Source of the DNA: Candolleomyces eurysporus
Taxonomy: Eukaryota > Basidiomycota > Agaricomycetes > Agaricales > Psathyrellaceae
Assembly (NCBI GenBank): GCA_027579435.1
Contig: JANBPK010000811.1
Span: 124,001-188,000 of the forward strand
DNA: 64,000 bases
Direction: 5' to 3'
The position numbers were made by a program, and so were the translations under genes. How positions within the stretch are numbered: position 1 is the stretch's first letter; the number at the start of each line of letters is the position of its first letter. This document shows positions 1-64,000 of the stretch, one piece after another. The notes under the pieces are model-generated. The model searched no databases, was not told the origin of the DNA, and was given only the letters and a program-made list of their open reading frames with translations.

Positions 1-1854
1 AAATCCAAATCCGCAGCATCATCGAAGGCGCCACCGCCTCCCCCTTCAGAGGATAGCGAGGATTCGGATGAACCGCCTGAGAGTATCTTCGCACCTACTA
101 CCAAGAAAGAGGCCTCGATTGGAGTGGTAAAGCCCAAGTCGAAGGTCGCAGCAACGTCAAAGTCGGATGGCAAGGCCTCGTCGAAGCCTGGTAAGGGCAA
201 GGCTAAGCAGGCGGTGGAAGACGAGGATGGGGACGTTAGCATGGAACCCGCTCCCGAAGAAGAGGAGGAAGAGATGCCGGCGAAGAAGGGTAAGAAGAAG
301 CAACCTCCTACAAAACCTGCTGCGTCAACGTCAACAGCTAGGAAGCGTCGTTCACTGCCAGAAGACCCTCCGCCTCCTGCCACCTCTGTACCAGGTGGCT
401 CGAAATCCAAGAAACCGAAGTCGACCTCCGGCCCCCCTGCTGCTGCTCGACCATTAATGGCTCCTCCACCCGTACCTCCTTCTCGAGCCTCCGTCGCACC
501 CAGCGACGTTACATCCACTTCCACTACCTCGCAGACCCCTGGAAAAAGAGCCGCAGCAGCGAAAGCTACGGCGAAGCTACATGACGTGATCATGCCCGAT
601 GTCATTAATTTCGAGTCTCAGATGCGCAAAGCTAGGAAGAGCGGTGGTGGGGCGAGTGGGTTCTTTGTGGTTAGTGGGGATACGCCTGAAGACGACGATG
701 GCCCTGGTCGACGTGGTAAGAAGGGTGCTGCGGGGAAAGGCAAGGAGAAGGAGGCCGATGGAGATGATGGAGATGAGAAGAAAGTTGCTGGGAAGAGGAG
801 GAAACGCAACTCGGACGTTGCAGCTGAGCAGGAGGGAGACGAGGAGGAAGACGAGGAAGAGGAAGGGAATCAGCAGAAGAAGAAACGGAAGAAGGGTGAG
901 CAGGAGAACATTAGTGTTGGTGCGGCCAAGAAAGGAGGAGGGCAGGCAACGATCAAGTTGACTACGACCCAAGTTCAGTTGGATGATGATGTTATCAAGG
1001 TTCGTTCTTCATTTCTCTTTCAATTTATCCAGCATTTCTCCCTTCGCGTCTCCCTTCGCGTTTTCCCTCGTCCTGATTTCACCTCACTTTTTCTTTTCGT
1101 CGAGGCTAACCGAACCGATCTCGTAAATGTATAGGCATTAAACAAACTTGGTGTGACCATGTGTACTCGCCCTTCGGAATGTACGCACTTGCTTGCGAGC
1201 GCAATCGTCCGAACGGAAAAGTTCCTCGTTGCACTTGCAGGTGGAGCGTTCATCTTGAGTAAGGACTGGGCGTTGGATTCGGCTAAAGCTGGGAAGCTTC
1301 TGCGTAAGTCTCTTTCCCTTGTTGCACTCCTGGTGTCTCGTTCCGCTCATATTATGATCCATTCGATTGCAATAACCAGCCGAATCAAAGTACACATTGA
1401 ACGACCCAAGCAACAAGTACGATCTCGATCTCGAAGCCAGCTTGAACAGAGCGAGGAAGGGCAAATTGTTTGAGGGCAAGACTTTCTATGTCGCTGGCAA
1501 GTCGATCATGAGCTCGTTGCCGCTGTTGAAGAATGTCGTTATGGCTTGTGGTGGACAGGTATGCTTAGCTCAATTCGTTGTTTTCTCTCCCGTCATCTTT
1601 ATTCTCCATATTCTAACATAACCCTTTCCTTTTCGTCGTGTTTCGAACAGCTCAAAGAAGTCCAGAAACTCACTCAACGCGTTTTATCCGCTGGACCTGA
1701 GCGGTACGCTGTATCGTCCCAAGCAGACGTATCGGCGTGGAGGCAGCTCGCGGAACAGGGCTTTACGGTGTATAGTCTGGAACTTGTCTTGTCGGGTGCG
1801 TTGCATCAACGGTTGAATTTGGACGAGTATCAGTTGAGTCTGGAGGAGGAGTAG
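1..1854 (+). CDS. Tandem BRCT-domain nuclear protein, 3' part
   Basis: The gene is open from the window edge, so its start lies upstream. Four exons are seen: 1-999, 1135-1303, 1380-1558 and 1651-1854. All junctions are GT-AG and keep frame, giving 516 residues in the window. The first ~330 residues are low-complexity Lys/Glu/Ser/Pro sequence with several acidic and basic runs, as expected of a disordered nuclear linker. The last ~180 residues look like a BRCT pair. The first ends with a W-A-L-D segment typical of BRCT helix 3. The second holds FEGKTFYVAG, VVMACGGQ and a final YSLELVLSG helix. This C-terminal pair resembles those of Rtt107/Brc1, PTIP and MDC1, which bind phosphorylated histone H2A or other phosphoproteins at damaged DNA. 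The exact orthologue cannot be fixed without the N-terminal part. Confidence 0.85.
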
Positions 1855-2407
1855 TGAGCGGTCGGCGCCCCTCGAGAAGGAGGGTAATATGATATAGTGT
1901 CTTTTCATTATCTTTGTATGCTATCGATCTCGTTTTGATTTTGNTTTTTGATTTTCGCTTGCTTTGTGTCATCCTGCGTTTATATTTTCATTCGCATAGA
2001 TGTTCTTTGTCCTATCTATCATGCTTTTCCGATTGTTGATCACCTCATCCTACCTCTTGAGTGATATAGTGAGCGGTCTGATGGTAACCTGTATTGCTAG
2101 CAATCAGTATTTTAAGTTCGGCTGTGAGACATGCGTGGATTTCTCATCACTTTTGATTCCCCCGCTCCTGGTATAGTTGATGATCCACTGACAATCCCGT
2201 AAACAGTGAAGGAATTTCAATAAGATCGGCCAGGAAGAGACTCCAGGATCGCGAGTTACCAGCAGAGCCAGAGTAAATGACAAATAAATATAAATACGGT
2301 GAGCTATGCACTGAAAGAACACTCCGGCTTGCTTTGTCCGATGTCCTCCATAGTGTCCATCTCCGTCGTCTGCTGACGCGCAAATTGGAGAGGCCTGGAC
2401 GCGGAAA
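1855..2407. other. Intergenic, no gene seen
   Basis: The 3' flank of the BRCT gene lies back-to-back with the 3' flank of the next minus-strand locus. It is AT-rich, with an N beside a T run at 1944. I see no open frame that looks like protein. The C-terminal reading frame of the membrane-protein relic may extend to about 2280. Confidence 0.5.
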
Positions 2408-3295
2408 ATAATCATATGCGGCGACATGCCCGACAGAGAGCCCTCAGATATAACCACCCGGATACGAAATGCTCCAACGACTTACGCAGAATCCAACGAA
2501 GACTGAACCAACGATGTTGTACCCTACCTCGTACGACACTCCGTCCGTCGAGATAATTCGCTCCAGTCGCTCCCGCAATCGTGAAACAAGCGTAGATGAG
2601 GCCGAAGATTGACAGAGGGGCAGCAGACTCGATGAGGATAGACATGATGATTGGTGAGAGAGCCTTGCGTTCATGGAATAGATGAACGCAGATCAAAGTA
2701 GTGACCATGACATTTGTTGCTACGATGAGCAGAGCACGAGCTGCGTCCAAGGCGTCTGTGTTAATTCCATACCGCTCTGTGCCAAGAGAGCAACTGAAAA
2801 TGCTAAGTTGCTGTAAGAGGAGTGAATACTGCTGCCGTTGGCAAGAAACGCGGAGGGGGCCTACCAAAGGATGCCAAAGTTGAGAAAACCGGAGGGATGA
2901 CGAGTGACGTAGCGACGGTCTGAGGAGATGATGCAGCACCGGTACACCTACCAAATGGTCAAAAAATTGGTCAGAACAGGCTTCAGGTGTGGTAGATGGT
3001 GGCACTCACCAATAACAGTTCTCCAAGGAGGATCAGAATATGTGTGAGAATGACGCTGAGCATGCTGTACCACACATAGAATGTTTCGCCCAGTCGATCG
3101 AGAAAGTCCTCGGGACTCACTGCCGGAAACATGCTGTTAAAGAAAGGGATCATGTCGATGGTTGAAGTGGTGACCGATAGGCTTGTTATGATGAAGCTGA
3201 TAACGATGTACCGAGTTCGTCCTGTTCTCAGCTGCTTCGAAGTTTCAAGGAATACCGAGAGACCATATAGCGACATGAATAGATGAATCCCTGTT
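2408..3295 (-). pseudogene. Multi-pass membrane protein, probably degenerate
   Basis: This is a paralogue of the intact gene at 11867-13087. The shared segments are collinear: FMSLYGLSVFLET with the following TM helix (about 3010-3290), a GELLLVYRC splice junction across an intron at 2948-3009, a DALDAARALLIVATN...LIESAAPLSIFGLIY helix block (about 2600-2780), and a final SPHMIIFRV near 2410-2440. The copy looks broken. The frame matching the paralogue's IPP-type helix is displaced by one base from the frame entering that exon (near 2900). A second shift separates IFGLIYACFTIAG from VGYNIVGSVFVGFC near 2540. No exon resembling the paralogue's first exon is evident upstream. It belongs to a basidiomycete membrane-protein family without an assigned function. 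Sequencing indels are an alternative to true decay. Confidence 0.6.
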
Positions 3296-4986
3296 CGTTG
3301 TTCGTCAACGGGGTCAACGGGTACTCCTTAGAACAAAGGGATTGGTTGTGCAAACTCACTAGTCATCACCAAACGCAAGCAAGTTGGGCTGAGATGGGTT
3401 CTTGAAGCTTTCTGATTTCACAGTACCATCATACGAGTCGTTTGCCCACAGATAGGCTTGAAGGGCTCGTGGCGTGCGCGATGCAGTCTGAGTCGGTGCT
3501 TGTGCCCTGGGCGCTGAGCTCTCGGAACAGTCGGTGCTCTACGGCGGAATATATCAATTGGAAAGAAGCGGTCATTCCAAGGCTCAGAACCTAACAGCTA
3601 CTACAAGTGGACAATTTTTATTATTGTACAGGATAAGAGGTGCTAGCGTTTGGGCCTTTCTATCATAAGGGATGCTTGGGAGTTTGATAAATCNAAAAAA
3701 AAAAAGTTCTTGGAGAGCATCTAAGCTATCGCGAGCCTCAAATTTGACCCGCCTCTGCGCCACGGGCGGGCGAGACATTACTGATACTGGTGATGAGCCG
3801 CCCGCTGACACAAACACTACCAAATCTTGTTTTCCTCAATTGAGTCGAAGAGTCGGGGGAAACCCGAGGGCTGCTAAAGAAAGGGGGTTGTTGAATTTCT
3901 ATATCCCATCGCAGAAATTCAATGATGAGCGCGTATTCGTGATTTTGAATATGTCGGTTACAGCTTCTTCAATGTTCTTTGAGCGCGCACCTTCTTGAAA
4001 AAGCCCATCCCGCGTCTGGTCCGCTACTCGTTCCGCTGCACGGATAGGTGTGTTCAGGTTTCCTCAAACCTACCCTGTCGTCACCGTGTTTGGCTTTGTC
4101 CTTTTGGAGACTGGTGATTCAGACACCCCTTCGCCTTGTGCCCAATGCCATACCTTTTCAATAATCCTTGACTCCTGGAGGCTGGGAGGGTGAAGGAGGG
4201 AGTCTCATGCATGTCAGCTGCCATGATGACGCGGGGCGTCATCGATGATTGATCCATTCGGTAGACAACCTCCTTGTCTTGGCAATCATCTTGGCGTGCT
4301 AAAAATAACTTTCTGGAACACAACAGAAACCACGAGCACCAGGAAACAATTCAAACTCTTGCAATCTCCGCCATGTACGCTGTCCACTGTCAACTTAAAA
4401 CGTTGCTTTCGTACCATGTCGTACGCATGTTCAAGTTCAAAGTCGGTTGCGGGGCTCCAAGGCTCCATCGCCAGCGTTTCGCACAGTCGATCATCTCCTA
4501 CAATCCCGAGGATCCAGACCCCATCGGACCCTCAGGGCGCATTGACCGTCTTTGTCTGCTCACCCCGACGACATTCCGCCCTCCAAGCCCCGGGTTTCAA
4601 GGACGAAGGACGAGAGGCACCAGGAGAAGCATGTTTTACCCGCACAAGACTCCCTCGAAATTCGATGTCGTACATTAACCTTTCCGAACTCATGGCCTTG
4701 TTTGATTGAATGGGCAAGGTTTGAAGGGATCAATGAATCAGAAGACGTCCCGGGCGACAGGGCCCCTATGATAGTCTAGTTTGGCGCCAATGCCAGCATG
4801 CCCTCCGTCCACGATACCCCCATATGCACGTCCCTATAGCCGAACTTGATTTAAAGGACCGTTGGAGGAGGTTAGGTTGTGTGCGGCGCGTCTTCTTGAC
4901 CTTTCGCTCCCTCCCTTTCTCTTGTTTCTCATTCCATTCCCCTTATCTCATTCCATCCCCCTTTTTACGCGTAGACCTAGATAGAT
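3296..4986. other. Intergenic, one exon-like stretch
   Basis: No complete gene is supported. On the minus strand 3359-3538 is an exon-like stretch of 59 codons, preceded by a CCGTAG acceptor and ending with NLLAFGDD then TAG. No partner exon was found, so it may be a relic. An N next to an A run lies at 3694. The last ~150 bases (about 4840-4986) are pyrimidine-rich, as in basidiomycete promoters, and lead into the next gene. Confidence 0.4.
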
Positions 4987-6355
4987 ATGGCTAGACTTTC
5001 TGTCGCAGCTCTCGTTCCTCTCATCTTTGCCGTTGTGAACGCCATTCCGCAAGGACCAGGCGGCGGCGGCGGCGGCGCTGGTGGAGGCGGAGGCGGAGGC
5101 GGAGGAGGTGCTGGTGGAGGAGGTGGAGGAGGAGGTGGTGGCGGCGGAGGAGGACTTGGCTATGTTCCTCTCGTGGAGAAACGCTTCACTTGGGACCAAC
5201 TCGTGGGCTGATTCCTCACTATGATCTTCGTTCTTCCGCTAACTCCCTGATCCCTACAGCCCTACAAAGTTGACACCGACGTCGGCCTCATTCGAGGTGT
5301 TCAGGTCGGCTACAACAGATGCAACTCGACAACTGAGGGCGCAAGTTCCCTCTGTCAAACCGCCTACATCAACTCCCTGGATGGTTCGTTATTCTTCCCA
5401 CTCTTCGTTCCGCAATGTAATTAAGCCAATGACGTTCTCTAGACTTCTGCCTGTGGGCGCCTCCTGAGGCAGGAAGCGATGTGGGTTCTATTGAGGGCGA
5501 GATGGTCGCATGGTGCACCCAGGCTGGCCACGGCACCCGCATTATACCCGACGGCACGATTACGGGTGTGCAATTCACCAAAGCTCCGGACTACATCCAG
5601 GTTGTTGGGTTCATGAACCAGACGAATATCAATATGCTTCCCGGTGATGCAGGAGGAGAGATGGACCCTCACGGTGCTGACAGGGTATGCGTGACGCTCT
5701 TCCTCTGGATCAATAATGCTCAATTCATTCTCTTCAGCGTGGTAATCCTATGGGAGGCCTGCTCTACACGAATGCTTGGACTGGATCCTACGTGCAGGTT
5801 GTCCAATGGCACAAGTACGGCTTATTAATTTGTTCTGTCGCGTGATCTTAGTGCTTATCGTTCCTTACTAGCTTCATGGGCGCCGATATCTTCTGCCTCA
5901 AGGCCTGCGATCCCAGGCAGCCGAATGATGCTCGCTACTGCGAACACATCTTCGATACTCAGGGATGTGGATTCAACGCTCCCTCCAACGCCCGTAACGG
6001 TGTCTTCGAGTCGTGTGCCAGCGACAATCAGCCCATGCCGGGACAGGGTGTCGCTGTTCCGGCCAGCTCCTCCTGCTCAACGTTTGCGAGCACGGATATC
6101 TATGGACCCAGTGCCACAGTGAGGGTACCGATTCCCGGAGCGTCTACCATCTCGTATAGTTCCTATCCAAGGCCCATCCCCACGAGCTCCGCTGCCCCCA
6201 GTGCCTCTGCCAGTGCGCAGAGTGGATCGAGGACTGGCACGAGTGCTCCTGCTGCTACTGAGAGTAGTTCTGCCATCCGAGGTGGTGCCCCCTACTCTGC
6301 TGCCGTAGGCGCGTTCGCAGCTGTCTTTGGTGCTTTCNTTTTTTATGTAGGATAG
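4987..6355 (+). CDS. Secreted GPI-type glycoprotein, macrophage-activating-glycoprotein-like
   Basis: Five exons: 4987-5202, 5260-5383, 5443-5684, 5738-5814 and 5872-6355, all GT-AG and in frame. The product starts with a signal peptide (MARLSVAALVPLIFAVVNA), followed by an almost pure glycine tract (about residues 23-58) and a KR site before the conserved domain. The domain shows PYKVDTDVGLIRG, DDFCLWAPP, HGTRIIPDG, PDYIQVVGF, MDPHGAD, NPMGGLLYTNAW and WHNFMGADIFCLKACDP. These match the basidiomycete family commonly annotated as macrophage activating glycoprotein. The cysteine-rich domain ends near a CEHIFDTQGCGFNAP block. A Ser/Ala/Pro-rich stalk and a hydrophobic C-terminus follow, suggesting a GPI anchor and cell-wall location. 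The biochemical role of the family is not known. An N in a T run (6338) makes the last few residues uncertain. Confidence 0.88.
5055..5157 (+). repeat. GGN repeat encoding polyglycine
   Basis: Imperfect GGC/GGA/GGT codon array within exon 1 of the secreted glycoprotein. It encodes about 35 residues that are nearly all Gly, with a few Ala. Mixed synonymous codons suggest selection for the glycine tract rather than simple trinucleotide slippage alone. Confidence 0.9.
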
Positions 6356-6986
6356 AACCATACGGACATTCGAACTCTTTCAAAACTCTGACAGCCGTTT
6401 CTTGACTAACCTGAACATTTGATACTCTTCACGAACCTTGCTACTCTTCACGAACCCTAGTACGACTGCATGAACCTTTGGCACGGATTTGGTCTGAACT
6501 TTTTCGGATATGTAATGGATTGTTCTCAGTGTTTTGTTGTAGTTTTCAGTGTTAATCCTATCGTCGTTGGAGATCAATTGATTGCAAAGATTACAAAGGG
6601 AGCGCCTACATCACGCGTTCGGGTCAGGCGCCTGCACCGCCACCCGACCCGACCACAACACGAACAAACACATGGCGTGCTCGACGGATGTCAGGCAGGT
6701 TGAAACAAGCGCCCAATACGGGCCCGTTCTCCTCAACCTTGCTCTCGTTTNCCCCCGTCGTTGGCAGAATTATCCCAAAAACCTAGCCCCGGCCTTGTTC
6801 GAGATGCTTGTCGCGTCTCGGCTCCTCTGGATGATCTGTGCACGTGCCGCTGCTGACAGGGGTGTTTGTCATCGCCTTATACTTGGTCAGGCGCCAGCCA
6901 AAACCGTGTTGCTCCGACCAACCCAACGACTCTGTCTGTGAGACCATAAAAACGACCCTCAGTCCTCCAATTCGACGCTATCTCGA
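6356..6986. other. Intergenic, promoter side of ETHE1-like gene
   Basis: No coding stretch is recognised. A short repeated phrase (actcttcacgaacc) occurs twice near 6423-6460 in the 3' flank of the glycoprotein gene. An N beside a C run lies at 6751. The last ~200 bases should contain the promoter of the following gene; no clear TATA box was identified. Confidence 0.45.
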
Positions 6987-8302
6987 ATGCATCCTCGACT
7001 TTCTCTCGCCAGCGTTGCTCGACGATCTCTTGCTAGTACCCGGCCCATCCCCCGATCTGTTGGAACCATTGCCTCTATCATGTCGCGAGCATCCGCCGAC
7101 ACCTCCGCTACTTCGCCCCCCAAGGCCCTCGCTGCAGCCGCTTTATTGAGCTCAGCTCCAGCTCCCGCCACCACTCGTGGTCTTGCGACCGCGTCTACTT
7201 CTGGCTCCAAACTCATCCCGAACCCCACCTGTACCACCATACCCAACGTCCCGGGGGAACCCGACGTTTACTCCTTCTTCGAATCCTCCACGTCGACCTG
7301 GCAGTACATCGTCGTCGATCCAGCGACGAAGAAAGCTGTCGTCATCGACCCTGTCCTCGACTACAACCCTGCCTCTGGTAAAGTCACCACGAAGACGGCC
7401 GATGGGTTGTTATCGTTCGTGAAGGAAAACGGGTTGGATGTGGAGATGCTGCTCGAGACGCATGCCCATGCCGATCACTTGACCGCGGCTCAGTATCTCA
7501 AGCACAAGCTCGAAGCTTCCTCTGGTCATCCCGTCCCTGTCGCTATTGGGAAGAGGATCACCGCCGTCCAGGAACGTTTCGGCAAGGTGTACGGGATCCC
7601 GAAGGAGAGGCTGGAGAATGCGTTTGATAAATACTGGGAGGACGATGAAAGCTTCAACATCGGGCAGTTGGAGTGCAAGGTCGTTCACCTTCCAGGTCAT
7701 ACACCTGACCATGTTGGTTACATGTGCGGGAAGGGACTTTTCGTTGGGGATACCATCTTCTACGTACGTTTTCTTGATTTTCTCTGTATTCAATCACTCA
7801 CATGGATTTTTGTCCACAGCCGGACGTAGGCTCTGCCCGAGCTGATTTTCCCGGCGGTTCGCCCATTGACTTGTTCAAGTCGATCTCCTACATTCTCTCC
7901 CTTCCACCCGATACGAGGGTCTACGCCGGCCATGACTATCCACCTGACGCCTCAGGAGACATCGAAGCTATCGAGGGTGCACGGTGTTGGTCTCTCGTCT
8001 CGGACCAACGCAACAGCAATGTACACATCAGAGCTCGCCTCCAGGAAATTCACGACGCTAACGCATACGCTGTCGCCGAAGCCTCTGCGAAGGGCGGCGA
8101 GGCTCTGAGCAAGGAGCTGGAGCAGTCGTTGATGGAGTCGTTCATCACTTGGAGGGCTAACCGAGATTCAACCCTTGGAGCCCCTCGTTTACTTCATCCT
8201 TCGCTTCAGGTTAACGTCTGTGCTGGGAAGTTCCCCCAAGGTGATGCAGAGAGAGGCAGGTGGTTGAGGATCCCGGTGCAAGGGGTTCCAGAGGGACTGT
8301 AG
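6987..8302 (+). CDS. ETHE1-like persulfide dioxygenase / MBL-fold hydrolase, mitochondrial
   Basis: Two exons, 6987-7763 and 7820-8302 (GT-AG, phase 0), give about 420 residues. The first ~75 residues are rich in Arg, Ser and Ala without acidic residues, as in a mitochondrial presequence. The metallo-beta-lactamase core follows: THAHADHLTAA (His159, His161, Asp163, His164), GHTPDH (His238), GDTIFY (Asp255) and YAGHDY (His297). The GSARADFPGG segment after the intron is typical of the ETHE1/Blh group. ETHE1 enzymes oxidise glutathione persulfide to sulfite with O2 and Fe(II) during mitochondrial sulfide detoxification. The protein is longer than the usual ~250-residue ETHE1, because of the presequence and a C-terminal extension of about 100 residues. 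Glyoxalase II is less likely given GSARADF. The substrate is inferred from family. Confidence 0.9.
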
Positions 8303-8879
8303 TCCAGTATCTTTCCTTCAATGTTGCTCCCGCTCGAAATGGAATTGGTTCTCACTATGCATCTTTGTACCTTCTAGTTATCTGTATGTTCTATCATAGC
8401 TATATTGTCAAATGATAAAGTCGCCTTGCTTCCTCTCTTACAATAGCATTCGTTGGAGACGCGCCCCCAAGTATACCAGTAACAGAGTGAAATCTTGCCC
8501 TTCCTTCCTCGCTCGCTCTTCCCTCTTTCACGCTCCTTGGGGTATAGTCCTTCGCACTTTGTTCACATTCTCACTATGGCTTCCTACGTACGTACTGGAT
8601 GGGAGATCAGTATCACCTCCAACGCTGAAGTCCTGCGTGACCTTAGCCAAGATAACCTTGTCCTGGCGGAAGAAAACACCGTGGACGAGGCTAGCTGATT
8701 CATCCGTCATGTCACCAAGAAATGCCTCCAGCCGTAAGGGCCAGTCGAAATTAAGGAATCCTCAGATGATCGTTATATTGTATGAGGATACAAATGTGCG
8801 GGCGATGGCGATAAAGTTTTCAAGAGTGAGAACTGTGTCTTGTCTCCATGGAACATCGATAATCTGAATAGATGTGGTT
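8303..8879. other. Intergenic
   Basis: The 3' flank of the ETHE1-like gene, followed by a stretch that includes a 40-codon open frame listed separately. Nothing else was recognised. Confidence 0.4.
8576..8698 (+). CDS. Possible 40-residue small protein, unidentified
   Basis: An ATG follows a pyrimidine-rich leader with a good start context. It opens 40 codons (MASYVRTGWEISITSNAEVL, then a mostly acidic half) before TGA. The leader resembles fungal core promoters, which is the main support. A GTACGT sequence right after codon 4 could instead be a splice donor. No homology is recognised; it may be a remnant. Confidence 0.25.
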   Translation: MASYVRTGWEISITSNAEVLRDLSQDNLVLAEENTVDEAS

Positions 8880-10230
8880 GAGTCCGAATTTTAGGTACAC
8901 CACTCGGTCGACTCGGGCGGGCGCAGGTGTCCAGCAGCGACTGAACCTTTACTCTGTGGGAAGGTATGTTGAGGAAGTTAAAGATACGAACACAAGGTAA
9001 ACCCTTCCGCTGATAGGTCGTTAGATCTCAGGGCAGAACATTCTGATTCACGGAAATGCACCCAATTCTCTTTCTGCCGGGTCACATAACAGTAGTAGAC
9101 AGGGTGGCGGTCGCTACAGCTATGCAGGCTTTACGTTCTTCTACGAACTTGGCGAACGCTAAAACGTGAGGCTTTCAAGTGGCGGCCCACGTCCAGCAAC
9201 TCCGACATAGCACGAGGCACCTTCGGGGAAAGTAATGCAAGGGCATTCAGAGTTAGGACTCGAGGCAATACCTTAATAGGCGCAGACAGAGTTCGCTCCA
9301 GACCCAGTGTCTAGCGAAGCAAGCGTAGAGAAGAAATCGTCCTTTGATCTAAAAGGCGATACCAAAAATGATCTTCCCATGAAACTGCGAAACGTATTCC
9401 GGCATAAGTGACCAGAGATCTTGGTAACTTTCGTGACAAGAGCGTAATTGCTGTAAAAAGGTGGCCGCCGCTTTCAAGTATTAGCGGAGGAACGTGCATC
9501 CTTTAAACAGATTCCAGAGGGACGGACCTGTGTCGAACTTGATCATGGTGGCGATACCAGTGCAAAGCACATGGAGCCCTTTAATGGTTTGAACAAACAG
9601 CTCGCCGCTTAGTCGAAGCTCCTGGGTGATAGCGCTCATGAGATTTGACAAGAGCAGGCGCCACACAGTGCCTTGTGCGTTGATAGAGACTCCTGAAGCG
9701 TAAGGAGAAGGCTTCGGCGATCAGGCTCGAGAGGAATTAGATACCAAATAGGCCATAACGGGAATGGCTATCCTTCACCTTGAGGGGGCCTCGGTGCGGA
9801 AGAATGGGTCGGCCAGCGGGATGAGATAGAAACTAAGATCGATAGCGCAGACAAACGATGGTAGCTCTTCGCCACGCCGAGGCATTGCGTTCCATGGGAC
9901 ACCAAGCTTCATCTGAAAGAAGTTGTTGAGTATGAAGTTGAGGTGCTCCCCTTGGTCGAAGCATGTGGCGTCCAGCAGCAGAACCTTTGCTCACGGGGAA
10001 CGCACTATAAAATTTAGAACGAGGGTACTTACGCTGATAGATCAATTTCACGACAGAACATTCAGACTTATGAACTCAATTCCAATCTTCCTTTTGACAA
10101 CTCTTCAAACAGTAGTAAATAGAGTGGCAGCTTTGCAGGAAGCCTGGGATACGTTTATCCAGGAGCTGCACGTTCGTTGAATACTAGAACGAGACCGTAA
10201 GGTTAAGACACTCCTCTCTTAGAGATCACT
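8880..10230. repeat. Diverged direct duplication of ~0.3 kb with degenerate minus-strand coding-like sequence
   Basis: About 8925-9180 and 9965-10190 are recognisably the same sequence in the same order. They share a gtccagcagc start, a cgctgatag phrase, a cagaacattc phrase, a caattc..ctttctgcc/ccttttgac stretch and an acagtagta..agggtggc phrase. The minus strand between and within the copies has long stop-poor stretches (for example 9481-9666 and 9311-9499) that read like protein but do not join into one frame. The simplest view is two decayed copies of one gene segment. No family is recognised. Confidence 0.45.
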
Positions 10231-10348
10231 CAAGAACTCACATTGACGTTATGCCACAAATTGATGTAGCAGTCATCGCTTATCTCAAAGACTCTAAGGC
10301 TCCGTGGAAAAATGTGCGGATCGTTGATCCCTCGTCGGGGGTCCTACG

Positions 10349-11119
10349 CTAGCGTTTGCGCGGGAAACGAGGGCCGATGCCACATGGTGCCTCGCGTGAT
10401 TCTCGAGACTCCAGAGACGTCAAGAGAACGATTGAATGGGGGTGGCATGATCCGCCAAGAGCCATATAATATATAGATTTACCCCCCTGAACAAGGACGC
10501 TGTCAAAATCAAGAGCCTGCTTGTAGATCCACACTCTGCAAGCGGGGTCTTCGAATGATTGTGGTGTAACCGTCATAACCTCCAGATCGTCTCCCTTGGT
10601 CAGGTATGTATTCGCCGAGGGCCTGAATCAGATTGCATTTCAATACCGAAAATGATCAAACCTAATATCTGAAGTATCTCGGCGTACCTGGAGCAGGTAG
10701 AGGCATTGTTGAGGGTGATGGTTGGCTTCTAGCCGCGCTCGATCGGATATTGCCGTACCGTTGCTGGGGACGTCGGAAATGATTAATGAGGGCCGATACT
10801 GCTCGATACATTCGACAGGATTCTATTTTCCTTTGTTACCAAAGGTACCAGCTCCTGAACGTCAGGTGACTTCATGCGCTGCTGGTTTCCTAGAGTTCAG
10901 CTCTCAACCTACATTTTTCGGGCATGCGATTCCTGGCACATCTTCAAATAACTGCATACCTATTTCATAACAAGGAGAGCCATGTTCGTCACCCACCGTA
11001 ATAGGCATCATCATGACCTCCTTGCTAGTCCATCCCCCAAGATCCCTTCCTTTAGGACTGAAATTTACGCCGCCATTTTGAGCATCTCGTAGGCTTTGTG
11101 TCATCGAAAAACGACTCAT
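10349..11119 (-). CDS. Unidentified three-exon protein (195 aa)
   Basis: Exons on the minus strand at 11119-10913, 10822-10688 and 10594-10349 join in phase 0 with GT-AG introns. They encode 195 residues starting MSRFSMTQSLRDAQNGG. Protein-like stretches include VNFSPKGRDLGGWTSKEV, PCYEIGMQLFEDVPGIACP, CIEQYRPSLIISDVPSNG and VWIYKQALDFDSVLVQG. No signal peptide or membrane segment is evident. No family is recognised and no function is proposed. The third exon has a competing upstream acceptor (around 10623) that would end the protein in another frame, so the C-terminus is uncertain. It is divergent from the next gene. Confidence 0.5.
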
Positions 11120-11866
11120 CTAGTCTCTTTCTTTCCTATGCCCACAATGAGACATACTTTGATTCAATCCGCCCACCAGGATTATACTTTGACTTCTTTC
11201 ATCGTGTGATGTGTTTTTATGTTACCTGGCGCTTCAATGAAATTTTGGAGATACCTCTCAAAGAGATTCTAGAAAGAAGTTGTTCGGTATGAAACGAATG
11301 ATGCTAGTATGGTACCATACTTTTGGATAAGTTTGGCATAAGTCCCGCAAAATCAGTTACATCAAGACGTCCTGGGTGACCAAAGCTCAAGATATTGATA
11401 CACTGCCCATATGAAGGCACTTTTCCACAGAGCGATGACGAATATCAGGAGTGGGTAGGGGAAAATTGACTGCGAGATACACGGAACTGTTGCGGCCCCC
11501 TTGGGGCGCCCATGATCTTCTTTACGTGAAGATCTCATGGCAGAGAAGAGAAGACATTGCAGGTTGCTGATTCTTTCTCGTTGAAGTTTAATGAATACAG
11601 TTTAATGCGAGATTCGCTGTTGCTAGAACAGCAACTATGCAGTCACGAGAACAGCATACCAGGCAGAAGTTTTCTATAGGTTCGTCCAAGAACATGCAAA
11701 TTGAGTTTATAAGGCAAAAAGAATTGCAGCGATGTCTTTTGCCGGTGTCTATACCGTCCAAATTTGGGTATTTTCCCTAGCGCTTTCATTTAAAAAGGCG
11801 CGACTGAGAATGACATGCTTATCCAGCTCCCTCAGCCACGTCCTCTTCAGGTTCGACACCAGCATT
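11120..11866. other. Intergenic, divergent promoter region
   Basis: AT-rich DNA between the minus-strand unidentified gene and the plus-strand membrane protein; it must contain both promoters. A pyrimidine-rich stretch precedes the ATG at 11867. Upstream in-frame codons back to 11732 are open, so a longer N-terminus is possible but looks less like protein. Nothing else was recognised. Confidence 0.4.
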
Positions 11867-13087
11867 ATGGCCACTCAGATTGACTACGAGTATCTGGGCC
11901 ACATCACGTCTCGCGCAATTTTCGCAAATATAAGCATAGCCTTGGTCGCTTCAGGTAAGTTCTTACTTCCAGACTGTCTGCAAAGACCCCGTCTCAACCA
12001 TGCTGCAACAGGCATACAGCTATTCATGAGCCTATACGGTCTCTCTGTCTTCCTGGAAACTCCGAAACCGATGCGAAAAGGTCGGACGAGATATATGGTC
12101 GTCAGCTTTCTTATCACTGGCCTATCAATCCTCGTCGACTCGCTTGACGCTGCTTGGATCTTCAGGCTACTGTTTGCCTCTACCTCGGGCTACGATTTTA
12201 GCTCTAGATTCGCCCCAAGTACGCTTACATGGGAGCGGTACCTGAGTAACTCAGCGACGACAGCTATTGTTTTCATTGGAGACGTTTTGTTAGTAGGTCT
12301 GGCACTTTCGTTCCTTTGTCGATACCTCTCATAAGTGCCTTGGCAGGTGTATCGGTGTTACATTATTTACAGGGAGTCGTTGTGGGTCGCTATCCCCCCT
12401 ACCCTCACGACAATTGCTGCGCTCGGTGCGTACGGCGCCTAGATCTCCCTTTATCAATACATCTAGCTAATGCCTTCCCCGCGTAGTGATGAGCATTTGT
12501 GGCATGATTCTTGACATGACGCAGACCCAACTACTCGTCTATGAGTCCGCCAGGTCATTCCTCACAGTCTCGACAAATATTATGGTCACAGCTTTCATCT
12601 CGTTCCACCTCTTGCGCGCACGTCGAGCACTGTCTAACCTTCTCCCTGCGAGAAATATGCAGCTCTATACAGGCGTGGTGGCTATCTTGATCGAGTCCGC
12701 GATTCCACCCACTATTTTTGGGACCATCGTCGCGGTGCTGGGTCGGGTAGGGGTTCCAAGCACCACTGTTGCCGCGGGTCGATATTTGGTTGCTTGGTAC
12801 ACTTTCAGTGCATTGTTTTTCGCGTTCTGTGTGAGTATGATCATCTTATCTGAGATTGGGGACCAGCGCTAATTGTCACTTTTGTGGGATTCCGGATCAC
12901 CTAGGGCTTATCGCCGCAGATGATCATCTTCAGAGTGACGACTGGCAGGTCATGGCTGAATTTCCCCAAGCCGAGCGATGCGAGCGCTTCAGACCCCTTA
13001 CACTTTGCACAAGAGACAGCAGAGTCGTCATTCTTTCTAGGGGCTTCTGGTAGTGACCTTGAGAAGAGTCGAAAGCTGAATGTATAG
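11867..13087 (+). CDS. Multi-pass membrane protein, basidiomycete family of unknown function
   Basis: Five exons (11867-11954, 12012-12292, 12347-12425, 12487-12830, 12905-13087) with GT-AG junctions that all keep frame give 324 residues. The hydrophobic profile suggests about seven TM helices: an N-terminal helix around AIFANISIALVASG, FMSLYGLSVFL, TRYMVVSFLITGLSILV, TAIVFIGDVLLV, LWVAIPPTLTTIAALV, NIMVTAFISF, and VVAILIESAIPPTIFG with AWYTFSALFFAFC. The C-terminus is cytosolic-looking and begins SPQMIIFRVTTGRSW, a signature of this expanded agaricomycete family. A 7-TM receptor-like topology is suggested, but no ligand or partner is known. A broken paralogue lies at 2408-3295. Confidence 0.8.
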
Positions 13088-13257
13088 TTTTATCGGGAAT
13101 AAAGAAGTCCAGAATCCTTAGACGTGGCAGATTTAAGCCGCAAGTACGTATATTTGATGTACACGTGCCATCCTCTTCTAAGCATCATTATATCTCAAGT
13201 TCCCGTGAACAGAGTCCAGACTGAGATATCCGGAGGAAAAAGTCGTAGTGCGCTTCA

Positions 13258-14994
13258 TCAGAAGAACCGGTTGCTCATGGGGATTTTTCCATCAATCAGT
13301 CGTTGATGGAGAACATTTCCAGTCAAAGAACTCCACTGTAATTGTAAGCATCAGCAGCAGACCAATCGGCGATAGAGACAAAAAGGTACGCACTCCGTTA
13401 CCCAGGAAGATAGCAGACTTTCGAGCTAACTCCATGTCAATAGCCATTCCGACATCCTTCTCCTGTGCATTTTCCAGAGCAATGTCGCGGCTCGTGATTA
13501 CTTTCCACCCGTGTGTTTTTATCAGACGTTTAATGAACCCGTCTAGCCATGTTGACTTGGCGTTGGTGAGGATGTACAAAGTCGTAATGAAGTGGCCATG
13601 GGATTCCGTTCTACCTGCTCGCCGTTAGCAAAACTGTTATATATATTTCGCTTGAGGGAGAATTCAAACACTCACCAAGCACCTCACGTTCATAGTCGTT
13701 TCTGGCTTGCGTGATTTTCTCTATGATCTGCTCCGTAGTAGGTAGACAATGCGATAGGAACTCTTGAATCTCCTCCTCCGTCTTGTTTTCTCCACTGGGT
13801 GGTGCAAAGCGATCCGGAAGCCACGGTAAAGCACTCCAACTTTCAAAAGTTGAGGCGAATTTTGCCAGATGGTTGCAATGGTCGAGATAATCTCCTCGAC
13901 GAACATGAACAGCCAATACTCGCGCAAATGGACCTTGTGAGCTCTCGGTACCGGATGACGATGGTTCGAAGAGGTGTTGATTGCGCTCCACCGCCCGTTG
14001 AACGATAGGACTTGCCTTCAATAGCTTGCTAACCGGGCTGTCTCTGAAGTCCTCCCACATATCAAGGATCATCCCTCCTCCCCAAACCGTCCAATCAAAT
14101 AGAGGAGTCCGATCCTCTTGCTCGACATCTTTTGATGGAGGTCTGACCTCAACGCATTCTTCGGGCGCTTCTAGGAGAATCCGATTCCAAACATCGAATA
14201 TCCGCTTCCCGGTCACCCATCGAAGACTGAATTTATCTTTGACCTCGTGAGTCCAAATGACTCTAACTCTTTCCTTAGGGCAGACGACATCCCAGTGCTG
14301 TTCGTGGATCGAGCGCGGTGCCGAATCTCCTGGTGCCCATGAGCCTCCAGCGGTAGGCCCGCCGATTAGAGCACCAAGTGGTGTTCTGGAAGGAATTTCC
14401 CAGGTCTTGTATAATGGCCATGGATAGTGATGCTGCCCCCAAATGTAGTCTTGAAATACGTAGGCTCGTTGGGATTTGTGCGCGAGATGAGTGAGCATCA
14501 GCCTACGGGATAACTTAACTCCTTGTTCGTAGTGGAGAAAATCTGAGAGGGACGTACACTTCGTGTAATACATTATTCCACCCAACCCTCGTCCGCTGTG
14601 AGCTGAACTTGACGTACCGTCCCGTCGAGCCTTCGGGATATGGCAAGCTCAAGTTGTGCTGCGGGAGGTTCTTCTGAATTTCTTTGAGGTCTAGATACCG
14701 TGGTGGAGTGTTCAGGTCGAGGTCTTCGATTGGCCCCATTGTATCCCTAACCCATCTCCTCGCGATTCGACCCACTCCAAGTACTACCACCGTCCCAGAA
14801 ATTAGAAGAACGATGATAATCAATCTTTTGAACAACCGAAGGCGGTTGAATCGCAAAGAATAAGGGGCACACCAATGGGACCATTGGAGTGAAGTACCAC
14901 GGTCGGTCATCCAGTCCCATACTGTAGTGCTTTTCGGCGGTAAAGCCGATTCGTCTTTTGGAAGGAGTGCTTCGGGATCGACGTATCCAGACAT
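13258..14994 (-). CDS. O-fucosyltransferase-like glycosyltransferase, type II membrane protein
   Basis: Minus-strand exons 14994-14558, 14502-13676, 13614-13394 and 13335-13258 join in frame to 520 residues. A short cytosolic N-terminus precedes one TM helix (residues ~56-75, LIIIVLLISGTVVVLGV), the layout of Golgi type II enzymes. The lumenal part has a GWNNVLHEV..LTHLAHKSQRAYVFQDY block, then AVHVRRGDYLDHC, the HxRRGD nucleotide-sugar motif of protein O-fucosyltransferase-like enzymes. It ends with MELARKSAIFLGNG and SSLTGN, the C-terminal nucleotide-binding Ser/Thr segment of the family. These fungal proteins are GDP-fucose-type glycosyltransferases by fold; donor and acceptor are not established. 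The intron at 14503-14557 removes a frame change between GWNNVLHEV and LMLTHLAH. Confidence 0.82.
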
Positions 14995-16526
14995 AGAAAG
15001 CGGCGGGTGGGGAGGAAGGGGGAGGGTTGCTTGGGGATGGAGCTAGAGAAAAAAATCCAATGACAAGGAGCTTTTTGGCACGAAGCAGTGGGGCGAGAAA
15101 CCGTTGCTGCTGCGCACCGTGGTCGCCGGGTCATTGAGCCCGTAAAAATCAACGAGCGTTGCTTCATCACTCCGCAGCCCCCGACGCTGATGGCCGGATT
15201 ATAGTGGAGAAGAGTAGGAGTAGACTGTTGGCTTTGCAGTGCGCTGTAGGAATCATCTTCATACCAGGGAGGCAGCTGCTTCAAGAAGCGGCCGTGTTTG
15301 AATGCCGTGTAAAGCATTAAAGTGAGTACTGTCCCGAGCTGTCGAGTTTTGAAGCGTTACATTTTCGGACCGCAGAATCAAGCCACCGGGCGAGCGTTCT
15401 GCATTACGGCTTCCTATTGAGCACCGAGGCCCGAGGCCGAAATTCTTTGACCTATTTTTGCCTGTTTTTGGTCAATTTTAGGCAACAAGCCTTGCGTCAC
15501 GCTTTACCCGGCGAGATTTCAGGTAACATCTAGCCCTGGCTTTACGCGTTATTGCTCCTACTATACAGCTCGGAACAGTACTCACCATTCGATTTATTCC
15601 CGTAAACCGGTTGGGAGATGGAGGAAAGGACTATGCGAAGCGGATCAAAATTTGATTGTGCACCTTACCAATGCACAAACGCCACCTAACGCGTTCCCAT
15701 ACTCGACAATTTTGCTTCACGTTGATATTCAAGTTAGACCAGGTTAGAGCATGTTAACTTGAGCTGCGTACTAAACGCGTGAGTTCAGTGGATCTGATTC
15801 CATGTGTTGCGGATACTTGTTTTTTATCATTGGAGGGTACAGGAGCACTCAGGCGGGTTGTTAGGTCCACTATAGTTGACGTTACCCCAGGAAATTCACC
15901 CACTCCCACGAGTCTCCCCAAGTCTTTCAGCTTTCCGACAATGTCAAAAGATCTGGCTCTTGTGTAATTGTTCTTGGCTCAGGGCCGTTACCTGGACTTC
16001 CTTTTCTGTGTGCGATGCTATTTGGTAGACTCAATTTTCAACGTTATTCTCTCGGATTTTTGATGATTGTTGTAAAATTGACATCAGTTCAGTGCCGGAG
16101 AGTCCTCCGGTACAGGAAATGCCCGAGGTCACTCCGGATTCCAAAGTTGAGCAAAAACTATGAATACGGCTGTAGCTTGTGAATGAAGGAGGATCTCCTT
16201 TGAAGCTCATTTATTCTTAGCTTGTCCTGCAGCGAGACACTGGGACTCGAAGGGTGGCTATAGCGTCAGAGTTGTGGCAGCTAAAATGTGGATTTTGTCG
16301 GCTCGCCACCGCTTGGCCTCTCGGCTTTCGTGCTTGACGTTAGCATGCATCTAACTTGGCGTTAACGTGGGTTTAACTTGACTTAACGTGCATCAATATT
16401 GGGCTCAAGCTAACTTGATGTTCACGCGCGCTATTAACATAAGTTTACATATCTGTGTCCAACTGGTCGGTGATTATCACAGTATTCTCCGACAAAACTT
16501 TGTGGCACCACTAAAAAGTGTAGGTG
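14995..16526. other. Intergenic, gene-poor
   Basis: Holds the promoter of the minus-strand glycosyltransferase gene (first few hundred bases; the leader just upstream of the ATG is pyrimidine-rich on the minus strand), then AT-rich DNA with no convincing gene. Scattered gttaac/ttaacgtg-type words occur at 15660-15780 and 16340-16440, without a regular period. Confidence 0.4.
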
Positions 16527-16850
16527 TAAGCTTTAAGTTGCACGAAAAGCTCAACTCGTAGTATGACGTTCAAATGTAACATTTAATAAACCGCACCTAT
16601 TTTTTGAGTTTCCACCACTTTTTCTTGAGAAATCCTTCAATTTAATGTCACTAAGTCAAGTTGGTGGTCAACGTTGAAAGTTGTGGTAAGTTCTCATCAA
16701 CCACCACCACTTTTCGGCGACCACCACCACTTTTCTGTGACCACCAAACCCTGAATGTGACCACCACTACATTTTATTTGCTACCACCACAACTTTTTCA
16801 TCTACCACTCCTACATTTCAATCACCCCAAAACCCCGAACCACCAAAACT
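16527..16850. repeat. Degenerate relative of the foldback element, ACCACCAC-rich
   Basis: The phrase gttcaaatgtaacattta at about 16568-16585 matches the terminal sequence of the 17424-18367 element (ggtcaaatgtaacattta). It is followed by an array of imperfect gaccaccaccacttttc-type units at 16690-16830, comparable to the caccacaaacttttc units of that element. It looks like an older, truncated and diverged copy. Confidence 0.45.
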
Positions 16851-17423
16851 TCTCGGCCGTTGTCGGTCATCAGTTACCCAAGGCTCATCGCCCCGGGTCT
16901 TGGGACATCCGGTCGTGCCGCTCTTGCCGTAACAACAAACAACACCCTGGTTTTCCGACGTGTTTTTTCGTCAGTCCCACCTGTTGAGGATAACGTCTGG
17001 CAGTAACAAGTTATGCTTCAACTCGAAGCTTACCCAACAGTTGAGGCGCTCTTTTTCTTCTAATCTATTGCCAAGTCTTGCATTTAATTCATCCATGGAC
17101 AACTTACAATGGCTAATCCGGGAATTGGTCCCTTCAGGCGCTGGCGTCGTTTCTCTTCTCAGTTATCGTTTGATTAATTTAGATAATCCAAGAGGCTCAC
17201 GGATGGCACTTGATCCTATTTAATCTAATACATCCATAATAGTTGTCTCTCAGTCTCAGCATCGCATGATTGTCGATTCGACATGAATGGATCGAAAAAC
17301 TACAATCAAGGGCACCGAAGCGACTTGGCGGTGACCGTAACAGACCTGACCGGCTTTGAGTTGAGAGCAAATAAAAATTTTGTGGTTCCGAATTTTGTGG
17401 TGGTAGAATTGTATGGGTGATAT

Positions 17424-18367
17424 ATGGCGGTCAAATGTAACATTTATTATAATGCACCACAAACTATTATCGATACACCACATTTCACGAAATCGAGTCC
17501 AGTTGAAGGGTTTAAGTGAATTTAGTGTACACTACCGTCCCAGGTTGCGAAATGCACCACAAACTTTTCTCGAGTACACAAACTTTTCTTATGTACACAA
17601 ACTTTTTCCGAGTGCACCACAAAATTTTCTCGAGCGCACCACAAACTTTTCGTTAGCGTGCATCTGCAAACACTCCAAGGTCGGTCAGCTCAGCTTGGTT
17701 TCAAACACTGACAAAGGTCGTTCGAAAGAGGCTAATTACCACTGCTAAATTTGGAGCCACTTGGCTGCGCACGTAGAGGACTCAGCTACGGCAGTAGGTG
17801 CCCGAGTCAGAATTAATACTATTAGATTCAGCAGTGCGACAGCCTGAGCCCGTCTGAGCCACCGAGTGAATGGACGGTGATTCTTCAGCTCTCCTTTGGA
17901 CTCAGGAGTCTTCCTACCAGGGGTAAGATGGCGGTGTTCATGCACATGGGTCACATTTTCATTGCAGAGCTGGGTGCTGCCAGTGTTTGAGAGCGATAGG
18001 CTATGTGATCGACGGTGGTGATCGTCCTCGTTCAACTTTCAAACGACAATGGTGATGTATCGATCAACCGGCTTTGTCGGTGTTTGAAACCGAGCTGAGC
18101 TGACCGACCTTGGAGTGTTTGCAGATGCACGCTAACGAAAAGTTTGTGGTGCGCTCGAGAAAAGTTTGTGGTGCACTTGGAAAAAGTTTGTGTACGTACG
18201 AAAAGTTTGTGGTGTACTTCCCAAAAGTTTGTGGTGCATTTCGCAACCTGGGACGGTAGTGTACACTAAATTCACTTAAACCCTTCAACTGGACTCGATT
18301 TCGTGAAATGTGGTGTATTGATAATAGTTTGTGGTGCATTATAATAAATGTTACATTTGACCGCCAT
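17424..18367. mobile_element. Foldback / MITE-like element with ~295-bp inverted arms
   Basis: The left arm (about 17424-17716) is the near-perfect reverse complement of the right arm (about 18068-18367), with a ~350-base unrelated centre. Both arms start atggcggtcaaatgtaac and run through an array of caccacaaacttttc-type units interrupted by a shared unique block (cgaaatcgagtccagttgaa). Homology stops sharply at both outer ends. The arms differ by a few substitutions and small indels, so the element is not new. No transposase is encoded, which fits a non-autonomous element. I could not define a target-site duplication with confidence. Confidence 0.75.
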
Positions 18368-18732
18368 AGAATCAGCGCGTTTTGAGGTGCATTCTGACAC
18401 ACCAGGCAGCGGATCCTTACCTATAAGGGAGACAAGTCCTGCCTCGCTTTGCTACGGCTTCAATATCTGAGACTATGACTCAGGTACAGTTGTAGAATGT
18501 TAGCTTGTGAGTTCTATGGTCAATTTTTCAAGTTCTTCTTGAAATTTGCGTGCTCGTGGACGTACAGATCCTTAGCGTTTTCGCTGTTGTAGTGATTTCC
18601 TAGCCACATGCAGCACTGTCCCAATGTACCTCCAACGGTTGACATGAAATATGCAAAATACCAGTGCTTATTTCCTGCTGGGCGTAGTTTCTCAGCGCGC
18701 TCTAAAGCTCGAGCTTTGGCGCCTCGTATTCA

Positions 18733-18945
18733 TCTCTTGGAGACAATGCCACGAAGGGCGCAATAAAAAATGGGATCAGTGACGCACCTGTATGACCGTG
18801 CAGTAAAGGTCAAAGAAAATAATGACTCTGGTCAACTCTATAGAACGCAGAAGACCATAATTAGAAAAGGCCAGTCAAAGAGAGAGCTGCCAAGGAATCA
18901 ACAGCTTTAAACTGATTGAGGACATATCTTTATAGATACAAGTGG
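18733..18945. repeat. Direct repeat copy 1
   Basis: The block starting atctcttggagacaatgcca and ending with a tatctttatagatac phrase matches 19787-19977 throughout. Shared internal phrases are agtgacgcacct, agaacgcagaa/agaatgcagaa, caaagagag and taaactgat. The copies have diverged by substitutions and small indels. Confidence 0.6.
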
Positions 18946-19786
18946 GAGTTCGATGATCCTTGAAGAACTGACTGTCCGAGAGGTCGTTTCGGTCGAGCTT
19001 GGGCAAGCAGCGGACGGAGAGAGCAGTGGGTTATGCTGGGGAGGATCCTGGTCGGGATTGATGATGAAGAAGTCACATCGACAGCAACTCCCTTAGCCTT
19101 TTCATCTGAGCGGCGGGGGAAGCCACCCTATGTTTCTAATTGGTTGAATTCTCAACCATTCACTCTCAACCGTCTCTCTCACTTTTGACTGCCGCCGGGC
19201 TCGATTTCAAGCATCTCTACCTCGCCCACTGATCAGAAGTCCGGTTAGCTGCTGCTCCGATGACAACGACAACAGCTGCGACTGTGACTGCAACACGGAT
19301 GCCACGCGTCACGAGTGGACGTATCCCGCCTTTTTACCAATTAAGACCGCAGCGGGGTCTGGTGTGGAGAGGGACCACGTTCCTGCCTGGAAGTTCGGGC
19401 GGTGTCCTGTTTCAATCCAGGAGCTCGCGGATTGGAGGAAGGTTGTATACGTCTGGTTTCTGCCGTTGCCGTTGCGTACTCCGATTCATCTGACGAGATG
19501 ACCCTTGTTCTGATTTCTGATTTCTGGAGCGTCACGGTCATCGTGTTTAGAAGGTATTTCATTGTACACTACTGTTCTCTACCTATCTCAGTTATCGACA
19601 GAAATTCCTTGTCCATCGTTTCGTCCGCGTGTTGTCTTCTCTTATCTCGGTTCGAGATATAGTGGTCCAGTTCAGATTGTCGACCAGATGGATATCGTTT
19701 ATCTTACCAAAACGAGCTGCTCGGAAGGTACTCTAACACTCGCTGGGTCTATCAGGCCAGCACTCTGGCTTGGTCAACGTAGGTTA

Positions 19787-19977
19787 TCTCTTGGAGACAA
19801 TGCCACAAATGGCACAGTGTTAATAAAAAGTGGGATAAGTGACGCACCTCCAATAAAATTGATTCTTCCGGCTCGGCAGTCAATTCTGCAGAATGCAGAA
19901 AGGACATACCTGGCAAAGAGAGCTGACAAGAAGTGAGCAGCCGTAAACTGATCAAGGACATCTCTTTATAGATACTA
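19787..19977. repeat. Direct repeat copy 2
   Basis: The partner of 18733-18945 (about 1.05 kb apart, same orientation). No terminal inverted repeats or coding capacity were recognised. Its nature (UTR of a lost gene or small element) is unknown. Confidence 0.6.
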
Positions 19978-20252
19978 GGGGATAGGGGATGCTGTTGTCG
20001 CCGTTGCGCGCTCCCATTCGTTTGCTTGCGTGACTGTTCCTCTTATTTTCTGGACATCAAGATTATCGCGCGTTCGTCGATGCAGTGTCGCCCCTCGTCC
20101 CACTTTGAAATAGTAATCTACATCAGAGTGTCAATCGGCTGAATTAATGTTCATTTGACCGAAAGGTCAGCTGCTCGAGAAGTACTTGAATGTCTACTGG
20201 GTCTGTCTAATCGACACTCTGATCTGGCTTAAAGGGTAAAATTTAGTAGGTA

Positions 20253-20672
20253 TTACTGCACATAATCTACTTCTACATAGGGAAGATCGGGTTGAGTGGC
20301 AGATGGTTGAGTGTGGGGTTGTGTGCTAATTGTTATTTGCGAGAAATTGCCCTTCGGAGTGATATCGAGGCTAAGAACACAGGTGACACCCGGCCCTGCA
20401 GGATTCATTCCAGTCTGTGCATGGGAAACAATCCATTTTAACAGCTGATGAACTCTGTGAGCTTGCCGATACAAAAATAGGAGGATGTAATGTAAACTTA
20501 CGAAATATACACTCATAACTGTCCAATCGCCAAGCCGCTGTGGGAGAAGAGTTAAAGGGTCACTCGAAAATCCAATCTAGGAAAGTGGTAACCCATACCG
20601 GCTGCATGTAGATCTCATCGACGCTGGAATCCGAGGAATGCTCCGAAACGTCGCCGGGACACTGCATCATAT
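20253..20672 (-). CDS. Conserved tail reading frame downstream of NLR-A, unidentified
   Basis: An ATG-ATG-CAG start overlapping the last NLR-A exon in another frame opens MMQCPGDVSEHSSDSSVDE. Further exon-like pieces follow across short introns (RLGDWTVMSVYF at 20537-20502) and a final stretch of about 68 codons, 20461-20253, with VHQLLKWIVSHAQTGMN. The unit B copy keeps the same pieces with conservative replacements (LLSDWRIIDAYL, VYQVLKWMAAKVHAGTN), suggesting it was coding. The phase between the second and last pieces is not resolved. It could be a small separate gene or alternative 3' exons of the NLR. No family is recognised. Confidence 0.4.
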
Positions 20673-23073
20673 AAAACATTCTGAGTGAGATAAGACGCAT
20701 CAAAGGAGAAGTGCACAGCTGACCTTTGCTCGAATCGCCGCTTCTACACGGTGCACAATTTGTTGCAAGGCCATCGCTTGATCTTGATGTATCTCTAGAG
20801 GACCCACAAAGCTAGTCTTCACCAGACTATTAGTTATGAGCTCGTAGAATGGCTGCTGCAGCCACTTTTCGGGTGCGTGATCACATTCCAAGGCCAAAGC
20901 CGAGGCCAGGGATTCCAGACACTTGATAAGGGCGCTCAAAGTCTGCTGGGGTTTGTAGTCAGGATCTTGGAACACCCAAAAGAAAAGTCGAGTGAATGAA
21001 AAGATGTGTGGATATGGCGAGGTTTTGGGGGCTAGGTTGGTGAACTGGCCGAGCTCGTCGTATATACTTGGTTCTGAGATTGCTTCCACAAACTCCCTCC
21101 AGTGCCAGCGGGATCGAACGCGCCACTCGCTTGATCGAATGACTGTTGGCGACAGAGGAGTATGGCTCAGCAGGTGCTCTAGATTGAGGCTGAAGTAGTG
21201 GTATGATAGCTTGAGGTGATACGAAGGCAATACGAAGAAACGTCCTGATCGACCTTCGGTCGTAAGGAACTGGTGGACGGATGGATGACAAATGGTCACA
21301 GGTGAGTCGACAGCGTCCGGGAGATCAATGACTGGTCGCAGAGTGACGAGGACCCCAACAACTTCAAGAATTTCAATGCCAAGGACTTTGCTGATCCCAG
21401 CAGCTGGAAGCGGCTCGATAACCAGGACGATAGTTGAAATTATGTCAGAGAAGTGAGGGTGACTTTGTGATTTTGCGAGAATGTGAGTGTAGAGAGCATC
21501 GAGCGTCTGAGGAGCGCGGGGGAGTGGACCTTGTGCAGTTGGTGGTAGGCGGGTGAACTGCTCGATATGCTTTGCAAAGTGGCGAATGCTGTACAAAGTA
21601 GCAGCAGTATCAAGCCGCCGCCCATCATGGAGGGTAGAGCAACGATACGATAGATAAAGATGATGTGAAGGAGGGGTAAAAAATGATCCAGAACGACTTT
21701 CGGTCGTGAGGAAGTCGCGCAAAGATGTGTGGCACATTGTAACAGGGAGGTCGTCGGTGCCCGGAATGTGAATGATTGCTTGCAAATTTACTAGGACGCG
21801 AACGACCTCGAAAGACTGGATACCAAGAAGTTCTGCCATCCCGATAATTGGAAGTGGTTCAAAGGTTAATGCGAGAGCTGATATTACATCGGAGAAATGG
21901 GGAAGATGCTGGGAACGAGAGAGTGTTTGGGCATAGAGGGTGTCCAGGCCCGGGTTCATGTTGAGGGCGTCGGGGAGACGGTCCATCGGCGTTGATTGAT
22001 CATCAGTAGGGTCGACGATGTATTCGAAGAGAGCGGAAGCGAAAATGAAAGATCCGTCGATGTGATCCACCAATTTGTCCTTATCCTTCTTCACTGGCCA
22101 ATCTCCGTGTTCTTGGATGTAAGCCCCGATGACGGGATTCCGTTTTTTCTCTTCCTCGAAGCATGTGTCCATAAAGGTGTCGATATCGTTACGGGAACAA
22201 TGGTTGACGAGGTTTTCCAGACGAACTTGATCGTTCTTCAGGTGGCCTGAGATGTGTTGTTCGACTCGACTGGTGATCAAGAATCGGAGGGGGATGAGAG
22301 GGTTCTTTTTGAAGAAGTCGAGCATGTCGTCAATGAAAGCTTCCACGTCTTTACGGTCCTCGCATTCGTCGAGCCCGTCGATGACGATCAGGAAAGGACC
22401 TTTGAGAAGGAAGGTCTTGAGGAGGCGGGCCCGCTTGGCGGCGGCTTTGAATGGCTCGTACACCAAGCGACGGAGCTGGGCCACCAGGCTTGATCCTAGG
22501 AGACCTGGTTCCTCCGCGACTGCCTTCTTGATGAACGGCGCCGCCTCAGGAATCGCAGCCGCGAGTTGGCAGGCCAGAGTGACAGCGAACTTGGTCATTC
22601 TACTCCTATCGCCGGTGTTTCTAAAGAAGAAGAAACTTGCCACCAGTCGGTTTCTTCGTTCGAACTTAAGCGCAATGGCCAAGGCGATAGCTGATTTCCC
22701 GCATCCCACAAAGCCGTAAAGCCAGAGGACGTGCGTATTCCACAGCAGCGTGCTATCAGCCCAGGCGACAATCGTGCGGATCGCATCTGTTCGTGTACCG
22801 GGAAAGCATGCCGAGTTTGGGGGAGATATCTCTCGATCTCGAGTGTGCGATGCATCGGGAATGGGCTGAAGGAGCTGAATGAGGGCTGCAAGGCCAGTCG
22901 TAAGTCAAGAGAAATATCCATGGCCCGTAGAATCACGTACGCGCTTGCTCCTTGGAGGAGACGTACTGGTTTCCACTGACGAAGTAGTACTTCTGCTCGC
23001 CAATCTGGATACCGCTAGCATTTGGCAGAACCTCAATGTGTACAGGGCTCTCGGCTATCTGGCTCTCGGCCAT
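20615..23073 (-). CDS. NLR-A: NACHT STAND NTPase with N-terminal RHIM-like tetrad
   Basis: Exons 23073-22941, 22885-20724 and 20680-20615 give about 786 residues. The short N-terminus has ASGIQIGEQKYYFV at residues 19-32; IQIG (22-25) equals the core tetrad of RHIM-type amyloid motifs. A linker with TRDREISPPNSACFPGTRTD leads to the NACHT domain: Walker A GFVGCGKS (102-109), FFFFRNTGDRSRM, and Walker B FLIVIDGLDE (~209-217). The helical region then shows SFIFASALFEYIVDPTDDQS, repeated DTLYAQTLSRS/DALYTHILAKS half-repeats, MCHTSLRDFLTTESRSGSFF and a degenerate second copy of that block. No WD40, ankyrin or TPR repeats were recognised at the C-terminus. By family, such proteins oligomerise on ligand binding and signal non-self recognition or cell death; the ligand is unknown. 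Confidence 0.85.
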
Positions 23074-24562
23074 CTGAGATGTCGAAGGATGGGTGTGGAT
23101 GGTTGATGACGAGGACAGGGGTACAAAGGAAAGGGGAGGTGAAGGAAGGCGGTGTGAGCGGAATCCCGTCGACACGAGGCTGACCCGAGTCACAAAGACA
23201 CATGACGTCCTGAATGTAAACGTGAATAGAACTTCTAGACGCTTTGGCAGCTCTGGAGCGGGCCATCATACCGTTAAGCGCCACTCATAACAATTGCGGT
23301 GGTCTACGCATTCGCTGCGACCGTCGATGGCGATGACGAAGGAGCGATGATCCCTTGGTGAGTCTCTTCACAACATCCTTGAAGGAGAGATAACCAGGAT
23401 CTTCAGCTGCGTAGTCATGCACACATTGCCTGGCAGTCAGCAAACGTGGCTTGGCCTCACAGAGCCTTCACTTCGGTCAAGGTTTAGATATTGAGACATT
23501 AATGAGTAATGCGCAGAATACCCACAATTAGTGGACAATGGCCTCGTTCCAAAGTTTCCTTTATAAACTGTACCAAAAGTCCACAGCCCCCGCCAGCCCA
23601 ACTCGGAATGGAATGAAAGGACGAGCATAATTTCATCGAACCTTCATCCCTCGACAGAAAGAGTGGTACCCTTTGTTGTGCTGGCGTTTCGATAGGCAAA
23701 ATTGATGTGTATTACCCCCTTTTTTGTTGCTTAAATTTTGAGATGCAGCGCGTACCGTCCGTCTCCTTTTGGGTTCCATCGCATTTCACCTCGACACGAC
23801 GTCGCCAATACCAGCAAAGCTTCTAAAGGGCGTAAAGGTCTGCTCTGACTGCGAGAATAGTAGAGACTACCACTGGAACGCTAAAGCCATTGTTTAATAC
23901 CCGCTGGCGCAGCCATGTGCTTCAGCCAACAGCTCAAACCAGTTGTGGAGTGACTGAGGAACATCACCAGGAACCGGTGCATCAATTCTGAACAATCCAA
24001 TTTTGCACAGTCCACAGGAATGCCATAAACGGAGGCAATCGTCGAGTCAATAATGCAAAAAACGAAGTTGGAGAGATTAACGAAGCAGGAAACAATTGTT
24101 CCCAACCCACAGGTCCGTCTCCCAATCCAGTTTAGACGACGAAAAGACTTGGGCTATCGACAGAAATAAACAAGCCATTTTTCAAAAAGCTGTCCATTGG
24201 ACCATGAATCAACCAGTGGTAAATCCAGCGCTGCAAGTGGGCCATGCATGAGTGGCTGCGTCGACCAGAAATTCGAACCTTGACGACTCGGCGCTGGACG
24301 TACAGAGAAGGAACAGCTGAGGCTGCCTGTCGTCAGTGCATTGACGGTCGGTCGAAATATGGAAAAGATAAGGCGAGTAGCCCATCTGCGGAGAGCCACA
24401 GAGGTCGAGGTTGAAGTGAAAGAGAATTCGGAAACCGAGGGGCTTTGTTGGTGTCCTTTTTATTTGCCGGTGTTTGGAACCAAAGCTGATGGCATCCGCA
24501 TGCATCCGACCCAGCGTCTCGACCGGCGGTCTCCTTCCCAAGGATGGCCACAACTCACAAAA
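23074..24562. other. Spacer of unit A
   Basis: The 5' side of NLR-A followed by sequence homologous to 27486-28908 of unit B (for example agccaacagctcaaaccagttgtggag matched at 28431). Coding-like minus-strand stretches at 24209-24400 resemble ones at 28650-28790 (RISGRRSHSCMAHLQ and RISCRHCHPWMGHLQ) but do not form a gene. Confidence 0.45.
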
Positions 24563-24687
24563 ATGGCGGACAAATGTACGTCTTGGGGTCCCCATAGCCC
24601 ATTATTACTCTAACGCTAACGATGACAACTTCAACAGCAGCCTACGCAGCCAAATCAATTCGCCCAGCATGTGGCAAACATCACTGC
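24563..24687 (+). pseudogene. Gene X 5' exon relic (unit A)
   Basis: The sequence from the ATG (MADK, then a gtacgtcttg donor) through the aacttcaacag acceptor and the start of exon 2 matches gene X at 28909-29060. It ends abruptly at about 24687, where unit B begins. The second exon carries a deletion. It therefore encodes nothing complete and marks the duplication breakpoint. Confidence 0.7.
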
Positions 24688-24719
24688 GCAGAATCTACTC
24701 CTACAGGGAGATGATAGGA

Positions 24720-25086
24720 TTAAGTAGCAGATAGCAGAGTATAGGGTTGTACGCTGATTTTCACTTTGTCACCCGGAGTATCGCTGATATGAAGGCCATG
24801 AACATGGGTGACGCCTAGCCCTGTAAGATTTGTTCCAGCGTGCACTTTGGCAGCCATCCATTTTAACACCTGGTAGACCCTTTAAGCCCGCTGAAACAAC
24901 AGTAAGAGAATGGAATTTCAAACTTGCCAGATATGCATCGATAATTCTCCAATCGCTAAGGAGCTTTGGGAGCAGTGTTAGCGGGGTCACTCGAAGGACG
25001 CAGTAGCACATACCCTGCCCATGCAGATCTTATCGACGTTTGGATCCCATGAACGCTTCAAAACGCTGCTGGAACACTGCATCATA
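24720..25086 (-). pseudogene. Tail reading frame downstream of NLR-B, decayed
   Basis: The homologue of 20253-20672. It keeps an ATG-ATG-CAG start, LLSDWRIIDAYL and VYQVLKWMAAKVHAGTN, but has a TAA immediately before VYQVLKW and another stop near the end. The unit B copy therefore looks non-functional unless spliced differently. Confidence 0.4.
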
Positions 25087-27485
25087 TGAAGGGCTCTGAG
25101 TGAGATAGAATGCGTAAGAGGGAATGCACGTAACTACCTTTGCTCTAATCGCCGCTTCTACACGCCGCACGTTGTGTTGCAAGGCCATTGATTGCTCATG
25201 GAGTATCCCTAGAGGTCTCACCAAGCCAATCTTCACGTAACCGAAAACCATAAGCTTATTGAATGAATAGTGCAGCCATCTGTCTGGTGCGTGATCGCCT
25301 TCCAATGCCAAGGCCAAGCATCCAATACACTTGGTGAGGACGGGCCAAATCTGCTGGGTTTCGGAGTCCACCCCAAGTGTGGAGCCAGGATCTTCGAATA
25401 CCCCGAGGAAAAGTCGAATAAACGGGAAGATGTGCCAGTATGACGAGGTTTGGGGGGGTAGGTCGGCGAGCTGGTCAAGCTCATTGTAGATAGTTGGGTT
25501 TTGCGAGATTACTTTCAGAAACTCCCTCCAGTGCCAGTGAGATCGATTGCACCACTGGCTTGAAATAGCATTTAGTGACGACGGAGTAGGGCTCAGCAGG
25601 CGCTCAAGATTGAGGCTGAAGTAGTTGCCGGATAACCTGAAATGATATGAAGGCGATACGAAGAAGCGGCCGGATCGACTTTCGGTCGTAAGGAATTTGC
25701 GGACGGATCGATGACACACGATCACAGGTGAGTGACCATACTCCTGGACATAGACGACTGGTCGCAGATTGACGAGGACCCGAACAACTTCGAAAGTTTC
25801 CATGCCAAGAAGTGCGCTGATCTCGGCAATTGAAATCAGTCCGGGTTCACGAAGCAGTATGCTCGAAATAATGTCAGAGAAACGAAAGTGATTCTCTGAT
25901 TTCGCGAAGATGTGAGTGTAGAGAGTATCGAGTGTTTGGGGGAAACGGGGGAATGGTCCTTGTGCAGCTGCTGGTAGCTGGATAAACTGCTCAACATGCT
26001 TTGCACCATGCCTGATGCTGTACAGAACAGCGGCAGTATCAGGTCTCTGGCTGTCATGTAGGGTAGAGCAGCGATACAATAGATAAAAGTGATAGGAAGG
26101 AGGGGTAAAGAAACATCCGGAACGGTTCTCGGTTGTGAGGAAGTCGCGGAGGGATGTGTGGCACATTGTAACAGGGAGGTCGTCGGTGCCTGGAATGTGA
26201 ATGATTGCTTGTAAATTGAGTAAGACCCTAACAACCTCGAAAGCCTCGATCCCAAGAAGTTCTGCGATCCCTATAATTGGAAGTGGCTCGAAGGTTAATG
26301 CGAGAGTTGATATGATGTCCGAAAAATGGGGGAAACTCTTGGAACGAGAGAGGGTTTTGGCATAGAGGATGTCGAGGCCGGGGTTCATGTTGAGAGTGTG
26401 CGGGAGACGGTCCATCGGTGTTGATTGGTCGTCGGTGGGATCGACGATGTACTTGAAGAGAGCAGACGCGAAAATGAACGAACCCCCAATGTGGTCGACC
26501 AATTGGTCCTTATCCTCCTTCGCTGGCCAATCCCCGTGATTGCGAGTATAAGCTTTGATGACCGGGTTTCGTTCGATCTCGGCCTCGAAGCAAGCGCTCA
26601 TGAATGTGTCGATGTCGTCGCGCGAACAATGGTTGACGAGGTTCTCGAGACGAACTTGGTCTTTCTCTAGGCAACTTTGAATGTGTTCCTCGACTCTGCT
26701 GGTGATGAAGAATCGGAGTGGGACGAGGGGGTTCTTCTTGAAGAAGTCGAGCATGTCCGCAATGAATGCCTGCACATCTTTGTGGTCTTCGCACTCGTCG
26801 AGCCCGTCGATAACAATAAGGAAAGGTCCCCTGAGATGGGTTGTCCAGCGCAGGGGGCCACTCCAGGCAGCCGCTTTGAAGGGCTCATACACCAGGTGAC
26901 GAAGCTGGGCCGCTAAATTCAATTGTGAGAGGCCTGGATTCGCGTTAATCGCCTTCTCAATGAATGGCGCCGCTTCAGGAATCGCAGCGGCTAGCTGGAA
27001 GGCCAAAGTCGTTGCGAACCTGGTCATTCTGCTTCTATCGCCGGTGTTTCGAAAGAAGAAAAAGCTCCCCACCAAGCGTTTTCTCTCTTCGAATATGAGC
27101 GCGATTGCTAGAGCGATAGCTGATTTCCCGCATCCCACATAGCCGTAAAGCCAGAGAACGTGCGTATTCCACAGCAACCAGCTGTCAACCCAGGCTACGA
27201 TTGTGCGTATCACATCTGTTCGTGTACCAGGAAAGCATGCTGAGTTTGGCGGAGAGTTTTCTCGGTCTCGAGTGTGAGATGCATCGAGAATCGGCTGAAG
27301 AAGGTGAACGAGCGCTGCAAGGCAAGTCGTGAGTTGGGAGAGAATAGTCGTAGTCCAGGGGATCACGTACTCGCTTGTTGGTTGGAGATGTAATTTCCGT
27401 TGACGATGTAGTTGGTCTGCTCGCCGATCCGGGTATTGTGAGCATTCGAGAAGATTTCAACGTGTGCAGGAGGGCTCTCGGCCAT
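25030..27485 (-). CDS. NLR-B: NACHT STAND NTPase
   Basis: Exon 1 is 27485-27371 and exon 2 is 27314-25139. A final exon 25095-25030 follows a 42-nt in-frame sequence that could be intron or read-through. The protein is about 800 residues and collinear with NLR-A: MAESPPAHVEIFSNAHNTRI, GEQTNYIVNGN, linker NSACFPGTRTD, Walker A GYVGCGKS, FFFFRNTGDRSRM, Walker B FLIVIDGLDE, SFIFASALFKYIVDPTDDQS and two copies of the FLTTE-RSG-FF block. The tetrad is TRIG instead of IQIG, so the RHIM-like core is altered. The stop codon position is shared with NLR-A. The reading frame appears intact. Confidence 0.85.
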
Positions 27486-28908
27486 CTGAGATGTCGAGAG
27501 GTGGGGTTTGTGTAGATGATGACTAGGAAGGGGAGAAGAAGAAACGGCACGACAGGAAGCGGTGCAAGCACAGCACAGTCTAACACGAGGCATGACAGTC
27601 TCGACACGAGGGTTTCCCTGAAACGGAAACTACACAAGACGCTTGCACGGCCACCCAGCTGAGCGCCTGCTGGTGCAGGTGACGATCATCCCCCATCCTG
27701 TCCCACGATCTCCAATTTTAACGAGATAGCGAGGTCTGGGATACGACAAGCATGAACTCAGAACTTTTTTTTGGTCGGGGAAAGTCAAGAAAGAGAGGCA
27801 GTTGCACGTGAGGCGTAGGATACCGGATTCAGGTGACAATGAACCCCTTCCAAACATCTCGTCAAGGTCCTTTCTTGTGAGTAGTAGAATTCGATGCTTA
27901 ACTATATCGAAGGGCTACGACCCCTGCCAGTAGTCCCCACCAAATAATAGCTCAGAACCGAACGATAACCAAAGATTATGTGTTTCCTTTTGGTTCAGCT
28001 GCCCGTTTCACGTCGATACAGCTAGTTCGAAAGAAAGAGAGAGAGTTCTATGACGCCGCCGCGGCGTCCGGTTCCAAAAGCTAGAGTCGTTGCTGAAGGC
28101 CTCGGGTGCAGCCCGGCCACAACTGGTCTGAGCTGTCGGTCCAAGGATATGGGGTCAGTAGCTGGAGAACATTGGCTATGGACTATCTACTCTATCAAGC
28201 GTCGTTTGGAGCGTTTTATCTAGCGTCCTGCTAGCACTCGTATATTATCAATGGAGGACATGTCTGGAGAACGGTGCAAGCAACCTAAAGAGTGCTAGGA
28301 GCAGGCTCAAAAGAACAAGCGGGAGAGCCTGCTGAAAGGTTCAAAGGGGAGCAGATTCTACAACGAACAACGCCACAACCCCAAAAGCGAGAGCTGTTGC
28401 CATATATCCCCAGCGTGGCTATATCCTCAAGCCAATAGCTCAGACCATTTGTGGAGTGAGTGGCTCAGGGATACCGCCGGCCAGGAGCCACTGCAGCGCC
28501 ATTATGCCAGGCTGGTCCAATCCAATCTTTGCGCAGCGCATAGAATCACCACAAATGGAGGACACTGAACTTGACGAAGATAGAGAGTGAGCACAACGAA
28601 GGAGTCCCGGTCCATGTGTCTTCTCCTAATCCCGTTTGAGACCAACGACCCACGAGTGACGGAGAGGAGTAGCAAGCTGAGGGGAAAATCACAGGGCCCG
28701 TGAGTCAAACGCAGCTGCAAGTGACCCATCCATGGGTGGCAGTGTCTACAAGAAATTCGAGCCAAGCTACTTAAGAACTCACAGGCAGAGCTTTCCTTGT
28801 TTGACAATGATTTGCCGATGTTTGGAGCCAAAGCTGATGGCATCCGACCCAGCGTCTCAGATCTCATCAACCGCTCTCGCTCCTGGCAAACGGTCACAAC
28901 TCACAGAA
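27486..28908. other. Spacer of unit B
   Basis: Contains the NLR-B promoter side and sequence shared with the unit A spacer. A minus-strand open frame at 28502-28897 has no recognised homology and overlaps the gene X promoter; I do not call it. Nothing else is seen. Confidence 0.4.
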
Positions 28909-29681
28909 ATGGCGGATAAGTGTACGTCTTGAAGTCTATATAACCCAGCCTTACTCTAACGCTAACGACGACGACGACGACGACGACTTCAACAGCAGCC
29001 TACGCAGCCGCAGCAGGTATCCCACTGATCAAATCGCCCAGCCTGCGGGTACCCAGGAAAGTGTGTAGTATTCTTATCTATATCCTCTCAGGCAACTGGT
29101 ATGGATAAGGCTAATAAACTTCAAAGTAGGTCGACCTCCCACCCGACATCCACCCTTTACCAGACTCAGTCACACCTTACGTACGTCCTCCTCAATTTTA
29201 CCTTTGCGATCTACCGGACATGCGTACTCACTTGTCGATTGGTCGGTTGCACCCACCTGACCGGCAGTTCGTCTACCCTTTCACCTTAGAACCTCATGTT
29301 CTAACGCTCGAATCCTCGCGGCGTTCAACCATCGCAGCGCATACGGCCAAACGCGAAGACTACCTACAGCAACGCGAACAGGAGAAGGAACGCAGGAAGA
29401 AAGAAGCTTTGAGACGTATCGCGCCTGGATTCGAGCCTCAAGCCGTGTTGGTACCTTCGCACAAGTACTCTAATAGCATGGATAGCGGTTTGAGTCCCCC
29501 AGGAATAGAAGGAAGTGGAGGAGGGACAGGGCATCACCAAAGATCCCGTTCAGTGATGGACGATTTGGTGGAGAGTCTAGCTGCTTTGGATGCTGCGAAA
29601 TCCGCTCCTCCGCCTTCTCAAGCCCTCTCACCGCCGGCGTTCCCGCCTCCTCCACCGCCCGTCAACCAGAGGCTTACTTGA
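28909..29681 (+). CDS. Gene X: conserved basidiomycete hypothetical protein (180 aa)
   Basis: Exons 28909-28921, 28996-29060, 29130-29180 and 29268-29681 join in frame (180 residues). The protein reads MADKSAYAAAAGIPLIKSPS, VDLPPDIHPLPDSVTPY, FVYPFTLEPHVLTLESSRR. A charged helical stretch follows (KREDYLQQREQEKERRKKEA), then RRIAPGFEP, VMDDLVESLAALDAA and a proline-rich end. It is soluble and partly coiled-coil; no function is recognised. It is convergent with the calcium-channel tail duplicate. Its 5' exons recur as a relic at 24563 and its body as a relic at 32860, so this gene was dragged along in the local duplications. Intron 1 holds a (GAC)n run at about 28967-28987. Confidence 0.75.
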
Positions 29682-30046
29682 CGTTCCTTCGTTTTCTCGA
29701 CGCTCTCAGATCTCGCGGTACTCGAACACTAGATGCGGAACTAAGAGAAAGGATGATGAAGAGGAGAAAGAAGATTATTTTCATTAGTAACTCCTACGGC
29801 GGCGGCGAAGCAGCTAAGGATCGATACTGTTGCAATTATAATACATAGGAGTGCATGTTGTAACGAGCCATATATGATCTAAACTACCAAATGCAAGAGT
29901 GACCTGAAGGATCCTAGGAATTGTATAGATATTAAGAAAGAAATGAAAGGGAGTCCCTCCGAGAGACCGAAAGTTCCGTCCGAAGCAAAGAAATCAAGAA
30001 AAAACAAGAAATAGAATTGAAGAAAAAAGAAAAGGAGAGACAAGGC
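29682..30046. other. Convergent 3' intergenic region
   Basis: A-rich and AG-rich DNA between gene X and the calcium-channel-tail exons of NLR-C. It is homologous to 33300-33600 (for example the phrase gcaattataatacataggagtgcatgttgtaacg). No gene. Confidence 0.55.
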
Positions 30047-32539
30047 TTATAGTGTTTCGGACATCGTGTCATCCACCACGATCGACGGTATTTCTGCGAA
30101 AGCGATCGATGTCAGAAAGCGAAGAAGAGTGGGTGGGTGAAAGGAAACAGGGAAACAAGGGGGTATGTGCATACCTTGCTCTTGGTCCATTCCAGCCCTC
30201 TTCTGCTCAACGTATCTCAAGAACCGCCGGCGGCAGACTACACCCCTCAACATCGACCTCGCTCTATCCAGGATGACCATATCATTGACCAGCTTGTTCA
30301 CTTCAGTTCGGATGACCGGATCGTCGAGCCTACAATAAGCAACCCACCCGTCAGTATTCATGATCAAGTACAAAACCACCATCGTAAGGAGGTTCGCGTG
30401 GAAAGGTGACGGTGAGAGAGAAGCGAAAGGAGGACTCACACCAACCCCTCCGCATCAACGATCGACTTGTGGTGCGCAAGTAGAATCAACATATCTGTGA
30501 ACGAAATCTCCCATCCAGGTACATGCAAAAAAGTAACCTCGCAGTACAACCGTGCATAAATAGCCTTGCGTCTTCTAATCTCTGCAAGGTTGACCCCGTC
30601 CAGGATGTGTTTGAGTTTGTCAAGGTCGATACCGCCGANCACTCGAGCTCGTGGAGACCAGGAAGTTGGGATAGGAGTTGGGTCCGACATGCATACAGAC
30701 ATGATGTTGCGTAGACTGTACTCTTCTGGGTAGATCCGGACTTCAAATATCCCGCTTAGACGCTGCATTGAAACCTTGTTATAACGTGGGATTGAACTGA
30801 AAGATAGGAAACCCCTACTCCGAAAAACGCCGTAAATCTATGGCTCTCCAAATGTTCCGTCTTTGGATGCGAAAACTCCGCCCACAGTTTCTTGAACGAC
30901 TGCATCTCCTTGCGGGTGATCGACTTGGCCCCTAATATAATGTCAGAGGAACGAAGGCGAATCCGTAAGTTCATGAGCATGTCAGCGTAGTTAATTTGAC
31001 GGAATTGTCGTTTTTCAGCTGGTGGTAGGCGGTTGGATTGTTGAATATGCTTGGCACAGTGACTGATGCTGTACAAATATGCGGCAGTATCAGGTCGCCG
31101 CCCATGACCAATTTTAGAGCAGCGAAACACTAGATGATGATGATAGGAAGGAGGGGTGAAGAAACATCCAGAACGACTTTCGGTCGTGAGGAAGTCGCGG
31201 AGGGATGTGTGGCACATTGTAACAGGTAGCTCGTCGGTGCCTGGAATATGGATGATTGCTTGCAAATTGACTAGGACTCGAACGACTTCGAAAGGCTGTA
31301 TCCCGAGAAGTTCAGCGATCCCGGTAATTGGAAGTGGTTCAAAGATTAATGCGAGAGTTGACATGACATCGGAAAAATGGGGAAGATGCTGTGAACGCGA
31401 GAGTGTTTTCGCATAGAGGGTATCGAGGCCTGGGTTCATGTTGAGGGTGTGCGGGAGACGGTCCATGGGTGTTGATTGGTCGTCGGTGGGGTCCACGATG
31501 TACTTGAAAAGAGCGGACGCGAAAATGAATGAACCGCCGATGTGGTCCACCAATTGGTCTTTATCCTTCTTCACTGGCCAATCTCCGTGACTGCGAGTAT
31601 AAGCTTTGATGACGGAATTTCGTTGCTTCTCGGCTTCAAAGCAAGCGCTCATAAAGGTGTCGATGTCATCGCGCGAACAATGGTTGACGAGGTTCTCGAG
31701 ACGGACTTGTTTTTTCTCTAGGCGACCTTGAATATGTTGCTCGACTCGGCTGGTAATGAAGAATCGTAGCGGGACGAGAGGATTCTTCCTGAAGAAGTCG
31801 AGCATGTCGTCGATGAAAGCTTCCACATCTCTTCGGTCCTCGCATTCGTCTAGTCCGTCGATGACGATAAGGAAAGGGCCACTGAGAAGGGATGTCTTGA
31901 GGAGGCGAACTCGCTTGGCAGCGGCTTTGAATGGTTCGTACACCAAGCGACGAAGCTGGGCTACCAAGCTTGACCCTAGGAGACCTGGTTCTTCTTTCAC
32001 CGCCTTCCTGATGAAAGGCGCCGCTTCAGGGATCGCAGCGGCCAGCTGGCAAGCCAAAGTGACTGCGAACCTCGTCATTCTGCTCCTATCACCTGTGTTT
32101 CGAAAGAAGAAGAAGCTCCCCACCAGTCGGTTTCTCCGTTCGAATTTAAGCGCAATGGCCAGGGCGATAGCTGACTTTCCGCATCCTACATAGCCGTAAA
32201 GCCAGAGGACGTGCGTATTCCACAGCAGCGTGCTGTCCGCCCAGGCAACGATTGTGCCGATCACACCCGTTCGTGTACCAGGAAAGCATGCCGAGTTTGG
32301 CGGAGATATCTCTCGATCTCGAGTATGAGATGCATCGAGAATGGGCTGAAGGAGCTGAATGAGAGCTGCAAGGGAAGTCATCAGCTAAGGGAAAACAGCC
32401 ATGGCCCAAAGAATCACGTACTGGCTTGGTCATTGGAGGAGATATAGTTTCCGTTGACGATGTAGTTGTTCTGCTCGCCAATCTGGATATTGTGACCATT
32501 TGGTAGAATTTCAACGTAGGCAGGAGGACTCTCGGCCAT
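30047..32539 (-). CDS. NLR-C: NACHT NTPase fused to a Cch1 C-terminal tail (chimera)
   Basis: Exons 32539-32422, 32365-30819, 30762-30440, 30329-30175 and 30093-30047 total 2190 nt: an open 729-residue frame with GT-AG introns. Residues 1 to ~515 equal NLR-A/B: NIQIGEQNNYIV (RHIM-like IQIG at 18-21), Walker A GYVGCGKS (97-104), Walker B FLIVIDGLDE, SFIFASALFKYIV and FLTTESRSGCFF. Identity ends at SSDII (about 30940). From GAKSITRKEMQSFKK the protein follows the cytosolic tail of the adjacent calcium channel: [48 protein letters not shown], then the basic [15 protein letters not shown], and stops after [15 protein letters not shown]. Intron positions of the tail match those of cch1. An N at 30639 lies in exon 3. 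Expression is unproven. Confidence 0.75.
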
Positions 32540-32859
32540 CTTGGGTGTCGAGAGATGGAGTGTAAATGGTTGATAACAAGGACAGGAGGAGAGAAGAAAG
32601 GGGACGAAAGAAACCGGTGCGAGCCTGTGCGAGCACACCAGTTATGATCAACGCGGGGCTAATATGAGAAATTGATGGCGTGCCAGTGGTGCTAAGCGCC
32701 TGCCGGCCGAATCTGTCGTATCATTCCATGATTGCCAATCCCAGCGAGATAACAATATGAAAGACGTGAATCCAGATATCTTTGTTGGAGGGAATGGAGT
32801 TTTCGACCTCCCACACTCAACATCTACGCACTCCTAGACTCGGTCAGACCCTACGCCTG
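32540..32859. other. Upstream of NLR-C
   Basis: The promoter side of NLR-C joined to the gene X relic. No coding region is seen; it is shorter than the spacers of units A and B. Confidence 0.4.
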
Positions 32860-33420
32860 CAAAGTGAATTAAGGTGCCCGTGCCTCTGGACTTGTGGTTT
32901 GGCTATCCATTCACTCTAGAACCCCATGTCCCGACATCCGAATCCTCCTGGCGCTCAAAAATCGCAGCGCACACCGCCAAACGCGAATACTACCTCCGAT
33001 TGCGTGAACAGGAATAGGAACGTCGTAAGAAAGGGGCGTTGAGGCGTATTGCGCCTGGATTCGAGCCTCGAATTGTGTTGGTGCCTTCACACATATACTC
33101 TAGCAGCGTCAGTAGCGGGTTGAGTCCCTCAGGAGGAGGGGCAAGAGGAAGTGATGGATGGGCAGGCGGCCACCAAGAATCCCGTTCGGGATGGACGATT
33201 TGGAAAGCCTAGCCGCATTGGACGCTGCGAACTCTATCTACCCCTCCGCCTTCTCAGACGTCGACGTTCTCATGCCACCCTGAGCTGATACCAGAACACC
33301 CGAACACCCGATGCGGAACCTGGAGAAGAGAAGGAGAAAGAAGATTATTTTAATTAGTAATAAATACAGCGGCGGAAAAGCAGNCTAGCGATCGATACTG
33401 TTGCAATTATAATACATAGG
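32860..33420 (+). pseudogene. Gene X relic (unit C)
   Basis: Homologous to gene X exons 3-4 and the 3' flank. Recognisable are the DSVRPY-like stretch near 32840-32862, YPFTLEPHV, an AAHTAKREYYLRLREQE stretch ending in TAG, RRIAPGFEP and the downstream ataatacataggagtgcatg phrase. An in-frame TAG and indels break it. It sits between NLR-C and the end of the intact cch1 gene, in the place gene X should occupy beside cch1. Confidence 0.7.
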
Positions 33421-33617
33421 AGTGCATGTTGTAACGGACGATATATACGATCTAAAATATCAGATCCAAAAATGAAAAGAAGGAGTTGTATAGATATCAA
33501 GAAAGAAAGGAATGCAAGTCCCTCCGAAAGTCAAAAAGTCAGTCCGTCCAAATAAAAGAAATCGAAAAAGACGAAAGAATGAATGAATCAAGAATGCGAA
33601 TGTCCTTTCAAGAAGGT

Positions 33618-36600
33618 TTAGAAACTCCTTCGTACGCCTGTCTCTTGCTCCGCAGCTTCAGCCATCAAATCTACAGAGGACAGTGCATCAGCTAACGTGC
33701 CTACGACGAACATCACCGTAACGGGCTACTTACCTCCCCACACAGAAGTCTGCATCGCGTTCACAATCTCGTCCGGATCCTCTTCGATCATCGATGTCCG
33801 CCTGTACCCAACGCATGTCAGTATTTGTACCAGCTAAAAGCAACGGAACAAAGACATACGGCGACCTAACACTTCCACTCTCCGAATACACCATCGAAAG
33901 CGTATTTGTAGTATGATCGCTCCCCCTCCGCAAATGGGAACTCCTCTGTAACCTCGCTGGATTCGTCGGGGAGAGCTCGTGTAGCGCAAACGACGCCGAC
34001 GTTGCCGATGGTGCCATACCCATGTTCGTATCTTGAATACTGAAATGCGACCTCCGAGGCGTAGGCGAGTCACCTCCGTACATTGAGTTGGTGATGTCCC
34101 GAGACGACATGGGAGGTGTTATTGGTGTTTCTGGCATTGTGTCGTCTACGACGATGGATGGGATTTCTGCAGATGGGATGTCAGTCAGCCAAGGGTGAAC
34201 CACAAGACAAAAGAATAGGGGGTAAAATTGAGAGGGGATAGGGATAGGTAACGAACCTTGCTCTTGATACATTCCAGCCCTCTTCTGCTCAAGGTACCTC
34301 AGGAACCTCCGTCGGCAGGTTAGGGACCTCAACAGCGACCGCACTCTATCGAGGTTAACCAGATCCGTGACCAGCTTGTTGACCTCGGTTCGGACTACCA
34401 GATCGTCGAGCCTGTGTAGATCCTCCTGTCAGCATTTTACTCAAACAATCGCGAACCCATCTTCCAGAGAGAAGACGTCGCGAAAGGGAGACAGACTTAC
34501 ACAAGAGCCTCCGCGTCAACAATCAGCTTATGATGCGCCAACAGTATAAGCATATTCGTGAACGAAATGCCCACTCCAGGTTCATGCGAGATCGTCGCCT
34601 CATGGTATAACCGCGCATAAACAGCCTTGCGTCTCCTAATCTCTGCGAGGTTGACTCCGTCTAGAACATGATCGAGTTTGTTCAGGTCGATATCGTCGAC
34701 GACCCTTGCCCTTGGTGACCAAGAAACTGATTTGGTCATTGTGGAGCTTGAAGATGCAGGATCCGACGACTTGCAGACGGACTTGATGTTAGGTATGCTG
34801 TACTCTGCTGGGTAGATTCGGACTTCGAAGATTCCGCTCAAACGCTGCATTGGAACCATGTCAGAGGAAGATGAAGGAAGGTGTGGATTAATGGAAGCTC
34901 ACATTAAAGAACGCCGTGAACCTGTGCCTCTCCAAATGGCCTGTTTTGGGATTCGAGAACTCCGCCCACACTTTCTTGAATGATCGCATCTCCTCACGAG
35001 TAATCGACTTGGCACCACTCCCAGCTGCTTGAAACACGTATGAAAAGTTTTCGACGACAACACCAGTGAACATGTTGACGAAGATGTACTGCAAATGGTC
35101 AAGTCAGAATAACGATTAGTGGAGAGGGAAGGAAGTGTAGATACCATGCTGAGGATATTCCAAGCGATGAAGAGTCCGAACGCCCAAGCCGTGCTTCCGC
35201 AGTCTGATAGGTTTCGAGTGGACGACGAGTTGGTGCACCGGGGGTACGTCAGATCGCTAAAGCAACCAAGCGTCAGTTTCAGTGCAATCAAACACGCAAT
35301 AAATTGACATACAAATCGTGCATGTATTGATTCCACCCCTCCCTAAAACAGGTTCAGTTAGATAGATGATCGCGAGTAGGGACGAAAGAAGAAAATGAGG
35401 GGCGAACGAACGGACGTACCCTGTACTCTGGAAAGCCAGCATAACGAGCGCCGAGCCCAACGAAGAGTAATTAATCGTCCGACTCTCTCCTCCACCCCAC
35501 TTCGTCAAACCAAACACCTCCACGAACAGGATCCCGAAGAATATGAACAAGATCAGCCAAAGGCCCAACAGGCTCAAGATCACAGGCAAACTCGATCTGT
35601 ATTCAAACCCCCAAGTCAGTCACTTCACATCGATCAATCAGTCGACAGATAGAACATACACAGCAGTTTTGAACAGCATATTCAAGCTATTCGTCCTCTG
35701 AACAAGCTTGAACGCAATGCTGACCAGGAACAATTTTTGAAGCTGGTTGATCACGAACCCACTGTGACCAAATTGAACGATGAGCAGGGTGATGAAACTG
35801 CCGTGCGCCACCGCCAGATCGAAGAGGTTCCATCCGTTGGCTTTGAAGCTCCGCCAGCGTAGACCGAATAGCCGTACGAGGACGTCGAGGATGTAGAATG
35901 CCATCAGCACCAGGAAGAAGGAATCTAAAAGGCCGTTAGGATCCGAAGAGACAATATGCTTCACATGAAAGACCCACTTCTCAGCCTTTCAGCGAGTTCG
36001 TTGTTCGAGAAGGCTTGACTCCTAGAAACATCGTCAACGAGCGCTCATAAAACAGCGGAAGAAGCACCAACATCAGAGCAATGATATGGAGGATAAACAA
36101 GACCGTCATCCCTCGAGACCACCATCCATGTTTCTGCACAGCCCGATCAAAGCACCACGACCGGAATCGATTCGTCGGTCTCTTCTTGGGGCGTTTCGAC
36201 GGCTTCTGACGCTTGAACAGCTTCTGGAGGTCGATCCACTCGCGTTGAGCCCGTGTCAAGAACGCAGAGCCCGTCCTCGAACTGAAGTTCCCAATGATGA
36301 TACTGAAAAACACGCAATCCGTATCAGCCAAACTCAACGCAAAAGTTCAAACGCAATGTAGCATACCTGATGAAGAGTGTCAAGATGACGACGCCGCCGA
36401 GGAGGTTATAGATGAGGAAAAAGATGGCGTTGAGCTGCGACGCATTCGTCTGCGGCTGCTCGTTCGGCCCAGTAATACTCGTCGCCACATTCATCGCATC
36501 AATCCACCCTTCCAACGACACGATCTCGAACAGGATGAGCAGCGACGACCTGAATGTATCGAAATTGAACGACGTCGACGGTGACGGATTGTCCCAAGCT

Positions 36601-39600
36601 CTCGGCACAGGAAACGCAAACGAATCTCCAACCACTGTGTTCGTGTACTCGTTCACACAAGCCCCTAGCCCATCCACGTCCCCGTCATTGCACGAGTTCA
36701 TCCGTCCAGCAAAGATATTGAGCCCCCAAACGGCGTACGGAATCATGTAGAGGATCGCCAGAACAGCCGCGTCCATAATACGAATCGCGCCGGAAATGAT
36801 GAGGTTCTGGAAGGTATTTCGCATCCTGTCGATGAGGGTGATGAGCCGCAACGCCCGTAGTGCCTTGAGCGACCTCGTTATCCGGGACAAACCACCAACG
36901 AAGATGAGGCCAGTGGTGACATTGACGATGATCCCGATCATGATGACAAAGTCGAGGACGTTCCAGATGCTCCGCAGGTAGGCGTTCGGAGTGAAGACAA
37001 ATCCGTCTGCAATGATCTTGATCAGGAACTCGACAAAGAGCATAAGCCCAAAGGACGCCTCTGCGATATCGAACCACGACCCCCGAATGAACCCATTTTC
37101 CTGATAGAATTTCCGTCGGAATACCGGGGTTGCGATGCTTTCAACGACGATTCCACCAATGACTGTCAGAAGGATGATGAGCTGGAAGATGGGGAGGGCG
37201 ATGGGCGAGTACGGTTGTCCAAAAATTCGCTCGCCTCTGGCAGGCTGGACGACCTTCTGACACATCTTGCGTAACCAGTTTTTCTGCGAAATGACCCAAA
37301 AGGCTTTGTCGTACGAAGGATGGTCCCGCATGAAATCAGCCTTCTGAGCTCTCCGTTCCTGGTATTCGTCGTCCTCGTTCTCCTTGTACGCCGCCTCGTT
37401 GTTCACGGATGCGATAAGTTCCCTATACAAAGCTCAGAAACAGCCATATCAACAAGGTTGTATTATTACTCACAGATGACGTTCAATCTCTTCGTCGTAG
37501 GCATCGGCACTAGCCTCTTGTCTCCCGTTTCGGAAGGTGCTCATCTGAATAGTCTCATGAGGACTACTGCCTTCGCCAGCGAACAACTTCTCGAGCGCCG
37601 TCAGCGACTTGGAAGAGTAATGCTGAGGTTTGAATCGCTTGGAAAGGAACGTCTTCGTCGTCGCCTACGCAAATCATTAACAAGAGTCCACCGACACTGA
37701 ACACCAACCACCACTCACCGGCATCGGCTTGGGCCTAACATCCGACCTCGGCACCCCATGGTCCTGCACCAGCGTCTTCTGCATCGGCAACACCAGATTG
37801 GAGGGCAAGTTCTCGACTTTCACAGTGACAGGGTTGGCCTTGATCCACCGGTACGGATTCAACTTGCGAATCCACGACGACGTCCCCTTCTTCGCTTGCT
37901 GCTGACTCCAGTAATTCGACGCCTGCTTCCCCTTCTTCGCTTCCTCAGCGACGTCAAAGTTCTCGTTGATCACAGCGATGAACATCTGGAGCACGATGAC
38001 TACACGATTAAAAAAAGGACAATGAGCTCCACGAACGGTAGATCTGATGAAATCAAAGAAAACTCACAATTCGCAAACAACATCCACGCCGAAATGAAGA
38101 TGAGGCAAAGAGCCGTCTGACCGAGGTTGATCTCCGCCTGCGCCGCGCCATACAGCACGTCCACCCAATTCTCCGACGAAAACACTTGATACATCGCCAA
38201 AAACGAGTTGAACAGCTCTCCAAAGTTGATAGCCGTATCGCCCCCCAGATCTCCACGCAACAGCTGCACCGCCACGAGCGCCGCGATGTAATTGACGAGC
38301 AAAAGGAAGAGCGTCATGTTGGCCAGACCATACATGTTTCCAAAGACCGCCAACTGAGGTTTCCCGAAAATCAGAAAAACGAAAAAAGGAAGAAGGAGAA
38401 ACGACGACGATCCGACTCACCAACAAAGGCTTCATCCTCGGCACGACCAAGATAACCCTATAAAACCTCGCCAGCTGGAAAATCGTAAACCACGGATACA
38501 CACTCGAGCTCTGAATGACCGGAATCTGTATAATCGAGCAAATAATCGCCAGGAACGTATCCAGCCAATTATTCCCATGCTGGAAAAAAGTCCTCCAATC
38601 CGGTAGGGTCGCCAACACCCGCAGGATGATCTCGAGGTCAAACGCCAGGGTGATGACCAGCTCGCCGTAGTAGAGCATCCGCTTGTGGTTGTCCGTCATG
38701 TCGACCGTTTTGGAGGCTTGGAGAGCGAGCGATGCGAGGGCGAGCAGGACCCAGCACCATTTGGTGTAGCCGTATATTCGTTTAGCCATATTGGATCCAG
38801 CGGATTTCCGGCCTTCGACCATCGCCCAGCCGTCCTCCCCATCTTTCTCGGTCTGGACAAGCCTAGAAGGATAGGATTAGCACGACGGGGAGGAAATAGC
38901 CAACGTGAACGCGACAACTCACGGAGCAGCACCAAAAGCGCTCTTTTTTGTTTCAGCACGGATGGCGGCAAAGCTGTTCGTGATGACAGCGACGAACAGG
39001 TTGATAAGCCAGAAATTCAACACGATGATCCCGATAATGAAGAAGAAGCATGAAACGAAGAACTCAGAGTCGATCATAGAGTACATCAACGGGGTCCACT
39101 GCAATCGTGAGTCAGCAACGCGTACAACCTACACACAGGCGACCGAAAAACATACCCCGTTGGCAGTCGCGATAATAATAACCTGAAGCGCCGAAAAGTG
39201 GATAGCATCAAAGCTTTCTAGCTCGTTTTTTGGATTGACAGTTTCCTAGAAAACCAGCAAGGTAAGGGGCATGTATCAACCAACGATAACGAGGGCGAGC
39301 ACGCACCTTGCAAATCTGTCCAAGGGGGCATATATATCCCTTCACGACGCGTGAGTTCGTGTTTTTGGAGGGGGAGAGGTAACCGATAGGCTGTAGTGTT
39401 TGAGGATCTATATATCCCCCACAAAATTGGTTGTCTAAGAGAATCTCGTCTTCTCCAAGCGTCGGGTTCAAGAAGCACGAACGACGGAGTGAACCATTGA
39501 ACGACTGGACACCAATGATGCTAGAAAAAAATTGAGACGAGTCCATACTCTGAACGAGGGCTCGTGCACTCACGAGAATAGAATCATGGCGAATAGCACG

Positions 39601-41740
39601 AAGTAAGTGACGTTGGCAAGTAGTGGTCGTGCCGTTTTGAGGGAGTGCATGATGGTCTATGTGGTGATATATCATCAGGATGTATCTTTGCAAAGACGAT
39701 GAAGGGAGCGTACCGTGGTACCCGAGGTGATACTAAGCAACCTCGCCGTTCTGATCACACTCAGCGCACGGAAGACACCTATATGGTACGTCCCTCGCTC
39801 CACCCCGGCCATTGCCAAACCGAACATGATCCAGAAGCTGACGACCGCAATAAAATCGATACGGTTCCAACTTTGCCTGAGATAGGGAACGTTGCGATGA
39901 GTCTTGTCGTGGAGGTGGTTGATGCTCAGCCGGAATGGAAGCTTGAGTTCGTCTTGCGTGTTATCGGAACGCATGGCTCGGGAAAGGAATGTAGGTGTGT
40001 TGGGGTCACGAATCGTGTGATGAACATTGGATGCTGCGTCTTTAATGCGTTGCATAAAGTGAGAGTCGTTATAATGGTGCATATCGTTTTGAGGCACTTG
40101 AAGGTGACCGTTACCATTAGCAGAATGCTGCAGATGGGCTGAAGAAGGGGGGAATGGTGTCATGGGGGGTCGAGAGGATAGTGCGAACGGTCGAATGAGG
40201 GTTGACTGTATCTGTCGGATACGGTGCGTGATGGATCCTCCTCGAGTGAGCGATGCTTGCCGTGACACTCCGTTCTGGCCAGGCCCTTGAGCAGGCATAT
40301 ACGGTTCATTGCCTTTGGGTTCGCTGAAAGGGCGGAACATGGAGACATCGGGGTCGAAGATGAAACCTGTAACTGCCATTCGCGCGATAGCTTCGATACT
40401 AGACTGCGGATCAGAGAAAGCATACGGCGACAAGGAGTAGACTCACGTAAATACGATGAACAGCCCAAATAGCACGTAGTCTTCCCAGGCATGAAAGTAA
40501 CCATTGACCTTTGGTGGTAGCACTGGTCCATTGGCAGTCGGAAGAGTTATGGAGGGGAAGGCTTGCGCTGTCAGAACGGCGGCGTTGACGATAATGAGGA
40601 TGAGTATCAGCGGCTCCGTGAGGGGATGCACGAGGAAATTAAAAAGGGCAAGCCGCAGTCGATTGTTCTCCCCCAAGAAACCCAGTGTCCGGCCTCGTAT
40701 TGGTAGAACCTGCTTCAAATCTGGTCCCTCGACGTCGTCGTCATCCTTGAAACTCTTCTTGCTCCTGGAGGACAGTGGTTGGTCTTCGTCTTCGGTGTTA
40801 TTCAGCCGTAGCTGGTCCGCCATACCCGTCCCTGCCAAGTTCACCACCCGCAACGACATCCGCCTCAACGTCTTCACCGCGCTCTCGCCCAACTTCAAAG
40901 GAGATGGTGTGACGCTGTATCGCTTCGCATTCGTCTTCCGTTTCGATTTTGGCGACATCATGGATGTTGCTCCAGTGATTTCAGGATCCTCCGAAGACGA
41001 AGAGGGTGAAAGGGGTTGGAAACCCTCCTTGCCTCCGCTCGTCCCAGCAATCTGCGACATGTTGGTGGTCAAGTGAGCTTCGTCGTCGTCCCTCTGTGCG
41101 TCCACAAGCGAAATTCTTGAAGGACCGGCTTCATGGGAAGAGTAGTAGTTGTAATTTGAGTCGTTGGAGTAATTTGTATCCCTCCTCCACGCNGGGTCGT
41201 AGAACGGATCGTCNTTTCCTATCGCTGGCGGCGACGACACCATGGTTCCGCCCGTCCAAATTCTTNCCCCCTGCCTGCAGTGGGTCCCGCCCGGCCGATG
41301 CATTGGTTCTCTCCAGCTCGAAGGTAGCATCAAGCGATGCCCTGTTTCCCCAGCTTGTTCTTCTCCGCGCTGTCCGGCTGGTGGAGACTTCCAACGACGG
41401 AGAAGGCGGGGCGGAAGGGTGGTTAAGAGAGCCCCCAAGTCCTGCTGGAGTTGCCGATAGGTCGATGGCAGATGTCGCGGACCGTGGCGAGGGGTTGTAC
41501 AAGGTCCGTTGTGGCCTGTCTTCGTCCATAAAATGGCCCCGCCGAGTGTTTGCGAGGTCGTTGTCGACGTCGACGTCGCCGACGAAATCGAGGTGGAAGT
41601 AAAGGGTGCGTGAGAAGAATTTGTGGCTGAGTTATCTGGTACCCCCAGATGGCACATTGAAGGCCGCGCAACACTCGGCTCTATACTTGGTCCGATACTA
41701 TGTAGGACAAAAACAGTTGCGTTCATCGATGTATTAGGGA
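33618..41740 (-). CDS. cch1: Voltage-gated calcium channel alpha subunit Cch1
   Basis: About 20 minus-strand exons encode a four-domain, 24-TM channel. Domain [21 protein letters not shown], pore [19 protein letters not shown] and [15 protein letters not shown]. Domain [17 protein letters not shown], pore [12 protein letters not shown] and [20 protein letters not shown]. Domain [23 protein letters not shown], with a GWIDAMN pore. Domain [17 protein letters not shown], pore [13 protein letters not shown] and [19 protein letters not shown]. The tail has an EF-hand-like [32 protein letters not shown] and the basic IQ-like [15 protein letters not shown], and ends [13 protein letters not shown]. 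Cch1 with Mid1 forms the high-affinity plasma-membrane Ca2+ influx system of fungi. Extracellular loop I is cysteine-bearing. The N-terminus is uncertain: a spurious N at 41214 shifts frame, and the start lies between about 41530 and 41740. Confidence 0.92.
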
Positions 41741-41848
41741 TTGAGATGCAGACGAATGACAAGAATAAATACGCGTTGAATTTCGTACTGTAAAGCAAGC
41801 CAAATGCGAGAGAGAAACAACGCTGTCATTTTCGGCGATCAGGGCATG

Positions 41849-42747
41849 CTAACCCGAGGTAACAATAATTTGCAAAGGATCACTGGCAGCTCCCCAGTCC
41901 GAAGAGCCTTGCTTGGCGAGATGATGGAAGATGTCAGCAAGTTCGCATAAATCCTCGAGTTTCCCTAGGATTGCGTATCGGACAAAACACAGGCATCGGC
42001 CGTCACGGTCATCCATCTCACACCGCCACAGTTTCCATCGATATCTTGCACCATACTGTTCCTGTTTCCAAGCAGAAGATAGGTTCTCATGTAGTGACAA
42101 GGCCAAGAAAACTTCCAGGTGCGAGTCATTGGCTCCCAAATTCGGAGCGCAGGCGAATTTCAGGTGACCGCGTTCTGGAAGTCAGTCAGAGCCATGCTGC
42201 TCGATAGCCAGGCCTTCGTTATGAGTAGCGGATGGACGTTGAGCTTCCAAGTATGAATCTCGGCATCTACTGCCACCAGGCGGCTTTGATGTGCCTTCTT
42301 CGAACAGGCACAGATCATCCAGACTCCTTCACAGTATTTCCGGGTTTCTAGCCCGAACCGACACCCCTGAATTCTACGAAGATTTCCTTTATTGTCCTCC
42401 AATAGTTTAGGCACTCGCTCTATCTCCCTGTGGAACAAAGGGAACTGATAAAATTGTTTGGATCGAAGGAAACAACACAACACTGGGTATCCTATATGTA
42501 CACCCAAGAGCCCATCAATTTCGCCCATCTTCATATCCCTTTCTATCAACCCAGGATACGCTTTGCGGCAGAAAGTCAAAGGCATTACACTCGCAGGTGG
42601 GAATAGGATAGCAGATGACATGACTCCGAGTCGTAAAGCTTTAAAGATGTGATAATAGAAGACAATGCAGAAAGGGAAGTTAGTTCGTGTTCTCCCATTC
42701 CTCGATCTATTGGCATATGCGTAGAGATGGAAAGGGTGTGAGCTCAT
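41849..42747 (-). CDS. Unidentified protein, probably two exons
   Basis: Two long minus-strand open stretches (42747-42160 and about 42155-41849) have protein-like composition. The first includes FPPASVMPLTFCRKAYPGLI, GLLGVHIGYPVLCCFLRSKQ and RFGLETRKYCEGVWMICAC. The second includes FLALSLHENLSSAWKQEQYG, WKLWRCEMDDRDGRCLCF and GKLEDLCELADIFHHLAKQG. The likely start is an ATG near 42620. A plausible acceptor (ttccag at about 42180) would connect them, but the donor is not fixed. No family is recognised. It lies between the cch1 promoter and the end of NLR-D and might also be remnant NLR-associated sequence. Confidence 0.4.
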
Positions 42748-42912
42748 GGAGTTATAATTACTCTATTCGCCAACAGGTCGAACCTCCTGCGTGAATATTC
42801 ACTCCCTCGTAAAGGCCAAAACAATCCTGGTGCCCTCCAGGTAACTGTTCCCAAATGGAGCAGAATTGACTTGCTCCAAACTCTACACGCCGGTTTGCAA
42901 CGATACCAAGGG

Positions 42913-44993
42913 CACTAAAGGTTCGCATGATGAGGAAAAGAATTGTTTAGTTCGAGTAGCTCGGAAAAAAAAAACAGCGAATCTTCACGCACTGAAACGT
43001 GAACAGCCTGGAACATTTCCCAAAGACAGAGATGGTGCAAATGCTCCGACACCATTGGTTCTCCGGGTGCGATGATCGTCGATACCCACCAATCAATGCT
43101 GGTTGGTGGAGGAAGGACCGTGGATCGTGCTGCGCCCTGTGTAACCCACGGATGCAGGTAAATCATGTTGAAGAGGAACTTTTTGAGGTAGGACAATTTG
43201 GCAAGGCTGCTGTCTTTAGCTTATCAGAATTAAAGCTCCTACAAAAGAGTAGCTGAGAGACTCACTCGTACATAACCGAATAAAGCCATCCCATACAAAG
43301 GTCGAGACTTTCCCCCCCTCAACGTACAGACCCTGGCAACGATCGGGGTTGAGAAGGAAGTCTAGTAGGGATTTGTGGTAAACACCATAAGGAGTCCAAT
43401 GGTCGATGGAAGGTGGGATCCGAAGAAGTGAATGAAGGTTTCCGAGAATGTGCTCCGCCTCGCCGCTCTCTGTTTGGAGTAAAAGGTTCACGAAGAGAGC
43501 GGATATAGAAACATTAGTCCCCAGGCGACGCGAACCTCTGTTTAAGACCTCGATACCCCGTATCCACAGGACTGCGATATACGGATCTGGACTCGATTCC
43601 AAGATATGTGAGTATAATGCATCAAGTTGTTTGAGTGGGTTCGATGTTTGTGTTATCTTTATTTTTATTCCCAGGACGGCGTTGAGCAAAGTCTGTGGAG
43701 GCGCTCTATCACCCATGTCGAGGAAGCGAATGATGGTGGAAGCGTAAATGAATTGCCCTGATGCATTCTTCACCAAAGTCCGAATGGTTCCCGGAGGTGG
43801 CCATGAAGGAGGAAGATTGTATCGACGCCGAATTTGGCTGAACTGAGATTGTAAGTAAAGGGTGATGTCGGGGTCGACGTCGTAACCTTCGTTTAAGTCG
43901 AGCTTGGGCGCAAAAAACACAGCGGGATCTTGCGGGTTGAAAAATTGACGAAACACTCGCTCTGGACGACTGGCGACGATGATACGGAACGGGAAGCTGG
44001 CGTCCAACGATGCTTCATGCAAAACCTGCAGAATTTCCGACTGGTCATCTTCTTTCGTTCGTTTCAGGATTGGTTGCGTTCTGGGTTTTGGTGAGTCTGA
44101 ACCTGTGGGAAGCGGCCGATGCTGCGCACGGCAGCTGCCGAGGCATTTCGGCAGGCAACGAGAAGAATCAAAATGAAGCGGAGCCACGAGAGGCACTAGT
44201 AAAGTAACTGAAACAGCCGAATGACGGAACGAAGCCGGTGNCATGATGGNNNTCNNTCTTGNNNNCGNNNCAGGNNNNTAAAGTNNCCTCGGCNNANNTG
44301 NNTCNGNAATCCAGGCCATATTGCTCGGCTTCGCACTCGTCCAGCCCGTCGACCATGATCGCTCCCCACAACCCTGATCCATTGGAATCGCCCGCAACCT
44401 TTCGTAGAGGTGCTAGCAGGAGGGTCTCCATTTGCACATGAAGATTCTTCTTGAAAACGATGGGGTTTTCTTCGATAGCCTCGGCGATTGCGTCCCTTAA
44501 GACCTGCCGATGCTGCGCCAGCTGGTAAGCAATAGTCATCACAAAGGCGGTCTTCCTACGGCGGCCAATCGTCCCTGTCGATGAAAAGAAGAAGGATGCC
44601 CCAAGGAATCCCTCTTTGTTGCATCGCTCTGAAAGTGAGCCCATAACGGCAGTTTTCCCTGTGCCCGCAGGCCCAGTAACCCACTTCATCTTGCTTGGAT
44701 TGTCCGCATCTCCGTGCCTGATCCAACCGTAGAGATCGCCTTGAACGGCAATTCGAGTCTCTGGGTGGCATTTAGGGGCATCGCAACGCTCTGCGGAGTC
44801 GTATATGGCTTCCGGTGCAATGTACGACTCGAGCTCTGGACATTAATTTTAGAATCAGCCACCAGCGCCCGGATTGAGCAGGACGGAGCCACTCACCCTT
44901 CAGCGGGCTCACTGCCGAAGAAGAGGGTATGTTTGTGACAATTTTGAGTCTGTCGACCTGAAAGTTGCGAGCGCCATGGAAGTTACTTATCAT
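42913..44993 (-). CDS. NLR-D: NACHT STAND NTPase with N-rich interruption
   Basis: Exon 1 (44993-44897) encodes MISNFHGARNFQVDRLKIVT, a short N-terminal motif comparable to those of NLR-E and P1. Exon 2 starts at 44835: ERCDAPKCHPETRIAVQGDL, then Walker A GPAGTGKT, FFFSSTGTIGRRRKTAFVM and Walker B AIMVDGLDEC. After that the sequence runs into an island of ambiguous bases. It recovers at SEILQVLHEASLDASFPFRI, IVASRPERVFRQFF, DITLYLQSQFSQIR, ASGQFIYASTIIRFLDMGDR and YGVYHKSLLDFLLNPDRCQG. A last piece (43215-42913) may be the C-terminal exon. The spacing between Walker B and SEILQ is about 80 residues too long, so this region is either misassembled or carries an insertion. Function is inferred from the family only. 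Confidence 0.7.
44239..44313. other. Ambiguous-base island inside NLR-D
   Basis: About 28 N characters are scattered, not contiguous, over 75 bases, followed leftwards by ~200 bases that do not fit a NACHT domain. Scattered Ns suggest a collapsed consensus of two or more similar reads or alleles rather than a scaffold gap. Confidence 0.85.
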
Positions 44994-46298
44994 ATCGACG
45001 GGTGAGGGAGCCGGCCAACTTGCTCAACAGCATCTCGTTGTTATCCAGCCCGATATGGATCCTATTTGGCCGAGTTGTCGAGCGGCCTAGTACAGCAAGT
45101 GGCGAAACGGTAGACCCCCTTTACAGAAATCCATTGTAGTTGATATTGTTCAGTTGTGGAGCTGTACAAACGAAACTATGCCCAATATAGTAAGCTGCGT
45201 TTGATTCTCAACCGCCAACCAGCAGCGCGTCTCAGCCAGTAACAACCACCAACCACCAGTGCGTCCATTCTCAACCAACAACAGCTCAGCATCGTCGCCG
45301 GATCCAAGCAACCTGCTTTTCACATGGATCCCGCACGGAGCTAGGGATAGGATGGATGTTTAATTAGGTGCAAGGTGTATGTTCAACATTAATTCTTTGG
45401 AAATATGGTGACAATTGCCCATGCTTGAAGTTTAAGGAAGGAAGTGAGAAATTGGTAATGCTGTCGTACATCTTAGCCTGTGGTATATATTCAATGACGC
45501 ACTGGCACACGGTTGACTTAACCAGAGCTTGTTGAGATAGAATGAAATGCAGCCTCCTGCCATAGTTTTGTTCGTATGGTAAACAAGATCAACTATGGTG
45601 ATTTCTGTAAAGTGGGTCTATCGTTTCGTCGCTTGCTCAGGCTGTAACTCGCGAGCCACGCTTACCGAGGCGACCAACTGGCAGAGAAGAAGTTTCAAGG
45701 TAGAGGATGGGGATTTAGAGAGAGTAAGACAACCGGATACAACTCGGAAGTGTGGGCCTGTAAGTTGCTAGAAAGTACACGCAACTTGGGTGTATATCAT
45801 GGAGACGCTCGAGCGCCATGTTCGTTCTATTTGTCTTTGTTTGGTTTTGCTGTCGCGTTGTTTGGCANCAAGACGCGCTTTTNGCGGCCACCCACGCCTC
45901 CACTAATCCCTCTTCCCTCTGCACACTGCTTTCGCGGCCTCTATCCTCCTAAGCTCCTGAAAACCCTGCTCTTTAGCTTCTCTNGAGGGCCCCCTTTTGC
46001 CCACCGACCCCAGCCAATCTGATTCACCTTCGGGTGTCGTCTAACCCTAAGTTACTAGAGGTACCGGTTTGTCCTCATTTTGCACGGGAATGTTGGACGC
46101 TGCGCTCAGACGGTGGAGAGCTCAAGCGATACTCTGTGGCATGGCTGAAATTTGGGCACGATGCACGATTGCATTGTGGGCCAAGGCAAATTTACCTGTG
46201 AAGACTCTACTGGAACCTTTCATTTTTCCTCTCTCTGGAATGTGCTCTGCTTGATCTATGCTAGCCTGCAGATTAAGCCTGGGTTGAAGAGTCGACGA

Positions 46299-46378
46299 AG
46301 CCATGGGCTCGCCTTCGAGAAGATGTCTCTCAGCTTCGTACAGGTTCTCGCATGTGTCGCCTCTTAGAGCCCATGGCT
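46299..46378. repeat. 12-bp perfect inverted repeat with 56-base loop
   Basis: agccatgggctc at 46299-46310 is exactly reverse-complementary to gagcccatggct at 46367-46378. It could fold into a hairpin, but chance occurrence is possible and there is no gene context to interpret it. Confidence 0.5.
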
Positions 46379-47855
46379 TTCATCCGCAGAACCCGGTACA
46401 AACAACTTCGCGCTGTTATACTGCGGACAGACATGATGGTCTCATTAAAGAAGGTGCTACCAGAAACGTGCAGAATCGAAAGCTGGGACTCAGAACTAGT
46501 ATGACAAAGTACTAGAGGGCGTCATGGACTCTTGAGAGTCTTCCACTTGACAAGTAGGTCACACACACTATATACGTCCACTGACGCAACTGTGCATACA
46601 CGGGCACCGCACAGATGCTTCAAGCGTCATAATCGCTCGCCCACTTGTCCTCTTTTGTTGCCGTCATTCACGCAGGAAGTCGCTCTAGTACGGCCCCGTT
46701 CCACTTCAACGTACGTTCCGAACGGATAAACGGGACCTGGGTCTTTCGACTCTTTTCTCTGGACACTGTCCAAACTCCTCTCTTTTCGCCAGATAATACC
46801 CGCATTTAGTATGTTGGCTTTGCAAAGCAACGCTGTTGCCACTTCTCGGTGTTACAAAAGCGTGGGTACGCAATAGCTTGGCTGGGTACGTGTGGGTGGG
46901 AATCACGGCACTTGTGGGATTCGGTTGGGTGTTAATGGGACACACAGGATAGTGCTGCGCCGGTCGTCTTACAACGTGGAAGTGATCGTGGAGCTGCAAC
47001 GGCTCGGCTCCGTACAGGCAGGACACCTCAAGCAACCCCGTTTCTAGTCCTTTCAGTTCGAAAGGATGTCTTCTCAAGGCATTATTCGCTCTGTTTGCTC
47101 ATATCATTCTTCCTGGATGCTGAACTTGTGATCTTAAAATTTTGAGCCGCAGAACTGGATGCTGGGATATTCCCTCGCAAAGACCGGACTCGCACTGAAG
47201 CCATTAACCCCTGCGATCTATGCCTGCCTCCGACACCACGACGCTTGTCTTCTTTCCACTTTTATTTGCTTCGCGTGACAACTCCTGTTCCTCTGCTGCG
47301 TCGCTACCTTTCGTGACTAGGCAGTCCGTCGTGGAGTCGAAGGTCTATATGCCCGGTTGCTTTTCCTTCCAGTGCAGCTGCAGATCCTTCGGGGCTGGCA
47401 GCAGACATTCTTTCTCGAGGCACAGTTGGACACTATAGCAACCCTCTGGCTATGCCGCATGTGATCTTTTGTCGATAGGCTCGCTGGATTGTGGAAGTTG
47501 GATGATCGATACGGATAGGACCAGCGTAAGGTCCGATACGAGTGGAAGGTGGTTTGCGCTCCCCGCAGGCGAGTCCGTGCAAGATTGCCGGATACGATCG
47601 TTGGCGTTGCTGTGGGACGAGGCGAGCGTTGGGCATTCAATAGATCGTTTACTCTGGTTTCTGAAGGTGTCATGCATCTCTGGTTCACTGCCTTGGCGTG
47701 GTGTCACGGAGGGAAAGATCGTGATCCCTTGGGGTCGCGGTTTATTACCGCTGGAGCAAGCTGCAGATTTAACGCGTTATCTGAAGGAGGGGGAGTCACC
47801 GAGCTCGAGAGTGCGTCGAGTGTCTTCTGGGTTCTGCCCAATTTTTCGACCCAGC

Positions 47856-47892
47856 TTCTTTCTTTCTTTCTTTTCTTTCTTTTTTTTTTTTT
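47856..47892 (+). repeat. Polypyrimidine TTTC/T tract
   Basis: Repeated tttc units followed by a run of thirteen or more T. Simple-sequence DNA; no function assigned. Confidence 0.8.
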
Positions 47893-49289
47893 CGACATTT
47901 TCCACCTTCGTGGTGTTCCCCTTCGATCCCCCGGGATTGGTGAGATTTTGGTTCGTCGTACTCTATACGCTTATCACGATGCTCACGATTCCCTCTAACC
48001 TGATGTAGTCTTGGATTTTAAACCCACAACGCGGGGCGCAGCTGACCTCGCGGTAGCCTCGACCCTCTAATGGTGTCTTTGCGTCTAGACCCCTTTCTTC
48101 CCGCTATGGTCCCTTGTGTCTCAGGTGTTTGGCGATTTGGTTGTTTAGCCATAGCTGTGGCTGCTTTACGTCCTTTCACTGTGACCTTCCGGATTGGCAC
48201 ATTTTTAAAGTTCTGGGAGGATCTTCGGCAACTAAATTCACAACGTGGCTGCTGCGCGGTCGAGCCAGCGTCCCGTGGATTACTTCTTTGCCATGTGTTT
48301 GACGAAGACGGCAATCTGCCCTCAATGGAGGTCACTTCCAAAGCCCTCTGAGTATATACTCTGCTCGGCTCGACCAGATGACTTAATTCCTTCATACCGC
48401 TGCCCACGACGCAGCACGCCACCATCCTCCAAGCTTCCTGTCTTATTCGCGTTGCCGAAAGTTCCTCCCAGTGCTAGGCAGGAGCACTTTCTTTTAGGGA
48501 GGACAAGTACTTCTTGGTCCTTCGAGACACTTTTTTGGCGAAGACTATGATCCCGAGACTCCGACTAGGGTTCTGGTTTCATGCCTATTTTGACGGAGTT
48601 AACCGCTGGTGATAGACAGGGAGTCAAACAACGGTCATTCAATCTGAACCCTGCAGTCGGTCGCCGGGGAATTTTGAACTGAAATCTACTTCCCGTAACT
48701 CGCGCCGCTTGATTGCTGAATAGGACATTCAGCGGCGAGGTGGAAGAACTTTACCTTTTAAATTGACCGGCACGACGTCTCCGATCTTGATGCCATCGGT
48801 GCCTCACCGTTTGATTTTGAGCATCTGGTCTTCAGTCGCCTTTCTTGAATGGTCCCGTTTACAATAATAGGATGGAGCATCCATTTATTCGCGCTGGCCT
48901 GCAGGTGGACGCCCTGTGCTCCACTCAGCTTTTAACCTTGTTTAACGATTTCAAATTGAAGCTCAACACTGCCGCGTGTTCATGTCTTCCCGTCAGCCAC
49001 TCTCGCTTCTTCTTCCTTACTCCGGACCCTAACATTGAGGGACGATTACATAGGATCTTGATCCAAAAACATGCAGCGTGCGTGCGTCTAATAATGACAT
49101 ATATACGGTGAGTTGCATCGATTTCTCACCGGTCTGCGTCTTGGCCCCTTGGCTCCGAGCCCTTCTCGCTGATCTACGTGCCACTCACGATAGACGTCCC
49201 TGTGCCCGTGCCTGTATATCGATTCAATTCGGCTTTGTGGCGTCTTGACGCTCGTTTGACGATCCGTGACACGGCGATTGGGACGTATC

Positions 49290-50947
49290 ATGGGGGTAAA
49301 CGAGCCCAAGGAAAGGATCGTTCTGGCTTCGGCGATGGTGGGTAGTTTTCTTCGTTTTGATCATACAATCTGGACACGGTCTGATTTGATCTCATTATGA
49401 TGTTCGAAATTTGAAGGTCCAGTGTATCTTGCACGGTTTGTCGAGCCCTTGCACTCTCTGTCGATTCGTTCGTTTACGATAATGGGTGTATGCTCGAAAT
49501 TGAAAATTTGGTACAGGATTTTACACTTTGATGTTCATCGCATCTGCGGGGTTCACAGTTATACTGAAACCAGCCCATAAATGGACCCTTTTCGGAATCA
49601 ATGTTTTCATGTATTTGGTGGTGAGCGCGGCGTCTGTTTTCGACGTGATCGTCGTTGTCGTAGGCGCTACCGACGCAGACGACAGCACACTGGGATACCC
49701 CGACAATTTGCTGAGGATTCGCTTGTCGCTCGATATGGTTACATCGTGCGTGAAGTCCTTTTATTATCCGTGTCTGTTGCTTTTTTGTTAATGGCGTTTC
49801 GCTTGAAGAGCCGTCTCCCAGTGTTTAGTGGTGAGTCTGGTGATGCGAAAACGCAAATTCACCGTGATGATATCTTGCCTAGGTCTGGAGGCTCCTTCGA
49901 CTGTGGAATAGGATGACATGCGTCGCTCGTGTGGCTTGGTTCGCTACCTTTTGCCTGACCGGTACGTCGGCTATGTAACAATCGTTCTTCTTTTCGATAA
50001 CACGCTCTCATGGACATAGCGTATGGTTTCACCATCGCTTACTGGCGAGAGAGTGGATCTCTGGATTTCTTGTACGGCACGATATACAGAAAGCTCAGAT
50101 TCTCTTTCATGGCTGCCCTTGGAGGATTGATCGGTGCGTGGGGGTTAGCAACCATTCATACCCCTTCATCTTAACTTGAAGTATGTTCTTATTGGCAGCT
50201 GGAAGAACGTACTGGATGTCGAGACAACTGAAGGCGCTGCATGGTCCACATGTTAGAACAAGGGCTTATACCCGCCTTGGCGCATTGTATGTAACAAAAT
50301 CCATTCAAATTGACCATGGTTCTGACCCAAGCTTTCCTTGCGCCCAGCGCTGACGGAGGGGTTCTTCTCACTATGTTCCTTCTTATTGACCTTGAGCTTC
50401 GGATCGTGAGTCTCTCCCGAACCGCGTACTCCTTTTGACTGGCATTGACAACCGTTCTTTAGCACGTTATCCGCTCTCTCCTACCTCAAATGGCCGTAGG
50501 TCTTTCCGGGTCTATTATAAGTACTAGCCGCTCAAGCGTGTCGATGTATAGGGCCTAGCCTCGGCTTGCATTCTGTTCCAAGAGGCTGTCGGAAGAGCTG
50601 CCCAAGACATTGAAGTCATAACGAGCGAAACCGCCGATCGAACCAACACGACACCCGTGCTGGATACGATATTCAGCACTCCGGGCGTGTCTCTGCAGGC
50701 AGGGGCGACTCGGACGAGGATAGCAGGCTCTGATTCGTCCTCTATCGATCGCGAGTACAATTACAATTCACGGGGAGAGGATAGAGACAGCGGTTTACTT
50801 GGCGCTGTGAGTACATTCTTGCGTCAATATTTCTTCGAATTTTGACGAGGTACTAACGTGAATCGCCACAAACAGGACTTGCATGTCGGGGAGAAGGATC
50901 GGAGGTCGAGATCCGTCATTTCGGTGATTACTGGAAGGTACGAGTGA
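49290..50947 (+). CDS. Multi-pass membrane protein, fungal family of unknown function
   Basis: Several short exons can be read. They are MGVNEPKERIVLASAM (from 49290); VQCILHG spliced to FYTLMFIASAGFTVILKPAH (about 49520-49750); a 7-TM-like central part with VWRLLRLWNRMTCVARVAWF (about 49883-49960) and YGFTIAYWRESGSLDFLYG; a helix VLLTMFLLIDLELRI; then GLASACILFQEAVGRAAQDI; and a polar Ser/Arg/Asp-rich C-terminus ending VISVITGRYE at 50947. The helix pattern fits the large agaricomycete family of 7-TM-like proteins unrelated to the one at 11.9 kb. One junction (around 49750-49882) could not be resolved in frame, so an indel or a missed exon is possible. No function is proposed. Confidence 0.55.
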
Positions 50948-51899
50948 TTCTGGAAGGTACACTTTTGCGTGGAGAAGGGCTGGTCCTCTTCGCTCGGACA
51001 TTCTAAAGGAGATGTTTCCGTTGGGTTATCGTTGACGATCGGACCATGTGGATGTCGAGATTGAACGTCGGTCGATTATCTGTGTCTGTGTAGTAATGCT
51101 TGCACTGACCTTATCGGAAGAAAATGGGCATCCAGACCTCAGCGAATGGCATCAGATAAGTCCAAGGAGCAGGGACGTAGTGAATCCAACTTAATAACGA
51201 ACATTGTCAGAGCCGTTGGACAGGGCGAAGGTTACGTTTGCCGTTCGGGATATATCTTCGATTTGAAGATCAGGGAGTTGGTCGTCACCAGCTTCTTGAG
51301 CAGACCAGACCCGCCAATCCCGTCCGCCTATAGGTAGATCATATCGTCAGCTACTATGTCGAATAGGAAAGAAACAGAAAACCTGCATTAATCACATATT
51401 TAACCTTGGAAAAGCGTAAACTGATGTGTACCCTCCAAAATATGGCACACATCCTCGGGATACATGGTAGCTTCTGCAAAAATGCAACATCTGTCGCAGG
51501 ATTGATCCTAGATCTCCTCAATCTCCTTGAACTCCTCACCGGTTCCGTCTTGAACACATTCGCACTCAAAATAGCCATTTTNCCCCCCAATCTTATTCGC
51601 CGGCTGCATAAAGTGGTCTCTGTAGGCGTTCTACCGGAGGTTGGCGCGTCCATGAAAGATACCTGTGTTCGGTCCTCACCATAACAGCTCGTCGTCGACT
51701 TTCTCGTCAAACGGTGGGTTTTCCGAGCGGGGAAGGACCTCCTTGCCAAAAGCTGTAGGACTGAGGCATCCGGATATTGTGACGCACGCTCCTGGAGCAG
51801 TGCGAGAAGTCCGTAACATGGCTACTTGGGGTGTGGGACTGGTACAGCGCCCGAGGAGCTGCCCATGAATAAGGAGGTGGTTTGTATGCTCATGAACAT
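50948..51899. other. Intergenic
   Basis: The 3' flank of the membrane-protein gene followed by AT-rich DNA. A 63-codon open frame at 51146-51337 has no recognised homology. An N beside T and C runs lies at 51582. Nothing supported. Confidence 0.4.
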
Positions 51900-52605
51900 G
51901 ACATCGTCGTCAACGAAGGATTTCTTGTTGGAAAGTGTTGGTTATTTTTTGAGGTCGATCGGGTGTTGTCGGACGGTGAGTATGGAGGGTAGGAGTACTT
52001 CCGGCTGTAACCTGCGATCTTGAATAGAGCCTTCCGTTCGAGGTATGAGGGCCATAGCCGCTTCAAAATATCGCAAAGGCCCAGAAGGGTCGACAAGAGA
52101 TCAACTCTCATTGAGCAGGGAAGTTATTACGGGTCTAATTCTGCGAATGCGAAATAAGACTCAGCTCCAGGAAAGACAATAGGGATCTTGGTATGTACAC
52201 CGTCTTACAAGGGATTTTGTCCGATGTCGCAAGGCTAGCTACCTATCCTCCACGCCAGACTTAAGCCCCCCGGGATCTTATCTTCAAACCAATAAAGTCA
52301 TATTCGATATCGCGGGTCCTTGCAAGAAACGGAAAAGTATTGAGAGATTGGAAGTTGGAGGGTAATTGAGGAAAACAAATGAACATTTGCAAATCCGAGG
52401 TTTGACCGAGCCCATTAGCGTTGTTGACGTCAAGCAGAGGTAAATGTTTGGATCAAACGAAACTAGTATACACTGATCCCTCCCATATCGTGCCAGCATC
52501 TGCCCATCGATTTCTTTCATCTCCCCTCATCTGTGCCGTGTCTTCCATTGTTCTCTCCACATGTGTCTTCAACGTACCACCTGGCTATACGGCCTTGTTG
52601 CGTGT

Positions 52606-53697
52606 TTAGCTGCAAGTACGTTCCTTTTCGCTTACAGGCCAGCTTTTGCTTATCCTTTCGTTTTGTCTTGCTCTTTTAGCCGGGCTGTTTCGATTCTTGA
52701 ACTTGTCCTTCTTCCTCTTGGTGGAGGAGCCAGAGGAAGATGGGGTTACGCCACCACTGCGATAATGGTCGCCATGTTTCTGATTGATGTTCTGGGGGTG
52801 ATTGTCGTGGTAATCGACCTGCTCAGCCTGTTGCTGCAGCAGCGTCCCTCGACGATGTTCCTCAGACCGTTGATAAGACAACTGGTCCGAGCTGTTCACT
52901 GGAGGATTTGGTCGTGCCTTCCAGGATCTTGATTTGCGTTCTTTCTTCTGGCCTTTCCCTTGGGTTCCTGCAGCTGGTGATGGTGGCATCATATCGTGTC
53001 CTTCTGTTGCCTCCGGTGGCGTTTGCATCCTTTGGACCCATGGTGCCTGCTGGTAGGGACTTTCTGGTAGAGTTGTCTTTGACATCAGCTCCAGCAAAGA
53101 CTTGTACGCTTGAATCTCGAGATGAGCCTCAAGTTCTTGTCGCCAGTTGGCTAAAGTCTGATACCATAACAGCATGCCCTCAGTTGTGGAAGGAGTGGTC
53201 TGACCGGAGGGTAGGGCGTTCAAGGCAATTGCGGTTGTTGGGACATGGTTGGGAGCACCGTTGAATGGATGAGCTGGCATTTCAGAAGCAGAACATTCTG
53301 TGCTGGTTCCCGTCTGACGCTTGAAAGGAGGTTGGGTAGGCTGAGAAGGGGCACTCTGAAGGCCTGTACCTCTTGAATTAGGGATATTGTGTTGTACGAC
53401 GGGATGATGTAGAGTGTTGGTTATGGTTGCTGCCAACAAGGTGTTCGGTCCTGGAAATTTGACATGGTCACTGTTCATCCTTGAAACGTGGAATTGCCCA
53501 GAGTAGGTACCATCGGTTACGGGCGGTTGTCGCATAAAATAATAATTTGCTGTACCAATGTTGGTTTGATGAAAATCACCCATGGAAAAGTCGTGAGCAC
53601 CGGGGAGAAATGACTGGCGTGGAACGTGCACTGTTGGTCCTGGTGCGTCAGTGTCGTTAGGACTCCCCGTTCTGGGCAGCAGGCTGGACCGCGACAA
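52606..53697 (-). CDS. P1: NACHT-less protein sharing the NLR-E N-terminus
   Basis: An open frame of about 363 codons. The first ~110 residues match NLR-E residues ~130-235 in order: SRSSLLPRTGSPNDTDAPG, SFLPGAHDFSMGDFHQTNIG (motif, residues 29-48), then SGQFHVSR and FPGPNTLLAATITNTLHH, which aligns with FPGWKALLAETAPNALHD of NLR-E. Homology stops just where NLR-E enters its NACHT domain. P1 continues into a helical segment (WRQELEAHLEIQAYKSLLEL) and a basic, Ser/Gln-rich tail (SSSGSSTKRKKDKFKNR). It is probably disordered and possibly nuclear. The frame begins at a non-ATG codon because upstream sequence homologous to P2 carries indels, so the true start may be lost or spliced from upstream. 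Function unknown. Confidence 0.5.
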   Translation of the reverse strand: MSRSSLLPRTGSPNDTDAPGPTVHVPRQSFLPGAHDFSMGDFHQTNIGTANYYFMRQPPVTDGTYSGQFHVSRMNSDHVKFPGPNTLLAATITNTLHHPVVQHNIPNSRGTGLQSAPSQPTQPPFKRQTGTSTECSASEMPAHPFNGAPNHVPTTAIALNALPSGQTTPSTTEGMLLWYQTLANWRQELEAHLEIQAYKSLLELMSKTTLPESPYQQAPWVQRMQTPPEATEGHDMMPPSPAAGTQGKGQKKERKSRSWKARPNPPVNSSDQLSYQRSEEHRRGTLLQQQAEQVDYHDNHPQNINQKHGDHYRSGGVTPSSSGSSTKRKKDKFKNRNSPAKRARQNERISKSWPVSEKERTCS

Positions 53698-54751
53698 TCC
53701 CGGGTCGTGGGGAAAGGCAGAGGTGTGTTCGCTTCGGCAGCGGGACAGGACGTGGGTCCTGCGCCGTGTTGGGGAGGGAAACGATGAGTACCTGACGTGG
53801 TATCACCAAGGGCTATGCCTTGAGTACAGGACGATGACGGCTGCTCGTTCGCATCCTCTCTTGGAGGTTGGGGTGGGCACGGCCAAACCCTGTGAGGGGT
53901 TGTGGGAAGGCTTCAGGCTATGGAGATAAGACTTGAACGAGGAAGCGGTGGGTATGCTGTTATGGATCCTGAAGCTGATGTCGTCGTCAATGAAGGTTTT
54001 CTTATTGGTAAGAGTTGGTTGTTTTTGGAGGTCGACGGGGTATTGTCGGCTGGTGAGTCCGAAGGGCAGGAATCCTTCCGGCCGTTCCCTACGATTCTGG
54101 ATAGAGCCTTCCGTTCGGAGTATGAAGGCCCATAGCCGCCTCAAATATTCACAAGGGCTCAGAAGAATCGACAAGATTGATTCTCATTGAGCAGGGAAGT
54201 CACTACGAGTCTAATTCTGCGAATACGAAATAAGAATCATACAAGGGCTTTTGTCCGATGTCGCAAGGCTATCGATGGCATACAGGCGGAGGCTCGCATT
54301 TGCTAGTATTCTCCCGCCTTGCACCCTGCACGCCAGACTTAGGCCCCCTGAAATCTTGGCTTAGACTCGGAAGCCAATGAAGGTAGATTCTGCACTGCGG
54401 GTCGTTTCAAGAAACAGAAATATTTCGAGGAATTGGAAGTTGAAGGGTAAACAAAGAAAACAAATGAACGTTCGGATGAACGCCGTTGAGATTCGAGGTT
54501 TGGCCGTGACTTCAGACAGAGGTACAAGTTTGGATCAAACGAAACTAGTATACACTGATNCCCCCCATCAATGCCGTGCCAGTGTCCGAGTCCCATTGAT
54601 TTCTTTCATCTCCCCCATTTCCACTCATATGTGCTGTGTCCTCCATTGTTTTCTCTGCATATGTCTTCAACGTATTGCCTGGCTATACGCCCTTGTTGCC
54701 TGCTTAGTTACAAGCAGATTCCTTTCGCTTTCGGGCCTTCCTAAGTTCCGG

Positions 54752-55540
54752 CTACTGCTCATCCTTTCGTGATGGCCACCTCTTTCGTCTTGGTCTTTCG
54801 GCCTGATCTTCAAACTTGTCCCTCTTCCTCTTGGTAGATGAGCCAGAGGAAGATGGGTTCATGCCATCATCGTGATAACAGTCGCCGTTTTTCTGATTGA
54901 TGTTCTGGGAGTGCTTGCCAGGGTTATCGACCTGCTCAGCCGGTTGCTGCCGCAGTGTCCCTTGATGATAATCTTCAGACCGTTGAGAAGACAACTGATC
55001 TGGGCTGTTCACTGGAGGGTTTGGTTGTCCCTTCCTGGGTATTATCTTGGGTTTTTTCTTCCAGCCTTTCCTTTGCATTTCTGCAGCTGGTGATGGTGTC
55101 GAAACATTTATTGTCACCCAGGCCTGTTTGGCGTAAATGTTGGTTTGGTTCAAAGCGCCCATGGAAAAGTCATGGGCGCCAGAGAAAAATGAGGTGTTTG
55201 GAATGGGCACCATTGGTCCTGGTGCATTAGTGTTGTTAGGACTTCCCATTCCCGATGGCAGGCTGGATGGTGACAATCCAGGGTCGTGGGGGGAAGGGGG
55301 AGGTGTGTTTACTTTGGTGGTGGGACAGGCGGTAGGCCATGCATGGTTGGGAGGAATATGAGGAGAAGCTGACATGGTGTCAACTACAGTTATGTCTTGA
55401 GTACAGGATGATGGCAGGGGCTTGTTGATCGAACTTTCATTCCCTCTTGGAGGTTGGGGTGTGTTCACTGCCGGAGCATGTGAAGGGTTGTAGATAGGAT
55501 TTCCAGCAGCCTTTACTCTGCAACGTTTTTTGCCAGGCAT
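54752..55540 (-). CDS. P2: shorter NACHT-less paralogue of P1
   Basis: An open frame of 262 codons from ATG (MPGKKRCRVKAAGNPIYNPS). The Pro/Ser-rich N-terminus aligns with the NLR-E N-terminus (PPSPHDPGLSPSSLPSG and PFPSHQDLISSSSSLLPR). The motif is SFFSGAHDFSMGALNQTNI at residues 117-135. A deletion then joins it directly to the tail shared with P1: QPNPPVNSPDQLSSQRSED, NINQKNGDCY and SSSGSSTKRKRDKFED. The frame is intact. An N at 54560 lies downstream. It is most likely a disordered protein with a basic tail. Its relation to NLR-E suggests a partner or by-product of the NLR. Confidence 0.55.
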   Translation of the reverse strand: MPGKKRCRVKAAGNPIYNPSHAPAVNTPQPPRGNESSINKPLPSSCTQDITVVDTMSASPHIPPNHAWPTACPTTKVNTPPPSPHDPGLSPSSLPSGMGSPNNTNAPGPMVPIPNTSFFSGAHDFSMGALNQTNIYAKQAWVTINVSTPSPAAEMQRKGWKKKPKIIPRKGQPNPPVNSPDQLSSQRSEDYHQGTLRQQPAEQVDNPGKHSQNINQKNGDCYHDDGMNPSSSGSSTKRKRDKFEDQAERPRRKRWPSRKDEQ

Positions 55541-56599
55541 TGGTGAACCTGGTAAGATGGGAGTAGAAGGGGGGTCTTCCTTGATACAGAAGATGGGTAG
55601 GCTACCTTTATACCCAGATATATGCCGAATGCAGCCGAGTCCATGAGTCCATGAGAGTCAGGATGGTGACTCACTCCTGTTCTGGAGCGTTCTAGAAAAT
55701 GGAGATGGAATGGAGAGTCAAGCCTGGGCAGCTGCACACATTCCTCAATACAGAGATAGTCCATGAGAGTCTCACTCCCGTTCTGGAGAATGGAGATGGA
55801 AGGAGTCAACGGTGAGTGCGCACATGGCGTGCTCTCCACAGCACTACTCCTTTTATAGCTAAATGCAAAATGTAGATGCTTTATTTTTTTCTGGCTGTTC
55901 GCCTTTTCTGAATAAGCCAACAAAAATGGCGACATGACGCTGTTCTGTAATTGAGCTTGGAGTTGAGTTTCCTCCGTTGACGACAATCTAAGGTGTTATC
56001 TGCTCTTCCCTCAAGTATAAGATGCACGTGCTCACCATTGCAACTGTGAGCATCTTGCACTCTGGGTGGATGTACATGTAGTTACCCACTGCAAGTAATN
56101 TGGGGGGGAGGAATTGAACTTGCAAAGCAGGGGTAGCTGAGAACTCGAACTCCGCCCATACTATCCAACGGCGAACATCCTGGTCACGATTCGGATTAAT
56201 GAGGTAGCTTAGATCAGGAAGGGTGCACGTTGGTAAAACTTCTAACGATTTTTGACCCTTTTGACACTTCCTTACATACGTGAGTGTCCTCTTCAATCAA
56301 GACTTATGGACTCAATTTGACTGCGGGGAACTAACCCTCCATATCACCGACGAAACCTAGACTGCGCTCAGAGTGACATGCATAATCAAGCTTCGAAGGA
56401 AGGCATTTCTTCTCTCACAGACACCGCATAATTCCTGGAACTACGAACTCCCGGATTGCCGACGATTGTCCGCATGTGCGCGCAGTACTTGCTGACACCG
56501 ATGACCCCAGCTGCCAATTAGCTGACAACGGCCCCTTCTTCTCTTCTTTAGCAGCTAGCTGAGCTCTGGGCAAGTTCCAGGATGTAACGGCGGTTGATA
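55541..56599. other. Intergenic with short internal repeats
   Basis: Upstream of P2. The phrases catgagagtc and gttctggag..gaatggagatgga recur within 55625-55800. An N beside a G run lies at 56100. Minus-strand 55990-56290 reads as a weakly protein-like stretch but has no start, partner exon or homology. Confidence 0.4.
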
Positions 56600-56800
56600 G
56601 CATGCCTCCGGGATGCCGCAAAAGAATGGATCGGGGTCTTCCCAGCACCTATCGTTGATATCCGTCTGCTTTCTCCTCACGACTCTCCCTCTCACGTTCG
56701 ATGTCCTGAAAACTCCACTGCGAAATCGAACCTTTCGTGAAGTACATGGGGCCCACCCAGGGCGACATTTTTCTTCGGTACGATCTAGTCATTAGCTTGC
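56600..56800 (+). pseudogene. Relic of the 5' part of the Trf4-like gene
   Basis: Matches 62085-62275 across the exon 1 end, the intron and the exon 2 start. Residues SGMPQKNGSGSSQHLS align with PWMPENDGSGFSKRLS, and LHCEIEPFVKYMGPTQGD with LRHEIAHFVDYMLPTKDE. The intron phrase attcgatgtcct is also shared. It breaks off at about 56800. It helps confirm the exon frames of the intact gene and marks a duplication breakpoint. Confidence 0.7.
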
Positions 56801-56899
56801 GGCAGCTTTTCATGCCCTATGCCTATTTATTGGCAAGAGGATCTTGAATTCCTTCTCGGTTTCAGACTCTCCTGACCTTACAGACCTCGCCCGTCGTTC

Positions 56900-57260
56900 A
56901 AATTTCAATGTGAGGGCCTCTATCTCCGACTCTTGTAGACCAGCCGTCTGTATTTTCCCCGCACTGGTCCCTCTGTCGCTTGGCAGAGGAGCTGGAGAAA
57001 GCTGATAATGCAATACTACTGTGATATTGGTCGCCAATCACCTGATTGTAGGCGTGTCAGGGATGATCAATGATTTTCGGGGTTGTAGCTCAGCCTATCG
57101 CTGGGGCTGACGATGTTCCTCAGTGCGTTGACGTGATAACTGGCCGTAGGTCATCAGGAGGATTTGGCTGCGACTTCCGGGGTATATTTAAACTCGGGCT
57201 CTTTCTTCTGGGCTTTCCTCGAGCTCCTAAGACCGACAGTGGCAGTGTGGAAGATAGGGA
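56900..57260 (-). pseudogene. Relic of the P1/P2 basic tail downstream of NLR-E
   Basis: Minus-strand pieces align with the C-terminal tail of P1/P2: IPRKSQPNPPDDL with IPRKGQPNPPVNSPDQL, and SSSSAKRQRDQC with SSGSSTKRKRDKFE. Frames are interrupted. It lies immediately downstream of the NLR-E stop codon. Confidence 0.6.
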
Positions 57261-57505
57261 GTAAACGACACAAGCTCCCATCAAGGACATAACGTGACGC
57301 CGGACCAGCCGCACGCTCTCAAGATCTCATTCATGCCATGGTTCTTACTTTTGCCCGAGTAAATAAATATAATATTAAGCACCCCTATTATCGGGAAACA
57401 TATAGAAGATATCATCACCACATTTTTGTAAATGCTGCAGCTATTTCATTACGATCCATGAAATAACGAAGAAGAACCGATGGGCTCCCTAGGACACCAT
57501 TGGGC

Positions 57506-60209
57506 TCAGTAAGTCATGGGCGCCAGCGTCATAATACGGTGAGCGAACCCCTGTCGCCATATTTCCTTCATTTCTCTCCAGTCTTCAAGGAAGTTGTTCA
57601 TGGCCGTGGCCACCTGGGGTTCTCGGTACTGTAAGACATGTGGCCAGGAGGTACGGTTAGGTGTGGGAATGAGTGTAAGCGAATTTTAAACAGAGAGGAG
57701 ACGCAGAAGAAGAAGGAGGAGGAGGAGGAGGAGGAGGAGGAGGAGGAGGAGATAAATCTAACAAGTGCATACCTGCAAGTCATTGATTGCCCGACGGAAA
57801 GCCTGCGGCAAATATTCATTTCTCCTCGGAGTCCACGCGATATCAGGATTTGAGCTTTCGACTTCCAGCCTGAGTCGCTGTTTGAGTCTTTGCCATCCAT
57901 TTTGGTGCGTGAAATCCACGAGTTCGTCAATGATGTCGCAGCTGGATAACGACTCGACTGTCTCGGCATGTGGGACGGCGCCATGGAACAAAGCGTATAG
58001 GAGGAAGTCGATGGTCTGACATAAAGCCCAACGACCATNGGGGGGCATGGAGCTTTGCAGAGCTGAGAGGAAATACTAGTGGGAGAGGAAAGAAAAACGT
58101 ATTAGGTTGAGTCGAGTTGAATCAGGGAAGGACTCTCGAAGTAGTAAGACAAAACGATCACGCACGAAGTTCAGGACACTGAAGGACGTTCTGGAGGTAG
58201 CACTTTGCAAGGTACGATTGGACACGGGCAGATGGAACGAACAAATCCTTTGAGCGGCTTTCTGTGTTCAGAAAGTCCGAGAAAGATTTGTGGTATAGGT
58301 GTAGTATGGGACCGCCTGGATGAGGGCGTGTTGTAACCAGGGACCGTAGATCCGAGATGAGGATGTCGTCTGCCACGTGAAGGAAGGCGTTTAGCTCCTT
58401 GTTTGGGAGGCTAAGCATGGGACCTGAAACATCCATATCATTGAAGCCGTGAGTGGCATTAATCTGGTAAGCACGGAAGAGCAAAAGAAAGTCATGCTCG
58501 CTGTGGGTGTCGACTGATTCGTACGCCATCTTGGCGGTAGACAAGATGCTATAGTAAAGAAGGTCGAGCTTTTCAAACGGCCTTGCTGATCGATTGTGTG
58601 CTGGTGTCCAGGTGAGGATGATCTTCAGTCTATCCACGGGGGAACTGCGACGCTCCGACAAGTATCTGACCACCGTAGCCGCGAATATGAACTGCCCTGA
58701 TGCAGCTATGACGAGCTTCTCGATATCTTTCTCGGAGAACCATCCCCCAGATCGTGCTCTGGGATCGCGGCTTCGGAGCCCAAGGTCTTGAAGCCTCCGC
58801 TGGAGATATCGACGAATGTCGGCCGTGGCGTCGTAATGGTCACTGAGTTGGATGTGGTAAGCCAGCTCATGCAGTGCCCCACCAGACTGCAAAGCGTCAT
58901 GAATAGCGCACTCGGGTCTGCTGGCAATGAAAATGCGAAAGGGGAGATCATCGTCGAGAAGGCACTCCTTTACAGCCATCAAAATCTCGGTCTGGCAATC
59001 TTCATCCTGACGGGCTTCACCCTGAATATCTTCACCCCGACACTCGTCGATGCCGTCGACAAGGATAACATAACGGAAAGAGGCGAGATCCAACTTTCCC
59101 GCCCTACGCAAACACCTTACGGGGTCACGTATGAGAGCAGCCATTTGGCATCGTAAAGTCTTTGAAAAGATGTGCGGGTCTTCTTCAACTGCCAAACCGA
59201 TATGTTCCTTGAGACCGGGATTTGCTCGTCCCAGCTGGGATGCGATTGTTGGAACAAGGGAGGGAGTGGTGTTTCGGGTGGGGTCTGACGCAGAAAAAAA
59301 GTACGTGGAACCAAGGATGTTCGATCCCGAACAAAATTCAGCGACCGTCTGTTGCAAAGCGGACTTGCCGGCGCCTGCGGCCCCTGTCATGCACAACAAT
59401 CGTTGGGGAGACTCCCGATCCTCGATCCAGTTTGTGATTTCGCTGATAACCTCGACTCTGGTGTCTTCATCGCATTTTGGAGGGTCATATCGCGCCTTGG
59501 AATCGTGTAGAGCGTTGGGTGCAGTTTCTGCCAACAAAGCCTTCCATCCTGGAAAGTTGCCAGGGTTAGTTTTTATCACTGAAAGGCAGAATCGCGCAGA
59601 GCACACACCATCGACTCCGAGTGACGGCGGCGCGAACGCACTTGGTTGAGCATTCACTATCACATTTTGGGCGACACCGATGCTAGTACTAGTGTGACGC
59701 AAATCACGCATCCGAAAGTTGTGTGCACTGTGGAGAAAAGACTGGTATGGACCCGGCATCGTTGGTTCTGGTGGTGATACCTCGTCGCTAGGCGTTCCCG
59801 CTCTGGGCAGCAGGCTGGACGACGACGATATCAGGTCTTGATGAGAAGGAAAAGGTGGATTTAAAAGTAATGGTTGGGTCACAGATGGATTGGATGCTTG
59901 GCTGGCTGGCCAGCTGGTGACACAGATATCCCGCTCTGCGTACGCGTGCTGCCGGTGGGAAGGAACATACGGAGAAACTGAGACGGCGTTTTTTNTACCA
60001 TCTAGTTCGTGAGCACGGGACAACGACGGCTGCTTGTCCATTGGGCTTGTATGTATTCTTGAACATTGCGATGCAGCCACAGCTGGATTCTGCGAAGGGC
60101 TGCAGGAAGGCAAAGCATCCTTTCCTCTGCGACGTTTCTCGGCAGCTGAACGGTACGGGCTATGGAGATGTAATGTTGAGTCTCGACTGTTTCGTTCGCT
60201 CTGTGGCAT
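57506..60209 (-). CDS. NLR-E: NACHT STAND NTPase with long disordered N-terminus
   Basis: The main exon (60209-58166) is followed by 58075-57773 and 57628-57506, about 820 residues in total. Residues 1-150 are Ser/Pro-rich and disordered. SFLHSAHNFRMRDLRHTSTS (157-176) is the motif shared with P1, P2 and, loosely, NLR-D. A pre-NACHT helix has FPGWKALLAETAPNALHD and DPPKCDEDTRVEV. NACHT: Walker A GAAGAGKS (276-283), FFSASDPTRNTTPS, Walker B YVILVDGIDEC (380-390), FRIFIASRPE. Helical part: ASGQFIFAATVVRYLSERRS, DLLYYSILSTAK and YHKSFSDFLNTESRSKDLF. C-terminal exons: FLLYALFHGAVPHAETVESL and NNFLEDWREMKEIWRQGF. No WD40 or ankyrin repeats are seen. The phase at the first internal junction is uncertain, because an N in a C run (58039) follows it. 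Another N is at 59996. Confidence 0.82.
57712..57752 (+). repeat. (GAG/GGA)n microsatellite in an NLR-E intron
   Basis: About a dozen GGA/GAG trinucleotides in the intron at 57629-57772 (polypyrimidine CTC on the coding strand). Simple sequence, likely length-variable. Confidence 0.9.
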
Positions 60210-62037
60210 TGATGGCCTGTTATGGAGGTGAGGGCGGAGAGCAAGCTACGAAGCCATGAAGCGTTCCTGGATTCAAGGGCTGTCCAGCACGGGTGCGTGT
60301 CATGCTGTGTTTCGGCCCGAGCAGGCCCGCTCCTGGGCTGCACAACCGTGCAGTCTCGTTTGAGTAGGCTGGTAGGCTTGAGATTGAGATTAAGAAGAAA
60401 TCGTTTCTGCAAAGCGACACCGTTGGTGCACCATTTGACTCGGCTCAGGGCGCCATCGACAGGCCATCAGTCTAGAAACTCGCGTGGGCGTGAATCCCGA
60501 CACGCGACAATGAAACTGACACTGCCAGCGGCCTTTCTTCTCTTCCTTCAGCCGAGCTCAGTCTCTGACTATTACGCTCAAACTACGCTGCTAGTTGGCT
60601 CAAGCGTTCCAGAGTCTATTTACAAGCCTCTTCAGGTACCATTCCGACTACGGCTTCTCCAGCGAGGTTACCTCCGAAGAACTCAATCTCCAGTTCTCTG
60701 ATTTACTCTTGATTTACTCGCCTTGTTGAGTTCGTTTCCGTTCCGCAAGTTTGCAACGAACGAGTCGGAGGGGTGACTGTTATCCCAGTCCACCAGCAAC
60801 GATGACTGCACTGTACTCTTGCAGGGCGAGAACGACACAGCGAGGGAGACACTCTACGGAGTGTGTCAATGAAGTACGGGCTCCTGGCTATCATAGTCAA
60901 TGCAGCCCGACGTCAGATGGGACACAACTACGCGTTCTGACTGATTTTCTGAGCTTGACATTGATTTCACATGAAAGAATATTGGAGAGGCATTGGTCTT
61001 TGGAGGTTCATATTCAAAGTGCACAGGATGCCTAGGCCTTAGCGCTTTGGGAGACGAGTGTTGCTCAAGCGGTGTGTGGTTTAGCTGTCGCCCAATCGAA
61101 TCGTTGTCCTAACTCGATCTTATGCTCGCATCCTACCATTCTTACAATGGATTTCTAGCCGCCTACCCTACCAGAGGCTCAGCAATGGCGATGAAACAAG
61201 TGGTTTTTTTTAGCATTCCGCCAAAGCTTTGGCCAGAGCACAGCTCTGGCTACACGAGAACCTAAGATCCAATACCATCTCAGTCTACCTGAGTATATCG
61301 ACCTGCGCCAAGAGACGTACGCTTCATCTATGTTTATTGACCTCCCCGTAACCAGCTCACTACTTAGACATTCGGCATTTTTGCTTGGATTCTAGTATGT
61401 AAATCTATTCTATGTGTCCTACCATTTATTCGAAGTTTGTGCATGCAGGATATCTTCTACGCCCCAGGCCCCACAGGTTCAATACGACGCGATCTCACAA
61501 CCTCCTCTCCTTCTTTACCACCCAAAGAGCCTCTCAGGACGGGGGGCGATGCATTACGCTGGTGGGATAGTGAAAGAAGCTTTGGAAGAACCTAACTGTC
61601 TCGGACACGAGCTTATCTCTTCTAGGGAGCAAGAATGACTCTGACGAGCTACGGAGGCGTCGTTCTGGATCGAGGTCGAACATCCAGGCTGGTGCCATTC
61701 TTCTTTTAGCAAGGCTCGTGGCCGAGTTGTATTCATACGGCGGTGGAGCGCACTGTTGGAACTACCTATATAGGCAAGGAAGCCGCAGCTACTCGAGTCA
61801 TCTTTCACAGCATCCTGAGAAGCTTCTCGAATTCGCTCGGTGGTACTTATATAGGTGCGTAACCTGGCTCTGCGCGTTTATTCAGGACCCTCACGTTCCC
61901 TGCAGCTCGTCAAGCCACCTCTATTCTACAGACACCATCAGAGATGTACATGTCAATCGGCATGCCAGGGATGATGTTGAAGACGAATATGATGGCTGGA
62001 CGACCTACGAGGATGAAGAGCTATAGCGACTATACAG
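60210..62037. other. Intergenic; possible small secreted peptide at 60510
   Basis: Between the NLR-E promoter and the first supported exon of the Trf4-like gene. An ATG at 60510 opens MKLTLPAAFLLFLQPSSVSD, a good signal-peptide pattern, and could encode a peptide of about 64 residues or splice at 60636. There is no homology, so it is not called. Plus-strand 61480-61636 and 61940-62026 read weakly like protein and may be upstream exons of the next gene. Confidence 0.35.
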
Positions 62038-63337
62038 GATCTGTCATTCCCCCATGCGGAGATTTTGCATCCCTCAGTTCGACGTCTAGCACCGTGCCTC
62101 CATGGATGCCAGAAAACGATGGATCAGGCTTTTCCAAGCGCTTATCGTAAGTATCCGTCCACCTTCGCTTCAGACTCTCTCTTAACATTTCACTCCCCAT
62201 TCGATGTCCTAAAGACTTCGCCACGAGATCGCGCATTTTGTAGATTACATGCTGCCCACCAAGGACGAAATTGCTCTCCGAAGGGATCTAATCGATCGTT
62301 TCACAACGCTTATCAAGAAGAAAGCGGGTGCAGGAACTACAGTTCGACCTGTGGGCTCGTGCATCACAGGACTCTTCTTCCCCACCTCCGATATCGACAT
62401 GGTCATGGCCTTCTCATCCCTTCCTCTATCCTTTCTTCAGAGCGACATCCGGAGGTCTGGATTTGCGAGCAAGATTGACTCTGTGCTCAACGCTTCCGTT
62501 CCACTCCTTCGAATTACGGATGCCGTGACGGGGCTTGAGATCGACTTGACCACGTCGAATGGGCATGGTGAACGGGCGACTAATGCAGTTAAGAAGTGGG
62601 TGCAAGAGGACGCCAGTGACGATGAACGGAGGGTGATCAAAGGTCTGGTCATGGTCCTCAAGATGTTTTTATCCATTCGCAGGCTAGGCACGACGTACAC
62701 GGGAGGGATCAATTCGTATGTGTTGGTTTGGATGGTGGTGGCTTGGGTCAAATTGGAGATGCCGAAGCTGCAGGCTCATTCTAGCACTACTACCACGGCC
62801 GCCGCCACCACCACCACCCGCCGAAGTGCAAGGTCAACCGATCTGGATGATATATTCGCAAGGATGAATTCGATGTCGATATCATCGCACACTTTGTCCA
62901 CCGCCATCGCCTCGACGTCCAGGTCTTCCGAACCTCCTACAACCCGAACGAATTTGGGATCAGCTTTGCTCGGATTCCTTCGGTTTTACGGTCAAGAATT
63001 CGACTATGCGAACAAATCTATCAAGTTCACCTCAAGCAGTGTGTGCTACGCCTCCAAATATTCCTACACCACTAAAATATATCTCCTGTCGATCACCGAC
63101 CCTGCGGATCCGAGTGTTGACATGGGGTCCAAAGCGTACGGGATCAAGCATGTGCGGGAAACATTCCGGGATGCCTATGTCACTTTGGAAGCCCTGATCG
63201 AGGGTACGGCGACAAGGGATCAGCGTGCCAAGGCTAAGGTCGAAGGAGTCTTGGGATGCTGGTTGGGGGGAGAGTATTCTCAATTTGTTAGAGAACGGAA
63301 GCGAATTATCAAGGGGTGGAAGTCTCAGCGATCGTAA
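62038..63337 (+). CDS. Trf4/Cid14-like non-canonical poly(A) polymerase
   Basis: Exons (about 62038)-62146 and 62215-63337 are joined in frame by an acceptor at 62214. The 5' start is not resolved. The product shows PWMPENDGSGFSKRLSLRHE and IAHFVDYMLPTKDE, then the nucleotidyltransferase signature GSCITGLFFPTSDIDMVM with catalytic SDID. The third catalytic Asp is in GLEIDLTT. Downstream are RRVIKGLVMVLKMFLSIRRL, YTGGINSYVLVWMVVAWVKL, a low-complexity Thr/Ser insert, SALLGFLRFYGQEFDYANKS and the PAP-associated helix HVRETFRDAYVTLEALIEG. Trf4-type enzymes in the TRAMP complex add short poly(A) tails to nuclear RNAs for exosome decay. The Thr/Ala/Arg-rich insert (about 62790-62940) is unusual within the central domain. 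The protein appears shorter than typical Trf4 because the N-terminus is missing or unread. Confidence 0.8.
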
Positions 63338-63668
63338 AGAGGAGGTAGGCCACCATACTCAATGGAAGTCGTGGAGAAGCTAAATCGCGAAGGGGCACAG
63401 TGATTAGTACAGCTACTGACTGTGTAGCGATTATTCGCCAATTAGGGGAGAGAATGCCTGGAAGATCGGGTGGAAATTTCTGTTTTCTGTGGATCATGAT
63501 GAGGTCGAGATACCTATTTACCTGACTCTATTTTTGAAGAACGTCGCTCTCACCGCACTTTGTTTGTATGTAAGCGGATAGATTCATATCATATTGGATT
63601 ACTCTTCGAGGCTAGAAGATTCAAGAAATATGAAGTACGAAAGCCTATTCAAACGTCGAATCTATGCG
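63338..63668. other. Convergent intergenic region
   Basis: The 3' flanks of the Trf4-like gene and of the coiled-coil gene face each other here. AT-rich; nothing else recognised. Confidence 0.5.
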
Positions 63669-64000
63669 TCAAGCTGCCCCAACCTGCTCATCTGGTTCCT
63701 CTTCAAAGGCACGAGCGAGCCAATCATCGAATTCTTCCTCAGCAGAGTCAAGGGCGTCATACGCTCGTTGGAGAACTTTAAGCCGACCTTTGCATACCCG
63801 CATCTCTCTCTTTAGCTCCTACTTCTTGGCTTCTGTGTCGGTGAACCCGGCCCTATCGAGCATTTTGAAAATCTTGTCATTGGTGCTTTTCGAGTACTCG
63901 GCTGCTGATTTCTTGTCGTTTCTATCGCCGGCGCTTTGAGTACTTAGGTGGCTCACAGAAGTATCAACGTCGGCACTCGTAGCCACCCCAGGGTCAGCGT
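63669..64000 (-). pseudogene. C-terminal part of a charged coiled-coil protein with in-frame stop
   Basis: The minus-strand frame is open from the window edge. It reads through DRNDKKSAAEYSKSTNDKIF, KMLDRAGFTDTEAKK, a TAG at 63819-63821, and continues in the same frame with ELKREMRVCKGRLKVLQRAY, DALDSAEEEFDDWLARAFEE and EPDEQVGAA before TGA at 63669. Both sides look equally protein-like and no intron fits, so the TAG is either a disabling mutation or a sequencing error. No family is recognised. The N-terminus lies outside the window. Confidence 0.6.

Follow-up and report, generated by a model that had tools for sequence, protein, structure and literature searches.

An in-frame fusion of a NACHT receptor-like gene to the cytosolic tail of the neighbouring Cch1 calcium channel in Candolleomyces eurysporus

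How does an immune-type receptor gene come to end in a piece of a calcium channel, and may the resulting chimera be of use to its host? These questions are raised by a gene on the minus strand of a 64,000-nucleotide stretch of DNA from the mushroom Candolleomyces eurysporus (Psathyrellaceae), referred to here as the window (C1097:124001-188000 of the 65.85 Mb assembly). An earlier examination of the sequence (the original prediction) had proposed that a NACHT NLR is fused in frame to a duplicated Cch1 tail, and in the window's haplotype this was borne out by our exon model, Pfam and blastn. The gene (32539-30047) was rebuilt with the predicted five exons and 2190 nt, encoding 729 amino acids and a stop, with four GT-AG introns. 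The change from NLR to cch1 homology, expected near 30936 after about 515 residues, was located at 30936-30931, which corresponds to residues 516-518, and the three tail introns, said to lie at cch1 positions, coincide with them in three cases of three.

Residues 1-517 of the product belong to a large NACHT/NPHP3_N family and are 82-83% identical to the two nearby relatives NLR-A and NLR-B; the Pfam matches to NPHP3_N (1.4e-23) and NACHT (3.5e-10) both exceed the curated cut-off. Pfam revealed no C-terminal repeat family (ANK, WD40, TPR or HEAT) at E <= 0.1 in the frames of the fusion, NLR-A or NLR-B, and for this reason we call these proteins NLR-like and not NLRs in the strict sense. Residues 518-729 represent the Cch1 tail (blastn 30173-30932 against 34255-35016, E 3e-99) and share 78% identity with that of the adjacent Cch1 of the same genome. 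Exon 3 is 7 codons shorter than its cch1 counterpart, in frame and within a variable loop, and contains a single N at 30639, where the second haplotype has G. Pfam detected no ion-transport domain in the fusion, and in the alignment the joined part begins past the last S6 helix; the fused module was thus correctly predicted to have no transmembrane domain. It is not the complete Cch1 tail, as the frame ends 15 codons into exon 5 and the last 128 residues of the Cch1 model are absent. The N-terminus NGHNIQIGEQNNYIVNGN (32422-32539) bears a by-eye likeness to the agaricomycete amyloid-like NLR motif meta-family described in PMC9815663. The features of the locus are collected in Table 1.

Table 1. 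Features of the fusion locus, in window coordinates.
Feature	Position	Strand	Description
Exon 1, fusion gene	32422..32539	-	ATG and short N-terminus (MAESPPAYVEILPNGHNIQIGEQNNYIVNGNYI...)
Exon 2, fusion gene	30819..32365	-	NPHP3_N/NACHT body, junction near 30936-30931, first Cch1-tail residues
Exon 3, fusion gene	30440..30762	-	Middle of Cch1 tail and second EF-hand-like unit
Exon 4, fusion gene	30175..30329	-	Cch1 tail, pre-IQ and IQ-like stretch
Exon 5, fusion gene	30047..30093	-	Last tail codons and stop
cch1, high-affinity calcium channel gene	33618..41626	-	Own exon model, 5' end uncertain; many relatives named calcium channel/CCH1
Donor region in cch1 matching the fused tail	34123..35016	-	Exons 35016-34903, 34844-34501, 34411-34257, 34166-34123
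cch1 3' flank, original	33298..33569		Pairs with the copy at 29720-30003
Copy of cch1 3' flank	29720..30003		Pairs with 33298-33569
Element X	29130..29678	+	Open 183-aa frame, head-to-head with NLR-B
Element X, second copy	32883..33257	+	Carries stops; decay control inside the duplicated block
NLR-B	25030..27480 (approximate limits)	-	Full-length relative left by the proposed duplication
NLR-A	20560..23075 (approximate limits)	-	Further full-length relative

Misassembly is ruled out by a second contig, in which this junction recurs amid 14.5 kb of colinear sequence (C1283:25389-39890 against window 26761-41258, 96%), and by the same architecture in a second species. We regard the C1283 copy of the fusion (31171-28677) as haplotype 2; the GenBank sizes (C. 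eurysporus 70 Mb, C. efflorescens 33.6 Mb; PMC12786890) fit the presence of two haplotypes in the assembly. The tail searched against the entire 65.85 Mb gave 12 exon-level matches, that is, cch1 and the fusion with three exons each in two haplotypes. The NACHT/NPHP3_N family is far larger: when the best 40 of 249 candidates were scored, at least 39 places besides the fusion matched over at least 1.2 kb at 77-94% identity, one of them being haplotype 2.

The prediction that no stop has accumulated holds for the window's haplotype (haplotype 1) and fails for haplotype 2 as assembled, in which a T-run at the close of exon 2 is one base longer and the frame stops there; the exons downstream remain open in the expected frame. 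The database protein H1R20_g9618 (P0006) of C. eurysporus, on a 39,890-base contig, is the exact translation of the C1283 copy up to this stop (554 residues). No splice-site rescue was seen by eye in the haplotype alignment, since the stop precedes the donor site. The stop may reflect a broken allele or a consensus error; errors of the indel kind do exist, because across 6153 aligned nt of the cch1 model the haplotypes differ by a single exonic indel, and this is an inserted N.

The arrangement of the locus suggests how the junction arose. From right to left it consists of cch1, its 3' flank, element X, the 5' part of an NLR, the tail copy, the copy of the 3' flank, X again and the full NLR-B, an order in keeping with a single tandem duplication whose breakpoints fell within cch1 and within an NLR, which would leave the fusion at the duplication junction. 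Matches to the cch1 3' flank occur in the genome only beside cch1 and the fusion. The two flanks are 77-85% identical and so less diverged than a dS of about 1 suggests, for which local gene conversion may account. In the tree described below, other genes stand closer to the fusion body than NLR-B does, so that later turnover within the array would also be needed. The 183-aa frame of element X has no credible Pfam match and is open in both haplotypes; X-like pieces occur at 10 further places in the genome, and the three inspected (on C571, C151 and C1235) are located close to NLRs and are interrupted by stops or frame changes.

The original prediction had recommended looking in related genomes for a NACHT domain combined with a Cch1 tail, and such a protein was found. 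When only the tail was searched against proteins some 400-1280 residues long, 6 of 454 candidates matched: P0006, P0001 and four fragments of Cch1, of which one belongs to a composite gene model. P0001 is MD484_g6819 of C. efflorescens, a predicted protein of 785 residues with NPHP3_N, NACHT and a Cch1 tail; the cch1 gene of this species (MD484_g6822) and six further NLRs with neighbouring numbers are on a contig of identical length (77,931 bases). Compared with C. eurysporus, its junction retains about 15 more Cch1 residues and some ten fewer NLR residues. In a tree of 44 NLR rows (41 proteins hand-picked from the 120 listed of 475 matches, plus the fusion, NLR-A and NLR-B; 44/44 passed the coverage limit), the body of P0001 clusters with other genes of the C. 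efflorescens cluster (99/98), and the body of the window's fusion falls among genes of C. eurysporus and C. aberdarensis and two of C. efflorescens (88/91). A tree constrained to unite the three fusion rows is 89 log units worse (AU p 1e-37). The tail tree contained 12 rows, namely all three fusion rows and 9 hand-picked cch1 rows with the window's among them, P0055 having been dropped for its aberrant end; here the P0001 tail joins C. efflorescens cch1 (91/89), and a single clade of fusion tails is not rejected (AU p 0.076). At the 16 sites that differ between the cch1 genes of the two species, P0001 matches its own cch1 at 9 and the other at 2, and the window's fusion likewise at 9 and 2. 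At alignment columns 203 and 210 the fusion has changes in common with the cch1 of C. eurysporus and C. aberdarensis, from which it would follow that the C. eurysporus fusion is, or once was, present in C. aberdarensis too.

As far as these sequences can tell, the Cch1 tail was probably captured twice, independently, in C. eurysporus and C. efflorescens. Simple orthology of the two fusions is not favoured, given the other junction, the rejection of one clade by the NLR bodies and the likeness of each tail to its own cch1, although the tail test alone gives p 0.076. As to origin only, a single fusion may have preceded the split of the species, its tail having subsequently been converted by each cch1 and its body by neighbouring NLRs. 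An NLR cluster adjoins cch1 in both species, the breakpoints are closely placed and a common tail clade is compatible with the test, all of which would suit such a history; conversion alone, however, would hardly interchange the junctions, the NLR bodies reject one clade, and tail changes common to both fusions are not in excess (6 sites against 9.5 expected by chance), so we consider a common ancestral fusion improbable. A further predicted protein of the genus, P0002 (C. aberdarensis EST38_g12727), combines Hsp70-type Pfam domains with a partial Cch1 that ends inside the tail, and is either a gene-model artefact or another cch1 rearrangement.

Whether the tail has been maintained since its capture bears directly on the strongest alternative to a working receptor, according to which the gene is a non-functional chimera left at the duplication junction and now decaying. 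Relative to cch1 the tail shows a dS of 0.95-1.12 and a dN of 0.13-0.14. The comparison of dN and dS that the original prediction had called for was made with a codon model, which returned an omega of 0.129 on the branch between the fusion tail and cch1 (LR 88.3 against 1), 0.024 on the cch1 haplotype branches and 0.57 on the fusion haplotype branches. The stem value argues against decay. Because the stem pools fusion and cch1, however, it signifies constraint on the fusion only where the fusion accounts for a fair part of the divergence; with no more than roughly a tenth of it on the fusion side, a neutral tail would be compatible with 0.129. The recent value speaks for decay, as it is not below 1 by test (p 0.20) and exceeds that of the stem (p 0.0018), and so do the tail differences between haplotypes, 9 synonymous and 15 replacement (p 0.086 against neutrality).

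The pattern of gaps, which does not depend on how the stem divergence is shared out, speaks against a decaying tail. Against cch1, the tail exons (636 nt) contain 3 gaps, none of the three out of frame, whereas 15/17 gaps in the three tail introns and 11/16 in the copies of X and of the 3' flank are out of frame (26/33 for introns and flanks together). Changes in the tail also avoid sites that are conserved in Cch1 relatives, all 118/118 of which were usable (p 0.0245 for haplotype 1, 0.0027 for haplotype 2 and 0.0021 for P0001). The frame itself is weak evidence when taken alone, because a simulated neutral tail with the observed number of amino-acid changes was stop-free in 11% of cases for the window and 4% for P0001; under the assumption that half of the synonymous divergence is neutral and belongs to the fusion side, about 10 stops would be expected (minimum 3 in 300 runs), and haplotype 1 has none. 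Chance preservation of an open frame is thus disfavoured by the omega, gap and site tests, the stop count alone being weak, and the sequences bear signs of purifying selection on the tail over most of its history.

That the fusion might be a mere by-product of duplication was already one of the possibilities in the original prediction. It gains from the broken haplotype 2, from the recent omega, from the loss of the last 128 Cch1 residues and from the abundance of duplicated NLR units at the locus; it is nevertheless not the best reading, because the fusion is real and, in haplotype 1, in frame, its tail shows signs of past constraint and the architecture is annotated in a second species. We regard it as unlikely, though still deserving serious weight.

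The tail family was found to have a channel-type C-terminal domain resembling the EF-hand pair of the NALCN/Nav/Cav type, with NALCN as the best match by sequence and by structure comparison. For the model of the Cch1 relative P0004 (mean 67; 82-96 in blocks of residues 111-230), no Foldseek match reached E <= 0.001, the best being NALCN at 0.0027, and the PDB sequence search with the tail gave nothing credible (best E 0.067). The C-terminal domain of Cch1/NALCN-type channels is homologous to the fused tail; these channels, however, possess pore and voltage-sensor segments, and the fusion has neither.

In the reading that we prefer, a tandem duplication would have joined the 5' two thirds of an NLR-like NACHT gene to the segment of a neighbouring cch1, oriented in the same direction, which encodes the greater part of the channel's C-terminal cytosolic domain. 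The resulting soluble receptor of 729 residues would begin with a short N-terminus, followed by a NACHT switch; a channel tail, made up of an EF-hand pair and of pre-IQ and IQ-like stretches, would replace the usual C-terminal sensor region and serve as an integrated bait or sensor. A factor that binds or modifies the Cch1 tail, whether of a parasite or virus or of a non-self partner after hyphal fusion, would be caught on the receptor, and this capture would free the NACHT switch for oligomerisation and a defence or cell-death signal. According to PMC12258605, the C-terminal part in this class of receptors is regarded as a sensor that represses the switch, and in both species the Cch1 tail, devoid of membrane segments, occupies that very place. 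A bait for Cch1-acting factors is our first choice because of this position and because putative integrated decoys have been described in fungal NLRs. The host-protein mimic of the original prediction stands in so far as the extra domain is homologous to a separate host protein, its role as a decoy being putative. We infer that the gene is expressed and that its tail is the sensor, as well as the ligand and the output just outlined, and we give the explanation as a whole about an even chance. Its extension, that an NLR array next to a gene of the same orientation can by tandem duplication convert the cytosolic domain of this neighbour into a receptor's sensor, as would have occurred at least twice in Candolleomyces with the Cch1 tail because Cch1 is an attack target or a non-self cue, decoys thus being born from a guarded neighbour, is more tentative, and we offer it as a possibility worth entertaining.

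The tail may instead bind calmodulin or a protein of the calcineurin pathway and couple NACHT activation to a Ca2+ signal, which is close to the Ca2+-responsive NLR of the original prediction. The EF-hand pair and the long helix with its IQ-like stretch would suit this role, as would the first structural match to P0004, which is NALCN in a channelosome with calmodulin bound; in a filamentous fungus, moreover, injury is followed by a rise in cytosolic Ca2+ and in the transcript level of a NACHT gene (PMC6291166). The proposal is weakened, however, in that no canonical acidic EF loop was seen in the tail by eye against the consensus, and in that the structural match is that of a Cch1 relative, the model of the C. 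efflorescens fusion being poor (mean pLDDT 45), and we find it quite improbable. A channel regulator, in which the soluble tail competes for the partners of Cch1 and the NACHT part does no more than adjust its amount or assembly, could draw on the 78% identity of the tail to that of the resident Cch1; we think it very unlikely, since in the comparison of the two haplotypes constraint on the NLR body is no weaker than that on the tail (omega 0.317 against 0.48; Fisher p 0.49).

Plant NLRs with integrated domains are NB-ARC/LRR receptors that bear a host-like domain as bait. The receptor proposed here would share with them the inserted host-like domain and differ in being a NACHT protein without Pfam-found repeats, its bait being a putative one. 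In filamentous fungi an NLR-like protein reportedly watches the essential protein SEC-9, the two genes being linked; the surveillance of an essential protein by an NLR-like one would be common to both systems, but there the target is a separate protein, whereas the receptor described here incorporates a portion of its neighbour's protein. The closest parallel may be found in the NLRs of the Sordariales, for which PMC12258605 gives 185 non-canonical domains in 8% of NLRs and putative integrated decoys, that is, fungal NB-domain proteins with a domain, mostly C-terminal, that copies a separate host protein such as a CHK2/PRD-4-like kinase. The Sordariales are ascomycetes (same source), whereas our fusion is found in basidiomycetes, in two species, and carries an ion-channel tail copied from the adjacent gene. 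The original prediction knew of no description of a Cch1 tail on a fungal NLR, and we likewise found no report of a NACHT-Cch1 fusion in the open-licence PMC papers searched; the terms EF-hand and ion channel are absent from the main texts of two fungal NLR surveys (PMC4986451 and PMC9815663). The acquisition of decoy domains by immune receptors is usually reconstructed long after the event. At this locus it can be traced and tested how a receptor-decoy fusion is born, retained and lost, because the donor, the duplicated flanks, the junction and two haplotypes stand side by side and a sister species provides a further case. If true, the preferred reading would also hint at surveillance of the fungal high-affinity Ca2+ channel by receptors of the immune type.

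Several further observations concern the surroundings of the fusion. NLR-A and NLR-B (20252-29009) seem to be tandem units, each about 4.4 kb long with its upstream sequence, and in both of them module parts that follow the NACHT domain match again near the C-terminus. A further NLR-like gene seems, by eye from the gene model, to lie directly upstream of cch1 (42993-44835, minus strand; 27 Ns between 44241 and 44307), so that the channel gene would sit embedded in a receptor array. Elsewhere in the window, a large inverted repeat at 17423-18368 has two arm pairs next to each other, 157 and 140 nt long and 96-97% complementary, whose inner arms are 355 nt apart, and a tandem-duplicated stretch at 51890-55098 contains pieces about 2.1 kb apart that are 80-89% identical.
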